Source: a virus. From it: DNA of 64,000 nucleotides. Both the position numbers and the translations under genes were made by a program. The stretch lies in IMG/VR virus record IMGVR_UViG_3300010367_000050, positions 1 to 64,000 of that record. One strand, given 5' to 3'. Under the pieces are notes generated by a model that made no database searches, was not told where the DNA came from, and saw nothing but the letters and a program-made list of their open reading frames with translations. This document shows, in pieces, positions 1-64,000 of the stretch (position 1 is the first letter of the stretch; the number at the start of each line of letters is the position of its first letter).

Positions 1-794
1 CATTGGTGGCACTTTCCAAACAGAGACATTAGCTTTACATTCTTAGCTAGTCTATCTCTCCCGGCGTCACAGAGAATAGCCTGACCGAGTTTGGATTTTT
101 GTAATGCCTCATTGGGATTCGTTAGCAACTCGGCCAAGTCAAAGTTGTGTTCTGACAGAATCTTCAAGGCGCTAACCTCACCACAACCCCTGATGCCAGG
201 CACGTTGTCGCCATTCGCTGGCTCTCCCATCAGGCACTTGGCAGCTAACCACGCTCTGGGATGTGGATACCCTTGCGTGTATTCTTTGAAGTTATCCACA
301 GTACAGTACTTGTTACCGCTAGGGGAATAAATGCTGACGTACTTGTCAACGACTTGTAGCAAGTCGCGGTCTCCTGTGACGACCAAGCACCGACGTTTCA
401 CCTTTGACGACACAGCAGCTAACATAGCCATAATATCATCAGCTTCATATTTGTGGGAAGTATGCCAGTGAATGGGCAGGAATTGTCCAAAGTTGGTCCA
501 GAAGTCTTCCACCTGAGCATACATTAGTGTGCGCTTCTCTTTGTCTTCTGGAGAATCCCCGCGATGTATCTTGTATACAGGGTCAACCTTCTGACGAATC
601 TTTTTGCTACCGCTCCCATCCCATACCACGTGACAATCAGCAGCAGGATTCTCCCGGAGAACGGCGGATAAGAGACGCAGCAGACCAAACATTACTTCCA
701 CACGTTCTCCTCTTGAGTTTGTTAGCGGGGGGTGGGTTGACGCTAGGCGGTGAGCAGCGTTGCTACCGTCAAAAACAATAACATCAGTCTTCAT
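1..794 (-). CDS. 5'-3' exonuclease / flap endonuclease, C-terminus beyond window
   Basis: Removes RNA primers and 5' flaps during replication, the job done by the N-terminal domain of bacterial Pol I or by T5/T4 exonuclease. The reverse strand reads openly from ATG 794 to the window edge (264 codons). Visible family marks are an N-terminal VIFVDG-type strand (VIVFDGSNAAHR), YEADDIMAMLA, VTGDRDLLQVV and the helix-three-turn-helix stretch GDNVPGIRGCG. The start overlaps the upstream stop as ATGA, implying translational coupling. The polymerase at 4710-7373 lacks this domain, so the two proteins complement each other. The 3' end cannot be seen. Function is near certain from motifs; exact substrate preference is inferred. 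Confidence 0.9.
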   Translation of the reverse strand, partial: MKTDVIVFDGSNAAHRLASTHPPLTNSRGERVEVMFGLLRLLSAVLRENPAADCHVVWDGSGSKKIRQKVDPVYKIHRGDSPEDKEKRTLMYAQVEDFWTNFGQFLPIHWHTSHKYEADDIMAMLAAVSSKVKRRCLVVTGDRDLLQVVDKYVSIYSPSGNKYCTVDNFKEYTQGYPHPRAWLAAKCLMGEPANGDNVPGIRGCGEVSALKILSEHNFDLAELLTNPNEALQKSKLGQAILCDAGRDRLAKNVKLMSLFGKCHQ

Positions 795-1171
795 CCGTTT
801 CCTCTGTTCCTGGCCCACCAATCCCTCCAGTTTTGTGAGGGAGTTCCCATTTTGATATTGCCGGGCCGATTGTTATGACGATCTGTGTCCAAGTGCCTGA
901 CGTGCTTGCCGCGTTCAAACGCTGCGTTTCCAAACTTGACAAACGCAGCGAACTTGTGTACAGGGACTGGAAAGGTCTGCTTGTTCCTGCTTCTTACACG
1001 TACTTCCAAATACATGTTCCTTGGATTGACCCGCGCCACTAAAGGCTTGCCAGATGCGCTGATGACCTCACCGTCGGGAGTGATTGAATATCCCTTGGAG
1101 ACCATGTCGATACAGCACCAATGAGCGTGGGTGATACAAATCAACCCTTTGTCCAACACTAAAGCTCGCAT
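791..1171 (-). CDS. HNH-type endonuclease-like protein
   Basis: The second half carries an HNH pattern: VHKFAAFVKFGN, then VRHLDTDRHNNRPGN and a closing MGTPSQNW, as in HNH_3 proteins related to free-standing homing endonucleases. The first His of the pair and the N-N pair are present. The open frame extends to a GTG at 1183, but ATG 1171 has an AGGTG ribosome site nine bases upstream and is preferred; a shorter start at 1105 lacks one. It overlaps the upstream small gene by 13 bases and the exonuclease start by ATGA. It may be a selfish nuclease gene lodged in the replication operon or a phage-adapted nuclease; no catalytic test is possible from sequence. Confidence 0.65.
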   Translation of the reverse strand: MRALVLDKGLICITHAHWCCIDMVSKGYSITPDGEVISASGKPLVARVNPRNMYLEVRVRSRNKQTFPVPVHKFAAFVKFGNAAFERGKHVRHLDTDRHNNRPGNIKMGTPSQNWRDWWARNRGNG

Positions 1172-1407
1172 TCGTGAAAACACCTGTCTGGGGGAGGTGC
1201 TGGACGCTTGCCCGCGTCCCTGTCTTTCAAAGCTTGATGAAACACTCCGGCAACCCTTCCAGCCTTAGCCCATCTTGGAATGGGTTTGTAGCTTGCCCAT
1301 CTGTAAGTGCCGTCCTTGGCTTTGTAAATGGTCTTGTACCGCTCATAATACTCGGCATCGAGCAGTATCTGCGGCTGAGGCGGATTGGATGTACCGGAGG
1401 GAATCAT
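1159..1407 (-). CDS. small hypothetical protein, 82 aa
   Basis: No family recognised. The protein begins with a Pro-rich stretch and has a basic, aromatic middle (YRWASYKPIPRWAKAGRVAG) and a Cys/His near the C-terminus. Its ATG directly follows the recA stop codon (TAAATG), so it is translated from the same message as recA, and its end overlaps the HNH gene. The tight junctions on both sides support it as a real gene. Confidence 0.6.
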   Translation of the reverse strand: MIPSGTSNPPQPQILLDAEYYERYKTIYKAKDGTYRWASYKPIPRWAKAGRVAGVFHQALKDRDAGKRPAPPPDRCFHECEL

Positions 1408-2505
1408 TTAGTTGTCCTCTTCAACACCAGCACGTTTCAAAGCCTCCAAGTATCTTGTGATGTTGATGTCTGTGTGTTTGACATCATAGCAGCGAGCCAA
1501 TGCTGCCTTGGTCCAGTTGGGATTCTTTGCCATAAAGCCAGGCAAGGTATGTACGGTGATGCTTTTATCTTTTATCTTGTAGATACCGCCAGTGCCGCCC
1601 GTGACAAGCTTCTTGGCTTTCAGAGTCTCCAAGAAGTTGAACACCATGTCAATGCCGCGGTGGTCAAACATGATGCGGAACGTGATCTTGCGAAGTGGCG
1701 GGCCAACCTTATTCTTCACAACTTTGGCTTCAGTCTTCATGCCGATAATCCGACGTTCCTTGTCCTTCTTGTTATTGTCGACCTGCCCTGCCTTCTTGAA
1801 CAGAATTCGCACGGAGCACCAATGCTTCACAGCACGACCACCAGGCGTGTCAATGTTACCTTCTTCTGTGAAAGCCATGGCGCCAATCTTGTCTCGCACC
1901 TGATTGATAATGATCACGGACATATGATCAGGGACAGCTTGAGCCAACTTGGGTAAATTGCGGCTATTACAACGAGACGCTACACCCACCAGCTGATCAT
2001 CAGTATCAGCTTCGAGTTCAGCCTTCGGTATCAGGGATGGAAGCGAGTCAATACCCATAAGAATCAAGGCATTCGGTGGCATGGACTTCTTCTGAGCCCA
2101 CTCTGCTATGAGCAGTGCTCGTTCATAAAACTCTTCTAAGGTATCCACAGCGATAATGTGAAGCTGCTCTGGATCACCGCCCATCTGACGATAACGATCT
2201 GAATCAAAGGTTCCTTCGCCATCCACAACAAAGTTGATCCCACCGTTGCGAGCATTCTCAATCATGGTCATCATCAAAGCTGTGGTCTTGCCACTGGATT
2301 CCGCCCCAAAGAATTCAATGAGACGCTTCCCAGGTATGCCCCAGCTTGTTGCGTCATCGAGTTCATAAACGCCTGTACTCGTGTGGTGCGTGATGGCAGA
2401 ATTGCGGTTGTCCTTCAAAGGCACAATTGACCCAGCCCCATATTTCTTATGGAAGGACTGGGTCAAGTCGCCTATACCGTTGCTGGTAGAGGTCTTTGTT
2501 GTCAA
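1408..2505 (-). CDS. recA: RecA/UvsX-like recombinase
   Basis: Strand-exchange ATPase that forms filaments on single-stranded DNA for recombination-dependent replication and repair. Walker A is GAESSGKT, Walker B lies in ALILMGIDSLPSL, and the L2-like region is followed by TPGGRAVKHW as in RecA/UvsX. An upstream in-frame ATG at 2562 would overlap the dUTPase gene by 56 bases; the TTG at 2505 sits one base after the dUTPase stop and six bases after a GGAG ribosome site, so it is chosen (365 aa). Neighbours SSB and the UvsY-like protein make up a T4-like recombination set. Function is sure; the start is a judgement. Confidence 0.9.
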   Translation of the reverse strand: MTTKTSTSNGIGDLTQSFHKKYGAGSIVPLKDNRNSAITHHTSTGVYELDDATSWGIPGKRLIEFFGAESSGKTTALMMTMIENARNGGINFVVDGEGTFDSDRYRQMGGDPEQLHIIAVDTLEEFYERALLIAEWAQKKSMPPNALILMGIDSLPSLIPKAELEADTDDQLVGVASRCNSRNLPKLAQAVPDHMSVIIINQVRDKIGAMAFTEEGNIDTPGGRAVKHWCSVRILFKKAGQVDNNKKDKERRIIGMKTEAKVVKNKVGPPLRKITFRIMFDHRGIDMVFNFLETLKAKKLVTGGTGGIYKIKDKSITVHTLPGFMAKNPNWTKAALARCYDVKHTDINITRYLEALKRAGVEEDN

Positions 2506-2506
2506 G

Positions 2507-2965
2507 TTACGCTCCTGTGGAACCGTGTCCACCTTCACCACGTTCGGTTTCATCCAGTTCATCTACCTGGATGGCTTCTCCCATAAAGAATGGGATATAG
2601 CCAATCTGGCAGATACGGTCTCCGGCTTCCCATTCAAAAGGCTCCGTTCCCCGATTTTCCAGGTGAATGGTGATGTCACCGCGATAATCGTTGTCGATGA
2701 GACCTTCCCAGAACAGCCGGACACTCTTCTTGGAAGCCATGCCAGAGCGACTGATCATCAGACCGTGAAGCCTGAACTCATGACCCATGATGTGGGTGCC
2801 AACGTTTACACGGTGCTTTACGCCTGTGTTGACCCGTACCCTGTCTCCAGGAAAAACCACCCCATTGGTGGGAGCATACAGGTCAAAGGCGCCAGACCCT
2901 GGCGTGGATCTCTTGGGGAGAACCGCACCAGGGTGAGTGAGTTTGAATTCAATGCGCGCTGTCAC
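2507..2965 (-). CDS. dut: dUTPase (deoxyuridine triphosphatase)
   Basis: Hydrolyses dUTP to dUMP and pyrophosphate, keeping uracil out of DNA and supplying dUMP. All five trimeric dUTPase motifs are visible: GAFDLYAP, ISRSGMASK, GLIDNDYRGDI, GDRICQIGYIP and RGEGGHGSTG, the last with His where Phe is usual (GGFGSTG). Length 152 aa is typical. Start is GTG 2965, one base after the SSB stop (TAACGTG), with GGAAAG upstream; the longer open frame runs through the SSB gene and is not used. The dUMP it makes would feed the thymidylate-synthase-family enzyme at 8562. Confidence 0.93.
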   Translation of the reverse strand: MTARIEFKLTHPGAVLPKRSTPGSGAFDLYAPTNGVVFPGDRVRVNTGVKHRVNVGTHIMGHEFRLHGLMISRSGMASKKSVRLFWEGLIDNDYRGDITIHLENRGTEPFEWEAGDRICQIGYIPFFMGEAIQVDELDETERGEGGHGSTGA

Positions 2966-2966
2966 G

Positions 2967-4139
2967 TTATTTTGTCTTTCCTTTCTTGTGCTTTTCCAGT
3001 ATTTCGTCCAGGCTGTCAAGGTCATCGTCATCGTCGTCAGCCACCGGCTTCTTGGGGGTTGTCTTGGCCTTAGTCTTGGTCTTGGGGGTTTCTTCCTCTT
3101 CCTCCTCAACCTCCTCTTCCTCATCCACAGGCTCAGGGAATTCCTTCAGGTATTCCTTTGCCGGCTTGGATGGACGCTTACCCTCTTCAAGAGGCGGCGC
3201 ATCACCGTGACCGTTGACGCAGACATTGCCGGATGGGCTCTTGTATCGGTTCAGTCCGCAAACGGAGCAACGAGACTTCAGCTTAGGGAACTTGGTGACG
3301 TCCACCTCATCCTCTTCACTTTCGTCTTCATCCGGTTCGGGCTCAACCACCTTTGGTTTCTTCGCCGGAGCCTTCTCCGGGGCCTTAGACGTGGACTTTG
3401 CCGGCTTCTCATCTTCATCCTCATCGTCTTCGTCCTTGGCAGCGTCCTTGAGAGCAGCCCAGCCCTCATCCCAGACCAGCTTGGCCTTCTCAGGCTCGCC
3501 GCCGAACTGACTAAGCAAGTCCGTGAGATCGACAATCTTGGTGTCCTCAGCATCTTTGCCGATGAATGCCTTGATCTTCTTGGGGTCCTCGAAAAGTGGA
3601 CTGGGACGACGCTTGGGAACAACCTTGTACTCGGTGTTCAGGTCTTTGCCACTCTTCTTGACAATAAGGTCCACGCCCTCGTTGACGTCCAACAAATCGG
3701 CGTAGTCATCGGACGCGAGCAGAGTCAGAATCTCCGTGAGAAGCTGAGGACCACACTCCACGGTCTTCTGCTGGTCGTCATCGTCACGGTCGAGCACGTT
3801 GAAAAAGTACCGGCTCTTGCCCTGCTGATCACGACCCATCTGCTGGTCTTTCTTGTCCTTGGAGTTCAACAGTTCCTTGATCTCAGGGCAAATCTCGCAG
3901 GTATCACCCTTGGTTCCATCCTCGCCGTTGAGGCAGATGACCTTGACGCGGTCTTTCTTGTTCCCCTTGGAGTGGAACATGACTTCAACATAGAAGCCAT
4001 CCATATTGGGGTGTCCGGGCACGATACGGATGTTGTTGTCGCCGTCCTGGAACTCCATGTAATTCTTCTTGTACTTGGAGTTCTTGGACTTCAACTTCTC
4101 CAAAACTTTTTTGTATTTGAGCTGTTCTTCAGTTGCCAT
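2967..4139 (-). CDS. gp32-like single-stranded DNA-binding protein
   Basis: Coats single-stranded DNA at the fork and during recombination. The N-terminal part has the phage SSB pattern: Lys-rich start, a FQDGDNNIRIVPG strand, and a Cys cluster (CLNGEDG..DTCEICPEI) resembling the gp32 zinc site. A long low-complexity acidic/Lys linker follows, containing a second zinc-ribbon (CSVCGLNRY...CVNGHG), and the end is very acidic (six Asp in a row), the usual partner-binding tail. At 390 aa it is longer than T4 gp32 (301 aa). The start overlaps the upstream stop as TAATG. Family call is strong; the role of the second zinc ribbon is unknown. Confidence 0.85.
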   Translation of the reverse strand: MATEEQLKYKKVLEKLKSKNSKYKKNYMEFQDGDNNIRIVPGHPNMDGFYVEVMFHSKGNKKDRVKVICLNGEDGTKGDTCEICPEIKELLNSKDKKDQQMGRDQQGKSRYFFNVLDRDDDDQQKTVECGPQLLTEILTLLASDDYADLLDVNEGVDLIVKKSGKDLNTEYKVVPKRRPSPLFEDPKKIKAFIGKDAEDTKIVDLTDLLSQFGGEPEKAKLVWDEGWAALKDAAKDEDDEDEDEKPAKSTSKAPEKAPAKKPKVVEPEPDEDESEEDEVDVTKFPKLKSRCSVCGLNRYKSPSGNVCVNGHGDAPPLEEGKRPSKPAKEYLKEFPEPVDEEEEVEEEEEETPKTKTKAKTTPKKPVADDDDDDLDSLDEILEKHKKGKTK

Positions 4140-4654
4140 TAGGCGTCATCTCTCTTTCCTGGAAATTTGCCGATATTACGGGTTGAAGCGTCAGGACGGA
4201 TTCGAGGCTCCGATTCCTGAAACATGTTGTTGTTGGACTTGGTGTACAAAGCCACAAGCATATCTCTGCGTTGCTGAAACGCCCACACCAAAGATTCCAG
4301 TGTGGCAGCGGTTACCTTGAAGTTGATGTACGCGTCCTGAGCATCACGAAAAGTCTTGGAGGCACGCACGGCGTACTTGATGCTTTCCTCAGTGATCTTG
4401 AACCCGTTGGGCAAGCCGTCTTTCCTGTACTTGTCATCCAAGCGAGCAAAAATCTGAGTCATGGAAGTCTCCAAAGCATCCAGCTGATTTTGTGCCTGGT
4501 CCCGGAGTGTGGCGTAGAACGCAAACGTGGACGCCTGTGTTTGTAGACACTCTCCCAAGTTGCCCATGTCAATTTCAAGGTCTTCCTCGGGGTGGAGCGT
4601 GTACTTCTTGCCGAATAGCTCCACCTCCAGTTCCTTCATTGGTTCAAACGCCAT
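4139..4654 (-). CDS. UvsY-like recombination mediator (tentative)
   Basis: Mostly helical 171 aa protein. After a short beta start it has a long helix pair (from ASTFAFYATLRDQAQNQLD to WAFQQRRDMLVALY), the layout of T4 UvsY: a helix near 'A..f..Y..lr..a', a charged central stretch with RYRKDGLPNG-type loop, and a final W/Q-rich helix. UvsY loads UvsX onto gp32-coated DNA. Here the gene sits directly beside SSB and RecA in one operon, with TAATG overlap, which favours a mediator. The similarity was judged by eye only; it could also be an unrelated coiled-coil protein. Confidence 0.5.
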   Translation of the reverse strand: MAFEPMKELEVELFGKKYTLHPEEDLEIDMGNLGECLQTQASTFAFYATLRDQAQNQLDALETSMTQIFARLDDKYRKDGLPNGFKITEESIKYAVRASKTFRDAQDAYINFKVTAATLESLVWAFQQRRDMLVALYTKSNNNMFQESEPRIRPDASTRNIGKFPGKRDDA

Positions 4655-4709
4655 AAGTCTTCTCTCCTCTGTACTTTATAAAACATCTTGTCCTCGGTAA
4701 AAGTCGGTA

Positions 4710-7373
4710 TTACGCGGCTTGTTTCCATACTTCCTCTACAATGACCGGAAGTTCACTGAGCTTCTTGACGTCCTTCAGCTGACCCCAGTTCTTGCCAATA
4801 GAGCAATCTGCCACTACTGGAACTCCATCGAGCCATCCGTCATGCGGCGGATTCTCCATGATCCTCTTCACGGCATCGCATACAGCCTCCATCTCTTCCA
4901 TCTTGACAAGCAGGATGATAGAATCATGTACCGTGAGGATGATCTTGGACTGCATCTTGTTCTTGATCAACCAAGCCCGAATGCTAGCGATGGATTGTAA
5001 CGTCCAATCTGAAGCTGTAGCCTGAATGGGCGAGTTGACTCCTTGACGTTCAGCTTTGGCAACAATGTCCTCTTCAGGCGAGAACACAGAGGCCAACCGT
5101 CTGCGGCGTCCGTAAGGAGTGTCAATGTAACCTTGCTCACGCACAAGCTTCTTGGTGTTGTTGATCCAAATCTTGACGCGCTTGAACCGCTTGAAGTAGA
5201 TGCGGATGAATTCCTTGGCTTCTTCCACAGAGCAGCCAATTGTCTTCGCAAGCTTCCTCGGACCCTGACCGTATACAAGACCAAAGTTGATAGTCTTGGC
5301 GACGTTACGTTGGTAGTCAGTAACATCTTCAATAGCAACATTGAATGCCTCAGCTGCAGCACGGCGGTGAATGTCTTCGCCGTCCTGGTAGGCTTTCATC
5401 AGCACAGGGTCTCGCGTCAACGCAGCGAGTACACGAAGCTCAGCCTGAGAATAATCGAATTGAACTATAGCATATCCAGGAATGGCCGCGAACATCTTCT
5501 TGATGGACGGCCAATTACCATCCACAAACGGCTCTCGGGGGTCTGCCTTGAGATTCTTCGGAATCTGCTGGAGGTTGGGATTAGACATAGACAACCGTCC
5601 AGTTTCTGTCCCGGCCACGTTACATGATCCACGAAGTCTCCCATCATCGCAGATCATATCATCCAAGTTCTTGACGAACATGGAATACAACGTGCTCATC
5701 TTGATATAACGGCCCAGCCCCATAATGATATCGTGTTTGTGTTCAAACCACAGAGACTTCATTGTCTCTTTGTCTGTACTGGGGCTTTTGCCACTCTTGG
5801 CAAGCTTGATAGGCTCGAAGCCTAGCAACTCGAACAACAATCTGCGCTTCTGATGCGTGGACTTGGGGTTGAATGTTACAGGCTTGACGGTTACAGGCTT
5901 GAGCTTAGCTCGCTCAATGTCTCCCCGCAACCTGCGTAACTTGGTAGAAGCCTTGTCTGGGTCTACCTGTTCAAGCTCTTGAATCTCTTCAAACCGCTTT
6001 TCAAACCTGGCCTTGCGCTCAGCCTTTTTCTTCTTGATCTGAGTCTTTGTAATCTCATTTTCAATCTGAAGTACCTCGGGGAACTCCCGAAGCCTGGTGA
6101 GCTCTTCATCCAGAAGACGTTCGTATTCAGTCTTGCAATGTTTATGCCAGTCTCTATCAATCGGTGCGCCGGTGTAATATAGATCAGCCAATGCCCTGGT
6201 AGCGGGCATAACAACCTTGTAGAAGACATCCTTGAAGCCCTCATCAATAATAGGCTGAAGCTTCTCATACACACGGTAGGTAACGTCAGCGTCAGCAGCT
6301 GCGTACGTCCACAGGATATCCAGCGGTATATTGCCATATGATCCACCTTGGTCAGGATCAGCTTCCGGGTGACTTGCTTTATAAGCATCCAAGGCATCAT
6401 CGTAGCCACCCATATCTGTATATTCCCACGCGAGAATCTTGAGGCCATGGGTGCCCTTCTCCTCTGTAACTCCGATGTGATGAGCCAGCAGGGTATCAAA
6501 GTCAAACTTAGCGACTCTGATCTTCAGCACTTTCCGGATGTACATCGTATCGAACTGCCCATTATGAGCAATCTTACGAATATGCGTTGTCTCGAATAGT
6601 GACCGGAGTGTTCTGATTATGTAACTGTGCTGCTCCTTGGTCCACGGACTATCCTTATGATCAACCGGAACAACCCAAGCCTTTCCAGCTTTATTTGAGA
6701 AGGCTATAACCTCGACCTTAGCTGGATGAGGCTTGGAGCGAAACGGATTGAGGCTTGAAGACTCAATATCAAACGAAAAGCTCTTAGAGTTCCAGAGCTC
6801 AAACACCATCTTCTTGAACTTGCTAATCGAGTCCACAAGAAGATGATTCGTGGACATAGGTTTGGCTATCTTACCAGCGCCAGCATCCTGAATCTTTTGG
6901 AGGTCAGCTACAAACGTAGCCAGAGAATCGGGGTAGGCAATAACTTGAGTTGGTTGTAGAGTCGGTACACATACGTGCCCGTTTACTTCAAGCACAGCGC
7001 CGTGAGCCATCAGAATTGACTTCTGCTTGGCTACAACCTTACAAGCTGTAGCGCCCATGGGAATCAAGATGGCGGATGGGGATACTCGCTCCAAGAGGGC
7101 GTCTAACAGCGGCCTACACCGTTCAGCCTCTTTGATCTGCGCTTTGAGGTCTTGACCTCCCTGGCATCGAGTCAGGAAGGCCACCTCTACATCGTCTGTG
7201 GGAAAGTCGCACTGCTTCAGCAACTTGACAAGGGTCTTCCTCGCACTATGGGAGTACTGCTCCATAATGAAGAGATACTTGGGGCTGTAATTGAATTCGA
7301 GCGGTGGCAACCACGTAACCGCTGCGCAAGACATCTTACATCCCTGGCACCCAGGATGATTTTTTACTGACAA
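4710..7373 (-). CDS. polA: family A DNA polymerase with N-terminal UDG-like domain
   Basis: Replicative DNA polymerase. Residues 1-165 look like a family 4 uracil-DNA-glycosylase-fold domain with Cys 9, 12, 70 and 86 in the 4Fe-4S arrangement but without the usual catalytic GEAPG loop. The 3'-5' exonuclease is intact: D202/E204 (FDIESSS), N271/D275 (HNGQFD), Y357/D361. Polymerase motifs are FDYSQAELRVLA (D640), RNVAKTINFGLVYG (R689, K693, Y701) and LTVHDSI (H816, D817; Ser replaces the usual Glu after Asp). No 5'-3' exonuclease domain, supplied by the gene at 1-794. Start is TTG 7373 with GGGGAG four bases upstream; the next Met (residue 14) would remove the CxxC. Length 887 aa. Confidence 0.93.
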   Translation of the reverse strand: MSVKNHPGCQGCKMSCAAVTWLPPLEFNYSPKYLFIMEQYSHSARKTLVKLLKQCDFPTDDVEVAFLTRCQGGQDLKAQIKEAERCRPLLDALLERVSPSAILIPMGATACKVVAKQKSILMAHGAVLEVNGHVCVPTLQPTQVIAYPDSLATFVADLQKIQDAGAGKIAKPMSTNHLLVDSISKFKKMVFELWNSKSFSFDIESSSLNPFRSKPHPAKVEVIAFSNKAGKAWVVPVDHKDSPWTKEQHSYIIRTLRSLFETTHIRKIAHNGQFDTMYIRKVLKIRVAKFDFDTLLAHHIGVTEEKGTHGLKILAWEYTDMGGYDDALDAYKASHPEADPDQGGSYGNIPLDILWTYAAADADVTYRVYEKLQPIIDEGFKDVFYKVVMPATRALADLYYTGAPIDRDWHKHCKTEYERLLDEELTRLREFPEVLQIENEITKTQIKKKKAERKARFEKRFEEIQELEQVDPDKASTKLRRLRGDIERAKLKPVTVKPVTFNPKSTHQKRRLLFELLGFEPIKLAKSGKSPSTDKETMKSLWFEHKHDIIMGLGRYIKMSTLYSMFVKNLDDMICDDGRLRGSCNVAGTETGRLSMSNPNLQQIPKNLKADPREPFVDGNWPSIKKMFAAIPGYAIVQFDYSQAELRVLAALTRDPVLMKAYQDGEDIHRRAAAEAFNVAIEDVTDYQRNVAKTINFGLVYGQGPRKLAKTIGCSVEEAKEFIRIYFKRFKRVKIWINNTKKLVREQGYIDTPYGRRRRLASVFSPEEDIVAKAERQGVNSPIQATASDWTLQSIASIRAWLIKNKMQSKIILTVHDSIILLVKMEEMEAVCDAVKRIMENPPHDGWLDGVPVVADCSIGKNWGQLKDVKKLSELPVIVEEVWKQAA

Positions 7374-7391
7374 AACTCTCCCCTTGAGTTA

Positions 7392-7967
7392 CTAGACCGT
7401 GTGGTGTACGCCGTGAGGACGGCAATGATCACAAATTTCAGTTATGCCGTGATCGCAGCTGGGTTCACTAACCTCACGCGGAGCCATCATCTTGGCTTTC
7501 TCCAGTTCAGCAGTTACAGACACCAAGAACCGTTTGTATAGGTCCGGACGCCGTACAAACACCCAGGCGCATAGTTTCATGGCGTACGCAGCTAGATCGA
7601 CACACGTGTCCACAAAGGTCTCGCCATTCTCTTCACGGAGTTCCTCCATATACGCTGTAGATGTAATCTGCGAGGCTATACGCTCCCACTTACGCTCCAT
7701 ATTGAAGAACATAGACAGCAACCCGCGCTTAGACCAGCTGTTGTCGTAATACACATTCTTGGCCAATTGGAGGAGGTTGACATACTTGGAAACACGCATA
7801 AAATCTTCTTCAATGCGGTGATCGCGCTTGGCTTCAGCATTGAGATGAGTGAGCTCTGGAACCTTTGAGATTGAAATGTGATTAGCAGCATAGTCCATAG
7901 CAATCTCAAGCTCTGTGATCTGGTGTTTTAGGGCAGGCAAAACGTCTTTATGTCCAACGTTTATCAT
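7392..7967 (-). CDS. DUF1599 / nucleotide-modification-associated protein
   Basis: The middle (YYDNSWSKRGLLSM, MERKWERIAS, then DTCVDLAAYAMKLCAW) matches the DUF1599 pattern (D-Y-x-x-S/W, G-L, K-x-x-R, D-T-x-x-D-L-A-x-Y), a helical family often found in phages beside modified-nucleotide genes. The biochemical role is not established; a nucleotide-binding or pyrophosphohydrolase-like helical fold has been suggested. A Cys/His tail (CDHGITEICDHCRPHGVHH) may bind zinc and is an addition to the core. ATGA overlap with the HD gene upstream. The position in the base-modification block supports a role in nucleotide metabolism. Confidence 0.65.
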   Translation of the reverse strand: MINVGHKDVLPALKHQITELEIAMDYAANHISISKVPELTHLNAEAKRDHRIEEDFMRVSKYVNLLQLAKNVYYDNSWSKRGLLSMFFNMERKWERIASQITSTAYMEELREENGETFVDTCVDLAAYAMKLCAWVFVRRPDLYKRFLVSVTAELEKAKMMAPREVSEPSCDHGITEICDHCRPHGVHHTV

Positions 7968-8560
7968 AGGCGGGATTGAGCCTCCATAAGCAAGTAATCG
8001 ATACTGAGGGGAGATACGCCAAACAGCCCTTCCAACGACTCCTTAGCGGCCTCCAATCTGCGTTTGTAGCTCGTGAGCACAAGATGTAGTGCCGTGTTCC
8101 CCAAATCCATTTCATCCAAACAAAACAGGATACCTTCGGCGCAATCTGCTGCGTCGATCAAGACTCCCACTCCTGTGTGATATGACTCTGTAATCAGTAG
8201 ATTACCCCATAGCTCGTGTAGGTAGTTTGCCTCAGCTGTCTCTATCTGGGGGAACAACTGTTTGATATCCCAAGTGACATCTCCAAACTTGGATTCGCCC
8301 ATATCGTGTTTGATGATCCCAAGAAGAACCTCTCTGGAAATCACCCTCCAATATTCCACGCCCTTAGTGTGATTCATCCCTGCGTTATGGGCGGCATAGC
8401 GCACTTGGAGGTCTGATACAAACAACAGAGCCAACTGACAAGCCCTTCCAACGTGTTCGGCATCGCTCTGCTTACGATGGACTAACAGGCGACTGTACCT
8501 GAACACGTGTGACTGAGCACGTATTACTTGTATGATTTCAGATATGCGAATGTCTGACAT
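7964..8560 (-). CDS. HD-domain nucleotidase (YfbR-like)
   Basis: HD-superfamily metal-dependent phosphohydrolase, probably removing phosphate from deoxynucleoside monophosphates. The pattern R-Y-S-R ... DAEHVGRACQLA gives the first His, IIKHDMGESKFGD the HD pair plus Glu, and a later DAADCAEG the distal Asp, the layout of E. coli YfbR. 198 aa is typical. In a phage that may replace thymine, a nucleotidase of this kind could deplete dTMP, as SPO1-type phages do; that role is inferred. Its stop overlaps the DUF1599 start (ATGA) and its start follows the thymidylate-synthase-family gene by one base. Confidence 0.75.
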   Translation of the reverse strand: MSDIRISEIIQVIRAQSHVFRYSRLLVHRKQSDAEHVGRACQLALLFVSDLQVRYAAHNAGMNHTKGVEYWRVISREVLLGIIKHDMGESKFGDVTWDIKQLFPQIETAEANYLHELWGNLLITESYHTGVGVLIDAADCAEGILFCLDEMDLGNTALHLVLTSYKRRLEAAKESLEGLFGVSPLSIDYLLMEAQSRL

Positions 8561-8561
8561 G

Positions 8562-9707
8562 CTAACCTTTCTGTGCGTCGAAGTCTTTGATCATCCAAGC
8601 CATATGATACGGTAGAGTTTCCAGGATGCTATTGTAAACATCCACCGCGTTCTTGGACTTTCGGCAATGATACATAAACATGACTCGGAACACAGCTTGC
8701 CAATACTCCGGGACATTGAACCGTCCAAAGAAGTCTTCCAGCATCATGAACTTGCTCTGATAGAAAGCTCCGATGGTACTTGGAGATATGTCCTCTTCCT
8801 TGATGCGTTTCAGCCATTGACGCAATAGCTTTTCAAAGGGATTCCAAGCCTTGACCATGAACAGATCGAATGCCTTCAAATCCCATTCCATGGGAGCCAG
8901 GCCGTCGAACATAGTTCGGCTGACAAAATCCAAGTCAACCTTGCGAGACTCAACGCTCTCTGCCCACCCAATCACAGACTCCAGAGCATCAGGGTAGAGG
9001 TTTTTGTAGTAATGGAGGTTGGAGCACATTACTGTGAATGTTCCAACAGTTAGCCCCAATGACCCAGCAATTAGAGCCTGAAGGTGAACAAACTGGCACA
9101 TATTGTAGGGAGTGCCCCACACGAGGTCATTCGAGCGAATTACTACGACCACATTCAGCTTGCCTTCACGCTGAGAGAAATAGATTATGTTGTTGCAGGG
9201 GTAATCCTTGGAGACGGTGTAGTTGTCCTTTACAACGTCCCACAGGCACACGGCTGCTTGCCTCGTATGCTCGTCACCCTGTATCTTGCGGATCACGTGG
9301 TCCAACTGATCGATCTCAACGGACTCTGGAGCCTGACCGGTGCTTACCAGGTATGGCAGTGACCTCCAGGGTTCTTCACGGTAACCCCAATGACGAACAC
9401 GCTTCCCATAAGCCGCGTTGAAGTATGGGATACCAGGGTCCAAGAACTGGCTAATACTGCTGTTGTAGAATGTAATGAAGTCTGCGCCACCCATTCCCGA
9501 CCACATCCAAACAACTTCCGCCAGGGCAAAGAACGGATTGAGCCTACGGCCAGAGATACACAGAGCCCATTCCTGTGGATGTGTCAGGGTCCACGCCTGG
9601 GGATACGCAGCCTCTATACACTCCTGACCCCTAGGGATTACCAGGTTACCATTGCGTACACGTTGAACTAACTGGGGGTAGACAGTCATAATGTTGCGAG
9701 AAATCAT
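8562..9707 (-). CDS. thymidylate synthase family; likely dUMP hydroxymethylase
   Basis: Transfers a one-carbon unit from methylene-tetrahydrofolate to C5 of a pyrimidine deoxynucleotide. The family core is clear: catalytic Cys171 in DYPCNN, phosphate-binding RSND (191-194), WGTPYN with Asn202, and NLHYYKN. Two details matter. Cys is followed by Asn-Asn rather than the His of ordinary ThyA (PCH), resembling T4 dCMP hydroxymethylase (CTN); Asn202 stands where dUMP-specific enzymes have Asn and dCMP enzymes have Asp. That combination points to a dUMP hydroxymethylase making 5-hydroxymethyl-dUMP, though a thymidylate synthase cannot be ruled out. 381 aa, longer than ThyA, with extra C-terminal helices. 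Confidence 0.8.
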   Translation of the reverse strand: MISRNIMTVYPQLVQRVRNGNLVIPRGQECIEAAYPQAWTLTHPQEWALCISGRRLNPFFALAEVVWMWSGMGGADFITFYNSSISQFLDPGIPYFNAAYGKRVRHWGYREEPWRSLPYLVSTGQAPESVEIDQLDHVIRKIQGDEHTRQAAVCLWDVVKDNYTVSKDYPCNNIIYFSQREGKLNVVVVIRSNDLVWGTPYNMCQFVHLQALIAGSLGLTVGTFTVMCSNLHYYKNLYPDALESVIGWAESVESRKVDLDFVSRTMFDGLAPMEWDLKAFDLFMVKAWNPFEKLLRQWLKRIKEEDISPSTIGAFYQSKFMMLEDFFGRFNVPEYWQAVFRVMFMYHCRKSKNAVDVYNSILETLPYHMAWMIKDFDAQKG

Positions 9708-9761
9708 GTGCTAAGCTTATCCTCTACGATTAGAAACGATTGAACCCCTTAGAGGTTCTAG

Positions 9762-9795
9762 ACACGAATAGCTGCCCTAGGGCAGCTATTCGTGT
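9762..9795. terminator. perfect 34-bp palindrome (hairpin), possible terminator
   Basis: A perfect inverted repeat with 17-base arms centred on CCCTAGGG lies in the only gap of this operon, between the gene at 9813 and the thymidylate-synthase-family gene. In RNA it would give a very stable stem with a CTAG tip. No U-tract follows on either strand, so it may be a factor-dependent terminator, an RNA-processing or stability stem, or a dimer protein-binding site. Confidence 0.55.
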
Positions 9796-9812
9796 AGTCT
9801 GATTGGAATGAT

Positions 9813-10100
9813 TTAGGTGGTCTTTTCTTCCTGTTCGTCAGCCTCTTCGGACTCAGGCACGGCAGGCTGTTCCATCTGTTCGCGATCTGCGGCTGTCGCC
9901 ACGTCACCAAGGTCAGTGATAAACTTAGGGAACTTGGACAGGGCGGATTGAATGGAGCCGTTGATTGCTGTAGCCAACTCCGGACTGATCTGTTGTCCGT
10001 TTGACAATTGAGCGCGCAGGGTGGCAATATCGCCGCTTACACGAGCCAACTCAGAGGATGCCTCGGTACACACACTGATTACTTTCTGTACATTTGCCAT
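9813..10100 (-). CDS. small acidic helical protein, unknown
   Basis: 95 aa. The first two thirds look like an amphipathic helix pair (SSELARVSGDIATLRAQLS...), the last third is Glu/Pro-rich and acidic. No family recognised. It lies in the base-modification operon five bases after the stop of the 10106 gene and before the palindrome at 9762. The overlapping open frame at 9758-10027 is a Ser/Pro-rich shadow. Confidence 0.65.
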   Translation of the reverse strand: MANVQKVISVCTEASSELARVSGDIATLRAQLSNGQQISPELATAINGSIQSALSKFPKFITDLGDVATAADREQMEQPAVPESEEADEQEEKTT

Positions 10101-10105
10101 GGAAT

Positions 10106-11095
10106 TTATCCTTTCAATCTGTTGAACGTTTTGCTTCCCGGCTTGGCTTTCGCCGTGAACTTATTGCGAGGTCGCCCCGTTTCGTTCAAGGCCTTGAAGT
10201 ATTTGAAACACTCGCATAAACAATGCTCAATGTTTCGCAACGTTAGGTCTCTTCCGAGATACGCAATGGAATCAAACGGAAGATTTAGGCGCTTGAATTC
10301 TCTCTTCTGTATGAATCTTAGGACACGGATCATACCATCGCAATCGCCCGTAGGTAGACCCTCAAAGATGAATTTCAATCCTCGCTGGCATCCAGGTCCA
10401 GGGTTCACCCACTCATCCTCACTAAGATTGTTCCATTTGGCATAGGATATATCCACGGCGATCTCATACGCCAAGAACGGACCAATGCCAGGAAACTTGG
10501 TGAGAGCCTTGTGGATTACCTCCAGAGACTTAGCCTTCTTGATGATATTCATCAACGCGGGTAGACCCTTGAAGACACCCTTGAAAATGTATTCAAACCT
10601 CTCCAACTTGTCCTTGCCAGGGAAATGCTCATAGGCACACACCATATGGGCGTCTGTGTACAGGGGCTGGCCCTTCACCATGGCACAACGCCAAATATCA
10701 AAACATTCATAGTGTTTCCAGGACCACACTGGATTATCCGGAGTGCCAGACCTTGCGTAGATGTTCTGGTACCCTACAAGCTGGTAGGTGCTGATACGAT
10801 TGAACATCCTATATATGATGATGTTGAACACATCCTCCATCGGAGTACCTTTTCCAAGGATATTGTCAATCAAGAACAAGGTGCCACGGTCAAGTTCGCG
10901 GTACACGTTGGTGAACTTGTACTCCTTGAGAATAGGATCATCTGTCCACGGCGCAGGCTGCTCAAGCTTGAACCTCTTGTACCAAATCATATGGCGTTGG
11001 AAGATGAATTTCCAAAACAAGTCCAGGTTCTTTTGGTTTACAACAACGCCCTTATCAGCCAAGGCCTGAGCAATAACATTCGTGAGAGTCGCCAT
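10106..11095 (-). CDS. DNA base hypermodification protein (5-hmdU kinase helical domain family)
   Basis: Belongs to the family described as 5-hmdU DNA kinase helical domain or alpha-glutamyl/putrescinyl-thymine pyrophosphorylase clade, found in phages with hypermodified thymine. The signature runs FWKFIFQRHMIWYKR, PAPWTDDPIL, YKFTNVYRELDRG (residues 24-71); a helix-hairpin-helix KFPGIGPFLAYEIAVDI at 200-216 recalls DNA glycosylases and should grip DNA; NPGPGCQRG follows. In related phages this domain is joined to a P-loop kinase that phosphorylates 5-hydroxymethyluracil in DNA. Here the kinase is the separate gene just upstream, joined by a TGATG overlap. Role is by family and context. Confidence 0.8.
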   Translation of the reverse strand: MATLTNVIAQALADKGVVVNQKNLDLFWKFIFQRHMIWYKRFKLEQPAPWTDDPILKEYKFTNVYRELDRGTLFLIDNILGKGTPMEDVFNIIIYRMFNRISTYQLVGYQNIYARSGTPDNPVWSWKHYECFDIWRCAMVKGQPLYTDAHMVCAYEHFPGKDKLERFEYIFKGVFKGLPALMNIIKKAKSLEVIHKALTKFPGIGPFLAYEIAVDISYAKWNNLSEDEWVNPGPGCQRGLKFIFEGLPTGDCDGMIRVLRFIQKREFKRLNLPFDSIAYLGRDLTLRNIEHCLCECFKYFKALNETGRPRNKFTAKAKPGSKTFNRLKG

Positions 11096-11781
11096 CAGAA
11101 CAATCCTTTCAGTTCAGGATACAGTTCCAGGAACTTCTGGAACACTTCCTGTTTCGATCCAGTAGTATCAAGGACTGTACAAGGCACGAGTCCTTCATCC
11201 AGGTAGTGCTGTAGATGTTTGGCTGAGTTTTGATACTTCTGCCTCACCATCTCCTCGTTGATGGACTTACCGCCGTTGCGACTCTGGATACGACGCAGGC
11301 ATTCCTTGAACTTGGTGCCCATGAAACAAAAACTCAACTCTCTGGTGTGTATAGCTCGGAATTCCAACATAATCCTGTAGAAGGTCTCGCGGATGTCTCC
11401 AACAATCACGCCCTCGTACAGAATGTGCACATCCTTTCTCCACAGGTGTTTCAACACATCCTTTACAACCTGAGTGTTTCCGAGAGAATCACACCCGCCA
11501 CAATTGGTGAGATAGGTTCCAATCAAAGCTGTGTTGAACTTGCGGCAATATACTCCAACTGGCTTGACATCATTCTTAGACATAGTCAGGAACGTCCAGG
11601 ACTGATCATTATCGATCATCTGCATAGGGACAGTAGACTTACCGCTACCGTTAGTACCCTTCAGATTGATAGCCAGCCTGTGGTAGGTCGAGGCTTTGTC
11701 CAAGTCTTGAATACGCTTGACCTTTCGCAGATCATACTGCTGGAGCCACCCTTCGCTGTCTCTACTGCTTGATCTTCGCAT
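11095..11781 (-). CDS. P-loop nucleotide/DNA-base kinase, probable 5-hmdU DNA kinase
   Basis: P-loop NTPase with Walker A GTNGSGKST at residues 42-50, a hydrophobic strand ahead of it and a DVHILYEGVIVGD strand later that could carry the Walker B acid. In thymidine-hypermodifying phages such a kinase activates 5-hydroxymethyl-dU in DNA by (pyro)phosphorylation so that an amino acid or amine can replace the leaving group. The gene overlaps the amidotransferase-fusion gene by 20 bases and couples to the helical-domain gene by TGATG, so the two may act as one enzyme. Other P-loop kinases (deoxynucleotide kinases) are the alternative. Confidence 0.7.
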   Translation of the reverse strand: MRRSSSRDSEGWLQQYDLRKVKRIQDLDKASTYHRLAINLKGTNGSGKSTVPMQMIDNDQSWTFLTMSKNDVKPVGVYCRKFNTALIGTYLTNCGGCDSLGNTQVVKDVLKHLWRKDVHILYEGVIVGDIRETFYRIMLEFRAIHTRELSFCFMGTKFKECLRRIQSRNGGKSINEEMVRQKYQNSAKHLQHYLDEGLVPCTVLDTTGSKQEVFQKFLELYPELKGLF

Positions 11782-13693
11782 CTGTGATCTCCGTCTTGGG
11801 TAGCAGTCCGCGCTTGATCATAGGCCATGTACCAATCATGTGACCTGTTTCAATCAAAGTCTTTCTCCATTTGGCAACCACTTTCAACCTCTGCGGTGAG
11901 GCGTACTCTCCAAGGTACTCCCACGGCATAGTCTCCCGCCGGAATTGCCATAGCACCTTCCAGTCAACTCCGCTTGCTATTTCTTCATTCTCCATCTGCA
12001 GAATCTCGTCTGCCATGCGGTCCAGGTAGTATCCCAGGTACCGCCCATTGGCGAAGAAACCCTTGTAAGCGCACAAGCAGGATTCCATAAACCAGTGATC
12101 AACCTTGACGCTTGGATACTCATGCCTCAACTCGGCCATCAAACAATCGAGCTCAGCTTCCAGGTAGCTCCAATGTTGTTTCTGTAAGGTAGCCTTTGCC
12201 CAATCTGGTTTCTCCAACACGTAGCATAGTCCTGCCCGTGGAGAGCTTGCCTCTTTGAGAAACACGGTATCGGCCTCCATCGGTAAGCCCATACACCGGG
12301 CTAGGCACTCCGTGTATATGTAAACCGAGTACCTTCCAAAGCGCAACAATTTCGTGAGGGCTTGTGTTACTTGATGGAAGTTCTGGACGGGAGTTCCCTT
12401 CAACATTCGGCCAAAGAATTCGTCTTGAGACGTGGGGGTTTGCGATCCAATCAGGTCTATGTAGCTCTTGACCATCTGAACAAAGTGGCCTTTCTCATAC
12501 TTGCGATCTTTGTTGTACCGTAGCTGCCTCCAGTTTTGATCGTGCCATCGCTGGAGCCGTCCCAGGTCCACCTTCTCAAACTCAGGGAACTCTTGCATTA
12601 CATAGAACACTGTGCCAGGGTGATAGAATACACCATACAAGAAGCAAGCCCAGTATTCTTGAGACTTGGACAACTCGTACCGTTGGAACAAGTAGTTCAT
12701 CAGCGGGTAGTTGGGATCAATCTCCCATGATCGAATAGCTGCAGCTGAATATCTCTTGAAGGATTCGCGCTTGTTTTTCCGGTGGTCTCCGGCCTTAGCT
12801 TCCGGGTTGTCGAGGTTCAAATCGGAGCCTCTCAACGTAATCTCAGAGTTATTGAGAAACGCTCGGTCGATAAGCTTAGGACGGAAAAACGTCACGTCTG
12901 GAGCGTGGGGCACATCAAACGTGTAAGCGCCATTCTCCGCTTCATAATTGAGCTGCCCCAGCTTACAGATCGTGTACGGGTCCAATTTACCCCACGCCGC
13001 AGCCTCGTGTAAACTCTTCCATTTCATCTTACTGAACGCACGAGACAATATGTCTTCCGTGGATCCAAACCCGTGCATCCCATAGTTGGGAACTTCAAAC
13101 ACCCATAGCGGTCGAATATGATCCCGTGTTAGCAAGATATCGCCGTTGGATTGTAGCAAAGCCAAGGCAAATATGGGAGTATCCACTTTGTACAAGGTAC
13201 GCAGAGCAGCAGCTAACACATCCTCTGGCTCATACTCGTCATTGCCAGAGGAATACAACTTGTCCCAAATCTTCTCCATTTTGGCAAGGATGACCTCACT
13301 GTCATTCTCTGTCTTAGTCTGTACCTTATACAATTTCTGGAACTCATCCTTGGTAGCCATAGACACTAGCCCGTTGTGAGCCAATGACATAGTGCCGTAC
13401 GTGATGGGCTGGTTGTTCCAGTTATTGGAGGCATCACCGCTGGTGGAGTACCGGCAATGAGCTATCATAGACGTGGGCCGTTCATCCTTGATCTGCTTCC
13501 ACTTATCTGACTTGATAAAATCTTCAGCGGGCATGGGAGCTTTAGCAGCTACAACCTTTGTACCGCGTACCCACGAGACTCCCGTGGCGTGCTTGCCCCT
13601 GATCTGGCTCTGTACCAGCAGGTGCTCGAATACTTCAAACGCTTTGTCCAGATTACCGCCTGGGGCTAACTTGAAACCAGCTATTCCACACAT
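11762..13693 (-). CDS. class II glutamine amidotransferase fused to amino-acid:DNA transferase-like domain
   Basis: Start is ATG 13693, with GGGAG upstream, because this places Cys at position 2 (MCGIAGF), the N-terminal nucleophile of class II amidotransferases. The amidotransferase runs to about residue 240 with RGKHATGVSW, AHCRYSTSGD, LAHNGLVS and ENDSE, all family marks for glutamine hydrolysis. The C-terminal ~330 residues (EYWACFLYGVFYHPGTVF ... FGRYSVYIYTECL ... GLCYVL) look like the amino-acid:DNA transferase domain that attaches amino acids to pyrophosphorylated 5-hydroxymethyl-dU. The fusion suggests ammonia or glutamine-derived nitrogen goes to the base; this is inference. 643 aa. 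Nothing resembling an asparagine-synthase ATPase domain is present. Confidence 0.75.
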   Translation of the reverse strand: MCGIAGFKLAPGGNLDKAFEVFEHLLVQSQIRGKHATGVSWVRGTKVVAAKAPMPAEDFIKSDKWKQIKDERPTSMIAHCRYSTSGDASNNWNNQPITYGTMSLAHNGLVSMATKDEFQKLYKVQTKTENDSEVILAKMEKIWDKLYSSGNDEYEPEDVLAAALRTLYKVDTPIFALALLQSNGDILLTRDHIRPLWVFEVPNYGMHGFGSTEDILSRAFSKMKWKSLHEAAAWGKLDPYTICKLGQLNYEAENGAYTFDVPHAPDVTFFRPKLIDRAFLNNSEITLRGSDLNLDNPEAKAGDHRKNKRESFKRYSAAAIRSWEIDPNYPLMNYLFQRYELSKSQEYWACFLYGVFYHPGTVFYVMQEFPEFEKVDLGRLQRWHDQNWRQLRYNKDRKYEKGHFVQMVKSYIDLIGSQTPTSQDEFFGRMLKGTPVQNFHQVTQALTKLLRFGRYSVYIYTECLARCMGLPMEADTVFLKEASSPRAGLCYVLEKPDWAKATLQKQHWSYLEAELDCLMAELRHEYPSVKVDHWFMESCLCAYKGFFANGRYLGYYLDRMADEILQMENEEIASGVDWKVLWQFRRETMPWEYLGEYASPQRLKVVAKWRKTLIETGHMIGTWPMIKRGLLPKTEITDAKIKQ

Positions 13694-13713
13694 GCTCTCT
13701 CCCAAATAGCAAA

Positions 13714-13742
13714 AGTGGGGAGCCTGTTTTGGTCTCCCCACT
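13714..13742 (-). terminator. rho-independent terminator
   Basis: Nine-base inverted repeat AGTGGGGAG/CTCCCCACT with an 11-base loop; on the minus strand it is followed by TTTTGC. It lies between the stop of the gene at 13775 and the amidotransferase start only 20 bases further on, leaving no room for a promoter between them. It may therefore be a partial terminator that lowers expression of the modification genes. Confidence 0.75.
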
Positions 13743-13774
13743 TCACTCACGACTTCCTGCCGGCGCGAATCGAA

Positions 13775-14785
13775 CTACTTGCCGCCCAGGGCCTTCTTGA
13801 CTTCCATCACGCGCCGCATGTGGTCGATTCGGGCATCGCCCTTCTCTTCCACCTTCAGCTTGAGCTGCTTGGTGAACTTCGCCGAAACCTTGTACTTGTC
13901 TTCGCCCTTCACAGCGTCCAGAGCGTCCTGGAACTCCTGCTGCTTGGCATTGAGCTTCGGCTTTTCCTTCTTGGGCTTCTCGGCCTTGGCCGGAGCAGCG
14001 GTCTCCTTGGTCTTACCCGCAGACTTCTTGGACTTGGGAGCTTCCTCCTCTTCCTCATCCTCATCTTCTGCGTCGTCCTCGGTCTCCTCAGCCTCTTCTT
14101 CGTCGGCCTCAAGCTCCTCGTCTTCGCCCTCGGTCTCCTCGTCAAGCTCCAGTTCGTCGTCAATCTCTTCGGGTTCCGGCTTGCTCTTTGCTTTCGCCAT
14201 GTCGACAGTCTCCTTGGTTTTCACCTTTTGGTTCGTCGTGTTCACGGTCACGATACGAAGTTTGCCGTTGTACACAATGAGCGATACCTTGTCACCGGAA
14301 GTCAAGGCTTTGGCTATTTGCCCGCTCTTGCGCGTAATAACATCAGACACCGTGTCGGGATTGTCCTTAGACACCTTGTACGATGGCTTGATCTGGACCA
14401 AGCTAACAGCACCATCACTGTTACCTGAATTCCTTGAACCGCACTTACTGCGGCACAAAACTCTGTCGAGACACGCCGCACACTCTTCCGTGGTCTTGTC
14501 GTAGAATTTTCCAAAACAACCCGGAATAACTGACGTGCCTGGCATATGTGCTCCTAAAATCTGTGCAATCTTGAAGCCCTCCGCAGCTTTGTGCGTGTGA
14601 ATCCAACGCATCAACACAATTGAAGGCTTCCTTGGAATCCCTTTCGACAGCATGCTATCAATCACGCTGTCTAACTGCTTGGAGTCCATATTGTCATGGG
14701 CAATTCCGCCTAACTCATAGACAATCCCACGAAGCACGAATGATCGTTGCGCTTCTACTTGGATGTCCGATACCGGCTGTCCCAT
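13775..14785 (-). CDS. acidic Lys/Glu-rich protein with Cys cluster, unknown
   Basis: 336 aa in three parts: an N-terminal globular part (1-100), a Cys-rich knuckle (CFGKFYDKTTEECAACLD, then LCRSKC) that could bind metal, and a very long acidic linker of Glu/Asp repeats ending in a basic helical tail (LNAKQQEFQDALDAVKG). Not recognised. It overlaps the sigma-factor gene by 31 bases, has AAGGAG upstream, and is followed by a terminator. The mix of acidic linker and DNA-oriented neighbours suggests a nucleic-acid transaction role, but this is a guess. Confidence 0.65.
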   Translation of the reverse strand: MGQPVSDIQVEAQRSFVLRGIVYELGGIAHDNMDSKQLDSVIDSMLSKGIPRKPSIVLMRWIHTHKAAEGFKIAQILGAHMPGTSVIPGCFGKFYDKTTEECAACLDRVLCRSKCGSRNSGNSDGAVSLVQIKPSYKVSKDNPDTVSDVITRKSGQIAKALTSGDKVSLIVYNGKLRIVTVNTTNQKVKTKETVDMAKAKSKPEPEEIDDELELDEETEGEDEELEADEEEAEETEDDAEDEDEEEEEAPKSKKSAGKTKETAAPAKAEKPKKEKPKLNAKQQEFQDALDAVKGEDKYKVSAKFTKQLKLKVEEKGDARIDHMRRVMEVKKALGGK

Positions 14786-15354
14786 GCTAACTGTAACTCC
14801 TTCATTACCCTTTTGGTCTTACTCGGTGTAAATCCCAAAACTTGTCCCACCAACTTGTGGGTTATCTTCTGTGGAATCCTGACGGTCATGCCCTGCGACC
14901 GTAAGTGTTCCCGTCTCATCCGCTGTATGTTGTGAAGGTGGTACACTGCGGGCGTTGGATTCAATAACAACTCCAACATGTTTACAGCATCACTACTCAA
15001 CCCTTCAACAAAAGCGTCTCTACAATGATCCGAGTATAAATCGAGGAACGCATCATAACCCCTCACCTCGGTAACTTTTTCTACATCAACCTCTACATCA
15101 ATTACAGCAATCTCTGCCCTGCTCTCCCGGTACATGTCTCTGAACATATTGTACAAAGATGTCCGAAAGATAGCATCAAGTACCACACCAGTTTTGTCTT
15201 TGTATCTAGCCGATGTGTAAATCTCGTAAAGCTTGATTACCCCTTCTTGAAACAGGTCATCGGCCTCTTGACCGTGTATGCTGACCTTGAACTTGTGAGC
15301 CATGTACCAGATATGTTTTTCGAGTCTCTTCAGTGCTACATCAAACCCGGTCAC
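14755..15354 (-). CDS. sigma-70-like RNA polymerase sigma factor
   Basis: Directs host RNA polymerase to phage promoters. Region 2 pattern: MAHKFKVSIHGQEADDLFQEGVIKLYE, with the typical D-D-L-x-Q-E-G and following aromatic helix, then LYNMFRDMYRESRAE. The C-terminal region 4-like helix-turn-helix is THKLVGQVLGFTPSKTKRVMKEL. Start is GTG 15354. Length 199 aa is normal for a small phage/ECF-type sigma. A second, longer sigma-like protein lies at 52981, so this phage may use stage-specific sigma factors. Confidence 0.8.
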   Translation of the reverse strand: MTGFDVALKRLEKHIWYMAHKFKVSIHGQEADDLFQEGVIKLYEIYTSARYKDKTGVVLDAIFRTSLYNMFRDMYRESRAEIAVIDVEVDVEKVTEVRGYDAFLDLYSDHCRDAFVEGLSSDAVNMLELLLNPTPAVYHLHNIQRMRREHLRSQGMTVRIPQKITHKLVGQVLGFTPSKTKRVMKELQLAWDSRYRTSK

Positions 15355-15430
15355 CGGCTCTCTCCATCTCCTCTTGCAACTCCCTTAGTATCTCCGTGTT
15401 GCACCTGCAAGTAAAGCCCTCTTGGGCCAT
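15341..15430 (-). CDS. possible 29-aa micro-ORF
   Basis: ATG 15430 opens a 29-codon frame (MAQEGFTCRCNTEI...) in the gap between primase and sigma factor, ending inside the sigma start. It carries a CxC motif but has no ribosome-binding site, so support is weak. Without it the 97-base gap holds nothing recognisable. Confidence 0.2.
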   Translation of the reverse strand: MAQEGFTCRCNTEILRELQEEMERAGDRV

Positions 15431-15451
15431 TGGGAGAAAGAAATCGCTCAA

Positions 15452-16450
15452 CTACAAATTAGTTGCACGTTTTCGTCGGACTACGACATTGTGTTCTAAG
15501 CAATAACGTATGTGCGCCTCTTTGGAATAGGTAATGGCGTTTCTGAATGATTCGTTTAGGACTTTCTTGGTTACTTCGTTTGGGTCTCCCGTGGTCAGGA
15601 AGCTTAGCAGGGTTGTCTTATACGCACTCAGCTGCTCCGCTATCTCCCAAGTGAATCTCTCCGCACCTGGGTCCAATAGCACTACAAATATGGATGCGTC
15701 AAGTTGAACCAGCTTGGACAATTGTCTCGCACTGAGGCGCTGCCCATTGATCCCAACAGCCTGGGCTCCCACTCCAAGTGCGCTGCCCCACGACTCCGTA
15801 ATGACAACCAAAGGTAATGTCTCCACTCCGTCGTAATTGAAAATGACTTCGGACTTTCCATTAGGGAAATCATCCATGGGAGGATTGAGAATCTTTTTCT
15901 TCGGGTCGGCAGTTCCTGTAAAGTCACGGGCTTGCCAATATACCAATCGACCTTCTTCAAACGTGGGTACGATGATTCTGTTCGCATATCGGCCTGTAGC
16001 ACAATAGCCAAACTCCATTCGCATAAGCATCTCGATATCAAACCCTCGACCTTCAAGGTATTTGATGGCTTTCTTGCCGACAACAGAGTTGCGTCCGTCC
16101 CTGAGTGATCTATACTCATCTGGAAAATTGACCTCCTTCAATTGCTTCTCAAGCTGGCCCCCACCTAACAATGCCTCAATTACAGAATCTCTGAATCCAA
16201 CACGATGACGCTCTTCAGCCCTGAAGTCAGCCAGGAACTGTTCGATTGACTGAAGTGGAATCCCGGCTAGGTGTCTAGCTATGTCTTGAACCCTAACAGT
16301 GCGTTCACACTTGACACACCAACCAACGGCTTTGTCTGTGTTGAAGTAAATCTTGTCTTGATCACAAACCCAACAATGGACTATGTACTCGCTCCCTTTG
16401 GGAGTTTGTTTACCACCGACAGTACTGAGAAGTTCGGATAGCCCCTTCAT
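15452..16450 (-). CDS. DnaG-like primase
   Basis: Makes RNA primers at the fork. The N-terminal zinc ribbon is CWVCDQDKIYF...GWCVKCERT. A TOPRIM-like core follows: LPLVVITESWGSALGVGAQ supplies the Glu, then IFVVLLDPGAE the D-x-G strand. The region with GYCATGRYANRIIVPTF matches the DnaG polymerase core (R-x-I-x-P). 332 aa, shorter than bacterial DnaG and lacking a helicase-binding domain. It ends 3 bases past the start of its neighbour helicase gene, with an ATGA-type overlap; the two should act together. Confidence 0.85.
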   Translation of the reverse strand: MKGLSELLSTVGGKQTPKGSEYIVHCWVCDQDKIYFNTDKAVGWCVKCERTVRVQDIARHLAGIPLQSIEQFLADFRAEERHRVGFRDSVIEALLGGGQLEKQLKEVNFPDEYRSLRDGRNSVVGKKAIKYLEGRGFDIEMLMRMEFGYCATGRYANRIIVPTFEEGRLVYWQARDFTGTADPKKKILNPPMDDFPNGKSEVIFNYDGVETLPLVVITESWGSALGVGAQAVGINGQRLSARQLSKLVQLDASIFVVLLDPGAERFTWEIAEQLSAYKTTLLSFLTTGDPNEVTKKVLNESFRNAITYSKEAHIRYCLEHNVVVRRKRATNL

Positions 16451-17727
16451 CCCGGTAGGTATGTACTCCGCTCGAAGTCTGTGATCAGATCGAAACTGCC
16501 AAACTTTCTACCAACGCGGTTTTTTAGCCATACCAATCTGGCTTTGTCCTCTTCAGCTTCTTTCTTGGTCTGATTAATGGACGCTAGAGCGTCAGCAGTA
16601 GCCAGCTTGGTGAAATCTCCAGCGATGTCATCTCCCATGGCTGTCTCCTTATTGACACCGCCTCTGTTCGTCTGAGTGACTGTGGCTCCAGCCAGATTCA
16701 TGGAACCGCACAACCCACGTAGTTCCACACCTAACCAGGCCAACTGTTTGACCTCATCTTTGATGTGTGTAGGCATCTCTAGCAGGTCCAAATAATCCAG
16801 TAGAAGCAAGTCTACATCAAAGCCATCCCTGGCTTTTAGCAGCATCAAGTGAGCTCGCAAGCCAGAAATGGAAAGTTTGTGAGCCGGGAACTCCTTGATG
16901 TAGACATCTGCTCCAATGTTCTTCCGCAGATTCTTCATCCACTTGGACAGTTTCCGTTTGCCTTCTTCAGTCAATCCGGCTAGATCGTCATCTGTTTTAC
17001 CCAATAGGCATTGATCATACCGGCCTCTGGTAATGTTCATAGCCAATTCCAGAGTGATGTGAGCTACCCTCTTACCACGCTTGGCTGCACCAGTGCCTAT
17101 GTTTATGAGCCAATTGGTCTTACCGACGTTGGGAGCAGCCATGAATATAGCCAATTCGCGCTTGCCTAGTCCTCCACGCAAGGGTCCGTCGACACAATCG
17201 AATCCTGTTGGAACCACTACACGTGATTCCTCAATGGTCTGACGGGTGTCAGCATCGGCAAGGAGATATGTGCCCTTGCCATCCACTTCTGCTCCTATGG
17301 TCTGGGCTTTTTGAATGCGGGCTGTTACCTCGGAGAACTTGCCATTCTGAATGTCTTCAACAGATTCCAACAAGGCTTCTTTCATAGCCTCTCGTTGGCA
17401 AAACCCAATCAGAGTATCCTGGATGAACTCCATTTGCTCAGCAGCATCATCCTGGAGATCAGTGACAATGTCAAGCAGCAGATCGAAATCGTCAGCCGCG
17501 CTTTTCTTGTTGGACTTGTCAAAGTACGTATGGGCCTGGTCGTAGATAGCCATACGTGACGGGTGCTTTTGATACTTGCGATAGTGCTCCAGGATGAACC
17601 GGCAGAGATGTTGTTCACTTGGAGTCTCAAAATATCTTGGCTGAATCACACTCGAAGCCAAAACAGAGAACTCCGTGCTAACCATCATCAACGAGAGCAC
17701 GTGATGTCTAAATGCGTCAGTTTTCAT
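16447..17727 (-). CDS. DnaB-like replicative helicase
   Basis: Hexameric 5'-3' helicase that unwinds the fork. The RecA-fold C-terminal domain has Walker A AAPNVGKTN, a HITLELAM strand (H1a/Glu), Walker B DLLLLDYLDLL and a Q-T-N-R-G motif (VTQTNRGG) with R-finger LKNRVGRKFGSF. The N-terminal ~150 residues are helical, as in DnaB. 426 aa matches phage DnaB proteins. Operon with primase downstream. Confidence 0.9.
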   Translation of the reverse strand: MKTDAFRHHVLSLMMVSTEFSVLASSVIQPRYFETPSEQHLCRFILEHYRKYQKHPSRMAIYDQAHTYFDKSNKKSAADDFDLLLDIVTDLQDDAAEQMEFIQDTLIGFCQREAMKEALLESVEDIQNGKFSEVTARIQKAQTIGAEVDGKGTYLLADADTRQTIEESRVVVPTGFDCVDGPLRGGLGKRELAIFMAAPNVGKTNWLINIGTGAAKRGKRVAHITLELAMNITRGRYDQCLLGKTDDDLAGLTEEGKRKLSKWMKNLRKNIGADVYIKEFPAHKLSISGLRAHLMLLKARDGFDVDLLLLDYLDLLEMPTHIKDEVKQLAWLGVELRGLCGSMNLAGATVTQTNRGGVNKETAMGDDIAGDFTKLATADALASINQTKKEAEEDKARLVWLKNRVGRKFGSFDLITDFERSTYLPG

Positions 17728-18487
17728 AGTCGTTCCACTTCAGTGGCCCATGTTCTGTGATAGCAATCATCAGGGCTTCCAGGCAAGCTCCCTGTATGAC
17801 TGAACTGCGGTTGAACCTCTTCAGCTGGTCTTGAATCCTGGGATTGTCAATGATTCCAGCCTCAACTAACTCTCTAAACTCCGGATAACACAACAAGTAC
17901 CAGGACTGAACTTGAGGATACAGGTACCACAGAGCCTCTGCCAGTGACGGCGTTTGAAGCTCTATCAACCTGTCCGACCACTTCAAGGCTTCCACGTGAC
18001 CCTTGGATACTCTGTTTCTCAGGTTGCGTTCCAATGAATTGGTTACAGCCTTCTTATCCTCCGTCCGGATAAACTTGCGTTCCTGTCTCTTCTCCCAATC
18101 CTCATATCGCTTCTGCGCCGACTCTCCGAAGCAATGATACAATGTGAAATACTGGATGCGGATACAATCAGCCTGCGCGAGCATCCATCTATCAATGTCA
18201 ATATTACTGGCAGTTATGTAATTCAATAGCGCCAATGCTGTAGGAGTGTACTTCCCGCCTACATAGTTTTCTGGAGTTTTGAACGGTGGAAGGTACCCAC
18301 GTTTCTTCTTGAGATACGCAATTTTATTGAATGACCTAGACACTAACCCGTAGTTGTGTGTAACACGGAGGGCATGTATGTAAGTGGTCCTGATGTCTTT
18401 GGGAATCTTAGATTTGCGAAGCTGTGACAAGTGCTTTAGTCGGATAGTCTGCTCTTTGCGAGCCTGGTTCCAGGGGTGCGGTGTCAC
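17717..18487 (-). CDS. basic helical protein of the replication operon, unknown
   Basis: 256 aa, basic, predicted helical with Tyr/Trp-rich stretches (LAEALWYLYPQVQSWYLLC). No family recognised. It lies immediately upstream of the helicase gene in translation order and overlaps it by 11 bases. A helicase loader or origin protein would fit that spot in other phages, but nothing in the sequence shows a P-loop, and the idea is only positional. Confidence 0.65.
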   Translation of the reverse strand: MTPHPWNQARKEQTIRLKHLSQLRKSKIPKDIRTTYIHALRVTHNYGLVSRSFNKIAYLKKKRGYLPPFKTPENYVGGKYTPTALALLNYITASNIDIDRWMLAQADCIRIQYFTLYHCFGESAQKRYEDWEKRQERKFIRTEDKKAVTNSLERNLRNRVSKGHVEALKWSDRLIELQTPSLAEALWYLYPQVQSWYLLCYPEFRELVEAGIIDNPRIQDQLKRFNRSSVIQGACLEALMIAITEHGPLKWNDYEN

Positions 18488-18502
18488 TTCTTGCCTCTTG
18501 CT

Positions 18503-19078
18503 CTAAGTAACGGGTTGGGAGTCTAAAGAGACCGCTGCCACTTTCTCAATATACTTCCGGAGTGAGATTAGTTGGAAGAAAAGCCAATCATCAAAGGAAA
18601 GGTTGCTTCCAGACTCCTTGTACTCCAGTTCAATCTTCTTGACCCAGTGCTTGACTTCTTCAACCTCTGTAGGCTTGAACTTCATGGGATTCCGCTGTTG
18701 ATTCAAGCAGTCCATCGCTACACGAGCCCGCTTGTCCAAGAGTGTTTCCCACTCCCGTACGAGGTTGGACACCACAATACGCCGATCCAGGGTTGTGTTC
18801 AAGTCCAACCACTCCTGAACATAACCGGCGCTTTGGTCTTTGTGACACAGTTGAATGTCCACAGGCTGTAGAGGCTTGTTGTTAGTGTGAACAAACAGGA
18901 AGATATCACACTCACCCATCAGTCTCTCACGATCTTCGTCTGTGAGCTTCCAGCGTGTTGCCACGAGTCCAGCCGGGCTTCTGAGAGCAGGCAAGGGTGT
19001 GAACTCGGGTTGGTCTTCAGCATAGACAACTTCATACGGTTCAAGACCGGTGACGACAGGTGATACTGGATTTGGCAT
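18503..19078 (-). CDS. hypothetical protein, 191 aa
   Basis: Start chosen at ATG 19078, seven bases... after AAGGAG, rather than the longer frame from 19132. The protein has a beta-rich first half with WKLTDEDRERLMGECDIFLFVHT, a pattern (W-x-L-T-x-x-E-R ... G-x-x-I) common in unassigned phage proteins, and a helical second half. It is the first gene of a transcription unit, just downstream of the noncoding region 19079-19314, and would be read before the replication genes. Confidence 0.65.
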   Translation of the reverse strand: MPNPVSPVVTGLEPYEVVYAEDQPEFTPLPALRSPAGLVATRWKLTDEDRERLMGECDIFLFVHTNNKPLQPVDIQLCHKDQSAGYVQEWLDLNTTLDRRIVVSNLVREWETLLDKRARVAMDCLNQQRNPMKFKPTEVEEVKHWVKKIELEYKESGSNLSFDDWLFFQLISLRKYIEKVAAVSLDSQPVT

Positions 19079-19314
19079 TTCATCTCCTTGTGAAGCAAGC
19101 CACGAAGTGGCGAAGCTTAGTGCGAAGCACACAGGCCCTATTTTTCATTTATGAAAAATAGAAACATATAAAACATATCCCTGTTATATAACCGGGGGCC
19201 AATAGTTTCCCGCGCCTAGGGCGCGTCCGAGGCGCGCGCGGCACTCAACCCCCAGTCAGTGTATTACGTGAGAATTCGATAATCGATCTATTACAGTACG
19301 ATAATCGGACGGCT
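19079..19314. promoter_or_regulatory. noncoding control region with hairpins
   Basis: 236 bases without a gene, upstream of the 18503-19078 gene and downstream of the 19315 gene. It holds an 11-base inverted repeat CTATTTTTCAT/ATGAAAAATAG (19138-19161), an AT-rich stretch with TATATAAC on both readings, a GC hairpin CGCGCC-TAG-GGCGCG near 19210-19225, and two copies of CGATAATCG. A promoter for the replication genes to the left is likely, but no clear -35/-10 pair is assigned. The 14-base CTATTTTTCATTTA recurs at about 63522 in the other control region. Confidence 0.5.
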
Positions 19315-19575
19315 CTATGGCCATGTGAATTTCTTGCAGAACTCATCAAGGTTGCGGACGAATGTATCGCCGTCAACTCCAAAGAGGCTCACAGACTTAT
19401 ATACCACATAGTCCTTGCCTTCGCGTGCACCATTGTCGGCGCAGACCGCAAGATGAACAACCATGTACCGGTTATTGCTTTTGATGTGACGAAAGAACAA
19501 ACCTTCGTTGACGTCTACAGGTTTGAGGTGATCAGGTTTTGGGGTGGGTTTGTCTTTTGGAGCTTTCTTGGGCAC
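19315..19575 (-). CDS. DUF1653-like small protein
   Basis: 86 aa starting at GTG 19575, one base after the helicase stop (TAACGTG) and with AAGGATG upstream. The core GLFFRHIKSNNRYMVVHLAV ... DYVVYKSVSLFG ... FVRNLDEFCKKF fits the DUF1653 pattern (RHxKGxxYxV, VVYRxL, RPxxxF). Function of that family is unknown. A longer frame to 19845 only overlaps the helicase gene and is not used. Confidence 0.7.
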   Translation of the reverse strand: MPKKAPKDKPTPKPDHLKPVDVNEGLFFRHIKSNNRYMVVHLAVCADNGAREGKDYVVYKSVSLFGVDGDTFVRNLDEFCKKFTWP

Positions 19576-19576
19576 G

Positions 19577-21031
19577 TTACATCCTTTCTTGTAGATAAGC
19601 GTATACGTCCGGTGGCAAGGACGGGAAGCCCTCTGCCATCTTGAAACCTTTTGTAGACTCAATAATGATTTGGCGACCTCTGGAGTGCTTGGCACATACA
19701 GAGTTGAACTCATCGTCAAAGTCCACATACCAGGCTGTCTTGTTGCCTGTGTTATTCTGGCGAAGTGTTCTGCCAATAGACTGTTTGATGCTGATCTCGT
19801 TACAACCTCCACCAGCATAGATAAGTGCTTCAATGTCAGGAACATCTATGCCAGTATCAAAGATGGGAGTGCATATACAAGCAAACTTCTCTCCTGACTC
19901 CAATCTCTTCAGAGTCTTTACACGGTTGCTTGCTTGACTATGAGTTAGGGTTGCTCCAGGGTAGTGTCTGTGTATACGCTTTCCATGATCAGTGTGCCTT
20001 ACCAGCACTACAGTCTGTCGTCCTGTGGCTACAAAGGCTTCAGCTAACAAGGCCACAAGTCTGTTGCGCTCGTCAGCCATCTCCACTACACCCCAGTCTA
20101 ATCCATACTTGCAGGTGGAAGCTAGGCGAGTAAGGTTCACAGGTAGAAAGACCGCATTTAGATTTGCGCTGATTCCTCTCTCGATAAGCGTATCATTCCC
20201 GAGGTTGGCTAGAACCGGACCCGTAAGACCCAATACGAAATGCTTCTGAACATTACCCTCTCGGAAGGGCGTACCCGAGAAGCCTACGCGCACGTCGCCC
20301 GTAGTGCCTTCAACCGAATTGAAATACCTATCGTCGGATAGGCAGTGACACTCGTCAGGGAACACAAACTCTGCGTCTTTCAAGAATCGAATGGTCTTGG
20401 AGAGCTTTGGAGTTTTCTTTCGCTTGGCTATGGTGTGGTACATAGCAACAGTGATATCGTCAGGCTGGAACGTTCCATCTCCAACAATTCCAATGTTACG
20501 TTCCAGAGCAAACGAAAGCCTGTGAGCTGTCTGAGTCAACAACTCCTTACGAGGAACATACACCACACCCTTTTGAAATTTGCCAGCCTTTATTGTGCCG
20601 GCCATGATCTCAGTCTTGCCGCCGTTTGTGGCAACCTGAATGACACCTCTGCTGTATCGGAGAATCTTCCACACGGCTTCCAGCTGATAATCGCGGAGTT
20701 CAATCTGACCCAGCTTGGGATGGGGTAGGACAAGCTGTGCTATGGACTCCACAGCCTTGGGCTCGGGATAACCTATGACCTCAACATCGTGCCCGTTCTT
20801 GCGCAGAACGGTGACAGCTTTGGAGATCAATCCGCTGTAGAACTTGCCAGTCTGTAGAGAGAAGAAGTGCTGTTTGCCGTCCCACATTCCACTCTGGTAC
20901 AAGGGACTGAAGAAGTAACCTTCCTTATGGAATGACAAATTATCATCCAACAGCTTGTAGGCATGCCGGAGGTCTCGTGGGTCATCGGCGGATAGCTCAG
21001 ACCTCACACGGTCATATGTGATTGTGATCAT
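19577..21031 (-). CDS. UvsW-like SF2 DNA helicase
   Basis: Superfamily 2 helicase used for branch migration and for resolving recombination or stalled-fork structures. Motifs in order: ELRDYQLEAVWKIL (Q-like), VATNGGKTEI (I), FPDECHC (II), GFSGTP (III), HTDHGKRIH and FDTGIDVPD (IV-V), QSIGRTLRQ (VI). The N-terminal ~95 residues include GMWDGKQHFF, as in T4 UvsW. Start chosen is ATG 21031; the longer frame to 21100 begins inside a terminator hairpin. 484 aa, close to T4 UvsW (503). First gene after the terminator that closes the lysis region. Confidence 0.87.
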   Translation of the reverse strand: MITITYDRVRSELSADDPRDLRHAYKLLDDNLSFHKEGYFFSPLYQSGMWDGKQHFFSLQTGKFYSGLISKAVTVLRKNGHDVEVIGYPEPKAVESIAQLVLPHPKLGQIELRDYQLEAVWKILRYSRGVIQVATNGGKTEIMAGTIKAGKFQKGVVYVPRKELLTQTAHRLSFALERNIGIVGDGTFQPDDITVAMYHTIAKRKKTPKLSKTIRFLKDAEFVFPDECHCLSDDRYFNSVEGTTGDVRVGFSGTPFREGNVQKHFVLGLTGPVLANLGNDTLIERGISANLNAVFLPVNLTRLASTCKYGLDWGVVEMADERNRLVALLAEAFVATGRQTVVLVRHTDHGKRIHRHYPGATLTHSQASNRVKTLKRLESGEKFACICTPIFDTGIDVPDIEALIYAGGGCNEISIKQSIGRTLRQNNTGNKTAWYVDFDDEFNSVCAKHSRGRQIIIESTKGFKMAEGFPSLPPDVYAYLQERM

Positions 21032-21036
21032 TTTTC

Positions 21037-21056
21037 CGTCCCTAGGAATAGGGACG
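21037..21056. other. hairpin in helicase leader
   Basis: Inverted repeat CGTCCCTA-GGAA-TAGGGACG ends six bases before the helicase ATG on the minus strand. It would mask or frame the ribosome site, so it may control translation of the helicase. It carries the same CCCTA core as other hairpins in the genome. Confidence 0.45.
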
Positions 21057-21093
21057 ATTTTGGGAGTGTAAAGGTTTTCTGGAAAAGAGAAAA

Positions 21094-21111
21094 GGCCCAC
21101 AACCGTGGGCC
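21094..21111 (-). terminator. rho-independent terminator
   Basis: Seven-base stem GGCCCAC/GTGGGCC with a four-base loop; on the minus strand it is followed by TTTTCTCTTTTCC. It follows the stop of the 21118 gene and closes the lysis and tail-fibre transcription unit before the helicase gene. Confidence 0.85.
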
Positions 21112-21117
21112 AATCCC

Positions 21118-21324
21118 TTATGACTGTTGGTTGAGATCAGCCTCAGCCTTGGCAATCTCAGAATCAGCAAAATCTACGATCTGGTTTGCTTTGGTCTCAG
21201 CCATTTTGTGGAAGTCATCAAACGATAGTGCCGTCTGACCCTTTACAGCCTGGTTTGCTTTGTATTCAGCGTACAGCTGAACGGCCAGGGTAACGGCAGC
21301 AAGTACAAGCTGCTGTGTATTCAC
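21118..21324 (-). CDS. small protein with N-terminal hydrophobic helix
   Basis: 68 aa: a hydrophobic N-terminal segment (LVLAAVTLAVQLYAEY) followed by a charged helix (MAETKANQIVDFADSEIAKAEADL). Probably membrane-associated. Last gene of the lysis cluster, 12 bases from the lipoprotein gene and just before the terminator. Could be a small lysis accessory; no family recognised. Confidence 0.6.
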   Translation of the reverse strand: MNTQQLVLAAVTLAVQLYAEYKANQAVKGQTALSFDDFHKMAETKANQIVDFADSEIAKAEADLNQQS

Positions 21325-21336
21325 GAGCCCTCCTTG

Positions 21337-21807
21337 TTAGTGGTTGGACAGCTGGACAACAGTGGAGATGGTGTTGAAGCCCAGCTGAATGGACGAAAGC
21401 AACTGGTTGAACTTCGCCAGGGAGTCCGGGTCCAAGCCGCCGACGGAGTTGACGATGACTTGAATATCAGCCAGACCTTGAGCAACTTGTGTACGAATGT
21501 CAGCCGCACTCGCGTGGGACTTGATCAATCCGCTGAGTACAGGCTCCATCTGGCCGATTTTCTTGAAGGCTGATTGGATGACGATGTGATCCTGTGGCTT
21601 GATCAACTTCAGGGAGTACACGTCAGCTTCAGCCTGTTGAGCCAGTGAAGTGTAATTCATGACGTCATTCAGAACCGATTCGGCCTTGGCATAGGGGTCA
21701 AGGGTTGGGGCAACAACTCCAGTTGTGGAGGTGGAAGCCCGGTGAGCGCAACCGACTGTCGAGAAGACCAGAACGGCTGTAATGGTCAGGGCAAAAATCC
21801 TGCGCAT
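21337..21807 (-). CDS. lipoprotein, lysis cluster
   Basis: Start ATG 21807 has AAGGAG at good spacing; the frame upstream of it belongs to the neighbouring gene. The N-terminus is a lipoprotein signal: MRRIFALTITAVLVF then lipobox STVGC. The mature part (~135 aa) is helical and amphipathic. In a lysis cluster this could be an outer-membrane spanin-like or periplasmic lipoprotein, but it is longer than typical o-spanins and no partner i-spanin is evident. Confidence 0.7.
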   Translation of the reverse strand: MRRIFALTITAVLVFSTVGCAHRASTSTTGVVAPTLDPYAKAESVLNDVMNYTSLAQQAEADVYSLKLIKPQDHIVIQSAFKKIGQMEPVLSGLIKSHASAADIRTQVAQGLADIQVIVNSVGGLDPDSLAKFNQLLSSIQLGFNTISTVVQLSNH

Positions 21808-21820
21808 GGGTTGCTCCTTG

Positions 21821-22180
21821 TTATTCGTATTTGGGAATTTCCCTGGACAGACCCTTGGGAAGCTTGGAGTCCAGGAAGTCCAAGACATCGTCGGCCAGAT
21901 ACCCGGCGAACACCGCGGTCAGCTTTGTGATGGGAGCGGCGTATGTCAATGTGATACCAGCCCAGGCAAACAACTTGTTGGCGAGTGTTGGGTCCCCCAC
22001 GTAGATAAGAAACAGACCCAGGAAGATGCCGAAGCGGATCACAAGCGGCACCCATAGCTTGATGAACCACGCTCCCATGGAAGGAGAAACGCCAGCCTTG
22101 ACAGCGTTCTGCGCTCCCTTGAGACAGTGAAAAAGGAATCCCAGCAGCAGTAGCAGGGACAGAATGACGAGGTTGTTCAT
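21821..22180 (-). CDS. integral membrane protein, holin candidate
   Basis: 119 aa with two or three membrane segments: residues 3-20 (LVILSLLLLLGFLFHCL), 44-64 (VPLVIRFGIFLGLFLIYVG) and about 70-95. It lies directly next to the endolysin gene, the usual place for a holin, and has a charged C-terminal tail (KLPKGLSREIPKYE). Holins are defined by function, so this is position and topology only. Confidence 0.6.
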   Translation of the reverse strand: MNNLVILSLLLLLGFLFHCLKGAQNAVKAGVSPSMGAWFIKLWVPLVIRFGIFLGLFLIYVGDPTLANKLFAWAGITLTYAAPITKLTAVFAGYLADDVLDFLDSKLPKGLSREIPKYE

Positions 22181-22193
22181 TATGATCTCCTTG

Positions 22194-22772
22194 TTAGATT
22201 GTGGGCCTTGTGTCAGCCCGTCTCAACCACCCATTCAGAAAAACCTTCTGCGTTGGGTCTCGTGCGACGATTGCGTTGTAATGGATTTTAGCCACTTGTA
22301 CCAAATTGGTGTAAACCTGCTCTGGCGTGCACAGGTGAAGAGTGCTCAGAGTGGTAGGCCCGAGGTCTCCATCCAACGTGAGATGAACGCCAGAGCAAGC
22401 AGTGATGGCGGTCTGTAGCATAATCCTGCCAACCTTGGGTCCACAATTGTATCCCAGATCGAAGGTCTTCACTGCTAACAGAGGGTCCATCTGCTCGAAT
22501 GCAGGTACATAAAATTTCAGTACCTTTGCAATTTCTCTAACATCAGAGCGACTCAGCTTGCGCAGATCATCAATGTCTACATCACCGTCTCCGTCCTTGT
22601 CAAAGGACACTGCAAAGTGATAAGCCATAGCGACCTTGCTGGCGTTGATCAAAGTTTGAAGGGTGACCCCCATCATTGTAGGGCCACCCTTGTCCAGAGG
22701 GTGATTTGAAAAACCACCCTCTATGTCCGGCCTCAGAGTGAAATCAAGGCACTTGTCCAGTATGTCTGCCAT
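22194..22772 (-). CDS. endolysin, GH108 N-acetylmuramidase with EF-hand-like insert
   Basis: Cuts peptidoglycan at lysis. The GH108 signature is DIEGGFSNHPLDKGGPTMMGVT with catalytic Glu18; the C-terminal part (FDLGYNCGPKVGRIMLQ, LDGDLGPTT) matches the associated peptidoglycan-binding domain. Between them, residues ~57-70 read FDKDGDGDVDIDDL, an EF-hand/dockerin-type calcium loop not usual in this family. 192 aa is close to standard length. Next to a membrane protein and a lipoprotein, completing a lysis cassette. Confidence 0.85.
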   Translation of the reverse strand: MADILDKCLDFTLRPDIEGGFSNHPLDKGGPTMMGVTLQTLINASKVAMAYHFAVSFDKDGDGDVDIDDLRKLSRSDVREIAKVLKFYVPAFEQMDPLLAVKTFDLGYNCGPKVGRIMLQTAITACSGVHLTLDGDLGPTTLSTLHLCTPEQVYTNLVQVAKIHYNAIVARDPTQKVFLNGWLRRADTRPTI

Positions 22773-22781
22773 GTTATTCTC

Positions 22782-23384
22782 CTAGTGCATTTGAGACAGG
22801 GAGTGGGTGTAGAACCGGAAGAGTAGCACGCACACAGTGATTACAAGTCCCAGCGCAACAGAGGCAAACACGACAAGCGCACCAAACACCTGTGTAACCA
22901 ATATGGCTCCGATCCCTCGCTGTACAAGCTTCTCGTGCTTGTTGAGGTCCATACGGAGTTCGTGATGACCTCTCATCATATCTTCACGAAGCTTTTCAAG
23001 AGCTTGCTCGTTCTTCTCCATGCGCCGCTCGTTGGCTACGTGCATTTCTATTGTTTTTTCTTCTTTGTCTTTCACCATCTTCTCCACGAGGAATTTGGTG
23101 TCAACATTAGCTTGTTGCCAGCCTTTGTCGTAATGCTGACGTCTGGCTGGTTCCCCCTGAATGAAGGACTCAACCTTTGAGGCCCAACCTTCAACCTTGG
23201 CAGTAAGTTCATCAATCTTGCCTGTCAATACTTTCTCAAGTTTAGTCAAAAGTCCATCCGTCCCGCTGTGATCAAAGAGCATATTCATCCGCAACTCCGT
23301 CTCAGCTTGAAAGGTTTTCAGGCTCTCGATATCTTTGTCATGAGATATGTCGAGTGAACGCCCGCTGGCTCTGGTTGTGCCCAT
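22782..23384 (-). CDS. coiled-coil protein with C-terminal membrane anchor
   Basis: 200 aa. A long charged coiled coil (about residues 15-150, including MVKDKEEKTIEMHVANERRM) leads to one C-terminal membrane segment (IGAILVTQVFGALVVFASVALG and on). Such tail-anchored coiled coils occur in lysis or superinfection-exclusion roles. Position beside the endolysin supports a role at the membrane, for example an inner spanin-like protein with reversed layout, but this is not certain. Confidence 0.6.
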   Translation of the reverse strand: MGTTRASGRSLDISHDKDIESLKTFQAETELRMNMLFDHSGTDGLLTKLEKVLTGKIDELTAKVEGWASKVESFIQGEPARRQHYDKGWQQANVDTKFLVEKMVKDKEEKTIEMHVANERRMEKNEQALEKLREDMMRGHHELRMDLNKHEKLVQRGIGAILVTQVFGALVVFASVALGLVITVCVLLFRFYTHSLSQMH

Positions 23385-23415
23385 TGTAACTCTCCTCTAA
23401 AGCATCGCCTGCGAA

Positions 23416-24273
23416 CTATTGAACGTCAGTCTCATACCAGGATTGGCTTAGATACGTTGTGGTGCCTCCGCGATTGATCTGATACCACCAACCAGCAGGC
23501 ACCATACACCGGAATCCAACTGGTTGATTATTTGTGGTAGCTCCATATTGATTCGCGTCTATTCTCATAGAGGGAAAGCTTGGACCTACAGTACAGTCAA
23601 CCCAAGACCAGTTGGAACCATTTACGTTGAACCACCCTGATACAAAAATCATGTGGTTGGTGTTATTCTGATACGGAACCCCTGACCCGCGTGAACCACT
23701 CACGTCGTGAACATTTCCACCGATAACTGTGGGGGCTGGCGTGTCACAATTAGCTGATCCAGTGGTAGTTACTCCAGTAGCGAATTGACCAGCGCTGCAC
23801 TGGTTAGGTGGATTGGCCAAAGCAGACGCGGTGTTAGCTGTATTGGCACTCCCAGCAGTCGTAGCGTTTCCGGCGTTCGTTGCATTGTCTGCGTTATTGG
23901 CGTGTCCAGCGTTTGTAGCATTTGCTGCATTCGTCGCATTCGTAGCGTTGACGGCATTCGTAGCGTTTGTAGCAGTTGTGGCACTGCCCGCACTACTGGA
24001 GTAGTCCGCGTTGGTAGCATGACCAGCGTTGGTAGCGGAACTTGCGTTTCCATTCAGTGAACCATTGAACACAGACGCTGTAACACTCGTTGCCACGTTC
24101 AAAGCATTAGCTACCAAGCTTGTAAACCCGCCGCTTGATGGCACGTTGTTACCGATTGGAGTGCTGTTGATCTGTGAAAGAGTGAGGTCCACTCCGCGTT
24201 GAGGAGTCAACCCAAAGGCAACTCCCAAGACAACGAGGATAACGGTAGCTCCAAATAATGTCTTGTTACGCAT
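23416..24273 (-). CDS. tail-fibre-like protein with NAT repeats and signal peptide
   Basis: 285 aa. The N-terminus reads as a Sec signal or anchor (MRNKTLFGATVILVVLGVAFG). Residues ~75-150 are a run of Asn-Ala-Thr triplets (NATNAGHANNADNATNAG style), typical of fibrous phage tail proteins. The C-terminal domain is Trp-rich with Cys pairs (SGWFNVNGSNWSWVDCT, MVPAGWWYQINRGG), probably a globular receptor-binding tip. The signal peptide is odd in a virion protein, and it is shared with two neighbours. Confidence 0.65.
   Translation of the reverse strand: MRNKTLFGATVILVVLGVAFGLTPQRGVDLTLSQINSTPIGNNVPSSGGFTSLVANALNVATSVTASVFNGSLNGNASSATNAGHATNADYSSSAGSATTATNATNAVNATNATNAANATNAGHANNADNATNAGNATTAGSANTANTASALANPPNQCSAGQFATGVTTTGSANCDTPAPTVIGGNVHDVSGSRGSGVPYQNNTNHMIFVSGWFNVNGSNWSWVDCTVGPSFPSMRIDANQYGATTNNQPVGFRCMVPAGWWYQINRGGTTTYLSQSWYETDVQ
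23805..24050 (-). repeat. short-period repeats coding NAT triplets
   Basis: Tandem, slightly varied 9- to 15-base units encode repeated Asn-Ala-Thr / Asn-Ala-Gly within the fibre gene. Such tracts can expand or contract by slippage and change fibre length. Confidence 0.7.
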
Positions 24274-24282
24274 AATGTCTCC

Positions 24283-25182
24283 TTAGATGGCTGTCATAGC
24301 CGTGAGAGGGTACAATTCCAGGTTGTCATGAGCCTTGAATTTCTGCTGCGATCTACTGTTGGCATCTGGAGCGACAAGGCCGAACCCGTGAACTGTGCCG
24401 GGGTTGGCAACGCCTCGGTTACCTAATCCGTCCTGTTGGAATATCAGGGTGATCTCCATACCTTCCTTCAGGTTGCTGAATCCGAAGGTGGCTACATCAC
24501 TTGATAACAGGATATGGAATGTTCTTCCCAGAGAGGCGTCCATAGTCATACCGGTAGCACCATTCACGTGGACTGTGGTTTCCAGTAGCTTTGCGGTCAA
24601 CAACGCGCTGGTGATGAGGGCCAGGATAGCCGGGATGGACTGGAAGAATTGTGTGCGTTCAAACTTGATTTGATCAGCTGTGATAGCTGTTTGCCCAAAT
24701 TCTCGCTTGACATCGCAAAGAAGACTTCCCACGAATCCGGCTGGGGGAGCTACTGGGTACACCGGTTCGTAGTCTTCATCGCCGACGACGAAAATGTATT
24801 GAACGTCGTCGTATGTTCTGTAGTTGATTACGTCACCCGCAGGAGTGGTGAGGGGAGTATCTGAAGTTTGCTTCGGGCAAGCGTACACTGTGACCCAGCG
24901 AGATTTACCGGCTGCTGACACTGTGCCAGTCTGGGATAGATCGAGTGCCGTTGCCAGTGATGTTACCACTATGGTTCCGTCCTCCAGTACAATCTTGCCC
25001 GGCTGGACTAGCACAGACATGGAGTTGACTGGAGTGGTAGGAAGCGTTCCGAACCCATTGACGATGCCTTTGTTTCCAAATGACACGAGGACATCACGGA
25101 TTCCATTCTGAGGAACGGTCTCCACGGCTGTCATGTCTGGTACGCCGATGAGTTGTTCAAAATAGTAATTGTGCCGTTCCAT
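24283..25182 (-). CDS. tail fibre / baseplate-attached structural protein
   Basis: Start ATG 25182 (GAGGAG eight bases upstream); a TTG three bases earlier is not needed. 299 aa, beta-rich, with repeated Gly/Thr strands (VLVQPGKIVLEDGTIVVTSL) and a C-terminal jelly-roll-like stretch. No precise family, but the position between fibre genes and the pattern of a head-fibre or tail-fibre connector fit. No transmembrane or signal segment. Confidence 0.6.
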   Translation of the reverse strand: MERHNYYFEQLIGVPDMTAVETVPQNGIRDVLVSFGNKGIVNGFGTLPTTPVNSMSVLVQPGKIVLEDGTIVVTSLATALDLSQTGTVSAAGKSRWVTVYACPKQTSDTPLTTPAGDVINYRTYDDVQYIFVVGDEDYEPVYPVAPPAGFVGSLLCDVKREFGQTAITADQIKFERTQFFQSIPAILALITSALLTAKLLETTVHVNGATGMTMDASLGRTFHILLSSDVATFGFSNLKEGMEITLIFQQDGLGNRGVANPGTVHGFGLVAPDANSRSQQKFKAHDNLELYPLTAMTAI

Positions 25183-25194
25183 CAAATCTCCTCG

Positions 25195-25953
25195 TTATTG
25201 AAAGACAAAGCGCCAGTTGTACCTGGCGGGCTTCATGAATTCCACAATGGTAGCGATCTCATCCAACAGATTGTCGTTGGCTCCAAACATGAAGTAGGGG
25301 TCCGCGTACAAGTCAGTGACTTCATCTGCAGACACAGTCCTATTCCAAATTCTCACGTATTCCAAAGCTGGATTGTTGTAGAAACTTTCCAATTCAGGAA
25401 GGTCTGAAAACTTTGAGATCGTAAGAAATCTGGCAGCTGGAGACTGAGTATCCGTTAGAATTCCATCGATGTAAGTGAATTGCCCAATTCCGGGGTCTTG
25501 TGAGATCACAACATGGCGTTGGTGATCAGAATTATCCCACGCTAAATACTCGATGGAGTATTTGCCGGCCAGGAAAACGTCCTCAGCTAAATTAGCATCG
25601 GCTCCCGAGAAGTCAATTCTCAGCGCAGGCCTCGCATCGGTTCCTACTGTAACCCAAGTTGCACCAGAACGAGTCGCGGTGTTCCCGCCAGCTACATCAT
25701 CAGCATTTCCTGCACCTTCCCATAGGGGCCAAAATTGCGGTATAAACTCTAATGATGGACCCTGCGCTATGGTCAGACTGGATGACGCGGGTTTAGCCCC
25801 GGCTATCCTACGCTTGACATAAACAATGAAAGTTGGAGAGTTGGGGTCATACAGAATTGTAGCCCCTTCTTCGACAGGGGGCGAAGAAGGGTCATAACCA
25901 CCCCACCCACCTTGACCCCAGCCGCCTTGACCCCATCCAATATTTGGACTCAT
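25195..25953 (-). CDS. tail protein with LamG/ConA-like domain and GWGQGGWG start
   Basis: 252 aa. It begins with GWGQGGWGQGGWGGY, a motif found again in the baseplate gpI-like protein at 31030. The middle and end (ATRSGATWVTVG, RIWNRTVSADEVTDLYADPYFMF) follow the laminin-G/ConA-like lectin layout, ending in a stretch with PARYNWRFVFQ. Probably a carbohydrate-binding tail component. The shared N-terminus suggests attachment to the same baseplate site as the 31030 protein. Confidence 0.65.
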   Translation of the reverse strand: MSPNIGWGQGGWGQGGWGGYDPSSPPVEEGATILYDPNSPTFIVYVKRRIAGAKPASSSLTIAQGPSLEFIPQFWPLWEGAGNADDVAGGNTATRSGATWVTVGTDARPALRIDFSGADANLAEDVFLAGKYSIEYLAWDNSDHQRHVVISQDPGIGQFTYIDGILTDTQSPAARFLTISKFSDLPELESFYNNPALEYVRIWNRTVSADEVTDLYADPYFMFGANDNLLDEIATIVEFMKPARYNWRFVFQ

Positions 25954-25959
25954 GTGTAA

Positions 25960-25997
25960 CCCTCGGTTTGAAGTATATCACAATCTCAAACCGAGGG
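25960..25997. terminator. 12-bp hairpin between fibre genes
   Basis: Inverted repeat CCCTCGGTTTGA/TCAAACCGAGGG with a 14-base loop in the gap downstream of the 26045 gene. No U-tract follows on the minus strand, so it may attenuate or stabilise mRNA rather than end it. Confidence 0.5.
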
Positions 25998-26044
25998 GTA
26001 GTTGATTCAGAATTACAGGCAACGCTGGTTACCATTGCAACAGG

Positions 26045-29000
26045 CTACCATGTCCAATAAATTGAAACATCGATTGTTGGAGCCGTTGCGCAAGTGCCAG
26101 AGCTTATAGCAATCCCATAATAATGTCCGCTTACTGTTGGAGTTACTCCTGATGCTTGGTAAACACCATCGGACGTACCTGTAAACAAGGTTTGTACAGT
26201 AGTTGCGGAACCATATACTGTTGATGGGCTTGTTCCTAAATCCATCAGGTTGATTGTGGGCGCAACCGTACAAGAAATCGAGCCTTCAAGACGCGCGGTG
26301 ATGAGCGGTCCAGTAGTACCGACATAGGTCGTATAAAATACATGACCTAGCATCGTTCCAGTTGCAAATACAGCAGGGGAAATAGTTGTACTGACATTCG
26401 TACTTATAAGCCCATTGTTAATTGCGTTTTGAACATATGCAGTTGTTGCAACTAACGTTGAACTATCAGCGCTTGTTTGAGTTGTGGCTGTTGTTCCATT
26501 AGGTAGCACTGTCGTATCGACAGCATTTAGGTTGGAATCTATTCCGACAATGTGGCCGCTGGTGAAGGTGCCCAACGCACTTAGTAATTTTGTGCCTGTT
26601 GTTCCTTGTACTCCTGTAAGTAGAGTGCTGCGACCAAAGAGTTCCAGACCTGTTTGCTTGAGGCCCCAGAGACGGTTGTTCAAGCTGTCGGAAAACAATG
26701 CTAAATAACCAGCAAATGAGGAGTCTGGTGATACAAAAATACCGCATCCGCCCGAAGGACAGGCACCACTGCTGCTGTTAGCCTTGATCCTGAAGATGGG
26801 AACAGTCCCAGTCATGAACCCAGTAGAAAAGGCAAAGTCCATGTTTGGATTGTTTGTGGCGGTTACTTGGAAATTGAATGGCTGAAGGCTAAGAACTCGG
26901 TCGTTTCCGTGAGTATTCCCGCACTGGAAAGCGTGAGACCAGCCATTGGTCATAATGTCAAATGAGCAATAATTGGCTCCGTTGGCTGCGTCTTGCGTCT
27001 TGATTCTCCAAGCTCCAGTACCGCCAAGTACGCTTCCCTGGGCGAAGTACACATTGTAGTTGTTGTCTGGAGTTTTGAACCCGGCCACTGTTCCAAAGTC
27101 TATTGGAGTAGCTGGAGAGTTCACTACAAGATAACCTGACGGGTTCCATTTGCTAGCTGTGTAAACTGTGCCAGCGCCACCAGTATCATACATACAAGGA
27201 TTGGTCTTTGTATTCGTGTAAAGGGCTGTGTCATAAACCACGATTGGACCAGAATATCCAGCTGTTCGAATCAAAGAGTAATAGAACGCCCCGAGAATGG
27301 GTCGAGGTAGACAAATTTGAATGTAATTGGTTGCACTCAGAGTTGCAGGCCCAGTAGTGACGTTGACTACAGGAGAACAACCACTGGGGTTGAGATTACC
27401 GCCTCCAGCTGCGCAAATCATGTAAGATGCTGAGGTACTTCCTACTGCCGCTGGAGGAATATAAACAGTAGGAGTTGTAAGAGTGTCCGGTTGGGTGACG
27501 AGAGCGCCTTTGCTAATAATTCCACCCAGTGCTGTTATTTGATGAAGTGCAGGATCAAAATACAATCCAACGCCTCCAGTCCTGGTAAACTTTACTGAAG
27601 GGGCTGTTACGGACCCTTGACCAACTTCAATAGCAGTGAATGCCTTAGTCGCAAAAAGATCCTGCGGCGGAATTCCTCCAACTTGTTGAGCAATCGAATT
27701 TAGCAAAGCTCGCCCACCAGGACCAATGTGGGTGGTAGGGTCACTAACTCCAAATAACAACCTGGTGAGTCCATCATGTGAGTTGGGTTGAGCAAAACCT
27801 ACATCAAGAAACATCGCGTTGCCGCTTACGCCACGATTGATCTGGTTTACTTGAGCCATTATTGCTTGATCTAAAGGACCAACCGCGTTTACAGTGGAAG
27901 TATTGCCTGCTTGGTACGCATCAACCCAAACTAAATCTGCGGTGTACGCTCGGCATTGCGTATCCCACCCGTAACCAGCTGCGTTACAAGCTGTCGATGT
28001 GCCATAGGTAGCTGCTTTGGTTACGTGTTGAGCGTTTGTGCGATCGTAGTCCTTTTGGAAGTAGGTTTCGATTCCATTCCCAGCTTCAGTCCTGTTATCG
28101 AAGTACTGCACATACGTTGTGTCTGGAATTGGCATTCCATTGTACCACGGAGCAGTATACGAGTCTGGAGCCGCAAACAAGCTATCATAGCTCGAACCGC
28201 CGAAGCCCATGTCTTCAATAACAATACCACTCTGGTTAGGGTTGTAAAGACCAAATCCCACGATCTTCACCGCATCGCCAGAGTTTGTTACCTTCACATA
28301 GCCAATTCCATCATGAGTGACCCTAGCTTCTTGAATGCTTATGTTTGATGTGAGAAGATTCCCCCATGTTGGCAATGAACCAGTACAACTTCCCCCGGTT
28401 ACAGTTATGGTAGATGTGTATGGGTTATATCCACTGCCCTGACTGGTAACAGTGACATGATCAATCTGACCTAGAGAATTAGGAAACGCAGTACCAACGA
28501 ATCCTGTGCCTCCAGTAGCTCCAAGAGTGAGTGTTCCACATCCAGACCCGCTGCCTACACCAAGCACTCCAACAGCAACAATACCTCCAGTAGCAGCGCA
28601 TGAACTTGGTTGGGTGCTAGAGAGAGTTTCGTTGAAATAGTTGAGACCGTCAGAAGACGTTTGAATATTGATGGTAGATGGCTTACCGTCGCACAGATAG
28701 AAGACGGAAGCCTGCTGCATATTGCGCTGTCGTGTATCTGTGCCCATTTGCGCTGAAACAAGATTGAATGTCAGAGTACCAGTAGTACTGGACGAACCCA
28801 GGATAAGGGACGAACCATTTGGAGTTGTGGGGTCTGGTGCCCCGTTAGGGGAAAGCGTTACAGAACCACTGGTACCGGAATTCAGATTGATTGAGCCCTG
28901 ACCGAGTCCATAGAAACCTTCATTGTTAGCTCCACCAGTATGCGCTGTACTAGTGAAATATCCAGCTACACCCAATCCAAAAGACTGCTGCATAATGGAA

Positions 29001-29839
29001 TAAAAGGTTGCAAAAGCACTTACGGAGTCACCGTGAAATCTAACAGCCCACTGAACAAGGGAGGGTATTCCTGTGATAGAGGGAGTTACGCCGTTGTTGA
29101 GGAGATCAATCCAGTGGGACTTGATGGTCCCCTCACGCGGGTAATAATCTTTGCGTTGAGTGGTAGGCTGGAAAAAGTTATTGCCTCGACTTCCAAACGT
29201 CTTCCCAGCGCGGTCATCCACAACCTGTGTCGTGCATGTTGGCGTCATGTAGTTTGGAGTATTGTCAACTGTATCAGTAACAGTTGAGTTCGCAGGTACA
29301 TACACATTCAAATTTGTGGCTGGTGCGCAAGCTGCTGTGTAAGCCGCTTGGATAGTGGCGTATGTTACGCCATCAGCTATTACCAGTCCTAATGCCGAAG
29401 TTGAACCTCCATTGGATGTTGAAATAACGTTGTACCCGGAGGTATCCGAAAAGGCCACTCCACTCTGTCCGTTAGCAAAGACAGCAGATGAGCCCGTTGT
29501 AGCCTTGACGCACACATTCTTACCGCCCAGTGTATTGTTCTTGACGTACACCGCCCTGCCAGGAGAGATTGGAAGAATCAAGCACCTGTCTGCAGTCAAA
29601 GAGACAGAGCTTGAAACGATGAAGGTGCCACGGAAGGGTCCGTCAGCGGCAGGAACAGTGCATCCGCTGGGAGATACGATATCGCAATCCGCATTGCCAA
29701 TCACAATAGACGACAACCCGTGATCGCTGTCCGTGGGCGAGTTTACTGTTGAGTGGGCACTCAAGCCGATACCCTGAGCATAGCTCATTGTCCCAGCAAA
29801 GGCCAACAGCAGAGCAAGAAATAATTTGCGCATTTTCAC
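26045..29839 (-). CDS. large tailspike/fibre with signal peptide and SGNH-hydrolase-like domain
   Basis: 1264 aa. The N-terminus is a Sec signal peptide (MKMRKLFLALLLAFAGTMSYAQ), strange for a virion protein. FHGDSVS at 268-274 (Ser272) matches the first SGNH block and DPTTHIGPGG at 700-709 the Asp/His block, so an esterase acting on surface polysaccharide is likely; about 430 residues of beta-rich sequence lie between them. Fibrous Thr/Ser/Gly-rich strands dominate the rest, with a C-terminal domain like a fibre knob. The acetyl-esterase idea rests on these two blocks only. Confidence 0.65.
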   Translation of the reverse strand: MKMRKLFLALLLAFAGTMSYAQGIGLSAHSTVNSPTDSDHGLSSIVIGNADCDIVSPSGCTVPAADGPFRGTFIVSSSVSLTADRCLILPISPGRAVYVKNNTLGGKNVCVKATTGSSAVFANGQSGVAFSDTSGYNVISTSNGGSTSALGLVIADGVTYATIQAAYTAACAPATNLNVYVPANSTVTDTVDNTPNYMTPTCTTQVVDDRAGKTFGSRGNNFFQPTTQRKDYYPREGTIKSHWIDLLNNGVTPSITGIPSLVQWAVRFHGDSVSAFATFYSIMQQSFGLGVAGYFTSTAHTGGANNEGFYGLGQGSINLNSGTSGSVTLSPNGAPDPTTPNGSSLILGSSSTTGTLTFNLVSAQMGTDTRQRNMQQASVFYLCDGKPSTINIQTSSDGLNYFNETLSSTQPSSCAATGGIVAVGVLGVGSGSGCGTLTLGATGGTGFVGTAFPNSLGQIDHVTVTSQGSGYNPYTSTITVTGGSCTGSLPTWGNLLTSNISIQEARVTHDGIGYVKVTNSGDAVKIVGFGLYNPNQSGIVIEDMGFGGSSYDSLFAAPDSYTAPWYNGMPIPDTTYVQYFDNRTEAGNGIETYFQKDYDRTNAQHVTKAATYGTSTACNAAGYGWDTQCRAYTADLVWVDAYQAGNTSTVNAVGPLDQAIMAQVNQINRGVSGNAMFLDVGFAQPNSHDGLTRLLFGVSDPTTHIGPGGRALLNSIAQQVGGIPPQDLFATKAFTAIEVGQGSVTAPSVKFTRTGGVGLYFDPALHQITALGGIISKGALVTQPDTLTTPTVYIPPAAVGSTSASYMICAAGGGNLNPSGCSPVVNVTTGPATLSATNYIQICLPRPILGAFYYSLIRTAGYSGPIVVYDTALYTNTKTNPCMYDTGGAGTVYTASKWNPSGYLVVNSPATPIDFGTVAGFKTPDNNYNVYFAQGSVLGGTGAWRIKTQDAANGANYCSFDIMTNGWSHAFQCGNTHGNDRVLSLQPFNFQVTATNNPNMDFAFSTGFMTGTVPIFRIKANSSSGACPSGGCGIFVSPDSSFAGYLALFSDSLNNRLWGLKQTGLELFGRSTLLTGVQGTTGTKLLSALGTFTSGHIVGIDSNLNAVDTTVLPNGTTATTQTSADSSTLVATTAYVQNAINNGLISTNVSTTISPAVFATGTMLGHVFYTTYVGTTGPLITARLEGSISCTVAPTINLMDLGTSPSTVYGSATTVQTLFTGTSDGVYQASGVTPTVSGHYYGIAISSGTCATAPTIDVSIYWTW

Positions 29840-29848
29840 AATTCCCCT

Positions 29849-30973
29849 TTAGTTATTTGGCCTCGGGCTATAGGACCCAGAGATGTAAGTATTGACAGTT
29901 GCGTACAGGCACATACCCACCGAATCGCTGTGTTGATTGGTGAACGTGAATGAAGTGCCAGAGTCCATAACGAGAGCAAACCCCGATACTGTGTCTGTCC
30001 ATGATGAGTGGGTACAGCTGCCCGGAGTCGCAACGTAAATCTTCTGACCTCCAGTTGGAGAGTATGGACCGTACACCTTGTTTACAACAGTCGTTACTAC
30101 CCCAGCGTCTGTCAGAGTTCCCGACGTGTTTAGAGTACAGTTGTTGCTACTGGCAGAACACGAGGTGGCTCCAGTAGTTCCAACTCCACCGAACGTACGG
30201 GCGTTCCAACTTACAGTCGTTGATTGTGTCTTGGGAACTCCGTTCCCGGTCGCGTTCAGGGTGAACGTTGTTGAACTCGCTGAATGTTTTACAAATGAGC
30301 CTGTTACCGAGCCGCTGGTGAACGGGCTACTGAGAGTTGTAGGAGAACTGATGCTGTCGGTATTGGTGATGGTAGCGACCGTTGGCGTCACCGAATACGC
30401 TGCGCTGAACGTTGGATTTGTCAGCGTTGTTCCAATCTCCAGCAACGTTGTAGGCGTCGTAAAGCTGTTGATGGTGAACGACGGACCTGACGAAATTGTG
30501 GTGGTACCCCCACCAGTGGAGATAGCAATGCCGTCACCGGCTACCAAGTTAGGAACATGATTGTCCACATATTGCTTCGTGGTCGCTTGCAACCCCGTAG
30601 TTGGGTCAGCAGGCAGCACAATTGCTCCGGTCATAGTACCACCAGCCAACGGCAAGTAGCCTGCAATGGTTCCGCTGAAGGAGCCAGTGAGAAGGCTCAG
30701 ATTTCCGCTTTGATCAATGGACAAAAGGTGGGTTCCGTCATTCTTGTCGATGTAGAAGGTTCCTGAATTGCGCAACCTCCACGGAGCGGAATTGTCTCCT
30801 GTGAGATAGCCTTCCAGCATCGTCATATTGCCATTGGCCACCACATCCCAATTTGGGTAGCCTTTGGGTGGTATGTAGAACTTCAACTTGGGAGTCTGGT
30901 ACTGAGGCCCAAGCTGCGCCTGGGCTGATAACAGACCAAACAATAGTGTGATGGCAAATACAATCCGTCGCAT
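29849..30973 (-). CDS. tail-fibre-like protein with signal peptide and LPLAGGTMTG motif
   Basis: 374 aa. A Sec signal precedes the body (MRRIVFAITLLFGLLSAQAQ), cleavage after AQA. Residues ~100-135 hold YLPLAGGTMTGAIVLPADP, the repeat typical of phage tail fibres, followed by GLQATTKQYVDNH. The rest is Thr/Ser-rich beta repeats and a C-terminal tip with Cys. Sits beside the other two signal-bearing fibres; presumably a partner fibre. Confidence 0.7.
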   Translation of the reverse strand: MRRIVFAITLLFGLLSAQAQLGPQYQTPKLKFYIPPKGYPNWDVVANGNMTMLEGYLTGDNSAPWRLRNSGTFYIDKNDGTHLLSIDQSGNLSLLTGSFSGTIAGYLPLAGGTMTGAIVLPADPTTGLQATTKQYVDNHVPNLVAGDGIAISTGGGTTTISSGPSFTINSFTTPTTLLEIGTTLTNPTFSAAYSVTPTVATITNTDSISSPTTLSSPFTSGSVTGSFVKHSASSTTFTLNATGNGVPKTQSTTVSWNARTFGGVGTTGATSCSASSNNCTLNTSGTLTDAGVVTTVVNKVYGPYSPTGGQKIYVATPGSCTHSSWTDTVSGFALVMDSGTSFTFTNQHSDSVGMCLYATVNTYISGSYSPRPNN

Positions 30974-31029
30974 GGACTCTCCTTTGAGTCAGGTCTGACG
31001 GAGAGTAGGACACGCTGTCAATCAACAGA

Positions 31030-31494
31030 TTAGGACGTTGTAGTGCCGCCCAAAGTGCTTACACCGAGTCTCCAGCAGTACTCTAGGTCCACACGGATAG
31101 TCACGTTTGCCCCGGTGAGATAACGGATTGCTGAGATCATACCCTGCTTCGTACCCCTGCGAGCATAGATGTCTGTCAACTGTTCCAGCTTGTTGCCAGC
31201 TTTCCAGCGTTCAGGAGTCATGAATGGAAACGGGGTGCCCAGCTTTTGAGCATTGTACGGGATGAAGTCCACGGGCGAATTTCTGACAACGCCGATCTGG
31301 CTCAATAGAACAGTAGCATCCTGTACCTCTTGTTGCTGGGAAGTGTACGCTTCAGCAAAATCCACAAGAGACCCGTCGTCCACTGTGATGTAGATTCCAG
31401 GTATGATCTCAAGTATGTCAATGGGGGTTGCTGAATAGCCCCCATAGCCACCTTCGCCCCATCCGCCCTCGCCCCATCCGCTTTGTGGTGTCAT
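31030..31494 (-). CDS. P2 gpI-like baseplate protein
   Basis: 154 aa. The motif IYARRGTKQGMISAIRYLTG is the signature of tail protein I of P2-type baseplates, which caps the wedge and joins the fibres. The N-terminus GWGEGGWGEGGYGGY is shared with the 25195 protein. ATG overlaps the gpJ stop (ATGA). Located next to gpJ as in P2. The shared glycine-rich start is not part of ordinary gpI. Confidence 0.75.
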   Translation of the reverse strand: MTPQSGWGEGGWGEGGYGGYSATPIDILEIIPGIYITVDDGSLVDFAEAYTSQQQEVQDATVLLSQIGVVRNSPVDFIPYNAQKLGTPFPFMTPERWKAGNKLEQLTDIYARRGTKQGMISAIRYLTGANVTIRVDLEYCWRLGVSTLGGTTTS

Positions 31495-32921
31495 GAGAAA
31501 GTAACCGTCCCCAATACTGGAAATTCATTTACAGCTAGCTGTGTATCAGCAGGAGCAAGAATGGCAAGATTGCGAACCCCAGCAAGTTGCTGAAGAATGG
31601 CGATCTGAACAGATGTATAGATTCCCATACCGAACTCGGGTTTGAATCCGGAGTACCCATTGACTGGATCATACGCTGGATCATACATATTGATGAGAGC
31701 CTGGCGGATCACATTCTGTACGCTAACCTGTGTATAGCCTGTAGACACATTCAGCTGAATGTTGTAGTTCATCGTCCTGTACGTCGGGCCCATAACCACG
31801 ATCTCATGGCCAAGCACAACTGGCTTCGTCACTGTTAGCAGAGTGATTACGTCAGACTTCAACTGATCTGAAGGTTGTCCACCGCCCACCGGAACAATAA
31901 ACACTTCAATCATCTGACGTGGCAAGCTGGAAAGCGTCTTCCAGTTCACGGCCTGAGCTACCTGAACTCCAGGAATCTGAGTCACGGCGGACTCAATGTC
32001 GTCCAAAGTCAGCAGGGCTTGCGGAACCCGCAGATTGTCTACTGCGTGATAACGTACCTGATCCATGGTTTCCACATCGCCACCCGGAGTAGCCGCAAGA
32101 GCATTGATAGCCGTCAAACTCAAGGGCTGAGCGCTGCCAGCATCGTTGACGTCAGATACGGCATTGGTCAGCTGCTGAGCACCAATGGCTCCTTTGGATC
32201 CACCTCCTGTTTTGTATGACATTTGGATGTTGGCATTCACAGGCGGCTTCTTGCCAGTAGCTCCATTTCCAAAGATAACTGTCGACACGCCGTTTGAATT
32301 GGTATAGGTCGAGTAATGCGTGTCTGTAGCAAGGGAGTCGACAAAGTTTTTCACGAATGTCCAAGTTACCCCATTGACAACGACAACCACTTCGTCCGGC
32401 ATAACAGGGTAGTTGGTTAGATCGTACATCTGGTTAGCAGCACCAGTGCCGGTTGCGTTGTCAGTATATGACACCCACTGCTTCATCAAGACAGCGTCTG
32501 ATAGTGTGGCTCCGGCACGAATTACAACGGGCTCAGTGGTCTCATACACAATCCCAGGCAGGGTGGTGTTGAACTGAGTTCCGGCGGGAATTTCTGTATC
32601 TGCCGTGACTGCTGTTGCTGACTGAATCACCGCTGAAACATAGGAGGGTGTTTGCCAGCGTGGCGTGTATCCAAGGCCACGAGCGTGAGCAAACACATTC
32701 CTTGGATCCAATGCCTCCATGATGAAAGCTTCACGGGCCATACGATTGATGTATGCGAAGTTCATCTCTGCTACCATAGAGATGGCTTCAAGCAACATGA
32801 TCATATTGTTGGAGTCTTGGTTGTCGGTCCACTCCGGAAACTTGATGGTGAGGCGTGCGATCAACTCCTGAAGGAGACTGTCAGCAGTAACTGATGTCAA
32901 AGGAAGCTGGTCAACTGGCAT
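31491..32921 (-). CDS. baseplate J-like protein (gpJ/gp6 family)
   Basis: 476 aa wedge protein. N-terminal domain DSNNMIMLLEAISMVAEMNFAYINRMAREAF and IPAGTQFNTTL, and the middle DDIESAVTQIPGVQVAQAV, are hallmarks of gpJ. It bridges the baseplate rim and the gp25-like inner ring. The layout gp25-gpJ-gpI is the P2 order. Confidence 0.88.
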   Translation of the reverse strand: MPVDQLPLTSVTADSLLQELIARLTIKFPEWTDNQDSNNMIMLLEAISMVAEMNFAYINRMAREAFIMEALDPRNVFAHARGLGYTPRWQTPSYVSAVIQSATAVTADTEIPAGTQFNTTLPGIVYETTEPVVIRAGATLSDAVLMKQWVSYTDNATGTGAANQMYDLTNYPVMPDEVVVVVNGVTWTFVKNFVDSLATDTHYSTYTNSNGVSTVIFGNGATGKKPPVNANIQMSYKTGGGSKGAIGAQQLTNAVSDVNDAGSAQPLSLTAINALAATPGGDVETMDQVRYHAVDNLRVPQALLTLDDIESAVTQIPGVQVAQAVNWKTLSSLPRQMIEVFIVPVGGGQPSDQLKSDVITLLTVTKPVVLGHEIVVMGPTYRTMNYNIQLNVSTGYTQVSVQNVIRQALINMYDPAYDPVNGYSGFKPEFGMGIYTSVQIAILQQLAGVRNLAILAPADTQLAVNEFPVLGTVTFS

Positions 32922-32930
32922 GAAGGACTC

Positions 32931-33329
32931 CTACAGAGAGAATTGAACCTGCGTGTTTGCTGTGGACTCCGTAAAGTCCGGATTGATAACTGTGTAGTTG
33001 ATGGTGATATTGAAGTTGTTGGAAGTATCTGTATCAATGGTTATGTCAGACGCTTCAACCTTGACCCTGGGCTCCCATTTCTTGATAGCTTCCAGTATTA
33101 GGTTTGTAATCAATTGCTTGGTCGAATCCGAGGTGTCCTCAAACTGCATACGGCACACGCGGCAGCCGAATGTGGGATTCCAAGGACGCTCTCCAGGAAA
33201 CGTTTGGAGAATCTGCAACAATGAGGAGTTGATCAATGCAATAGTATTATTGCGGACATAGGTCAACCTGCCTACCGCAGCCTTGCTGATCATCGGAAAT
33301 GGGAATCCAGACTGTTGACTCAGACTCAT
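32931..33329 (-). CDS. gp25-like baseplate wedge protein
   Basis: 132 aa, gpW/gp25 family. The diagnostic motif GERPWNPTFGCRVCRMQFE (E-R-x-x-N-P-x-F-G-C) is present, and helices SSLLQILQTF and LITNLILEAIKKWEPRV fit the fold. It binds sheath to baseplate. Despite the family name no lysozyme activity is expected. Confidence 0.9.
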   Translation of the reverse strand: MSLSQQSGFPFPMISKAAVGRLTYVRNNTIALINSSLLQILQTFPGERPWNPTFGCRVCRMQFEDTSDSTKQLITNLILEAIKKWEPRVKVEASDITIDTDTSNNFNITINYTVINPDFTESTANTQVQFSL

Positions 33330-33350
33330 ATGGACCTCGTTGGATTATAT

Positions 33351-33938
33351 CTACACCATGCTAATAATGAGACCGCTCCGCACAGTAATCACCTTCCCAC
33401 TAGCCGTAAACACGCCGCTGGCTCCGGTAGCAAAGTCGGCGTTACCCTCCACGGATAGCTCGCCGGTTAGCGAGAGGTCACCATTTATAGAGAGATTCCC
33501 TTCCACTTGAATTCCTGCCGTAGCGACCTTGATGGACGTTTCCTCTACCCGTAACGTGATAGAATTATCAGAACGGTCTAGTACAATCCTAGCGCCCTCT
33601 TTGGTAATCAAGAGAATCTTGGAATTGGAAGCCTCGTCAGGGCTTTCTCCGGTACCCCACCACCCGCCAGACCAGAGCGGATATTCGGCTCTGCCATGAT
33701 CAAACTCTACGTACACCCAGTCTCCAACATCTGGAATATGCCATAATGAGAACGCGCCGGCAGCAGAGGCTATTGGTAGAGCCCACGTGTCAGGGTAGTC
33801 TTGAATGCCATGAACTTGTGGACAGTGCACCTTGATACGTCCAAGGTTGTTCGGGTCACTGTTATCAATAACTTTGGCCCTGTACTTGCCGTAGAACAGC
33901 CCACAATACTCTAGGCCATGTATAATCTCTTGGCTCAT
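33351..33938 (-). CDS. gp5/VgrG-like spike protein
   Basis: 195 aa cell-puncturing tip. N-terminal OB-fold: YRAKVIDNSDPNNLGRIKVHCPQV, WALPIASAAGAFSLWHIPDVGDWVYVEF, GRAEYPLWSGGWWGT. The C-terminal 80 residues form a repeating beta helix (GNLSINGDLSLTGELSVEG), the needle. No lysozyme domain is included. ATGA overlap with the gpD-like gene. Confidence 0.87.
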   Translation of the reverse strand: MSQEIIHGLEYCGLFYGKYRAKVIDNSDPNNLGRIKVHCPQVHGIQDYPDTWALPIASAAGAFSLWHIPDVGDWVYVEFDHGRAEYPLWSGGWWGTGESPDEASNSKILLITKEGARIVLDRSDNSITLRVEETSIKVATAGIQVEGNLSINGDLSLTGELSVEGNADFATGASGVFTASGKVITVRSGLIISMV

Positions 33939-35191
33939 TTGATTGATCCTGTCTCTGCGTCCACGCTGACAGTCCTGTCTTTGGACTTGGTGTTTGAAGG
34001 CAGCTGCTTGTTCAAGGGTTCCTTGTTCTTCTCGCCGGTCTTGGTGTTATTACCGTGACGGGCTAACTCAAACTGAGTTGTAAATCCGGATTCTTGTCCT
34101 ATGCGATGTTCCACGCAGCAAGTGTACCAATTTCCTGAATCGCGCTTGGCCAGGCCTCGCACGTGTACAATATCCCGAGCTTTGGCCGAAGGGATGCCCT
34201 CTGTATAAATAGTTAGCTCACCTTTCTTCTTGCGTTTCTTGGTAAGCTCTCCTGTTGCCATAGCAGCTGTGTTATTGCCGAAGTAGTCTGGAGTGGACAT
34301 CACGTTCCCGACATCAGGAGGAATTTGTGAGATGTCAGTCTTGGATAATTCTGTCCATTTCAGAGCACCAGACTTGTAATTCTTGCCTTGAGCAGTTGTA
34401 GGGCTGGGCGAAGTTAGCCACGAATGTCCGTCCTCCCCGGAGATAGCCAAGGCCCTCGTGTCTCCTGATCCTTGACCTTTCACCACTTCCTTGGTGTATG
34501 GATTGATGCTTATGGCAGTAGTGGCGTTGTCGCCAAGAGACTTCTTGGCGTCCACATTCACAGTGGCAGTAAGTATGTTGCTATCCTCGCCCTGGCCAAA
34601 CACAAGTTCCAATCTTGGCACGGCTCCATAGTCTCGACGAGCAAACACAATAGTGTCATTTTCAAAGGATAGCTGATATCCAAACCTATCTGCTAACACC
34701 CGGAGAACTTGTCTATCGCTCCAGTTGGCGTGGGAGAAGGCTGGAACACGTTCAGAGCCTCCTGAGATGCTACTGTTCAATCCATTGCGAGCAGCAATCT
34801 CAGACACGATGTTGCGCAAAGAGGTTTCGCCATAGCTCTTTTGTGCTCTACGCGCTGCCAAAGTAGCTGACTTGGTGGTCGCCTTGATATGGCTGTAGAT
34901 ACCATCCATGGAGTAATGAGTGGATGGCTTCATGATTACATATCCAGAGCGTTCAGCGCTGAGGTCACCTCCGGTGTACCCCCATTTGATTCCAAGAATT
35001 CCTCCCACCTTGATGATAGCAGAATCGGCAATCTTGAATTTGGAGTCTTCACAAATCAGGGTAACCTCATTGTCACCTTCGTCTTCATCACGCACGTGTA
35101 CCTCTTCCAACTGTAAATCTGCTGGAAGAAAAAGGTGCCCGTCAATAGTGACGAACACCTCGACTCCTGAGAAACCTTTATATGTTGGCAT
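33935..35191 (-). CDS. gpD/gp27-like baseplate hub protein
   Basis: 418 aa. P2 gpD-like late control/hub protein: the FSHANWSDRQVLRVLADRFGYQLSF helix with Y-x-L-x-F, followed by the VRGLAKRDSGNWYTCCVEHRI barrel strands, as in gp27-family hubs. It forms the ring above the spike. Pairing with the spike gene (ATGA overlap) and LysM-like gene is standard. Confidence 0.85.
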   Translation of the reverse strand: MPTYKGFSGVEVFVTIDGHLFLPADLQLEEVHVRDEDEGDNEVTLICEDSKFKIADSAIIKVGGILGIKWGYTGGDLSAERSGYVIMKPSTHYSMDGIYSHIKATTKSATLAARRAQKSYGETSLRNIVSEIAARNGLNSSISGGSERVPAFSHANWSDRQVLRVLADRFGYQLSFENDTIVFARRDYGAVPRLELVFGQGEDSNILTATVNVDAKKSLGDNATTAISINPYTKEVVKGQGSGDTRALAISGEDGHSWLTSPSPTTAQGKNYKSGALKWTELSKTDISQIPPDVGNVMSTPDYFGNNTAAMATGELTKKRKKKGELTIYTEGIPSAKARDIVHVRGLAKRDSGNWYTCCVEHRIGQESGFTTQFELARHGNNTKTGEKNKEPLNKQLPSNTKSKDRTVSVDAETGSIK

Positions 35192-35495
35192 CCAACACCT
35201 CCATCTCCACGGCTCGTTGGCTGGGGATGCGTAAGGTGACGCCTACAGGTAGAAACAAAGGATGGTCCAATAACTGTGAAGCGTTAGAGTCATAGATGAC
35301 CCACCACAATCTTACATCCTTGTAAAACTTGTAAGCAAGCACCGGCAGACGGTCACCTAGCTTAGTGACATACTGGATGTCATCCACGCGTTGCTGCTCC
35401 AACAGTGGAACCCGTGTGCTGAACTCCAGGCTTCCATTCACGTTCAAAAGTGGACACCGGCTCGGAAGCTCATAAACTGAAATGTTCAAACTCAT
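35178..35495 (-). CDS. LysM-like tail protein (gpX family)
   Basis: 105 aa. Core YVTKLGDRLPVLAYKFYKDVRLWWVIYDSN and LPVGVTLRIPS form a LysM-like fold, as in P2 gpX and related baseplate proteins. It starts at ATG 35495, overlapping the end of the preceding reading frame (ATGA), and its end overlaps the gpD-like start. Confidence 0.85.
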   Translation of the reverse strand: MSLNISVYELPSRCPLLNVNGSLEFSTRVPLLEQQRVDDIQYVTKLGDRLPVLAYKFYKDVRLWWVIYDSNASQLLDHPLFLPVGVTLRIPSQRAVEMEVLDANI

Positions 35496-35605
35496 TGAAT
35501 ACCTCCCAAGCCTGTATAAACTGTGTCGTCCTCAATCTCATCCAGCCGTAGTCTCACACGAGTCTCTTGTATGGACATACCATCAGCGTATGTAAAGATG
35601 GGCGG
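35492..35605 (-). CDS. in-frame continuation of the 35606 gene after TAA
   Basis: After the TAA at 35606-35608 the same frame stays open for 37 codons (PPIFTYADGMSIQETRVRLRL...) and ends in TGA overlapping the ATG of the next gene. The sequence is protein-like and resembles the C-terminus of baseplate/tube proteins (dG-x-x-x-x-x-r-v-x-L). It may be translated by readthrough of TAA, from ATG 35578 as a 28-aa peptide (no ribosome site seen), or represent a nonsense mutation or sequencing error. See the finding. Confidence 0.5.
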   Translation of the reverse strand, partial: PPIFTYADGMSIQETRVRLRLDEIEDDTVYTGLGGIQ

Positions 35606-35941
35606 TTAGTTGTCTACCTCCAGCAAAAGATAACGCTTGCCCACGTATTGAGAACCAATGTTGATGTAGAACGGGTGAGGCGCTCCTGTGTCTGATTGCG
35701 CCCGTAGCCAACTCTTTAGCAGAGCTACCTTGGAGTCTGTATCAGGTCCCAACAAGAAAATCTCAAGCTGTAACTCGCTGTCACCGCATCCTACCCACAA
35801 GTGATTGGATAACCTGCGGCCAATTACATCGCGCTTGGCAAAGTTTGTGCGTTGCCGCTCCTTTGTAACCGGCTCGAAGTCAAATTCAAACTTTGTAAGG
35901 TTGACAACATCAACGATGCTACCCCGCTTTCTGTCACTCAT
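35606..35941 (-). CDS. tail tube/baseplate connector protein, apparently shortened
   Basis: 111 aa. The arrangement ERQRTNFAKRDVIGRR ... LQLEIFLLG ... PHPFYINIGSQYVGKRYLLLEV fits the contractile-tail tube-terminating proteins that sit between tape measure and LysM gene (gpU/Cis-tube-like). The frame stops at TAA but carries on beyond it (35605-35492), so full length may be about 148 aa. Three-base gap to the tape-measure stop. Confidence 0.6.
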   Translation of the reverse strand: MSDRKRGSIVDVVNLTKFEFDFEPVTKERQRTNFAKRDVIGRRLSNHLWVGCGDSELQLEIFLLGPDTDSKVALLKSWLRAQSDTGAPHPFYINIGSQYVGKRYLLLEVDN

Positions 35942-35944
35942 GCT

Positions 35945-38302
35945 CTATCTCCCAGATGCAGTCTCACCCTGCTGATGAGTTGTAACCGCGTTACCCACCG
36001 CACGCCCGTCAAGCTTGACTGTGCTGTTGACTTGGATAGGCCGTCTGCTCATGTCTCGGGTAGCAGTAGCCAGCTGTTGAACATGCTGCTGTGTAATCGC
36101 GTGCTGCGAGTCTTGTCTATTCTGATTAGCTGATTGCGGTCCAATCAGAGCATCAGCGTGTTCACGCGGGAGAGTTCCTTGTGGAGTCAACAGAGTCATC
36201 GTCTCTCCGGCCATTGCTGCCCCAATGCCAGGGATGATCGATAAGGCTGCTCTGACAGCCACGCCCAGAGCTTCAAATTTGGAGATGATCCAGTCAATGG
36301 CTTTCTGAAACGTGTTGCTTATCCAAGATGTGAACTCTCCAAACCAAGACTTGAGCAACCCCCAGTTCTGAATAATGAGGATGGGCAGAGCAAACCACGG
36401 AGCTAACATCGTGATGGCTGTCTTAGCCGCCGTCCCAAGCCCGGTGAACCATCCAACAATCTCATTGCGGTATCGCAAGAACGCGATAATGCCTACAACT
36501 AGCGCAGCAATAGCGGCAATCACTAATCCAATCGGATTGGCAGTCATAGCCGCGTTCCACGCCCATTGTACGGCTGTGGCAATTCTGGCGGCTGCGGTGA
36601 AAGCAATGGTGACAGCGTTAGCGATTCCTACAGCTACAGCACCGGCTGCGGTAGCCACTCTCCATACAGCAATAGCCGCCGTCCAAGCTATCTGAGCGGC
36701 TGTCGCCACAATAACTCCAACACGGTAGGCGGCTACAGCAAAGATAAGGGCACCCATTGTGACCCCAAATGCTTTCCAAACGCCGGAGCCCATGCTGGTT
36801 CCGAGAAGTCCCAAAGTTTCAAGCAGACGCATTCCGGCCCATACCAATCCCCACAGAGGCGCGGTGACCCACAGAACTGCTGATGTTAGGTATCCCATCA
36901 CCTCGATAGCAATCTGGATACCTTCAACTAAGCCAGTAACAAACTTGTATGCTCTGTAGAAGATCATGAACAACTCTGTAACAATACCGGTCAACCCGTT
37001 CTTGGCTAAGGCATCGGCTGTTGAGCCTGACAATTGACCAATTCCATTCTTCATGGACATCACAAGCTGTACCATAGCTGTGCCTACAAGAATGGTCTTA
37101 TCCCAGAAGCTCTTCAGCACGTCACCAATTCCAAGGAAATTGTTCTTGACGGCTACATAGATCAATCCTGCTGCTACCAAGAACCAACCCACGGGTCCGG
37201 AGAGCGCGAGTAGGCTCTGGCCTAGAGCAGCTACCTGTTGCGCTCCCATGACGAACTGAACGAACTTCCATACGCCCAGCAGAATAAGTGTCGCGCCTGC
37301 TGCGTTGAGAACTGCTCCAGTCAAAGCTATCACAGCTATAGCCAACTTAGTAAAACCAGGATGCTGTTGGGCTAGTGTCATAAACCAGATAGCCAGCCGC
37401 CCGATGGGAGCTAGCAGAGCCGTTGCGCCTTTGAGAACCCACGCCAGTCCATCACCTACCGCCTTTGCGAATGGGATTACCACAGATGGGTCGAACACGT
37501 CCAGTACAGCCTGTAGAATCTGCTTGATCTGGGGTTTGATGCGGTCACCGATCTGAGCCCCAAGAATGATCAACTGATCCTGAACGTTGGACCACATACC
37601 AGGGATAGTGCCCATGTACATCTTCATGCCACCGGCAAACTTGGCTTCAATAACCTTGTTGACTGCGGCCAAGAATTTCTCTGGGTCAGCACCCTTGACG
37701 GTTCTGTGAGTCTTGGGGTCAATTGGGCCTCCAGCTTCCTGAATATCCTGGTAGCTAATGCCACGTACCTGCATAAACCGCATGGCCTGTGCGTAGGCTC
37801 CGGTGCGGACCTTACCAAGGATCATGGCAGCATAGTCAATGGGCATCTGCATCATCGAGGCCCATTCTCCGGCGGTCTGAAGTTCCTTCATGACTCGTTG
37901 AGACGTAAAACCAAACGCCAATAGGTTCTTGGCGCCAGCCATGACCTGTGGAATAGTGAACGGGGTCTTCACAGCGAATGTCGTCAGCTGCTCAAACAGA
38001 TTGTCGCCCACAGTCGCGTCCCTAGCCATCAACCTGATCTGATTACGCAATATTTCCAAGTCATTTGACGACTTGAGGGACACCTTACCGATGCCCCCCA
38101 AGAACGCCATGAGTCCAGTACCAAGGAACATAAGGCTGCTTCCGGCTCCCATCAACTTCCAACCATTGTTGATCTGATTCTGGTTGTTGATGATAGCATT
38201 GGTGAGGTTCTTGGATGAACTCACAATGGCCTGGCTAGGGGCAGAGAACATGTTGCGTAGTTGTACCGTCACTCCCATTCCCAGCATATCTGTCAAAGCC
38301 AT
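35945..38302 (-). CDS. tape measure protein
   Basis: Sets tail length. 785 aa with long Ala-rich hydrophobic segments in the second half (VIVATAAQIAWTAAIAVWRVA and on) and a helical N-terminal half with SSNDLEILRNQIRLMA, and ends in a Gln-rich tail. Start is ATG 38302 rather than GTG 38305: GGAGG lies six bases upstream of ATG. It overlaps the chaperone frameshift product by TGATG. Confidence 0.9.
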   Translation of the reverse strand: MALTDMLGMGVTVQLRNMFSAPSQAIVSSSKNLTNAIINNQNQINNGWKLMGAGSSLMFLGTGLMAFLGGIGKVSLKSSNDLEILRNQIRLMARDATVGDNLFEQLTTFAVKTPFTIPQVMAGAKNLLAFGFTSQRVMKELQTAGEWASMMQMPIDYAAMILGKVRTGAYAQAMRFMQVRGISYQDIQEAGGPIDPKTHRTVKGADPEKFLAAVNKVIEAKFAGGMKMYMGTIPGMWSNVQDQLIILGAQIGDRIKPQIKQILQAVLDVFDPSVVIPFAKAVGDGLAWVLKGATALLAPIGRLAIWFMTLAQQHPGFTKLAIAVIALTGAVLNAAGATLILLGVWKFVQFVMGAQQVAALGQSLLALSGPVGWFLVAAGLIYVAVKNNFLGIGDVLKSFWDKTILVGTAMVQLVMSMKNGIGQLSGSTADALAKNGLTGIVTELFMIFYRAYKFVTGLVEGIQIAIEVMGYLTSAVLWVTAPLWGLVWAGMRLLETLGLLGTSMGSGVWKAFGVTMGALIFAVAAYRVGVIVATAAQIAWTAAIAVWRVATAAGAVAVGIANAVTIAFTAAARIATAVQWAWNAAMTANPIGLVIAAIAALVVGIIAFLRYRNEIVGWFTGLGTAAKTAITMLAPWFALPILIIQNWGLLKSWFGEFTSWISNTFQKAIDWIISKFEALGVAVRAALSIIPGIGAAMAGETMTLLTPQGTLPREHADALIGPQSANQNRQDSQHAITQQHVQQLATATRDMSRRPIQVNSTVKLDGRAVGNAVTTHQQGETASGR

Positions 38303-38474
38303 CACTTACCTCCGGATGCAACTGATTCCTCGTACTCCAACTGCTTTTTGTGAATGTGTAGCAAGATTGCTCGTTCCGTTACTGTAAGCTCAAGAAAGTC
38401 ATTCCAACCCAACGGGGCTCCACCTTTGGCAAGAAAATACCAATCGGCTAGTAGTCCATGTTGGGGGTTATAAA
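38302..38474 (-). CDS. -1 frameshift extension of tail assembly chaperone
   Basis: After the gene at 38448 a -1 frame is open to the tape-measure start, encoding about 57 residues (DWYFLAKGGAPLGWNDFLEL, then TERAILLHIHKKQLEYEESV). There is no ATG, but slippery A AAT TTT (38478-38472) is placed in the zero frame and would give a ~297-aa fusion, the typical G/GT organisation ahead of tape-measure genes. An alternative TTG start after GGTGGAG is possible. The stop TGA overlaps the tape-measure ATG. Confidence 0.65.
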
Positions 38475-39197
38475 ATTTGGCTGCTCAATCAGGTTGAACA
38501 CGACTTCAGCACCGCAACTTGGGCAAGGCAGTTTCACCGTGGAGTCAAGCTCGCCTTCATTGGCACGGACCTGCTTGCGAAGTTCATTCAAGTACTTCTC
38601 TTGCATCTTGCCGAGTTCCAGCGGAACCCAGGTTTCTTCCACTTTGACATGGACGCTGCGAAGGGACAAGTCAGTTAGGCTGTCCGCATTCTGGCGCATA
38701 CGCAGGATACGCATCTCATCGTTTCCATCAAGCGGTTTGAACTTCATCTTCATCCCAAGCACGTCAATCTCGATGATCCGGGAATCCCCATTCGGGTAAG
38801 GGCGAACTTGGAACGCTGTGGGGTCGTTGAGATCCACTTCCCAATCATTGCGAACCTTGCACTGTGGGCACTCAGTGGCAAACTCGAATGAGTCCCCAAT
38901 ACTGTGTCGCCGAATCTGGAACAACAGGGTGGTGCGGTCTCCCGACAGCATGTCGAGAACAAATTGTAACCGCTTGTTGTCATCGGCAGGCAGGGCGTCT
39001 TCACCCACCGTCTCAGTGCAGTTAGCCAGGAGTTCCTGAATCGCCATACCGTTCATGAGCTTGGAGCGATTCATGAAATTCCGCTGGTCCGCGCCGGTCA
39101 TCTCCCGCACAGTAGCTTTCTTGCCGCTTGGAAGGGTTACGTCAACCGGAGCACGATTGCCGTACAATGCTGCTAAGATTTCGTTCTGTTCTGTCAT
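38448..39197 (-). CDS. tail assembly chaperone with zinc ribbons
   Basis: 249 aa, zero-frame product. It has two CxxC pairs (CPQCKVRNDW, CPSCGAEVVF), found in T4 gp26-like baseplate-hub proteins and in myovirus tail chaperones. Position before the tape measure and the -1 frameshift at its 3' end argue for a chaperone of tape-measure assembly. Start ATG 39197; a terminator lies upstream. Confidence 0.75.
   Translation of the reverse strand: MTEQNEILAALYGNRAPVDVTLPSGKKATVREMTGADQRNFMNRSKLMNGMAIQELLANCTETVGEDALPADDNKRLQFVLDMLSGDRTTLLFQIRRHSIGDSFEFATECPQCKVRNDWEVDLNDPTAFQVRPYPNGDSRIIEIDVLGMKMKFKPLDGNDEMRILRMRQNADSLTDLSLRSVHVKVEETWVPLELGKMQEKYLNELRKQVRANEGELDSTVKLPCPSCGAEVVFNLIEQPNFITPNMDY
38472..38478 (-). 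promoter_or_regulatory. -1 ribosomal frameshift slippery site
   Basis: Heptamer A AAT TTT, of the X XXY YYZ type, spans codons CCA|AAT|TTT near the end of the chaperone gene. The zero frame ends eight codons later in TAG; the -1 frame stays open. Stem-loop downstream not evaluated. Confidence 0.6.
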
Positions 39198-39215
39198 GTA
39201 TTCCTCGCAAAAAGT

Positions 39216-39243
39216 AAGGGTCAGGATGGTTGTCCTGACCCTT
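39216..39243 (-). terminator. rho-independent terminator
   Basis: Eleven-base stem AAGGGTCAGGA/TCCTGACCCTT with a six-base loop; on the minus strand TTACTTTTTG follows. It lies after the tube gene, lowering transcription into the chaperone gene. Confidence 0.85.
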
Positions 39244-39269
39244 TTGTAATGTGAGGATTGAAATCAGCA

Positions 39270-39806
39270 CTAGGAAAGAACGACGGTGCTCCCGATGTTC
39301 ATGCCATTCGAGCTAACCCCGCCACTGACTTGAACCGAGCCAGACGTGGGAATGTAGCGGTCCACGTTGAACTTCAGCTTGTCGATGGCGTTACCCTCAC
39401 CAAGCTTGTCGAGGTCAGCCAGATCGATATCAGCCGGATAAACTCCCCAGAGTTCATGGCGCTCCACAATCGTGACACCATCAGCAGAGTACTCCACGAT
39501 TGAGATGTTCTTCTTGTAAATCTCCGGAGTTGCCATGGCGCCGGATTGAAGATTGACGATGAGAGCAAGCCAATCCTTCCACCAGACAGCTGCTGACTCC
39601 GAGGGTTTGAGGGTTTCCATCTCAAGCTGCCCGAAGTTGACGCGGGAAGCTGTGTTGACGGTGAAGGGGCCATCGCCATGCTTGGCGGAGGCGACTTCAA
39701 ACTTGGGAAGCTTGACCTTCTGCGCATAAGCAGTATCAAGTCCTTCCACTTCCACCGCAAAGCGGTAGACTTTGCGCGGATTGATTTGACGTCCAATTGC
39801 TGCCAT
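39270..39806 (-). CDS. tail tube protein
   Basis: 178 aa, gp19-like tube family. It has QINPRKVYRFAVEVEGLDTAYAQKVKLPKFE and ends with LKFNVDRYIPTSGSVQVSGG. The order sheath-tube-chaperone-tape measure is standard for contractile tails. Likely highly expressed; a terminator follows. Confidence 0.85.
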   Translation of the reverse strand: MAAIGRQINPRKVYRFAVEVEGLDTAYAQKVKLPKFEVASAKHGDGPFTVNTASRVNFGQLEMETLKPSESAAVWWKDWLALIVNLQSGAMATPEIYKKNISIVEYSADGVTIVERHELWGVYPADIDLADLDKLGEGNAIDKLKFNVDRYIPTSGSVQVSGGVSSNGMNIGSTVVLS

Positions 39807-39833
39807 TTTACAGTATCTCCTTAGTGGACTTGT

Positions 39834-41321
39834 TTACTGCTCGCTCACAGAAGCCTGGAACAGGCTCTGAAGGTTGTTGACCTGGATGGTGAACAGAATA
39901 TTGCGGATGTAGCCGATGGGGGTGAACGCGATGAGCGTCTTGTAGGTTCCCACGGCCAGATCATCAGGCTGGTTGTACTGGGCGTCAGTCACAACCGAAG
40001 CTTCCTGATCACCAATATAGCTCCATCCCGAATAGATGGCGCGGTTGGCTTCGTAGTTCTGAAGGATTGGAAGTGCCTTCAGGTACGCTTTCCGCCAGCT
40101 GACCGGGTCCATCGGGTCAAACAGGATGCTCTTGAACAGTGGAGTCAGCTTGCGGTTCATGTCCACCAACAGGCGACGGACATGAATTTGATTGAAGGCT
40201 GATCCATTGGTGTCCTTCAGGAAAGTGTCAGCACCCCAGACACACGCTCCAAAGTCAGGGTCATTGCCGACAATGTTGATACCCAGAGTGGAAAGGTTAT
40301 CAGCATCGTCAACGTTGGCCGGAGAAAGCAGGTTGTTTGCAAAGCTCTTGATGTTGGGAATCACCCCACGAGTTCCGCCTGCCGGCGCACGGTAGATGTT
40401 GCCAGACAGAGTATCGCTGTAGGACCACACTGCTGCGACATCCAGCAGGCAAGGGCCAGCTACGTCTGCTTGATCTTCCACGCTGAACGCCGTTGTTAGC
40501 GAACTGCGGTATCCAGCAAGGTAGCTGGAGTTGAAGTTGAGTCCGGCAGCAAAGGTGGTAGCCTGGGCTGCGGACGAAGCCGGGTCAACCTCGAACAAGC
40601 CGATCACGTCACCACGACCCTCAGCGTAAGCCTTCAGGTTCTGAATGTGGGTTGAGGTGTAGATGCCCATGGCAAACACCGAGGTCAAGCCGACAACGTC
40701 ATCGAACTTGGTTAGCAAGTTGTTGATGGCAGTTGCCTTCGCGGTGTCATCAGCAAATGCTCCATCGGTTCCGGTTGCGAGATACACCGGGACGCCGGCA
40801 GTGGCAGGGGGCTCCGTATAGCCAGCTGTGGTGGTGATTACGATGCGCTGAGATTTGGCGTTCACCGTGGCAATAAGGTTATCTAAGCTGGTGCCCGTGA
40901 AGGTCTCCTCCAGCGAAGGGTTGGTGGGATACCGGACAATCAGCTTGTTCACGCCGCTGGCAACCGGGAAGTATTCAATCCCCAGCTTGGCGTTGGCCCA
41001 GCTTCCCAAATCCTTGGCAGTCACAGTGACCTTGGGGCCAACCCAGGTGTACAATGCCGCTGTTGCGCCGGTGGCGATGAGGCGAACGATGTAAAGTGTC
41101 GTACCGCGTACAAGTGCACGGCGAATCTGAGGATAGAATGGGGATTGAGTCCCATTCGCACCGAATAGTCGCTTGAACTGATCGACCGTGCTGACCTTAT
41201 ATGCCTTGTCAGCCTGGCCAAACAGAGTGGGGACGACGACACCATGGATTCCTGACAGGGACACTGCCGGAACCAGGGAGTTGTCTATCGTCAAAGATGA
41301 TGTTTTCGGAAGTCCTGCCAT
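39834..41321 (-). CDS. tail sheath protein
   Basis: 495 aa contractile sheath. N-terminal SLTIDNSLVPAVSLSGIHGVVVPT and FKRLFGANG, and the C-terminal IGYIRNILFTIQVNNLQSLFQASV, match sheath domains. Neighbouring tube gene supports the call. Confidence 0.9.
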   Translation of the reverse strand: MAGLPKTSSLTIDNSLVPAVSLSGIHGVVVPTLFGQADKAYKVSTVDQFKRLFGANGTQSPFYPQIRRALVRGTTLYIVRLIATGATAALYTWVGPKVTVTAKDLGSWANAKLGIEYFPVASGVNKLIVRYPTNPSLEETFTGTSLDNLIATVNAKSQRIVITTTAGYTEPPATAGVPVYLATGTDGAFADDTAKATAINNLLTKFDDVVGLTSVFAMGIYTSTHIQNLKAYAEGRGDVIGLFEVDPASSAAQATTFAAGLNFNSSYLAGYRSSLTTAFSVEDQADVAGPCLLDVAAVWSYSDTLSGNIYRAPAGGTRGVIPNIKSFANNLLSPANVDDADNLSTLGINIVGNDPDFGACVWGADTFLKDTNGSAFNQIHVRRLLVDMNRKLTPLFKSILFDPMDPVSWRKAYLKALPILQNYEANRAIYSGWSYIGDQEASVVTDAQYNQPDDLAVGTYKTLIAFTPIGYIRNILFTIQVNNLQSLFQASVSEQ

Positions 41322-41372
41322 GTTCCACTTCTCCTCTCACAGATATTGCTTCGTGGATTGTTAGAGTTGGCC

Positions 41373-41984
41373 TCAAGATTGAGGAGTGTATTCAAAATCA
41401 ACGTTGATTGTCTTGATCGCCGGAACAGTTTCGGTGGCTGTCGGAAAGTCAAAGACCTCAAAGCGGATATTGAAAATTCTGGAGTAAAACTCCTGATCGG
41501 GCTGGTCTCGGTTGATGTAGCCTGCGTAGTTGTAATTTACAAAGCTGCTTGTGAACCCTCCGACAGCATCTCCATTTCCGTCAGTGATAGTGGAATCCCA
41601 CACGTGCATAATTCCCCTGGGGGGGAACGTGTCGTGTACAATTTGTTGAAATTGGCGCATCCAGGTTACAGAATCCGTCTGAATCTCGATCTGATAAATG
41701 CGGTCATACGCCTTGGGCCAGTCTGACCTCACGTAGCTATCAACCTTGTTGTTCACTACAACAGGATCAAGAAACTGAGCTTTGGTACCGCCGCCATTGC
41801 CCGGATTGAATACATCAGTCACCTGCATAACGCTGAATACCGCGTGCTGGTTCTTCAAGTCGGCTTTGGTCACCATGCTGTTCAGAACTGGCTTATCGAT
41901 GTTCTTGGCAGCGAGAGCTTGCTTCAACTTCTGTTGAATACTCCGTTCGATCTCTGTGTAGCAGTCCAGTAGTTCAGGCATCAT
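41373..41984 (-). CDS. neck/tail completion protein, unknown
   Basis: 203 aa. The order upstream of the sheath fits a tail terminator. It has a helical N-terminus (IERSIQQKLKQALAAKN) and beta-rich body ending VDFEYTPQS. Family not assigned. ATGA overlap with the gene at 41981. Confidence 0.55.
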   Translation of the reverse strand: MMPELLDCYTEIERSIQQKLKQALAAKNIDKPVLNSMVTKADLKNQHAVFSVMQVTDVFNPGNGGGTKAQFLDPVVVNNKVDSYVRSDWPKAYDRIYQIEIQTDSVTWMRQFQQIVHDTFPPRGIMHVWDSTITDGNGDAVGGFTSSFVNYNYAGYINRDQPDQEFYSRIFNIRFEVFDFPTATETVPAIKTINVDFEYTPQS

Positions 41985-42526
41985 CTTTCTCCTAAAGGCT
42001 TTCCAGTAGCCATCGCTTTGATATCCTGCGTGGCCCAGTACACAGCTGTCCCAATTCGGCTTTGGTTCACGCGCTTGTTATGCTCGTTCAGAGGTCTCCA
42101 GAGGGGTCTCGGAGGAATCTTGACATTGAACTCCTCCCAGCCATACTCCAACAGTTCAGCAATGTTGTACAAGGGAATGTCGTTCTTGTTCATGGGACCC
42201 TCAGTACGCATCAAACCGACAGTACCAGTGATTACAGACCCTTCGTCTGCTACTTGGTTGGTTATGGCCTGTAAATACGTGGAGGTCATTATGTAAATCT
42301 GCTCAGAGTAACCCTTGTGTTTTTTCCACTCTACATACCATTCCTGGAGAGCAGTCCAGCTGGTTCCGTCAGCGGCAACCTGATTCTGGATGGATAGGAC
42401 AGCATCGCGCTCCATAGCCTGTACGATCTGCTGTACGGCTCTGATCAAACGTGCTTTGATCTTTGGCTCCAGTTGCTGGAGTAATGGGAGATTGTTATTG
42501 TCAATGGTGAGTTCAACTGTGTACAC
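41981..42526 (-). CDS. neck protein (HK97 gp10 / P2 gpS-like)
   Basis: 181 aa. Long N-terminal helix (LLQQLEPKIKARLIRAVQQIVQAM) then KIPPRPLWRPLNEHNKRV, which resembles the HK97 gp10-type 'R-P-F-l-x-x-A' motif of tail-completion proteins. Position between portal-side and sheath genes fits. Confidence 0.55.
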   Translation of the reverse strand: MYTVELTIDNNNLPLLQQLEPKIKARLIRAVQQIVQAMERDAVLSIQNQVAADGTSWTALQEWYVEWKKHKGYSEQIYIMTSTYLQAITNQVADEGSVITGTVGLMRTEGPMNKNDIPLYNIAELLEYGWEEFNVKIPPRPLWRPLNEHNKRVNQSRIGTAVYWATQDIKAMATGKPLGER

Positions 42527-42527
42527 C

Positions 42528-42965
42528 TTACTCCACCCATTCCAATTCCACTTCCCACAAGAGCGTGCCTAGATCGCTGAACTGCGCAGAGGGTGTTGCC
42601 ATCCTGATCTCGTACTCTTTGCCAGCGTATGGGCCATCCGAGAAGAGGATGCAGTCAGCTTCGCTGTCAATGACAATGTTTTGCGCGTCCAGGTCGGCTT
42701 TCCAGAAGTACAGGCGCCAAGTTTCCTGGCCTCGCTGACCCATATCTGATTTTGCTACGTTCTTGTACCTACCCGATTCACCAACGCTATACTCGAAAAG
42801 CGCGACGAGAGGTTTATCAGAGGTAGTTGAGACAGGATGTTCGCCATACGTATCGACTCCGGTAACCCGCTTTCGCAGGACGACGTTCTGCTTGAAGAAC
42901 GTATCTCTGACGTCCTTGAGGGCACTAAACACAGTTTGGAGGTCATCTGTAGACAAGAGGTCCAT
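42528..42965 (-). CDS. head-tail joining protein candidate
   Basis: 145 aa, beta-rich, with VVLRKRVTGVDTYGEHPVS and a GKEYEIRMATPSAQF region like phage head-closure proteins (barrel with 'Y-x-V-x-x-P'). Exact family not identified. Confidence 0.55.
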   Translation of the reverse strand: MDLLSTDDLQTVFSALKDVRDTFFKQNVVLRKRVTGVDTYGEHPVSTTSDKPLVALFEYSVGESGRYKNVAKSDMGQRGQETWRLYFWKADLDAQNIVIDSEADCILFSDGPYAGKEYEIRMATPSAQFSDLGTLLWEVELEWVE

Positions 42966-42966
42966 G

Positions 42967-43455
42967 TTAGCAATCCTTTATGAAGTAGGCACCGGCCTGT
43001 ACAATGTAACCTTCTGACGGCCAGCAGTCTCCAGAGACAATCGACTGTAGGTACGCTGGCGGAATGGGCTCCTGCTGGAAGAACACGTTCTCAGCAGCTT
43101 CGTACATCACAAGTTCTTCAGTCCACAGAGGCAACAGAACCTTGTACAGGGAAGACACATTCTGGAATTCTACTTGGGCGGGTCCAGCGCCAGCCTTAGC
43201 CAGGACGCGGCCGGAAAACAGCTTGTTCACTACACCAATCACACTGATGGCGGCACGGAGAGCAATCATAACCTTCTGACGTTCATCAAGACGTGTCTCG
43301 TCAAGAGTGATGGGAGGAACGTCTTCTGGAAACAGGTATGTCCAGTAAAGAGCCATGGCCCCGTTCAACGCCGCTGCTATGTTGTACGAAGGCATCAACG
43401 TAGCAACATCAGGGATGTATGTCTGAAAGTAATCCTGAAGCGTGAACTGGGCCAT
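42967..43455 (-). CDS. head-tail connector candidate
   Basis: 162 aa, mostly helical with MALYWTYLFPEDV and QKVMIALRAAISVIGVVN. By position between capsid genes and joining protein it would be an adaptor (gp6/gp15-like). No motif confirms this. Confidence 0.5.
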   Translation of the reverse strand: MAQFTLQDYFQTYIPDVATLMPSYNIAAALNGAMALYWTYLFPEDVPPITLDETRLDERQKVMIALRAAISVIGVVNKLFSGRVLAKAGAGPAQVEFQNVSSLYKVLLPLWTEELVMYEAAENVFFQQEPIPPAYLQSIVSGDCWPSEGYIVQAGAYFIKDC

Positions 43456-43478
43456 GGCTTATCTCCGCTGGTTAGGGG

Positions 43479-43958
43479 TTAATTGTCGTCGCCAGATTCT
43501 TCTGCCTTGGCGCTCTTCTTGACCTTCTTGATGGCCTTGCTCTTCTTGGGGCTGTCTTCGTCGTCGTTGAGAGCTTCATCCAGTTCATCCACGTCCTCTT
43601 CGTGGTCGTCGCCAGCCGGAGGGTTGGGGCTCTCATAGAGGTCTTCGGCAGTCTCAACAGGTTCGGTTTCAACGTTCTCACCCTCCTGAACAGCCTTCTC
43701 GGATTCAGCCTCTTCTTTCTTGGCCTTCTTGAGCTCTGCCTTGAGGTCAGCCACGTACTGCTTGGCCTCAGTAAGAGTCATGGGAATCAGACCACCGTTT
43801 TGGATCCACTGACGCATATGATGGCTGACGGTGCTTTCCACCTTGGCAACCTTTTTGCCAGTGACGTTGATGCCGGTCTGGGTGTCCAGAAAATTGTGCT
43901 CGGTGTTGGCGAGGCGAATCCAGAACGGCGTTTGCAGGTTGTGTGCTTGTTTTGCCAT
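43479..43958 (-). CDS. acidic Lys/Glu-rich protein near capsid gene
   Basis: 159 aa. N-terminal ~70 residues are compact (HNLQTPFWIRLANTEHNF, TVSHHMRQWIQNGG), the rest a charged acidic/Lys tail (ALNDDEDSPKKSKAIKKVKK). Located directly downstream of the major capsid protein, separated by a terminator; may be a minor capsid or head-decoration protein. No family recognised. Confidence 0.55.
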   Translation of the reverse strand: MAKQAHNLQTPFWIRLANTEHNFLDTQTGINVTGKKVAKVESTVSHHMRQWIQNGGLIPMTLTEAKQYVADLKAELKKAKKEEAESEKAVQEGENVETEPVETAEDLYESPNPPAGDDHEEDVDELDEALNDDEDSPKKSKAIKKVKKSAKAEESGDDN

Positions 43959-43982
43959 CTTTTCCTTCTCCTTGATACTAGA

Positions 43983-44011
43983 AAAGCCCAGAGTTGGAGT
44001 CTCTGGGCTTT
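43983..44011 (-). terminator. rho-independent terminator
   Basis: Eleven-base stem AAAGCCCAGAG/CTCTGGGCTTT, seven-base loop; TTTTCTAG follows on the minus strand. It ends the strongly expressed capsid transcript. Confidence 0.88.
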
Positions 44012-44032
44012 CCTGTGTTGTGTTCGAGTGGG

Positions 44033-45109
44033 TTAGTACAGAGGCGCCAGGAAGCTGGGGAACGCCGCCGTGCTGGACTTGTCGAGGATAACGCGCGCAT
44101 CACGGAACACGTTCATGAATCCCGTGGTGGTGGACACGTATGTGGAGTTGATCTGGCGCTGAACAATGCGGTCGGACTCCACGGTGAGCGGAACAGCGGT
44201 CAGCTGAACGGCGGCCAGGGTGGGGTCAACCATGAGCAGTTGGTTGGCGGGGATGGTGTTATGGGTGTAGGCGTCGATGTCACGCGGAACCGGGGTCTTG
44301 GTGTTCAGGCCCAGTTCGGAGTTGCCCACCTTGGCGGTCTTGCGGAACTCATCCATGTTCAACATGTAGTTGATCATGTCCTCGTTGCCGATAACCTTGG
44401 TCCACTTGCGGTTGCGGAGCGAACCACGTACGAACACCTTGATCAGGTCAGCATAGGTCATCGTGCCGTTGACGGCCACGCCGACTGTGCCCGAAGACTC
44501 GGAACCGTCAGCCTGATCGCCGTTGATGAGAACGCTGATCAGATCGCGGGTCAGGCGCGAACCCAGCTTGATGCCCACATCCTGGAGGAAGATGGATAGC
44601 ATGGAGACGCTGGTGTAACGGATGGCTTCGTCAACCAGTTCCAGGCCGATGCCGCGCTTGCCAATGTGTACGGTCTTCTGACCGTACTTCAGCGAACCCA
44701 GTTCCATGGACTCGCCGGCACCGAGGTCTTTGGGCTCGTTGTTGAGGCCAGTGGTGTCCCAGAACGGGGCAACCTGCGTGGGCTGCGCCACGGTCTCTTC
44801 ACGGATGATGAAGTCACGATAAATGGGGCTGTTGATGAAGCCCTTGCGAATGGCGTCACGGAAAATCTCCGGCACCAGCCAGCGTACGGCCTCGTCTTGG
44901 CGGTCCAGAATCTGGGTGACGGTCACGTTGGTAGGATCAATGGCCAGTTCCTCGTACAGTTTTTCAACTGTATAGGGCGTGGTATTGTCGCAGTCCATCG
45001 TGTAGTTGTCCTTCAGGTGCTGGGACAAAGTAACGTCAAAACCCTTCTGACGCTTCGCCTCCATCTCCTTGTGGAGTTTCTTGGGTGAAAGCTGTTCCTT
45101 CCGTTCCAT
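44033..45109 (-). CDS. major capsid protein (HK97 fold)
   Basis: Start at ATG 45109 (AAGGAG upstream); the frame to 45229 continues through the neighbour. 358 aa. The P-domain helix and beta strands follow the HK97 order; features include AVRWLVPEIFRDAIRKGF, KTVHIGKRGIGLELVDEAIRYTS, TYADLIKVFVRGSLR and VQLTAVPLTVESDRIV. Neighbours are protease, decoration protein and portal. A terminator follows immediately, as for a highly expressed gene. Confidence 0.9.
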   Translation of the reverse strand: MERKEQLSPKKLHKEMEAKRQKGFDVTLSQHLKDNYTMDCDNTTPYTVEKLYEELAIDPTNVTVTQILDRQDEAVRWLVPEIFRDAIRKGFINSPIYRDFIIREETVAQPTQVAPFWDTTGLNNEPKDLGAGESMELGSLKYGQKTVHIGKRGIGLELVDEAIRYTSVSMLSIFLQDVGIKLGSRLTRDLISVLINGDQADGSESSGTVGVAVNGTMTYADLIKVFVRGSLRNRKWTKVIGNEDMINYMLNMDEFRKTAKVGNSELGLNTKTPVPRDIDAYTHNTIPANQLLMVDPTLAAVQLTAVPLTVESDRIVQRQINSTYVSTTTGFMNVFRDARVILDKSSTAAFPSFLAPLY

Positions 45110-45161
45110 GTTTGCTTGTCTCCTTGAATGAGGTTGAAGTTGCGTTGAGGGTGGGAAGGAA

Positions 45162-45542
45162 CTAGCCCCTGGGGACCACTGAGATGGTTGCGCCGGTGGC
45201 TCCACCGTTGAGAGCGATGCCGAAAGCAAGTGGAATATCCGTGGCGACTGTTGCCGGAGCCGCCGGAATCACTGTGTTTGCGGCAGACATCTTGACATTG
45301 TTGCCGGCAACGACAGCGGTTGCTCCAACCGTGACCTCGAAAATCTGAGCAGCAAAGAGTTCAACAACCACAGTGCCCTTGTACTTGTCGATGGTGATGA
45401 CGCGGCCAATGGCCCGGCCAGTCGTTGCGGTGGTAACCGTGAGGTCGCCGCTGATCTGGACCAGGTCATTCACCGCAGCCGTTGAGATGCTGGCGTGGGT
45501 GAAGCTCTGGGCTACAATCCCCTGACGCTGAAACTTGTTCAT
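45162..45542 (-). CDS. capsid decoration/stabilising protein (DUF2190-like)
   Basis: 126 aa, beta-rich and Ala/Val/Thr-rich (DLVQISGDLTVTTATTGRAIGRV, IPLAFGIALNGGATG). Fits DUF2190-like capsid cement proteins that coat the shell. Position beside the capsid gene supports it. Confidence 0.7.
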   Translation of the reverse strand: MNKFQRQGIVAQSFTHASISTAAVNDLVQISGDLTVTTATTGRAIGRVITIDKYKGTVVVELFAAQIFEVTVGATAVVAGNNVKMSAANTVIPAAPATVATDIPLAFGIALNGGATGATISVVPRG

Positions 45543-45593
45543 GTCTTTGTCTCCTGTTTCAAAGCTGGTTGAGTGTTGTTCGTTCAGTGAATA

Positions 45594-46871
45594 CTAGTCG
45601 TGGATGGAAGCCACACTTGCCGTCACACGACGAGCTTCCAGCTTGGTCTGCTTTGCGGGCTCGGTCACTTCCTGCTTGGACGAACGACGGGAAAGTTCCG
45701 TTGCGCCGCACTTGGTGCAGGACAGAGGAGCAATGGTGTTTGCGCGCTCCGTGTACGAGGTGATGAAGCTCTGGGCTACTTCCAGGGACGCCGTATTGAG
45801 CATGGTGCGCATGGCATCGCTGGCCTTGTCGCCTTCGACCAGATTGTACAGACGCAGGGCTTCGGTGCGACGGTCTTTGACGATGAGCTCCAGGGAGTCC
45901 TTGGAAACCTTGAGGCCGTCAACTTCCGTCTTCAGGGTGGTGTTCTCGGTTGAGAGCGTGGTGACCTTGGCAGTCTCGGCTGCGAGTTCCGCCGTCTTGG
46001 TCTCAGCCTGAGTCTTGAACGTATCACGTTCCGTGGTCAGAGTCACGATATTGGCGTTGGCGGTTGAAATCTGAGTATTGAAGTTGGCAATCGCGGCGAA
46101 TACTTCTTCGTCGCTGGGTGCTTCCTTCTCAAGCTTCAGAACGGCAGCGAGTTTCTTGATATCCAAGGTTTCCTCCAGGGATTGTGAATTGGATGTAGTG
46201 CCTGGAACAGTGATGGACCCATCTTGACCAATCTGCTTGGCGTACGGGTCTGCTCCCTGCCACACAACACTGTATTCATATGTACGAGTAATCTTGGTGA
46301 CCAAAGCCTGTACCATACGGCCATCGACAGTGGAGCCAAGTTTCCACGCAAACTCTTCATCCTTCATCTTTGGATGAGATTTTACGTAGTCGAACTCAAT
46401 TGTTACAGAGCCTGAGTTCAGTGCGCCTGAGACCAACCCCCGAGCTACCTTGGGGTCAGCCTTAGAATCAACCTTGAGCATGAAGTTCACACCGTGAGGA
46501 ACGCCGGGTGTCTTCTCATCCCAGTAAGCGTCCTGCGTGGTGCCAATCCAGTTATCCACGTTCATGTCGTGGTTCTTGAGGATAACCAGGCTGTTGAACA
46601 TTCCAACAGCGTCCTTCAGAGCCTGTCCGTTGTTGTAGCTAAAGTCAATTGCTCCATCACGAACAGTGGTAGCTGACAGCGCACGAAACGGAACAAGGAT
46701 GTAATCTTCAGGCTTGACTGTTAGGAAGTCACGAAGCTCAGCCTCACTCATGGAGGAGAAGTCCTGGCTCAGGGACTCCGACAAATGAGCCTTCAAACCC
46801 TCAGAGCCCAGAGGCAGCAGGCTACCGCTCACCTGCATCCTGCCGCGTCCATCTTGTAGACGGATTTTCAT
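45594..46871 (-). CDS. prohead maturation protease with scaffold domain
   Basis: 425 aa. N-terminal protease: SLVILKNHDMNVDNWIG supplies His101 and ALNSGSVTIEFDYV a Ser near 153-155, the S78-like catalytic pair. The C-terminal half is a coiled-coil scaffold (ISTANANIVTLTTERDTFK and similar) with a CTKCG near the end. It would guide assembly and cleave itself and the shell. The 47-aa gene upstream overlaps its start (ATGA). Confidence 0.8.
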   Translation of the reverse strand: MKIRLQDGRGRMQVSGSLLPLGSEGLKAHLSESLSQDFSSMSEAELRDFLTVKPEDYILVPFRALSATTVRDGAIDFSYNNGQALKDAVGMFNSLVILKNHDMNVDNWIGTTQDAYWDEKTPGVPHGVNFMLKVDSKADPKVARGLVSGALNSGSVTIEFDYVKSHPKMKDEEFAWKLGSTVDGRMVQALVTKITRTYEYSVVWQGADPYAKQIGQDGSITVPGTTSNSQSLEETLDIKKLAAVLKLEKEAPSDEEVFAAIANFNTQISTANANIVTLTTERDTFKTQAETKTAELAAETAKVTTLSTENTTLKTEVDGLKVSKDSLELIVKDRRTEALRLYNLVEGDKASDAMRTMLNTASLEVAQSFITSYTERANTIAPLSCTKCGATELSRRSSKQEVTEPAKQTKLEARRVTASVASIHD

Positions 46872-47011
46872 TTTTCCTTGGTCTCCTTGCCCTTGTCCTT
46901 CTTTTCTTCAGGGGTGAACACCTTATCGGGGTTGTGACGCATGGCCTCACGACCAATAACGCCTGCCTCGTTGGAGCCCACTGTGATCTTCATTGAATTG
47001 ATCTTTCCCAT
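46868..47011 (-). CDS. 47-aa hypothetical protein
   Basis: Small gene from ATG 47011 with a GAGGTGA ribosome site three bases upstream; stop TGA overlaps the protease ATG (ATGA). Sequence MGKINSMKITVGSNEAGVIG then a basic/acidic Lys-Glu tail. Product is unknown, but the clean ribosome site and coupling make it a real gene. It sits between the head-morphogenesis gene and protease. Confidence 0.65.
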   Translation of the reverse strand: MGKINSMKITVGSNEAGVIGREAMRHNPDKVFTPEEKKDKGKETKEK

Positions 47012-47058
47012 AATCACCTCACTGTTAGATTGAAAGTTGAAACTAGGCCCTCAAACCA

Positions 47059-47904
47059 TCATTCAACAGAGTACGCCGGTGTTTCATTTTCAGCATAAAA
47101 ATCCTTGAATACTGTACGGTGGCGGCACTCCGGGTGGAATGGGGGCACTTCATAACCGAGGGCTTGTAACTCTGCGTCAGAGGAGTTTTGCAAGTCTTCA
47201 TAACTGATCTTGCCTTTCAAGAACGGCATGAATGATTCATAGTCCTGGCTTTGGGTCAGAGAGTCCAACCGCGACAATGACGACGATAACGTGAATACAC
47301 GTCCAATCATGTTACGGCAAAACTCACAGGTCTTCAGATCGTCAGGGCCAGCAATCTCAAACGTCTGAACATGGGCTTGGCGCATGTTGTTTAGCTGACC
47401 AAACACCCTGGACCTCGACACGGTTGTGTTCACGATCTGACGAATCTTGGCTCTGTCATTGCCTAGTAGGTCTCCAAAAGTGGAGATGAATGCGTCCATC
47501 TCCTTACGGTCAGTTGCGATCGATCTACCGTTTTCAATAAATGCCTTCCGTATGTAATCCATCACCTTGGTCTTCAACTCTTCGCTTTCAACGTACTTGG
47601 CAATATAGCTCTGAGAAGCGAGGTCTAGGAACTTGATGGCACGATAGTCAGGGAGACGCAGAAACGAGCGAGGCAATTGTGAATCAGAGGCCACCAAAGC
47701 CCTGTAAATCTCCGAAGTCTGTGACGCTATCATGTTCTTGAACCGGCGAGAGTTCAACTTGATGCCGTATTCCTGGGTCAAAATGGAGTACAAGCTATTG
47801 GATATCTGCGTAAGGTCAGCCGGATTGAGCTCAGCTGAGCCAAGATAGTGTATGATTCTATCAAAGGCCGAGGCTTCGGCGTCATCGAGTTGTGCCAGAA
47901 TTAT
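47059..47904 (-). CDS. minor head protein (SPP1 gp7 / Mu F family), unusual start
   Basis: Minor capsid/head morphogenesis protein. The hallmark is D-x-x-x-C-x-x-C then PPFHPECRHRT (here DDLKTCEFCRNMIGRVF). The open frame lacks ATG, GTG or TTG until TTG 47793, which has no ribosome site. Upstream the frame stays open with protein-like sequence (AQLDDAEASAFDRIIHYLGS) back to just after the portal stop, where GGAGGT lies 10 bases before ATA 47904 (13 before ATT 47901). A non-standard start there is the best reading, giving 281 aa; TTG 47793 gives 244. Confidence 0.8.
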   Translation of the reverse strand: MILAQLDDAEASAFDRIIHYLGSAELNPADLTQISNSLYSILTQEYGIKLNSRRFKNMIASQTSEIYRALVASDSQLPRSFLRLPDYRAIKFLDLASQSYIAKYVESEELKTKVMDYIRKAFIENGRSIATDRKEMDAFISTFGDLLGNDRAKIRQIVNTTVSRSRVFGQLNNMRQAHVQTFEIAGPDDLKTCEFCRNMIGRVFTLSSSLSRLDSLTQSQDYESFMPFLKGKISYEDLQNSSDAELQALGYEVPPFHPECRHRTVFKDFYAENETPAYSVE

Positions 47905-47905
47905 G

Positions 47906-49498
47906 CTAAAGATACCTCCGATATTTGGATTTTAGTTCGTCTTCCTGTTTGGACAGAGACACAGGCGGCATTCCAGCATCCGTGCGAAGCGTGTTGAGTA
48001 CCTCAATAGGAGTGTCCCGCTTGAAGTAGTATTGCTTCATCTCCTTGTTGTAGGCGAACTGAACAGACGCTTGTTCCTTGGGCTGCTTTTTCTTGGGGTT
48101 CTTTGGGGTGTTGTCTGTCTTTCCACCGGTACTCGGGCGTTGATCCAGGTTCTTGTCTTGAGCATTCGGGTCCACACGGGGTTCAGCTTGGTCAGGCACA
48201 GCATAACCAAGTCTGTTTGCCTTCTCCGTCTGGTCAATGACGCCACCGTTGTACAGAGCTTCGGCGTTGGCGATGTCGATCATCTCAGCCTGAGCCTTCT
48301 GAAGGTTACTCAAGGCCTGTGATTCGTTGAAGCCTACGCAAACTTGCGCTGTGATGCCAGCCATTAGCAAGTCCAAGCCCCATCCAAAGTCCAAGCTCTT
48401 ACCCACTAGTCTCTGATAGTTGGTAAGCTGAGACACCATCTTGGAGTGCACCACGCTGGCATATGTTTCTGTAGTGCTGTACGTTCTGCCGTGCATGGCG
48501 GGGTCTGCCATGATCGCAGAGAACAGCTGTTCCTCGTTCATCTTGAACAGATCGTTGATGCCGCGCACGTCACTAGTGACACTCTTCACGTCGAACTCAA
48601 ACGCACCCTGAAACCCAGCGGCGATGCCGTCTCCAAAGGAAGTCTTCAGGTTATCTGTAACCTGGTTCAAATAGGCCAAGCAGCGAGCAGTGTATCTGTC
48701 CTGATTCTCACCGGGGTTCTGTTTTGGAGGAGTGACCTTGTAAGTCATCAGACCCATGATACCAACCTTCTTGATAACCTTGTTGATGTTACGAAGCATC
48801 GCCTGCTGTAGAGCTACCGGCTGGAGAGCAGCAATGAATGGAGGAACAGCGTATGGGCTGTCTTCGATAGTCTCAGCGTTGGCGTAGAAGTAGGTCTTGA
48901 GGTTGAGCTTTACAGCGTTGCGGTAGTTATCCAAGGCCAAGACAGTGTTACGGGGAACCTGCACGGGATAATATCCCATACCGTCCTGCCTAGGTACCCA
49001 CCGAATGTCTCGCACGGGTACAAAGAACACTTTGTCAATACCAGATAGATTGTTGGTAGGCACCCACTCAGTGGAGATAGCTCCCATGCGAGCGACCTGA
49101 GCAAAGATACCGTTGATCAGTCCGTCTGGGCCTCCGCCAAACGGATACATGACGTCAGCGCGGTCGCGGATACGCTGTACCGCAGCTTCGATCACTGTGT
49201 CACTCTCGCCCTTGACGCTCAACAGATGACCCGTGTTCCCTAGTTGCACGATGTGACCCACAGCCTGCCGGATATCGGGATTGATCAGGCTGAGATTGGC
49301 GATGGCTTCATAGATAGCGATAGGCCACTTGCGGGGCAGAGTGAAGTCATACTCACCCTTCAACTCTGAGATTAGCAGTCCAGGGTCATCAGGTGCCGAT
49401 ACGCGAGTGACAGGCAGTCCACTAACGTCCGTTGTCTGCGTCACTGACTTCGTTGTATTTTTGGCTCGAAGCCCTGTTATCCAATCTCGAAATCCCAT
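47906..49498 (-). CDS. portal protein
   Basis: 530 aa head-vertex ring protein. N-terminal wing (DFTLPRKWPIAIYEAIANLS), TEWVPTNNLSGIDKVF, and PAMHGRTYSTTETYASVVHS match the portal pattern. Pro/Lys-rich C-terminal tail. Between terminase and head-morphogenesis genes, as in most tailed phages. Confidence 0.88.
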   Translation of the reverse strand: MGFRDWITGLRAKNTTKSVTQTTDVSGLPVTRVSAPDDPGLLISELKGEYDFTLPRKWPIAIYEAIANLSLINPDIRQAVGHIVQLGNTGHLLSVKGESDTVIEAAVQRIRDRADVMYPFGGGPDGLINGIFAQVARMGAISTEWVPTNNLSGIDKVFFVPVRDIRWVPRQDGMGYYPVQVPRNTVLALDNYRNAVKLNLKTYFYANAETIEDSPYAVPPFIAALQPVALQQAMLRNINKVIKKVGIMGLMTYKVTPPKQNPGENQDRYTARCLAYLNQVTDNLKTSFGDGIAAGFQGAFEFDVKSVTSDVRGINDLFKMNEEQLFSAIMADPAMHGRTYSTTETYASVVHSKMVSQLTNYQRLVGKSLDFGWGLDLLMAGITAQVCVGFNESQALSNLQKAQAEMIDIANAEALYNGGVIDQTEKANRLGYAVPDQAEPRVDPNAQDKNLDQRPSTGGKTDNTPKNPKKKQPKEQASVQFAYNKEMKQYYFKRDTPIEVLNTLRTDAGMPPVSLSKQEDELKSKYRRYL

Positions 49499-49540
49499 CG
49501 TTGTCTCCTAATCTAGTCCATACTGTAAAGGTTCAAGGCA

Positions 49541-51166
49541 CTAACTGAACAATACCGGTAGGTTCACTGAATGCTTGTAGCGGGCTCTTGCTAGCTGTGC
49601 TATCAACCAGGCCAACACCAAGTCGTCGTTGTACCCGTCATTAGCTCTTGGGTTAGGCTTGCGAGTTTCCTGAAAATTGAACACCAACATCTCGTTGAGC
49701 AAACGCAAACTGTTTATGAGAAGAACTGCTTCAGGAATATGCCCTTTCTGGCGTAATTCCTCATGCTCTCTGATGAGCTCTTCACCTGCTGAGATAAGTA
49801 CCGGGCGGTTGGCTGAGGTCGTGGTAAATCCAACAATCAGTGTCTCTTCATTGGTAACCGTTTGAGTGTTCGCCTCTTCATCGATGGTAGCATCTTCCTT
49901 GATGTAAGTGTACAGATTGGGATAGTTCTTGTCAATCATCTTCTGTACAGTTACAAGACCAACACCGTTCCGCTCGATTACAACCTGTCCCCAGTTGTAG
50001 TACTTTCCAATAGCGAACAGATACGACGCAAACACGTTTGGCTTGCAATGAACCCGCATCTCTGCCGCTTGCTCGCCGGTCTCCCACTCCACTACTTGTA
50101 TAGCATGAAAATCACTTCCGTCTCCAGTAGCGGAGTCCGCTCCAATGATGTATAGCTTTCCAGGAACAGGCTTCTTGAAGATGTACAGCCCCTCGGCCTT
50201 CTTCCCATAAAGTCCATCGTAGTCATCAAATCTCTCTGGGGCATACAACACTTTACCAATTTTACGAGTGCGAAGCACCTCAGACCAATCAGATAAAATG
50301 GTAGTGTCGAACACAGGACGGCCAGAGTTCAAAAAGTCGCAGTCAACCTCCTGAGCGCATAGTGCCGGGCCAAGTTCCCGCCTCTGCATAGCATACCACT
50401 TCTCATCCCGCTCAGGGTGCATCTTCCAATGAAGCCTTATGGGATTGAAGTCTGACAGCTTACCTACGGCGTCTCTCCACTTGCCAGCAAACCAATTGCC
50501 TAGGCCATTAGCTGTAGAGATAGCAATGGCTTGTCCGCCCGTCGACAGAGTGGGAAAAGCCGCACCCCAAATCTTGTCAATCCACCTTACAAAGGCAGCT
50601 TCGTCAATGATCAGAAGTGATAGACCTTCTGAACGGCCTGCCTCTTCAGAAGTCGGCACAGACATGATTCTGGAGTTGTTCTCGAACACAATTGTACTGG
50701 TGTTCCACTGCGCTGCGAGAGGGCCTTTTAGCCACAACGGTAAATGACGGTAGGCATACTTGATTTTGTCGAGGAAGCGTTTCGCAGTCTCTTCCTTGAT
50801 CGAGATGATGACCACGGTCTTATCCGCACGAAACATCGCGTACCAGAGAGCAAATAGAGCTACAAGCCAGGATAGTCCCATCTGACGAGGCTTCAACACG
50901 ATGTTGAAGACGTGAAGCAGAAACTGCTTCAGAGCAATCCTCTGGAAGGGATACAGCTTCATAGGGATACGGCCCTTGACTGGGTCTTGTATGTAGCAGT
51001 AATTATGTATGAAATGAATGGGGTTGGCCGCACACCGTAGCCACTCCTCGACCTCTGGACCCTTTGGGTCTCTACCAGGTAGTTCAGAGAATCCCCACGA
51101 TAACCGCGTGGAGTCAAACTCTATCTCATATTTTTTGATCTTGATCTTGCCTAGCAGCTTTTTCAC
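49541..51166 (-). CDS. terL: terminase large subunit
   Basis: Packaging ATPase and nuclease, 541 aa. Walker A-like LKPRQMGLSW, Walker B LLIIDEAAFV, then coupling motif IAISTANG. Nuclease: IIGADSATGDGSDFHAI, VVIERNGVG and DGYNDDLVLAW for metal-binding Asp. T4 gp17-type headful packaging is the likely mode. ATGA overlap with the upstream gene. Confidence 0.92.
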   Translation of the reverse strand: MKKLLGKIKIKKYEIEFDSTRLSWGFSELPGRDPKGPEVEEWLRCAANPIHFIHNYCYIQDPVKGRIPMKLYPFQRIALKQFLLHVFNIVLKPRQMGLSWLVALFALWYAMFRADKTVVIISIKEETAKRFLDKIKYAYRHLPLWLKGPLAAQWNTSTIVFENNSRIMSVPTSEEAGRSEGLSLLIIDEAAFVRWIDKIWGAAFPTLSTGGQAIAISTANGLGNWFAGKWRDAVGKLSDFNPIRLHWKMHPERDEKWYAMQRRELGPALCAQEVDCDFLNSGRPVFDTTILSDWSEVLRTRKIGKVLYAPERFDDYDGLYGKKAEGLYIFKKPVPGKLYIIGADSATGDGSDFHAIQVVEWETGEQAAEMRVHCKPNVFASYLFAIGKYYNWGQVVIERNGVGLVTVQKMIDKNYPNLYTYIKEDATIDEEANTQTVTNEETLIVGFTTTSANRPVLISAGEELIREHEELRQKGHIPEAVLLINSLRLLNEMLVFNFQETRKPNPRANDGYNDDLVLAWLIAQLARARYKHSVNLPVLFS

Positions 51167-52071
51167 TGGCCTTTCCTCTCATTGATGCCGATCTGCATAA
51201 TCTCATCGTCCTCATCGGTCATCTGTATGGCTTTAGGCACAGCTAAGTCTCCAGCCCTGCGTGCAGACGGCAAAACCCCAGCGAATTCCTTGGATACAAA
51301 CTCTTGAAGCATTTTCACCGGCATTACATTGAGATTGTTGTTATTGATGACCAGCGAATGAGCCTTTACAATAGCCTGAAGCTTGGCTCCTGAGCCGGTG
51401 ATCTTGAACAGGTCATCCATGCCCTTTGTGGCTCTGTTGGCCATATCAAGAGCAGCTAAGGCAGCGCTGTACATTGATGCACGGTCTCTTCCTGTTAGAG
51501 CATCAATCTTTACATTTGAGGCTATCTTGCCGTCTTTCCTCATCTGTATGAGCTCTTTAGTCTGAGCGTCAGACCGTTCAATGTCGTTGCGTATAATGTT
51601 GAATAACGCCAACGCCCGGCCTCTGTCCTGAAACCGCATCTCCATCAAGGCAAAAGCCAGAGCAGGCAAATCGCGCTCGTCATTTCCCAAAAAGAATTTG
51701 GAGTGCTGATCCTTCAATTCCTTGATGTCAATCTGGACGGTCTTCAATGGTACGTTCAAACACTTGGCTAGTTCTGACTCAGTAACCAGAACACCATTAT
51801 GGGTGTGGCCGTTCATCATCCAGGCACGAACCTCTTCCCGTCGCATCTGGGTGTGCTCGCCTTTGGCCATTGCCTCGTCACCTGTGATTGCCATTTCACT
51901 GTACATGGCTGCTACATGCTGCTCATGACGTGCCGGGGTCAGACGGGGTTCTCTCACAATCTGTTCGGGAGGTAACACCTGAGCCTGCGGAGCCTCAACG
52001 GGCTTCTTTTTCTTGACTTTCTTAGCCTTTTTGCCAAGGGAATCCACTCCACGCAATGCTACTAGTGCCAT
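51163..52071 (-). CDS. terminase small subunit candidate
   Basis: 302 aa. Start ATG 52071 with GGAG six bases upstream; the frame to TTG 52083 is not needed. HTH-type stretch TESELAKCLNVPLKTVQIDIKELK fits DNA recognition; Lys/Pro-rich N-terminus, helical C-terminal part. Long for a small subunit, so assignment is by position beside terL and by the HTH. Confidence 0.6.
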   Translation of the reverse strand: MALVALRGVDSLGKKAKKVKKKKPVEAPQAQVLPPEQIVREPRLTPARHEQHVAAMYSEMAITGDEAMAKGEHTQMRREEVRAWMMNGHTHNGVLVTESELAKCLNVPLKTVQIDIKELKDQHSKFFLGNDERDLPALAFALMEMRFQDRGRALALFNIIRNDIERSDAQTKELIQMRKDGKIASNVKIDALTGRDRASMYSAALAALDMANRATKGMDDLFKITGSGAKLQAIVKAHSLVINNNNLNVMPVKMLQEFVSKEFAGVLPSARRAGDLAVPKAIQMTDEDDEIMQIGINERKGQ

Positions 52072-52182
52072 ACGGTTCTCCAATCGACATTTATGTAGCT
52101 ATTTGCTACAAATGATAAACATTTTCTATTCAAAGGTTTCGTTTCGGACTACTTTAGAGTAGTATTGAATTCGGAGGTTTAC
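52072..52182. promoter_or_regulatory. divergent promoter region
   Basis: AT-rich 111 bases between the divergent terminase operon and the plus gene at 52183. It contains TAGTCCGAAA on the minus strand (52151-52142), one of six copies of this element in control regions. The leftward reading likely drives the morphogenesis genes. The plus gene has GGAGG at 52173-52177. Confidence 0.6.
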
Positions 52183-52410
52183 ATGGCTCGACCAACTAAA
52201 ATGACCGGATGGTGGAAAGAACTGCTCGAACAACGAGCGAGTGGCCGGGTTGATCTGCTTGCCACCTTGTGCGGGGTTGATGTGCGCAGTGTGCGGAGGT
52301 GGAGCCAAGGTACTAAGCTGCAAGGGGAACACTTGACCAAGCTCCGGAAGGTGGCTGGTAAAGAATTGCTTCAGACTGCCCCAAGTCATATCAGGGGTAA
52401 CCATGGCTAA
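52183..52410 (+). CDS. small helix-turn-helix protein
   Basis: Start ATG 52183 (GGAGG 5 bases upstream). 75 aa, basic, with RVDLLATLCGVDVRSVRRWSQG, the Cro/C1-like HTH pattern. Probably a transcription regulator. First of a two-gene plus-strand unit and overlaps the next gene by 8 bases. Confidence 0.7.
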   Translation: MARPTKMTGWWKELLEQRASGRVDLLATLCGVDVRSVRRWSQGTKLQGEHLTKLRKVAGKELLQTAPSHIRGNHG

Positions 52411-52984
52411 GGTCACCCCCATTCCAATCTCTTGGATAAACAAGAAGGCCAAGAAGACCTTGATAAAGATGTATGGCAAGCAGAGACTCATGATACAAGC
52501 GTTGCCCAACATCGTGAGTCCTGATGACTTCCCCCACCAGGCCTGTTTCGATGTGGAATTCATGATAGCTCTGCTCAGCCATGGAGCGTGGATAACCAAG
52601 GATTGGAAACCGTACGCCAGGTACACCATAGCACAAAGACTCAAGACCAACAAAGAGGCAATATTCGTTGAACCCTTTGACAAGATAGCTGATGACTTCT
52701 TGAACTTCCAGCTATACGGAGGCACATTCCAGGCCGCAGCAGCCCTCCGCAAACAAGCTGTTGCTACCATGAAATCTGGCGGAAGGACAGCAAGACAAAT
52801 GGCTGCGGCCAAGTTGATACTGAGTACCATGGATGAGATACAATTCAACACGTTGGTCCAACCCTTTCACTGGATACGACTGGCTAAGGCTGTGGAAGAA
52901 CAGTGCCCTGTCTATTCGCTAGCAGCCTACGCCATAGAGAAGCACAAACAGAAGTTGACGCTTGTAAGGCTGTTACAGTCCTAG
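52403..52984 (+). CDS. hypothetical protein, 193 aa
   Basis: Basic Lys-rich start (WINKKAKKTLIKMYGKQRLM), then helical with FMIALLSHGAWIT and AALRKQAVATM. No family recognised. It ends convergently with the sigma-like gene: a CTAG at 52981-52984 supplies both stop codons. Confidence 0.6.
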   Translation: MAKVTPIPISWINKKAKKTLIKMYGKQRLMIQALPNIVSPDDFPHQACFDVEFMIALLSHGAWITKDWKPYARYTIAQRLKTNKEAIFVEPFDKIADDFLNFQLYGGTFQAAAALRKQAVATMKSGGRTARQMAAAKLILSTMDEIQFNTLVQPFHWIRLAKAVEEQCPVYSLAAYAIEKHKQKLTLVRLLQS

Positions 52985-54324
52985 CCTTCAGCCATCAACA
53001 TCTCTTGTCTCTTGGTCATGACAACCTTTTGAGCTTGTAACAGACTCTTGGTCTCAAACGAGAGCCGTTGCTGTATATCTGTCAATACCACAAGATTCCT
53101 GCTGGTGTTGAACTTGCCAAAGGGCTGCTTGATGTCAGATAGGAACGCAGATACAGTAGCCTTAGCAGCTGATTCTGTGCCTCCGAACCTATCCTTCACC
53201 TGCTTGACCAAGTCATTCCGGGTGCACTTACCTGTAACAATCAGCGTGTAAATCAAGCTGTTTCTACAGCCCAATTGAAAACCCATGCTATCTGTGTTTC
53301 CAAGACGACGCCGGGGTGGAGTTTTGCGTTCTCCAAAGGATGGAATGGGTTTCTTCTTGATCTTCTGAGACTCTGCGCTCTCGTATCCAGGTATTTGATC
53401 CAAGCTAATGCGTTTGGACACAAGCTCCCTGTACTCATGGTCTGTATGAAGCTTGTGTAGGCAGGTCTTATACACTGCCTTGATACCTTCAGGACTAATG
53501 TTGTGTTTCTTGGACAAGGTTGGGCCACAAGTCCAATCTCGGGACAACGCCTTGAGTATCTCCAAGTCCCTGTCGATGGCATCAATCTGATCCACAGACG
53601 GCACAGTAAAGGTCAGTCCACCAAAGAAGTGTATGAGTCTTTCAAATGCCCGTTCTCCAAGCAGTCCACGTAACTCTGGAATCATGGAATGCTTGAACCT
53701 GTTGGAGAACATCTTGTCGTCCCTGACTGGCTTCACTCCCTTGGAGTACTCCGTGCGGAGAGTCACCAACACATGGTCTAACAGGAATCTGGCGTGCTTT
53801 GGGTTGACGTCGAAGCCCTGGACCACGGTTTTCAATACTCGTGTGCGGTTACTCTCGAAATCATTGGAACTAAGAACGCCGAATACATATTTTGCAGCCT
53901 CCTCTGCACCCGGTTCGGTTCTCAGCTTCTTCAAGGTTTTGTCACTAAGTTCCAGCTGAGGTATCTCATGGATGTTAGCCTTGGAGGGTTGGGCTATGGC
54001 GTCGAACTCGTACTCATCAGGGGTCCGCTTGTGATCCAGAGGTCTCAGTTTAGCCTCATACCACAGAGCCCTCTTGATGACTTGAGTGGCATATACGAAC
54101 AGGTTACCCTGATTGGGATTGAATTGATCGATAATGTCTCCACACTTGATCAGTGCGATCTGTACCAAGTCATCTTCTGACTGGTTACGCTGGTCATACA
54201 CAACATTGTTGCGTGCTATGTTTTGTATGAGTGGGACAAAATGAGGCAGAATAGCCTCTTTCCGCATGCCAATTCCAATCATGCGGGAGACCTTATGTGT
54301 ATCAAATACGTCAGGATGCTTCAT
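52981..54324 (-). CDS. second sigma-70-like factor with extra C-terminal domain
   Basis: 447 aa. N-terminal sigma region 2: QSEDDLVQIALIKCGDIIDQF, NLFVYATQVIKRALWYEAK. Middle: HTH-like TLSKKHNISPEGIKAVYKTCL, the region 4 place. The C-terminal ~70 residues (LIYTLIVTGKCTRNDLVKQV, TVSAFLSDIKQPFGKFNTSR) resemble the protein at 62801. Likely directs late transcription. The core sigma function is a family inference. Confidence 0.75.
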   Translation of the reverse strand: MKHPDVFDTHKVSRMIGIGMRKEAILPHFVPLIQNIARNNVVYDQRNQSEDDLVQIALIKCGDIIDQFNPNQGNLFVYATQVIKRALWYEAKLRPLDHKRTPDEYEFDAIAQPSKANIHEIPQLELSDKTLKKLRTEPGAEEAAKYVFGVLSSNDFESNRTRVLKTVVQGFDVNPKHARFLLDHVLVTLRTEYSKGVKPVRDDKMFSNRFKHSMIPELRGLLGERAFERLIHFFGGLTFTVPSVDQIDAIDRDLEILKALSRDWTCGPTLSKKHNISPEGIKAVYKTCLHKLHTDHEYRELVSKRISLDQIPGYESAESQKIKKKPIPSFGERKTPPRRRLGNTDSMGFQLGCRNSLIYTLIVTGKCTRNDLVKQVKDRFGGTESAAKATVSAFLSDIKQPFGKFNTSRNLVVLTDIQQRLSFETKSLLQAQKVVMTKRQEMLMAEG

Positions 54325-54330
54325 GATCGG

Positions 54331-54747
54331 CTACCTCTTCTCAGACGGAACAACCGTGGGATTGCTCGACAAGGCATCCAACTTCTCTTTGGCCCTTGTT
54401 CTGAGTGTGTCGTTCAGCTTCTCTGACTTCTTGAAATGCAGGATAACGCTGGGTTTGCTCAAGTATCGAACGCCCTGCGTGCGGTTGAACCGCATCCTGG
54501 GGGCCAACTCACGAGCCTCAAACTTTCCAAGACCTTTGAGTTGTACGCTGTAGCCCTCAGCAAGAGCGTCAATCATACCCTCAATCAAAAGACGGGTGGC
54601 TCTGGACATGGCTACTGATGACACGCCATACCGCTTCGATACCCAACGGGCAAACTGAATGTTAGAGAGGGTGACTTTTCCAGGAAGGATTCGTGTTACA
54701 GGCTTATACGGATCTGGCACAGGGATTCTCCAATCACCACTAAGCAT
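54331..54747 (-). CDS. HU/IHF-like DNA-binding protein
   Basis: 138 aa. The DNABII pattern is visible: ATRLLIEGMIDALAEGYSVQL, KGLGKFEARE, then PSVILHFKKSEKLNDTL, with an N-terminal extension of ~35 residues and a Pro-containing tail. Likely bends and compacts phage DNA or helps transcription and replication. In operon with the sigma-like gene. Confidence 0.7.
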   Translation of the reverse strand: MLSGDWRIPVPDPYKPVTRILPGKVTLSNIQFARWVSKRYGVSSVAMSRATRLLIEGMIDALAEGYSVQLKGLGKFEARELAPRMRFNRTQGVRYLSKPSVILHFKKSEKLNDTLRTRAKEKLDALSSNPTVVPSEKR

Positions 54748-54828
54748 AGCCGTACTTGCTGAGCGAGTAAATGGAAAAATCCCCTAGCCTACTGGGTTAT
54801 GATAAATTGAGTGGGACGAAGAAACCGC

Positions 54829-55395
54829 TCAATTGAGACGGATGCGTTTTACAACAGAGGCGTCACAGTTTTCAATAAACGACTGTAATTGGAACATATG
54901 AAGCGTATGGTCCACAGTTGACCGATGAAAGGTCAGACTGATCCTGCGAGCCTTCTTGATATCTGTGAACTTATTCAACAACTTGAATGTGCGCTCGTCG
55001 ATGGCAACCAACGTCTGCTTGCGGTTCTCTTTGAACACAAGCAAGGGCAACTTGCCTACTGATTTGGCGTCGTCTTCACACTGTTTCCACCAGTCATACA
55101 CCGGCGATTTGCCGTACAAGCACTGATACAGTTCAACGCAAGCATAAGTCTTGCACTCCACAGAGAAAGGAAACCTGGCATCTGGCGGAGCTACAATATC
55201 ACCGTGGAAGTCTCTCGTGGCATCGCTGGCCTTACTGAACCTGGATTGGCCTTGTTTGCCCCAGGCTCCAGATCCAGGTGTACGTCTGAATGTGCATCCA
55301 AACCAAGCTCCAAGGCTCTTGGCTACAACGCGCTCAAATTCTTTCCAATCTTTTGCCACGTCTGTTTGTTCTCCTGTCAACCCTAATAACGTCAC
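54829..55395 (-). CDS. PD-(D/E)XK nuclease-like protein
   Basis: 188 aa. FERVVAKSLGAWFGCTFRRTPGSGAWG leads to DFHGDIVAPPD and FSVECKTYA, giving a D...ExK centre as in Holliday-junction-resolvase-like and restriction-type nucleases. The RRTPGSGA motif is often seen in phage resolvase-like proteins. First gene of the minus unit, divergent from the deaminase gene. The substrate is unknown. Confidence 0.7.
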   Translation of the reverse strand: MTLLGLTGEQTDVAKDWKEFERVVAKSLGAWFGCTFRRTPGSGAWGKQGQSRFSKASDATRDFHGDIVAPPDARFPFSVECKTYACVELYQCLYGKSPVYDWWKQCEDDAKSVGKLPLLVFKENRKQTLVAIDERTFKLLNKFTDIKKARRISLTFHRSTVDHTLHMFQLQSFIENCDASVVKRIRLN

Positions 55396-55481
55396 AATCT
55401 CCTTAGAAGTTCTCAGAATGGAGATAAACTCAAAGCTTTCCTTGAATTATAACGTCCGATACTCTAATAGCCGGAGGTAAC
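55396..55481. promoter_or_regulatory. divergent promoter region
   Basis: 86 bases between the nuclease gene (minus) and deaminase gene (plus). The plus strand has AACGTCCGATA (55451-55461), 20 bases before the ATG, and TTGAAT upstream. It matches the minus-strand elements found near other control regions. GGAGG lies at 55472-55476. Confidence 0.6.
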
Positions 55482-56045
55482 ATGAATGCTGACGAAATGA
55501 AAGCTCTGCGTAATGCTCGCAGAGAGAAGTGGGACATGAGGTTTCTCCAGATGGCCTGTATGCTAGGCAAATGGAGCAAAGACCGCAGTGATCGCACTCC
55601 TGGGGTTGGGTCCGTTATTGTCGACCGATCTACTCTGCGAGTTGTGTCTGTTGGGTACAACGGGTTTCCGGCAGGGATCAACGATGATATAGCCGGACGG
55701 CACGAGCGTCCAGAGAAATACCAGTGGACCGTTCACGCTGAAGCCAACGCTATTGCCGGAGCAGCACAACTTGGAATTCGCCTGGCTGGAACCTCACTCT
55801 ACAGTACACAAATCCCATGCTCAGGTTGTATGGCTCTGCTTATTCAAGCGGGTATTCAATTTGCCATATTTCCCAATTTCACTGATCTTCCGGAGAAATG
55901 GTTACAAGACTGTGCTATTTCTATACAAATGGCCCAAGAGGCAGGAGTGATAACAAGAATCTATGAGTCAATCGCGCCAATATCTATTGAGCATCGTCGC
56001 CCAACTTCCGGAACACTTCAGAAAGCTTTGTCGTCACGTAGTTGA
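55482..56045 (+). CDS. deoxycytidylate deaminase
   Basis: Converts dCMP to dUMP. Zinc site: VHAEANAI (His, Glu) and STQIPCSGC (two Cys). VGYNGFPAGIND is the dCMP-specific loop. 187 aa. GGAGG TAAC ATG at the start. dUMP would be used by the thymidylate-synthase-family enzyme at 8562, linking this to base modification. Confidence 0.9.
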   Translation: MNADEMKALRNARREKWDMRFLQMACMLGKWSKDRSDRTPGVGSVIVDRSTLRVVSVGYNGFPAGINDDIAGRHERPEKYQWTVHAEANAIAGAAQLGIRLAGTSLYSTQIPCSGCMALLIQAGIQFAIFPNFTDLPEKWLQDCAISIQMAQEAGVITRIYESIAPISIEHRRPTSGTLQKALSSRS

Positions 56046-56484
56046 TAACAGTGAGTTCCAACTTGTTGCCGCTTCCAGAACACAACATCACAACTATGTC
56101 GGGGGCTTGGAAGAGCACACCGCAGAAGTGCTCCAATTTGGAGTGAAACAGATAGGCGTTGATCCCGTATTTGTTGTGGCTGCAATCTGGCACGACTTCG
56201 CCAAGATTTTTGAATACGAGTTCATAACAGCCGACGAGACAAGTGCTGACCTTGTTGTTGTTTCCAAACCTTACAGAGACCTTATAGGACACATTGTGGG
56301 CAGCTACACAGAATTCGTACAAGTAGCTCAGTCCTTCGGCTACCCTGATTCGTTCATAGCCAGCGTTGGTCACTGTATATTGGCTCACCACGGCAGAAAA
56401 GAATGGGGTTCTCCAGTAGAACCCAGAACTCCAGAAGCCTGGATGCTACACTCTTGCGACATGATGTCTGCGCAGCGCAAGTAA
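55963..56484 (+). CDS. HD-domain phosphohydrolase (YhaM-like)
   Basis: 173 aa. Pattern HHNYVGGLEEHTAEVL, AAIWHDFAKI, VGHCILAHHGRKEWG and SCDMMSAQ is the HD arrangement of YhaM-type 3'-5' exoribonucleases and related hydrolases, without an OB domain. It overlaps the deaminase gene by 83 bases; a TTG start at 55987 would shorten that, but no better ribosome site is seen. Substrate unknown. Confidence 0.7.
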   Translation: MSQSRQYLLSIVAQLPEHFRKLCRHVVDNSEFQLVAASRTQHHNYVGGLEEHTAEVLQFGVKQIGVDPVFVVAAIWHDFAKIFEYEFITADETSADLVVVSKPYRDLIGHIVGSYTEFVQVAQSFGYPDSFIASVGHCILAHHGRKEWGSPVEPRTPEAWMLHSCDMMSAQRK

Positions 56485-56528
56485 ACCTTTTAGACTTCAC
56501 AACCGTTACAGTACTACAGGAGAATTTC

Positions 56529-56912
56529 ATGAAATTCGCGTCATGCGCTATGTTCCTATTGTTAGCTGTGTCGTCCATCGCTCAAACTCCGACTGCCAAA
56601 CCGAGCCCCAAAACGCCAAATACACAGACTGCTTCAACTCAATCTGTCGATGGCCAAGATCGAGCTCAGCTGCTTCAGCAAGCTTCAGCCATGTACCGCG
56701 AGAATGTGATGCTGAAGATGAAGCTCAACAAAGAACGCCTCTTGCGCCTTCAAGAGCAAGCTCTGCCGCTACAACAAGAGCGCCAGGAAATGATTCAGGA
56801 ACTCAACCAGTCCAACCCCGGTTATCACTGGGATGAAGGCTCGGAGTCTATGGTGAAGAACCCCGAACCCGAAAAGCCTGCTCCGGCTCCCGCGCCGCCT
56901 GCCACGAAATAA
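56529..56912 (+). CDS. secreted coiled-coil protein
   Basis: Start ATG 56529 (CAGGAG six bases upstream), not the longer frame from 56403. Sec signal MKFASCAMFLLLAVSSIAQ, then Pro/Thr-rich linker and Gln/Leu-rich coiled coil, Pro-rich end. Periplasmic after cleavage. 127 aa. No family recognised. Confidence 0.65.
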   Translation: MKFASCAMFLLLAVSSIAQTPTAKPSPKTPNTQTASTQSVDGQDRAQLLQQASAMYRENVMLKMKLNKERLLRLQEQALPLQQERQEMIQELNQSNPGYHWDEGSESMVKNPEPEKPAPAPAPPATK

Positions 56913-57007
56913 CGATTCTTCTCTCATTGTTACGGGGTGCCATGGTTTCCGGAAGGGGAACGGGCACCCCGAATCCTTTTAGCAATTCTCAGCGCAACGG
57001 AGCGATA

Positions 57008-57433
57008 ATGCACAGAGTACCCTTCACCAAGCACCATGTTAGGCTCTTTCTGGATGCCAAACTAACAGAATTGAGCACTAAGAAAGCCAGACTTGGACTA
57101 GTGATTGATCTATCCAACAATGAGCACATTCAAACTGAGATTGATCGTACCCAAGCTCAAATAGCTGTTTTGGAGTCCGTCAGGGGAGCCATTGTGGGTC
57201 CCAGAACCTCCCTCAAGCCTTTGAACACAAGACTTTGCCGGTTCACCCGAGACGGCAGCACCTGTGGGCGACCTATCGCACCTCACAACAAGACTGGAAT
57301 CTGCACCTACTGTTGGAAGCGTAACTCTGAAGGTGTAAATAACCTGTTGGCTTCCGAAGGGTGGGACAGAGAAGATCCAAGTACACACTATAAAGACAAG
57401 AGCTTACTGGGTCTTCCGTCTCGCCTACAATAA
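57008..57433 (+). CDS. zinc-ribbon protein, unknown
   Basis: Start ATG 57008 with GGAG five bases upstream. 141 aa. N-terminal helical part, then CRFTRDGSTCGRP and GICTYCWKR form a four-Cys ribbon. Nucleic-acid binding is likely. Function unknown. Confidence 0.65.
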   Translation: MHRVPFTKHHVRLFLDAKLTELSTKKARLGLVIDLSNNEHIQTEIDRTQAQIAVLESVRGAIVGPRTSLKPLNTRLCRFTRDGSTCGRPIAPHNKTGICTYCWKRNSEGVNNLLASEGWDREDPSTHYKDKSLLGLPSRLQ

Positions 57434-57437
57434 TAGC

Positions 57438-57731
57438 ATGAACCGGCCTCCAGTACAAGTAACCTTTGGCAAGATAAACCACATCGATGAGGCTGATAAG
57501 CACCCTGACGAGCAGTTCCAACATGCGCTGGACTGGGCCACCGGAGACAACACTCCAGGCATGTGGCGGAAAGACGAATTCAAGCCAGAAAGCGACTGTG
57601 GACTGTGGTACATAGTCAAGTTTTCGTTCCTCGTTTACATCATCGGGTGTGGTACAGCCCTGAATGAAGTGCTAAACGACATTACGGCCAAGTACGGGCC
57701 TGTGAGAGAATGGATTCAATTAGGAGATTGA
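57438..57731 (+). CDS. hypothetical protein, 97 aa
   Basis: No family recognised; contains a hydrophobic WYIVKFSFLVYIIGCGTAL that could be a membrane helix. Starts two bases after the previous stop region and ends one base before the next ATG, so it is in the operon. Confidence 0.6.
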   Translation: MNRPPVQVTFGKINHIDEADKHPDEQFQHALDWATGDNTPGMWRKDEFKPESDCGLWYIVKFSFLVYIIGCGTALNEVLNDITAKYGPVREWIQLGD

Positions 57732-57995
57732 ATGGACAGTATTGAACTCGACAAACAAAAGATCATCGACGGGCTGCGTATACAGGAAACCCCTGTATCG
57801 GCCAGCAATACAGACTGCGCGCATCCCGAAATTCAACCAAGGTTCGTGAGCCATATGTTCGATGGACCTACTGTTGTACTGATGGGCTACACCTGTCTCA
57901 AATGCAAACATACCTTTGACGTTTGCCACGCTTGCACGGCTACCATTGGGCTCCCGGCTTTCCATGTTGGAGGCGACAAATGGCACAACAGCTAA
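57732..57995 (+). CDS. Cys/His-rich small protein
   Basis: 87 aa. C-terminal half YTCLKCKHTFDVCHACTAT suggests zinc binding, with an earlier CAHPEIQP. Its end overlaps the NUDIX gene start by 16 bases. Function unknown. Confidence 0.6.
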   Translation: MDSIELDKQKIIDGLRIQETPVSASNTDCAHPEIQPRFVSHMFDGPTVVLMGYTCLKCKHTFDVCHACTATIGLPAFHVGGDKWHNS

Positions 57996-58423
57996 TCTCG
58001 TATGTAACAGGATTCATGGTGTGCTGTGGAAAGGTCTTGCTTATCAATAAGGTACGACCAGTTTGGCAAGAAGGACTGGCAAATGGGGTGGGCGGTAAGA
58101 TCGAACCAAATGAAACCCCGTTACAAGCCATGATAAGAGAATTCCAAGAAGAAACAGGGTATCATCAACCTGTTTGGGAAGAGTTCTGCGAACTCAGCGA
58201 CGGGGCAAATTTCAAAGTTCACTTTTTCGTTTGTGTATTGCCGTTTCAACCCAAGGTAAGATCAGTCACTGACGAGACAGTATTCTGGGTTGACCACAGT
58301 CCATTTCCTCCCGGTACATTTGTAATTCCTAATCTGAGATGGTTACTGCCCATGGCGTTCAATAGACTAGACGCAAGGCACACTATCGAGAAATTCACTG
58401 TCCTAGAACAAGTGCGAAGGTAA
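57980..58423 (+). CDS. NUDIX hydrolase
   Basis: Start ATG 57980 (GGAGGCGACAA before it). 147 aa. The NUDIX box is complete: GGKIEPNETPLQAMIREFQE then ETGY. Hydrolyses nucleoside diphosphate-linked compounds, perhaps modified dNTPs or caps. In this phage it might clean the nucleotide pool; that is inference. Confidence 0.85.
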   Translation: MAQQLISYVTGFMVCCGKVLLINKVRPVWQEGLANGVGGKIEPNETPLQAMIREFQEETGYHQPVWEEFCELSDGANFKVHFFVCVLPFQPKVRSVTDETVFWVDHSPFPPGTFVIPNLRWLLPMAFNRLDARHTIEKFTVLEQVRR

Positions 58424-58425
58424 CT

Positions 58426-58656
58426 ATGCGTCCTGACCTGGAGATCGTCAACGGCAGACCGAAACAGCGCAAGCTTACACCAAAACAGAAATACATCAAC
58501 AAATATCGTGAAGAGGCTCTGAAGGAACTCAAATGCCACATACATGTTACTGGCAGTAACTCTGACGTGGTAGCTTGTGTCAGAGCCGTGATGAGGTTTA
58601 CAGAGACTATGTGGCCGGGCGTTTGGAGTGAGGATGATCGTTTATCGCAAGACTGA
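58426..58656 (+). CDS. small basic hypothetical protein, 76 aa
   Basis: Basic N-terminus (NGRPKQRKLTPKQKYINKYRE) and helical body. No family recognised. Overlaps the next gene start. Confidence 0.55.
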   Translation: MRPDLEIVNGRPKQRKLTPKQKYINKYREEALKELKCHIHVTGSNSDVVACVRAVMRFTETMWPGVWSEDDRLSQD

Positions 58657-59096
58657 CGTTGGGAAGATAGTGTTTCATGGATCGTCTTCTGTGTTTGATG
58701 AATCCATAGCGCAAGGCTGGAAGGGCACAGTTCATGTAACTGATGTACCCCGTCTTGCGGTTATGGAGGCTGTATGGAAGTGCTCTGGAGATGGGTCGCA
58801 TATAGATGACTCTCTCAAGAAAGTACACGTTGGTGGGCGTCCTACTCTCTACATGCTTGTTGTCAATCCACGCAAACTACGTTGGGATGACGCATGGTGT
58901 AAAGAAGACGGACCCCCACTTTTGCTGGTCGTTACCGGCTTCTGCCATTTGGGATACAGTAAAGTTAGACCGCGCGTGCTTGAAACAATTGATACAGGAG
59001 TTGTTGGAGAAACGCACGTACCACGACTACAACAAGATTACACTTATCAACGACACCGAAAGTCTGAATCAGATACGTGTGGTCCAAGGAGAATAA
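58634..59096 (+). CDS. frameshifted protein, possible ADP-ribosyltransferase-like
   Basis: ATG 58634 follows GGAG (58625-58628). One frame reads MIVYRKTDVGKIVFHGSSS to about CKEDGPP, then coding continues in the +1 frame (WSLPASAIWDTVKLDRACLK to VVQGE, stop 59094). A C5 run at 58910-58914 is the likely switch point: extra base, sequencing error, or +1 slip. KIVFHGSS and LYMLVVNP recall small ADP-ribosyltransferase folds, but the evidence is thin. Confidence 0.45.
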
Positions 59097-59099
59097 CAC

Positions 59100-60119
59100 A
59101 TGTCGCAAAGCCCCTACGCATCCTGGCTTCCTCCCCTTGCACGCATGACGAAGTCATTCCTGAAACAGAACATTCCTGGTACCAAACGCACCTATGCTGT
59201 GACTTCCAACAAATTCACAGCCCTTGGAAGCGCCGCAATAACCGGACTCAACACTCCCGGTGTTGGCAATGGAGTTGCTATCATAACTGGTCCTGGACCA
59301 TACCAAGGTAAGCAGGCGCGCAGGTTGTCTGTTATGGCTCCAGATGGTCAACAAGCCAATGGAATTGCCTACACTATGTTGGACGCCACTATGGGCCTGC
59401 CACCGTCTGCTACTGTTTCCAATGGCGCACTCATTATCACAGCCGCTGTAGACAGTGTCAACGCCGATGGCTCTGTGAATATGAGAGTTACAGCTACCAA
59501 TGTAAACGCGGTTCAGCTGTACGTTAGCAACAAGCTGATCACACAACAGGACTACAAAGGTTCCCCAATAAATTTCACCATCAACACGCAAGGGAACAAT
59601 AATGTCGGGTTCCAGGGATGGAACGGGAACAACAGCGTACTTGTAAACGTGCAAGTGTCGGTAAACGTCCCTATCCTTCCCGACATCAAGAGCGGAACAA
59701 TCAGAGGCAGTTTCCTTGCAGACAAAATGCCACAAGCGTTCGAGTTCCTTCTGGAACTGCAGATGAACGGGTGGAATGCTCCTGTAAGTGGGCAGATTAG
59801 GCCAACCACGTTCCACGAATGGAAGGATGAAACAACAGAATGGGTAGATGTTGGTATCGACACCGGATTTGTTCCAGGACAGTGGAACACATTCGAGCTT
59901 CATGCCTCATTCGATATGGCCAACCGCAAGTACTACTATGAGTGGTTGTACATCAACGATGTTCCTGTATTCATCGACCGTCACGTGGGGTACAACTACA
60001 CTCCAGCAGTCATGCCTAACAGAGAGCCCAAGAACGGAACTGGAATCTATGTCGCTGTTCAACAGGACTGGGTAGGTGCTGTATGGGTTGCCGATCTGGA
60101 GATTGACATTTACAGCTAA
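59100..60119 (+). CDS. virion-like beta-rich protein, possible lectin domain
   Basis: 339 aa. ATG 59100 follows AAGGAG within the previous gene's end. N-terminal half: Ala/Gly/Thr-rich with TATNVNAVQLYVSN and ITQQDYKG; C-terminal: FVPGQWNTFELHASFDM, YYYEWLYINDVPVF, which resembles ConA-like lectin or PL7-type sandwich strands. Looks structural, yet it lies in the accessory plus unit far from the tail genes. A terminator follows. Confidence 0.6.
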   Translation: MSQSPYASWLPPLARMTKSFLKQNIPGTKRTYAVTSNKFTALGSAAITGLNTPGVGNGVAIITGPGPYQGKQARRLSVMAPDGQQANGIAYTMLDATMGLPPSATVSNGALIITAAVDSVNADGSVNMRVTATNVNAVQLYVSNKLITQQDYKGSPINFTINTQGNNNVGFQGWNGNNSVLVNVQVSVNVPILPDIKSGTIRGSFLADKMPQAFEFLLELQMNGWNAPVSGQIRPTTFHEWKDETTEWVDVGIDTGFVPGQWNTFELHASFDMANRKYYYEWLYINDVPVFIDRHVGYNYTPAVMPNREPKNGTGIYVAVQQDWVGAVWVADLEIDIYS

Positions 60120-60127
60120 CAACTCAG

Positions 60128-60158
60128 GGCTATCCTTGGTAACAATACAGGGATAGCC
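60128..60158 (+). terminator. rho-independent terminator
   Basis: Eight-base stem GGCTATCC/GGATAGCC around a 15-base loop, then TATTCTTTT on the plus strand, directly after the 59100 gene. Confidence 0.7.
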
Positions 60159-60177
60159 TATTCTTTTGGAGGCATAG

Positions 60178-60373
60178 ATGCCTGAAGAATGACATATCAG
60201 GCAGGTGCGACGCGGGACCACATCCGGTTAGTGAAACCACCAGCTGCGTAGACTGTGGCAAGGAACTACACTGGAAAGATGGGAATTGGTGGACATGGGA
60301 TGCAGACTTATTTCCTCACAAGGAGCCACAACACGGAGGAACTCCAAGGAGAGACAATGCCAAAGTGGAATAG
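60178..60373 (+). CDS. small zinc-ribbon protein with +1 frameshift near start
   Basis: GGAGG at 60168-60172 and ATG 60178 start a four-codon frame (MPEE) ending in TGA; skipping one base there gives GAC ATA TCA, continuing as DISGRCDAGPHPVS, then TTSCVDCGKELHWKDG to TAG 60373. The layout resembles RF2-style +1 frameshifting (UGA C), or a one-base insertion. Four Cys/His suggest zinc binding. CTG 60182 would be an alternative start. About 64 aa. Confidence 0.5.
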
Positions 60374-60635
60374 GTACAACCGCAAAGATCACGTCATACA
60401 GTATGCACTGATGACACCCAGGGCTTGGATACAGGGTCAGCCTGACTTCAACAGTAGATGGTGGTCCGGAGACCATAATGGAGCTTCGCATTGTATACTC
60501 ATGAGAGATGATGGAAAGCTCATGGCTGTAACCTGTGATGAAGCTAGGCAGTACGGATGGGAAACAGCCATGATGTATGACTTTGGAAAGAACCCTGTAA
60601 TCGTCAAGCACATGTACGTGAGGATGGTAATATGA
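60357..60635 (+). CDS. hypothetical protein, 92 aa
   Basis: Start ATG 60357 with AAGGAG upstream; the longer frame from 60255 runs over the previous zinc-ribbon gene. Has HVIQYALMTPRAWIQGQPDF and KLMAVTCDEARQYGWE. Trp-rich; no family. Overlap ATGA with next gene. Confidence 0.6.
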   Translation: MPKWNRYNRKDHVIQYALMTPRAWIQGQPDFNSRWWSGDHNGASHCILMRDDGKLMAVTCDEARQYGWETAMMYDFGKNPVIVKHMYVRMVI

Positions 60636-60886
60636 CAATGTGGAACAAGTTCAAGACCAAGCTACGCCTGTGGTGGAACGGCCGTTGCCCAGGGTGTTAC
60701 ATAAATGATGGCGTTATCATGGCGTTGGACTCCAGAGGCAAGTGTATTCGTTGTACCGATGGGAACGGCAACAGCAAGCAAGACCCTGGTGAGGTATCTC
60801 CAATTGTGACTTGGCTTGAAAACGCAAGAACAAATGACGACAAGCCGGGTCCAACTCCACGCCCCAGGAACAAGCAAGGATATTGA
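60632..60886 (+). CDS. small zinc-ribbon protein, 84 aa
   Basis: CPGCYIND and CIRCTDG give a four-Cys ribbon; basic N-terminus (FKTKLRLWWNGR), Pro-rich tail. ATG overlaps the previous TGA (ATGA). Function unknown. Confidence 0.65.
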   Translation: MTMWNKFKTKLRLWWNGRCPGCYINDGVIMALDSRGKCIRCTDGNGNSKQDPGEVSPIVTWLENARTNDDKPGPTPRPRNKQGY

Positions 60887-60983
60887 CGTCTATTGGGCAA
60901 TTTTCCACTAAAAATTTTATTCAACATTACCTCCTGTCTACAAGAAGGAGTTAGTCTATCCCCTAGAGGGAGAGGAGAGTGAG

Positions 60984-61208
60984 ATGACTGTTGTGAGTCC
61001 CAATCCCGTTGTGGTTGTGTCTGTTATGGGCGTTGTATTGTCCAGTCTTGTCCTTTGTGCCCGTGGAATTCATATGGCAGTGACAGATTGGCCCAATACC
61101 CGCCATGTTGTACGGATTGTGTTCATCTTGTTGGTGACACTGTTGTCAGTTTTGTTATTGGATGTGTTTGTCATTTGTTGGCATAGTCTTGTGGGGATAC
61201 AGCAGTGA
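60984..61208 (+). CDS. small membrane protein
   Basis: 74 aa, two membrane segments: VVVVSVMGVVLSSLVLCARG and VFILLVTLLSVLLLDVFVIC. GGAGAGTGAG leads to ATG 60984. First of a chain of small coupled genes. The 97 bases before it include CCCTAGAGGG (60961-60970) and are AT-rich. Confidence 0.65.
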   Translation: MTVVSPNPVVVVSVMGVVLSSLVLCARGIHMAVTDWPNTRHVVRIVFILLVTLLSVLLLDVFVICWHSLVGIQQ

Positions 61209-61366
61209 TTGACAAGGCGTATCCACGGTTGAAATCCATAATGACAGGCAAGTGGTATGTTGTACTTATGAAGCGGCCACGGTGGTCGTGGGAAACTACT
61301 GGAGCTTGGAATGTCTATGGAGTTAGCATGGGCATTCGCACATCGCTATCTGTACGTGCAGCGTAG
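61205..61366 (+). CDS. small hypothetical protein, 53 aa
   Basis: GTG 61205 overlaps the previous TGA (GTGA). Begins MIDKAYPRLKSIMTGKWYVV, with Trp/Arg-rich RPRWSWETTGAWNVYG. Not in an obvious family; the coupling and coding pattern support it. Confidence 0.5.
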   Translation: MIDKAYPRLKSIMTGKWYVVLMKRPRWSWETTGAWNVYGVSMGIRTSLSVRAA

Positions 61367-61395
61367 TACTCCCCCTAGGGAAGAGGGAGGGAGCC

Positions 61396-61602
61396 TTGGG
61401 AAATAGTATCAGCGCTGTATCAGTTGCAATGGTAGCGTGTACGGTGTGTGCTCTCTTGTCTGCTAACACGGCTTCACGCCTGTACAAGAGAGGTGGAGAC
61501 GGTATGGACGCTTGGATTACAGTTACAGCGATCATGTTGATGTCTGTCTTTGGCTTTGCATCCTTGTTATTGATGGGGGCGGTGTTGTCGTTATGTCTGT
61601 GA
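61396..61602 (+). CDS. small membrane protein
   Basis: 68 aa from TTG 61396 (GGGAGG upstream). Two membrane segments: VSVAMVACTVCALLSAN and WITVTAIMLMSVFGFASLLL. Same topology as the 60984 protein; CCCTAGGG at 61373-61380 lies just upstream. Confidence 0.6.
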   Translation: MGNSISAVSVAMVACTVCALLSANTASRLYKRGGDGMDAWITVTAIMLMSVFGFASLLLMGAVLSLCL

Positions 61603-61802
61603 ATAGCTTGATCTGCACGGTTGGAGTGGCTTCCTTGGGTATCCTGTTGGAGAGTCGTGTCTTCAAGGACAGGGTGCTTGTCTCCATGGATGTGTTGTGT
61701 GTTGTGGCTATGTTGTTGCTCCTGTCGTATTGGAGCCTGGTCCATTCTGCTATGCATGTTTGTACCGAGTTGTTGTGGAGGATATATGTGGCTCTTGGGT
61801 GA
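61599..61802 (+). CDS. small membrane protein
   Basis: 67 aa from GTG 61599, overlapping the previous TGA (GTGA). Segments: LICTVGVASLGILLE and MDVLCVVAMLLLLSYWSL. Third of the set of two-segment proteins. Confidence 0.55.
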   Translation: MNSLICTVGVASLGILLESRVFKDRVLVSMDVLCVVAMLLLLSYWSLVHSAMHVCTELLWRIYVALG

Positions 61803-62032
61803 TGTATTGGCGTCTTATGTCAAAATTTGTGTTTGCGAGGTTGGGCAGCCAGTTTCCGCACGTCCTGAGTGCTGAGCCTGGGAGGCCATGGGGAGGTGTG
61901 GGGCCCCTTGTGTGCTGTGTGTCAGCGGCTGTGCTCCGATGCATTCAGTCAAGCTACAAGCACAACAGACAACTGGGCACGTGGGAAACAACCTCAAAGC
62001 CCAGAGACGCAATCCTACGGAGGGGATTCTAG
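61802..62032 (+). CDS. small hypothetical protein, 76 aa
   Basis: ATG 61802 overlaps the TGA of the previous gene (TGATG). Contains a hydrophobic patch (GGVGPLVCCVSAAVLRCI) and a polar tail (QLGTWETTSKPRDA). Not recognised. Confidence 0.5.
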   Translation: MYWRLMSKFVFARLGSQFPHVLSAEPGRPWGGVGPLVCCVSAAVLRCIQSSYKHNRQLGTWETTSKPRDAILRRGF

Positions 62033-62293
62033 GGAGCAGGTGCTGTTCTCTGGACTTGTCTCTATGGGAACTGTAGGGACTATCAGGACTGGTCTCTGCT
62101 CCCTCCCTAGGGGCTTTCTAGAGCAATACACAGACGGTTGTGGGTCCCAGTTACAACAAGGAATGGACTAGGTGGGATTCTCAACACGAGGCTGTACTCT
62201 CCTGTGTTCACTCCCATGCGTCCCTCCCTAGGGGTAGCTAGAGGGTATTTCTAACAGTACTTGCAGACGCTGGTCAGTTCTGACAATACAAAA
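62033..62293. repeat. intergenic region with CCCTCCCTAGGGG repeats
   Basis: No convincing gene. Two copies of CCCTCCCTAGGGG (62101-62113, 62222-62234), each followed within four bases by CTAGAG, 121 bases apart. Related CCCTAG elements lie at 60961-60970 and 61373-61380 before small genes. Their role is unknown: operator, hairpin or promoter element. Confidence 0.55.
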
Positions 62294-62311
62294 GGCACCC
62301 CGAAAGGTGCC
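62294..62311 (-). terminator. rho-independent terminator
   Basis: GGCACC/GGTGCC stem with a six-base loop; TTTTG follows on the minus strand. It ends the minus unit 63385-62339, facing the plus transcripts. Confidence 0.8.
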
Positions 62312-62338
62312 TAGTGGCGCTGCGATCTGAGCTGTGTA

Positions 62339-62615
62339 CTATAGGCTGGGCGTAGTTCGTCCAGCTGTAAAACTGCAATGGTTGCCCGTTCCGATGGGAT
62401 GCCGATGGCCGCAATAGCAAGGATATGTACTGTTGATGTGCGCCCTCATGGCGATGGCTGTGTTGACTGCGTCTTGCGCGTCATTCGTGAAGTAGACCGC
62501 TGGATGCTGCCAACCTTTGTCCCACTCTTGGAGACGTACCTGGAATTCCCCTTCGACGACTCGGATAACTTACGCCGTGCTCTTTCGCGATTGCTTTTGC
62601 CTGAGCCTGTGTCAT
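62339..62615 (-). CDS. small conserved-type protein with +1 frameshift
   Basis: ATG 62615 has GGGAG six bases upstream. The first frame MTQAQAKAIAKEHGV runs to GTA, then coding continues in the +1 frame (skip A 62570): VIRVVEGEFQVRLQEWDKGW, YFTNDAQDAVNTAIAMRAH, and CYCGHRHPIGTGNHC. The first frame alone ends after 44 codons. Joined product about 91 aa with a Cys/His cluster. The N-terminal half resembles small phage proteins, but the frame break may be an error, a pseudogene or a real slip. Confidence 0.5.
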
Positions 62616-62637
62616 AAATGTCTCCCTGCCGCGTTCC

Positions 62638-62647
62638 TATCGGACTA
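62638..62647 (-). promoter_or_regulatory. TAGTCCGATA element
   Basis: Minus-strand copy 22 bases before the ATG at 62615; it begins with the stop codon of the 31-aa gene. Part of a set of similar elements. Confidence 0.45.
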
Positions 62648-62740
62648 AAGGTTGGAGGCTTCGCTGAGGTTGGACCGTACTTCGAGGGTTACAAAGACGG
62701 CTGCGATGACGATGAGGTATGCGATAAAAAGGTGTTCCAT
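62645..62740 (-). CDS. 31-aa membrane peptide
   Basis: ATG 62740 with AAAGGAG upstream. Sequence MEHLFIAYLIVIAAVFVTLE then a polar tail: a single membrane helix. Too small for a clear family, but the ribosome site is strong. Confidence 0.55.
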   Translation of the reverse strand: MEHLFIAYLIVIAAVFVTLEVRSNLSEASNL

Positions 62741-62769
62741 AAAATTGTCTCCTTTGAGCTTTGAGGGAC

Positions 62770-62793
62770 AGGGGAGTCGTACGGACCTCCCCT
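62770..62793 (-). other. hairpin after 62801 gene
   Basis: AGGGGAG/CTCCCCT with a 10-base loop just beyond the stop of the 62801 gene. Not followed by a clear U-run, so a weak or processing hairpin. Confidence 0.4.
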
Positions 62794-62800
62794 CCGGACC

Positions 62801-63385
62801 CTACTTGACGCTGAGGTTGTACTGCGAGAGAACCTTGGCGTACTTCCCGGCTTGGCGCTTCGGGCTGATACCGCGAAGGTCTTTGAGGATTCCCTTGCCG
62901 AGGGCCTCTACTGCCTTGTTGAGGGATTCGTCCTTGACGGAGATGACTCCGCTGTCCTCGTTGACGTTGAGCTCCAAACCGCGTGAGGCGTGATAGGTAC
63001 CGATCGAACGCTTGATGTCGCTGAAGAATACGCTGGCCGTGGTCTTCTTGCGGCGGTTGTCTCCGTCCGTACCGTCGCTGAACTTTGCGAGGAAGGAGTC
63101 AATAATCTCCTTCTTGGTCGAAGTACCGGCGATGAGGAGTTCGCTGAGGAAACCCGTTTCGGTGGCCGCGCCGAATCCGAGTGCGTTGAGCTCGCGTGCC
63201 GGAGTTGCTTCCGTGGTGGTTTCGGTCTCGGTGGACTCTTCGGTAGGCGCGGGTGTCTCTTCCGGGGTTACGTTGACCGGAACGAGTTCGTTGGACTCGA
63301 CGGTATCGACCGTTTCGATGGTCTCTTCCGCTACGGCTACGTGCTGTTCGATGCTCTTGGACGACTTGCGAATCTTCTTCGACAT
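62801..63385 (-). CDS. protein with sigma-tail-like winged domain
   Basis: 194 aa. Residues 1-65 are Thr/Glu-rich; then FLSELLIAGTSTKKEIIDSF and TASVFFSDIKRSIGTYHASR resemble the C-terminal domain of the sigma-like factor at 52981. Probably DNA-binding, perhaps regulatory. Codon choice is richer in CG-type codons than in neighbours. Starts ATG 63385. Confidence 0.65.
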   Translation of the reverse strand: MSKKIRKSSKSIEQHVAVAEETIETVDTVESNELVPVNVTPEETPAPTEESTETETTTEATPARELNALGFGAATETGFLSELLIAGTSTKKEIIDSFLAKFSDGTDGDNRRKKTTASVFFSDIKRSIGTYHASRGLELNVNEDSGVISVKDESLNKAVEALGKGILKDLRGISPKRQAGKYAKVLSQYNLSVK

Positions 63386-64000
63386 TTTTGTTCTCCTTCC
63401 CCGGTATCCGCCGGAGTTCGGGTTAGAGGTTTCGCGTGGACTTCGGTTGCTTCCGTTGCCCTTTCGATTACAAATACAAGGTTATCGTAGTTTCGGACTA
63501 AAGTAAAGCGAAAAACGAACTATTTTTCATTTATTTCGTCAGCGGAAGGGTCCGAACTGCCGCGAACGTATCGGACTATATAAGAGAAAGAGACCCACCG
63601 ATTGCTCTGAACCCATCCTAGCGCGATTACGGGGTATTCTCATTTCACCACGCTTACCCTTGGAGACTAGCCTTTGCGTTGCACCTAGGTGTATCCTAGA
63701 CGTATATGGTTTTTCATAGATTTTTGAAGAGTCTATGGGATATGAAAGCCACCTATGAGAAATGGTATCACTATTAGGAACTGGCGAGACGGTATCGGAC
63801 GTTTATTAACGCCCATCTCCATCGCTCATAGAGAATCGCCGTTCGCTAATGCGATTCGCCAAATGCCATTCGCCAATCCTCATTCACATCGGTCATACGC
63901 GCAGGGCCATTTTCAACGCCCAGGCCGACTGGCTCTACGCAAATTGCGTAGACTAAAAAGTGGATAACATGTTGTGATGGGGAGGGCTTTGTAGCGTCTC
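63386..64000. promoter_or_regulatory. right-end noncoding region with repeated elements
   Basis: 615 bases without a convincing gene. Minus-strand elements TAGTCCGAAA (63491-63500), TAGTCCGATA (63569-63578) and AACGTCCGATA (63793-63803) lie in it, so the region probably holds promoters of the 62801 operon. CTATTTTTCATTTA recurs from 19138. Repeats ATTCGCCAA occur near 63855-63880 and a seven-base hairpin TCTACGC/GCGTAGA at 63934-63952. A 70-codon frame at 63755 has odd repeats and no ribosome site, so it is not called. Confidence 0.5.

Follow-up and report, generated by a model that had tools for sequence, protein, structure and literature searches.

A glutaminase fused to an amino acid:DNA transferase in a phage thymidine-hypermodification operon, and a candidate glutamine-dependent route to an amine-bearing base

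The window analysed here comprises positions 1 to 64,000 of IMG/VR virus record IMGVR_UViG_3300010367_000050, an uncultured phage whose whole record runs to 80,508 bases. On its minus strand, at 7392–13693, every named operon gene of the original prediction, which had taken the region for a thymidine-hypermodification cluster, was found in a tightly packed or overlapping run. The operon, its upstream hairpin, the adjoining polymerase and the predicted suppliers of dUMP are as follows:

2507–3124, minus strand: dUTPase, predicted dUMP supplier (PF00692, 5e-23)
4710–7373, minus strand: family-A DNA polymerase with a 3'-5' exonuclease domain and an N-terminal UDG-fold domain (PF00476, 8.8e-100; PF01612, 1.7e-19; TIGR00758, 2.4e-5)
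7392–7967, minus strand: 191-aa protein (phrog_1485, 5e-6, its only match)
7964–8560, minus strand: HD-domain nucleotidase, YfbR-like, 198 aa (PF12917, 2e-5, just under the Pfam cut-off)
8562–9707, minus strand: thymidylate-synthase-family protein, predicted dUMP 5-hydroxymethylase, 381 aa (PF00303, Thymidylat_synt, 1.3e-23)
9813–10100, minus strand: 95-aa ORF, flanked by the helical-protein and hydroxymethylase genes (no match above a curated cut-off)
10106–11095, minus strand: 5-hmdU DNA kinase helical-domain protein, 329 aa (PF18723, HMUDK_hel, 5.8e-65)
11095–11781, minus strand: 5-hmdU DNA kinase, P-loop polypeptide, 228 aa (PF18748, HMUDK_HMUD1, 9.8e-19)
11762–13693, minus strand: glutamine amidotransferase (GATase)–ADDT fusion, 643 aa (PF13522, GATase_6, 4e-9; PF18724, ADDT, 9.6e-26)
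13711–13741, minus strand: 8-bp perfect hairpin GTGGGGAG/CTCCCCAC followed by TTTT, terminator-like, read from the sequence
55482–56045, plus strand: dCMP deaminase, predicted dUMP supplier (phrog_174, 4.9e-32)

Judged by its genes, this is a genuine thymidine-hypermodification operon, as predicted, and the assignment is well supported because the family matches, a gene order like that of the Pseudomonas phages M6 and PaMx11, and relatives in other uncultured phages all agree. In M6 (NC_007809, gp51–gp65) the core genes and their order are the same as here, and PaMx11 (NC_028770, gp46–gp56) has the same core of ADDT, kinase, helical protein, thymidylate-synthase-family protein and HD nucleotidase, followed by a family-A polymerase and dCMP deaminase. 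The individual labels mostly held: Pfam models place five of the six proteins in the expected families (thymidylate-synthase-family, HD, HMUDK_hel, P-loop kinase and the GATase fused to an amino acid:DNA transferase-like domain), the HD nucleotidase just below the cut-off, and the dUTPase and dCMP deaminase are indeed in the window, the latter sharing 39% identity with its M6 and PaMx11 counterparts. The label that fell was DUF1599 for the 191-aa protein, which has no Pfam match; PF07659 is without a match in the whole record even at E ≤ 1. The 95-aa ORF is not conserved in the relatives compared.

Both kinase parts score above their Pfam cut-offs. The strings PWTDDPIL and NVYRELDRG, which had accompanied the HMUDK_hel call, lie in the helical protein, which is present in 5/5 comparison records and is 59% identical to its counterpart in L003, a 15-kb fragment. 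Relatives of the P-loop polypeptide occur in M6, in PaMx11 and at the remaining fusion loci; its PHROG name (phrog_800, “terminase small subunit”) was rejected as a naming error because the kinase-specific Pfam model matches. The thymidylate-synthase-family protein keeps Cys171 and Asn202 and has a PCN signature in common with M6 and PaMx11, its best PDB match is CMP 5-hydroxymethylase, and its best PHROG (5131) is that of the M6 and PaMx11 enzymes, a membership by which it is predicted to be a dUMP hydroxymethylase. The HD nucleotidase occupies the same place in the gene order in L003, L006, PaMx11 and M6.

The fusion protein consists of a glutaminase domain (approximately residues 1–230, 13004–13693), a variable linker (231–302) and an ADDT domain from residue 303 onward (11762–12787), modelled by AlphaFold2 with a pLDDT of 78.7 and a pTM of 0.78. 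Foldseek and HMMER group its N-terminal domain with PurF, GlmS and EgtC, the nearest solved relatives by sequence being PurF chains (9e-9) and then GlmS (1e-4), and its residues point to an intact class-II (PurF-like, Ntn) glutaminase. C2, R81, N107, G108 and D131, which are the N-terminal cysteine and glutamine-pocket positions of class-II GATases, are invariant in 4/4 fusions, as they are in 15 rows from further uncultured phages that contain a GATase alone, and this pocket is still invariant across four fusions whose glutaminase domains are only 38–53% identical and whose linkers are 17–31% identical. The ADDT match reaches 91.4 bits against a cut-off of 26.2. Its core motifs (DPxY, Y, R, FG and E..LC) are common to fused and stand-alone members, with D326, P327, Y329, Y353, R397, F452, G453, E537 and C541 invariant in the fused and 17 stand-alone ADDTs. 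One further position, lysine in 17/17 stand-alone ADDTs and isoleucine in 4/4 fusions, could bear on the use of an amino acid as nucleophile, and we treat it as a lead only, the lysine also being missing in most ViI-type relatives. Foldseek gave no significant match for the ADDT fold, the sole sensible hit being an 8-oxoguanine DNA glycosylase (E 4.6, probability 0.33), to which we give no weight.

Three further full-length fusions, ≈47–57% identical and all from uncultured phages, were found in viral_contigs, where other search patterns returned only those same three contigs, giving a set of four that includes the L003 fragment. The fusion is absent from 50,697 GenBank phage records, none of which covers 80% of it; the GATase matches there lie elsewhere (e.g., in LUZ24-like Pseudomonas phages), are less than 60% identical and mostly cover just the first third of the query. 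No BFVD match extends well across the two domains (best query TM 0.45), no such fusion is among the matches listed for bacterial and archaeal genome contigs, and literature searches gave no GATase in a thymidine-hypermodification pathway. The nearest relatives of the fused ADDT in named phages are those of ViI and the Ackermannviridae (phrog_3271; ≈26–27% identity over most of the domain), which are without a glutaminase: of 384 records, 319 extend over at least 80% of the ADDT portion and none over 80% of the fusion.

The other distinctive feature is the set of genes that is missing. The original prediction had pointed to a glutamine-hydrolysing partner without radical-SAM or PLP enzymes in the window; this is correct and is the key feature of the locus, and the absence extends to the 80,508-base record, which has no radical-SAM, PALP-type PLP, DAO-type flavin or GNAT gene. 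The radical-SAM, PLP or flavin tailoring enzyme that marks the M6/PaMx11 subtype is thus not present: M6 has PLP and radical-SAM tailoring genes, whereas here there are none, and in PaMx11 a stand-alone ADDT is followed by a flavin (DAO) enzyme, whereas here the ADDT is fused to a glutaminase with no flavin enzyme. The M6 base is 5-NedU and that of ViI and the Ackermannviridae is 5-NeOmdU. All four fusion records are without a match to PF04055, PF01266 or PF00291 anywhere in the record. In contrast, 41 of 43 stand-alone ADDT loci (31 of 33 clusters at 90% identity), gathered with M6/PaMx11-type queries, have a flavin, PLP or radical-SAM gene in the fetched DNA, and a GATase lies near the ADDT in 0/43 of these M6/PaMx11-type loci. 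Glutaminase fusion and flavin/PLP/radical-SAM genes are therefore mutually exclusive in the sampled loci (Fisher values of 2e-4 and 1.5e-5, a statistic that ignores relatedness). The fused ADDT is nearer the ViI type (phrog_3271, 3e-42) than the M6/PaMx11 type (phrog_6364, 5e-14) from which the survey queries came, so the two groups differ in ancestry too.

On this basis, we put at about 0.6 the probability that the operon carries out phage thymidine hypermodification with a glutamine-dependent amination step. We infer this route throughout, each chemical step as well as the nucleophile (ammonia) and the product. It would begin with dUMP made by dCMP deaminase and dUTPase, which the thymidylate-synthase-family hydroxymethylase would convert to 5-hmdUMP while the HD nucleotidase holds down dTMP. 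The family-A polymerase is predicted to incorporate 5-hmdUTP, building 5-hmdU into DNA, where the two kinase proteins would phosphorylate it. The N-terminal class-II glutaminase would then free ammonia from glutamine and hand it to the fused ADDT domain, in which ammonia would displace phosphate or pyrophosphate to give 5-aminomethyl-dU. The fusion of the ADDT to a glutamine-splitting domain suggests that ammonia is attached directly, with no attachment and trimming of an amino acid, in place of the two-stage PaMx11-type route in which an amino acid is attached and then cut back by a flavin enzyme. We judge it somewhat more likely than not that the protein is in this way a PurF-like amidotransferase that accepts a phosphorylated DNA base and reaches 5-aminomethyl-dU in one step. 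In PurF, ammonia displaces pyrophosphate from PRPP, so that the proposed chemistry is analogous, and the ADDT is fused C-terminally to the glutaminase as the partner domains are in PurF and GlmS; the PurF acceptor domain, however, is a phosphoribosyltransferase unrelated to ADDT. An acetyltransferase link also favours this reading. The fusion relative L006 has a GNAT gene between its kinase and helical genes, and all 15 GenBank phage matches to this GNAT come from PaMx11-like Pseudomonas phages; in those of them that were also listed for the helical gene, the GNAT lies ≈1 kb before it. In PaMx11 itself, which has an acetyltransferase in common with L006, the GNAT comes directly after the ADDT and flavin enzyme. 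The L006 amine is probably then acetylated. In 2022, Lee et al. reportedly found that PaMx11 uses a flavin lyase to make acetylated 5-aminomethyl-dU.

A different use of the glutaminase, which we consider unlikely, is that the ADDT attaches a whole amino acid (e.g., glutamine or glutamate via the α-amine) and that the Ntn domain is an amidase on the DNA-bound group, giving an α-glutamyl-thymine-type base. ADDT is named for amino-acid transfer, in glutamyl- and glutaminyl-thymine phages the amino acid is joined through its α-amine, and the fusion also matches PF18746 (alpha-glutamyl/putrescinyl thymine pyrophosphorylase clade 3, 3e-8). EgtC, a hydrolase of γ-glutamyl bonds, is among the structural neighbours of the glutaminase, which could instead be a hydrolase for an amide attached to DNA, much as EgtC hydrolyses its own substrate. 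By sequence, however, the domain is nearest to PurF, an ammonia-releasing synthase, and with free glutamate plentiful there would be little gained by deamidating an attached glutamine. The match between the L006 acetyltransferase and those of PaMx11-like phages also argues against it, as it suggests a shared amine acceptor.

Slightly less probable still is an ADDT that takes a standard amino acid (glycine or serine, for example), trimmed by a host or unseen gene, with the glutaminase as an accessory (e.g., a sensor, or an ammonia source for another reaction). Stand-alone members thought to use amino acids have identical ADDT core residues, and the records may be incomplete; yet the glutaminase is fused in every one of the four proteins with a strongly constrained catalytic pocket, the trimming genes are absent from all four records, and the stand-alone lysine is replaced by isoleucine. 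Plain-5-hmdU phages such as SPO1 and SP8 exist (PMC6449724), so modification might end at 5-hmdU or phospho-5-hmdU with the kinase and transferase genes as non-functional remnants, but this we regard as very improbable: the genes lie in one operon, each of them intact, and their L003 counterparts are 53–59% identical with the motifs kept.

If ammonia is the nucleophile, what looks new is the route to an amine-bearing base. The original suggestion of an unreported base is not favoured, since the likeliest product, 5-aminomethyl-dU, is already among the listed natural phage bases (PMC11550810), and the novelty would lie in the route. An ammonia-dependent route would join the flavin and PLP/radical-SAM ways of finishing 5-hmdU, and an “amino acid:DNA transferase” would be able to use ammonia. 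One enzyme would use glutamine to put a primary amine on DNA, which would be useful for site-directed DNA labelling and in the study of phage evasion of restriction. The route is open to direct test, needing only common substrates and a small set of recombinant proteins. The two-stage alternative has a parallel in tRNA, where the flavin enzyme MnmC trims cmnm5U to nm5U (PMC9626948).

Phages also offer a precedent for such a fusion: the Gat-QueC of phage 9g (deoxyarchaeosine) is a DNA-base-modification enzyme with a class-II GATase joined to its N-terminus, and swapping QueC for Gat-QueC shifts the base from dPreQ0 to dG+ (PMC6884629). There the partner is QueC, acting on 7-deazaguanine, whereas the partner here is an ADDT predicted to act on 5-hmdU; in Pfam, the C-terminal domain matches ADDT and not QueC.

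Finally, the fusion start is placed at ATG 13693 (MCGI...), in agreement with the end of the operon as originally drawn, and not at GTG 13750. The hairpin at 13711–13741, outside a hairpin list whose scan took loops of 3–8 only, sits immediately upstream of this start codon.

The transferase of the operon is a single 643-aa protein (11762-13693, minus strand): residues 1-230 form a class-II glutamine amidotransferase (GATase), followed by a variable linker and then by the amino acid:DNA transferase (ADDT), which bears out the original prediction that the two are fused. The sequence starts MCGI, so that removal of Met makes the catalytic Cys the N-terminal residue. The glutamine-pocket residues are invariant in the four fusions (see below) despite only 38-53% identity in the glutaminase domain and 17-31% in the linker, which points to an active glutaminase. 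Among solved structures, PurF chains are nearest to the glutaminase domain in sequence, and its Foldseek neighbours are PurF, GlmS and EgtC. The core residues of the ADDT are preserved in the fusions; at one position every fusion has Ile where 17 stand-alone ADDTs have Lys, a difference that we regard as a lead, not proof, because ViI-type ADDTs also vary there.

The operon, in a full record of 80,508 bases from an uncultured virus (the window being its bases 1-64000), has neighbouring genes tightly spaced or overlapping:

13711-13741, minus strand: perfect 8-bp hairpin, then TTTT, directly before the ATG of the GATase-ADDT fusion
7392-13693, minus strand: operon, in the order GATase-ADDT fusion, kinase P-loop protein, kinase helical protein, 95-aa ORF, thymidylate synthase (TS)-family protein, HD protein, 191-aa protein; next in order is the family-A DNA polymerase (4710-7373, minus strand)

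As the hairpin and T run just precede its ATG, the operon may begin at the fusion.

That this is a thymidine-hypermodification operon, as originally proposed, is in our view nearly certain: ADDT, HMUDK_hel, 5-hmdU kinase and the thymidylate synthase fold all give strong curated Pfam matches, the HD protein a marginal one only. The TS-family protein falls in PHROG 5131 together with its M6 and PaMx11 counterparts (both Pseudomonas phages), shares their PCN signature, and retains both the Cys nucleophile and the Asn. Among solved structures, CMP 5-hydroxymethylases match it better than true thymidylate synthases do. Asn at this position of TS-family enzymes fits dUMP. A dUTPase and a dCMP deaminase are both encoded. 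The DNA-modification genes of M6-like phages include a deoxyuridylate hydroxymethyltransferase and a 5-hmdU kinase (PMC11946847). Taken together, these sequence relationships lead us to accept a 5-hmdU-based pathway.

Searches of viral contigs gave three further full-length fusions, on uncultured-phage contigs L003 (14.9 kb), L004 (143.6 kb) and L006 (105.4 kb); a second search, with a DNA pattern taken from the ADDT region, found the same three and no additional contigs. The L003 operon has the order of the window, except for the small genes that follow the helical gene and those that precede the polymerase. L006 runs fusion, kinase, 159-aa ORF, GNAT acetyltransferase, helical protein, TS-family, HD; in L004 about 7 kb separate the kinase from the fusion, and the helical protein is encoded at another place in the genome. 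The fusion was not found in GenBank phages or in BFVD, nor is it named in the literature that was searched. In Gat-QueC of phage 9g, a class-II GATase at the N-terminus is joined to an enzyme of base modification (PMC6884629; PMC5567051); the protein described here would be the equivalent for thymidine.

PaMx11 is ordered ADDT, flavin enzyme, acetyltransferase, kinase, helical, TS-family, HD, polymerase (ADDT, flavin and GNAT labels confirmed), and M6 has a PLP enzyme and a radical-SAM enzyme between ADDT and kinase, with the same order thereafter; in the window, the glutaminase-ADDT occupies the slot of the ADDT plus trimming enzymes. We surveyed by profile scan 43 stand-alone ADDT loci of uncultured origin, except that two of them proved to be M6 and PaMx11 themselves, gathered with M6/PaMx11-type queries and with flanks of up to 6 kb. 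A flavin, PLP or radical-SAM gene is present in the fetched DNA of 41/43, a count that ignores relatedness, and in 31 of 33 clusters when ADDTs are grouped at 90% identity; a GATase is present in 0/43, and in none of five ViI-type and other distant loci. The scan finds no flavin, PLP or radical-SAM gene in any of the four fusion loci, and Pfam finds no radical SAM, DAO or PALP match in their full records, in line with the original remark that the window has no obvious radical-SAM or PLP enzymes.

We put at about 0.6 the probability that 5-aminomethyl-dU is made by the fusion with ammonia taken from glutamine. The kinase would equip the 5-hydroxymethyl with a phosphate as leaving group, the ADDT would let a nucleophile displace it, and the PurF-like glutaminase would supply ammonia as that nucleophile; with PRPP as acceptor, PurF performs the same substitution. 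Both the phosphorylated intermediate and amine transferases have been described (PMC6449724), and 5-aminomethyluracil is listed among phage bases (PMC11550810). The two-stage route, attaching and then trimming, is paralleled in tRNA by the flavin enzyme MnmC, which converts cmnm5U to nm5U (PMC9626948).

The L006 GNAT matches 15 of 50,697 phage records, exclusively PaMx11-like Pseudomonas phages; in those of them that are also among the listed matches of the helical gene, that gene starts about 1 kb past the GNAT match. In PaMx11, which reportedly relies on a flavin lyase together with an acetyltransferase, the GNAT lies immediately behind the ADDT and flavin enzyme. If it acts on the amine left by flavin trimming, L006, without a flavin enzyme, must reach the same amine otherwise, the fusion being the obvious candidate.

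Several other features were seen. Near its N-terminus the polymerase has a domain with the uracil-DNA-glycosylase fold (residues about 40-154; TIGR00758 2.4e-5, PF03167 8e-4, both under cut-off), apparently absent from the shorter L003 polymerase. Two sigma-70-like proteins (14755-15354 and 52981-54324, both minus strand) match TIGR02937 (1e-7, under cut-off) and PF04542 (0.004), and by eye a protein upstream of the L003 fusion resembles the former. A 1264-aa protein in the tail/baseplate gene region (26045-29839, minus strand) has no PHROG match, and a 981-aa protein (L002 13768-16713, minus strand; record bases about 75768-78713) joins a metallophosphoesterase to an SbcC/Rad50-like ATPase. 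In Microbacterium phage MO526 (L144 4935-6673), a DAO-type flavin enzyme comes immediately after a divergent ADDT, a pairing as in PaMx11. Gene 2 of Mycobacterium phage Hydro (L143 785-1759), annotated 'oxidoreductase', adjoins an ADDT gene and by eye resembles a TET/JBP-type dioxygenase, which could provide the hydroxymethyl by oxidation, not via a hydroxymethylase.
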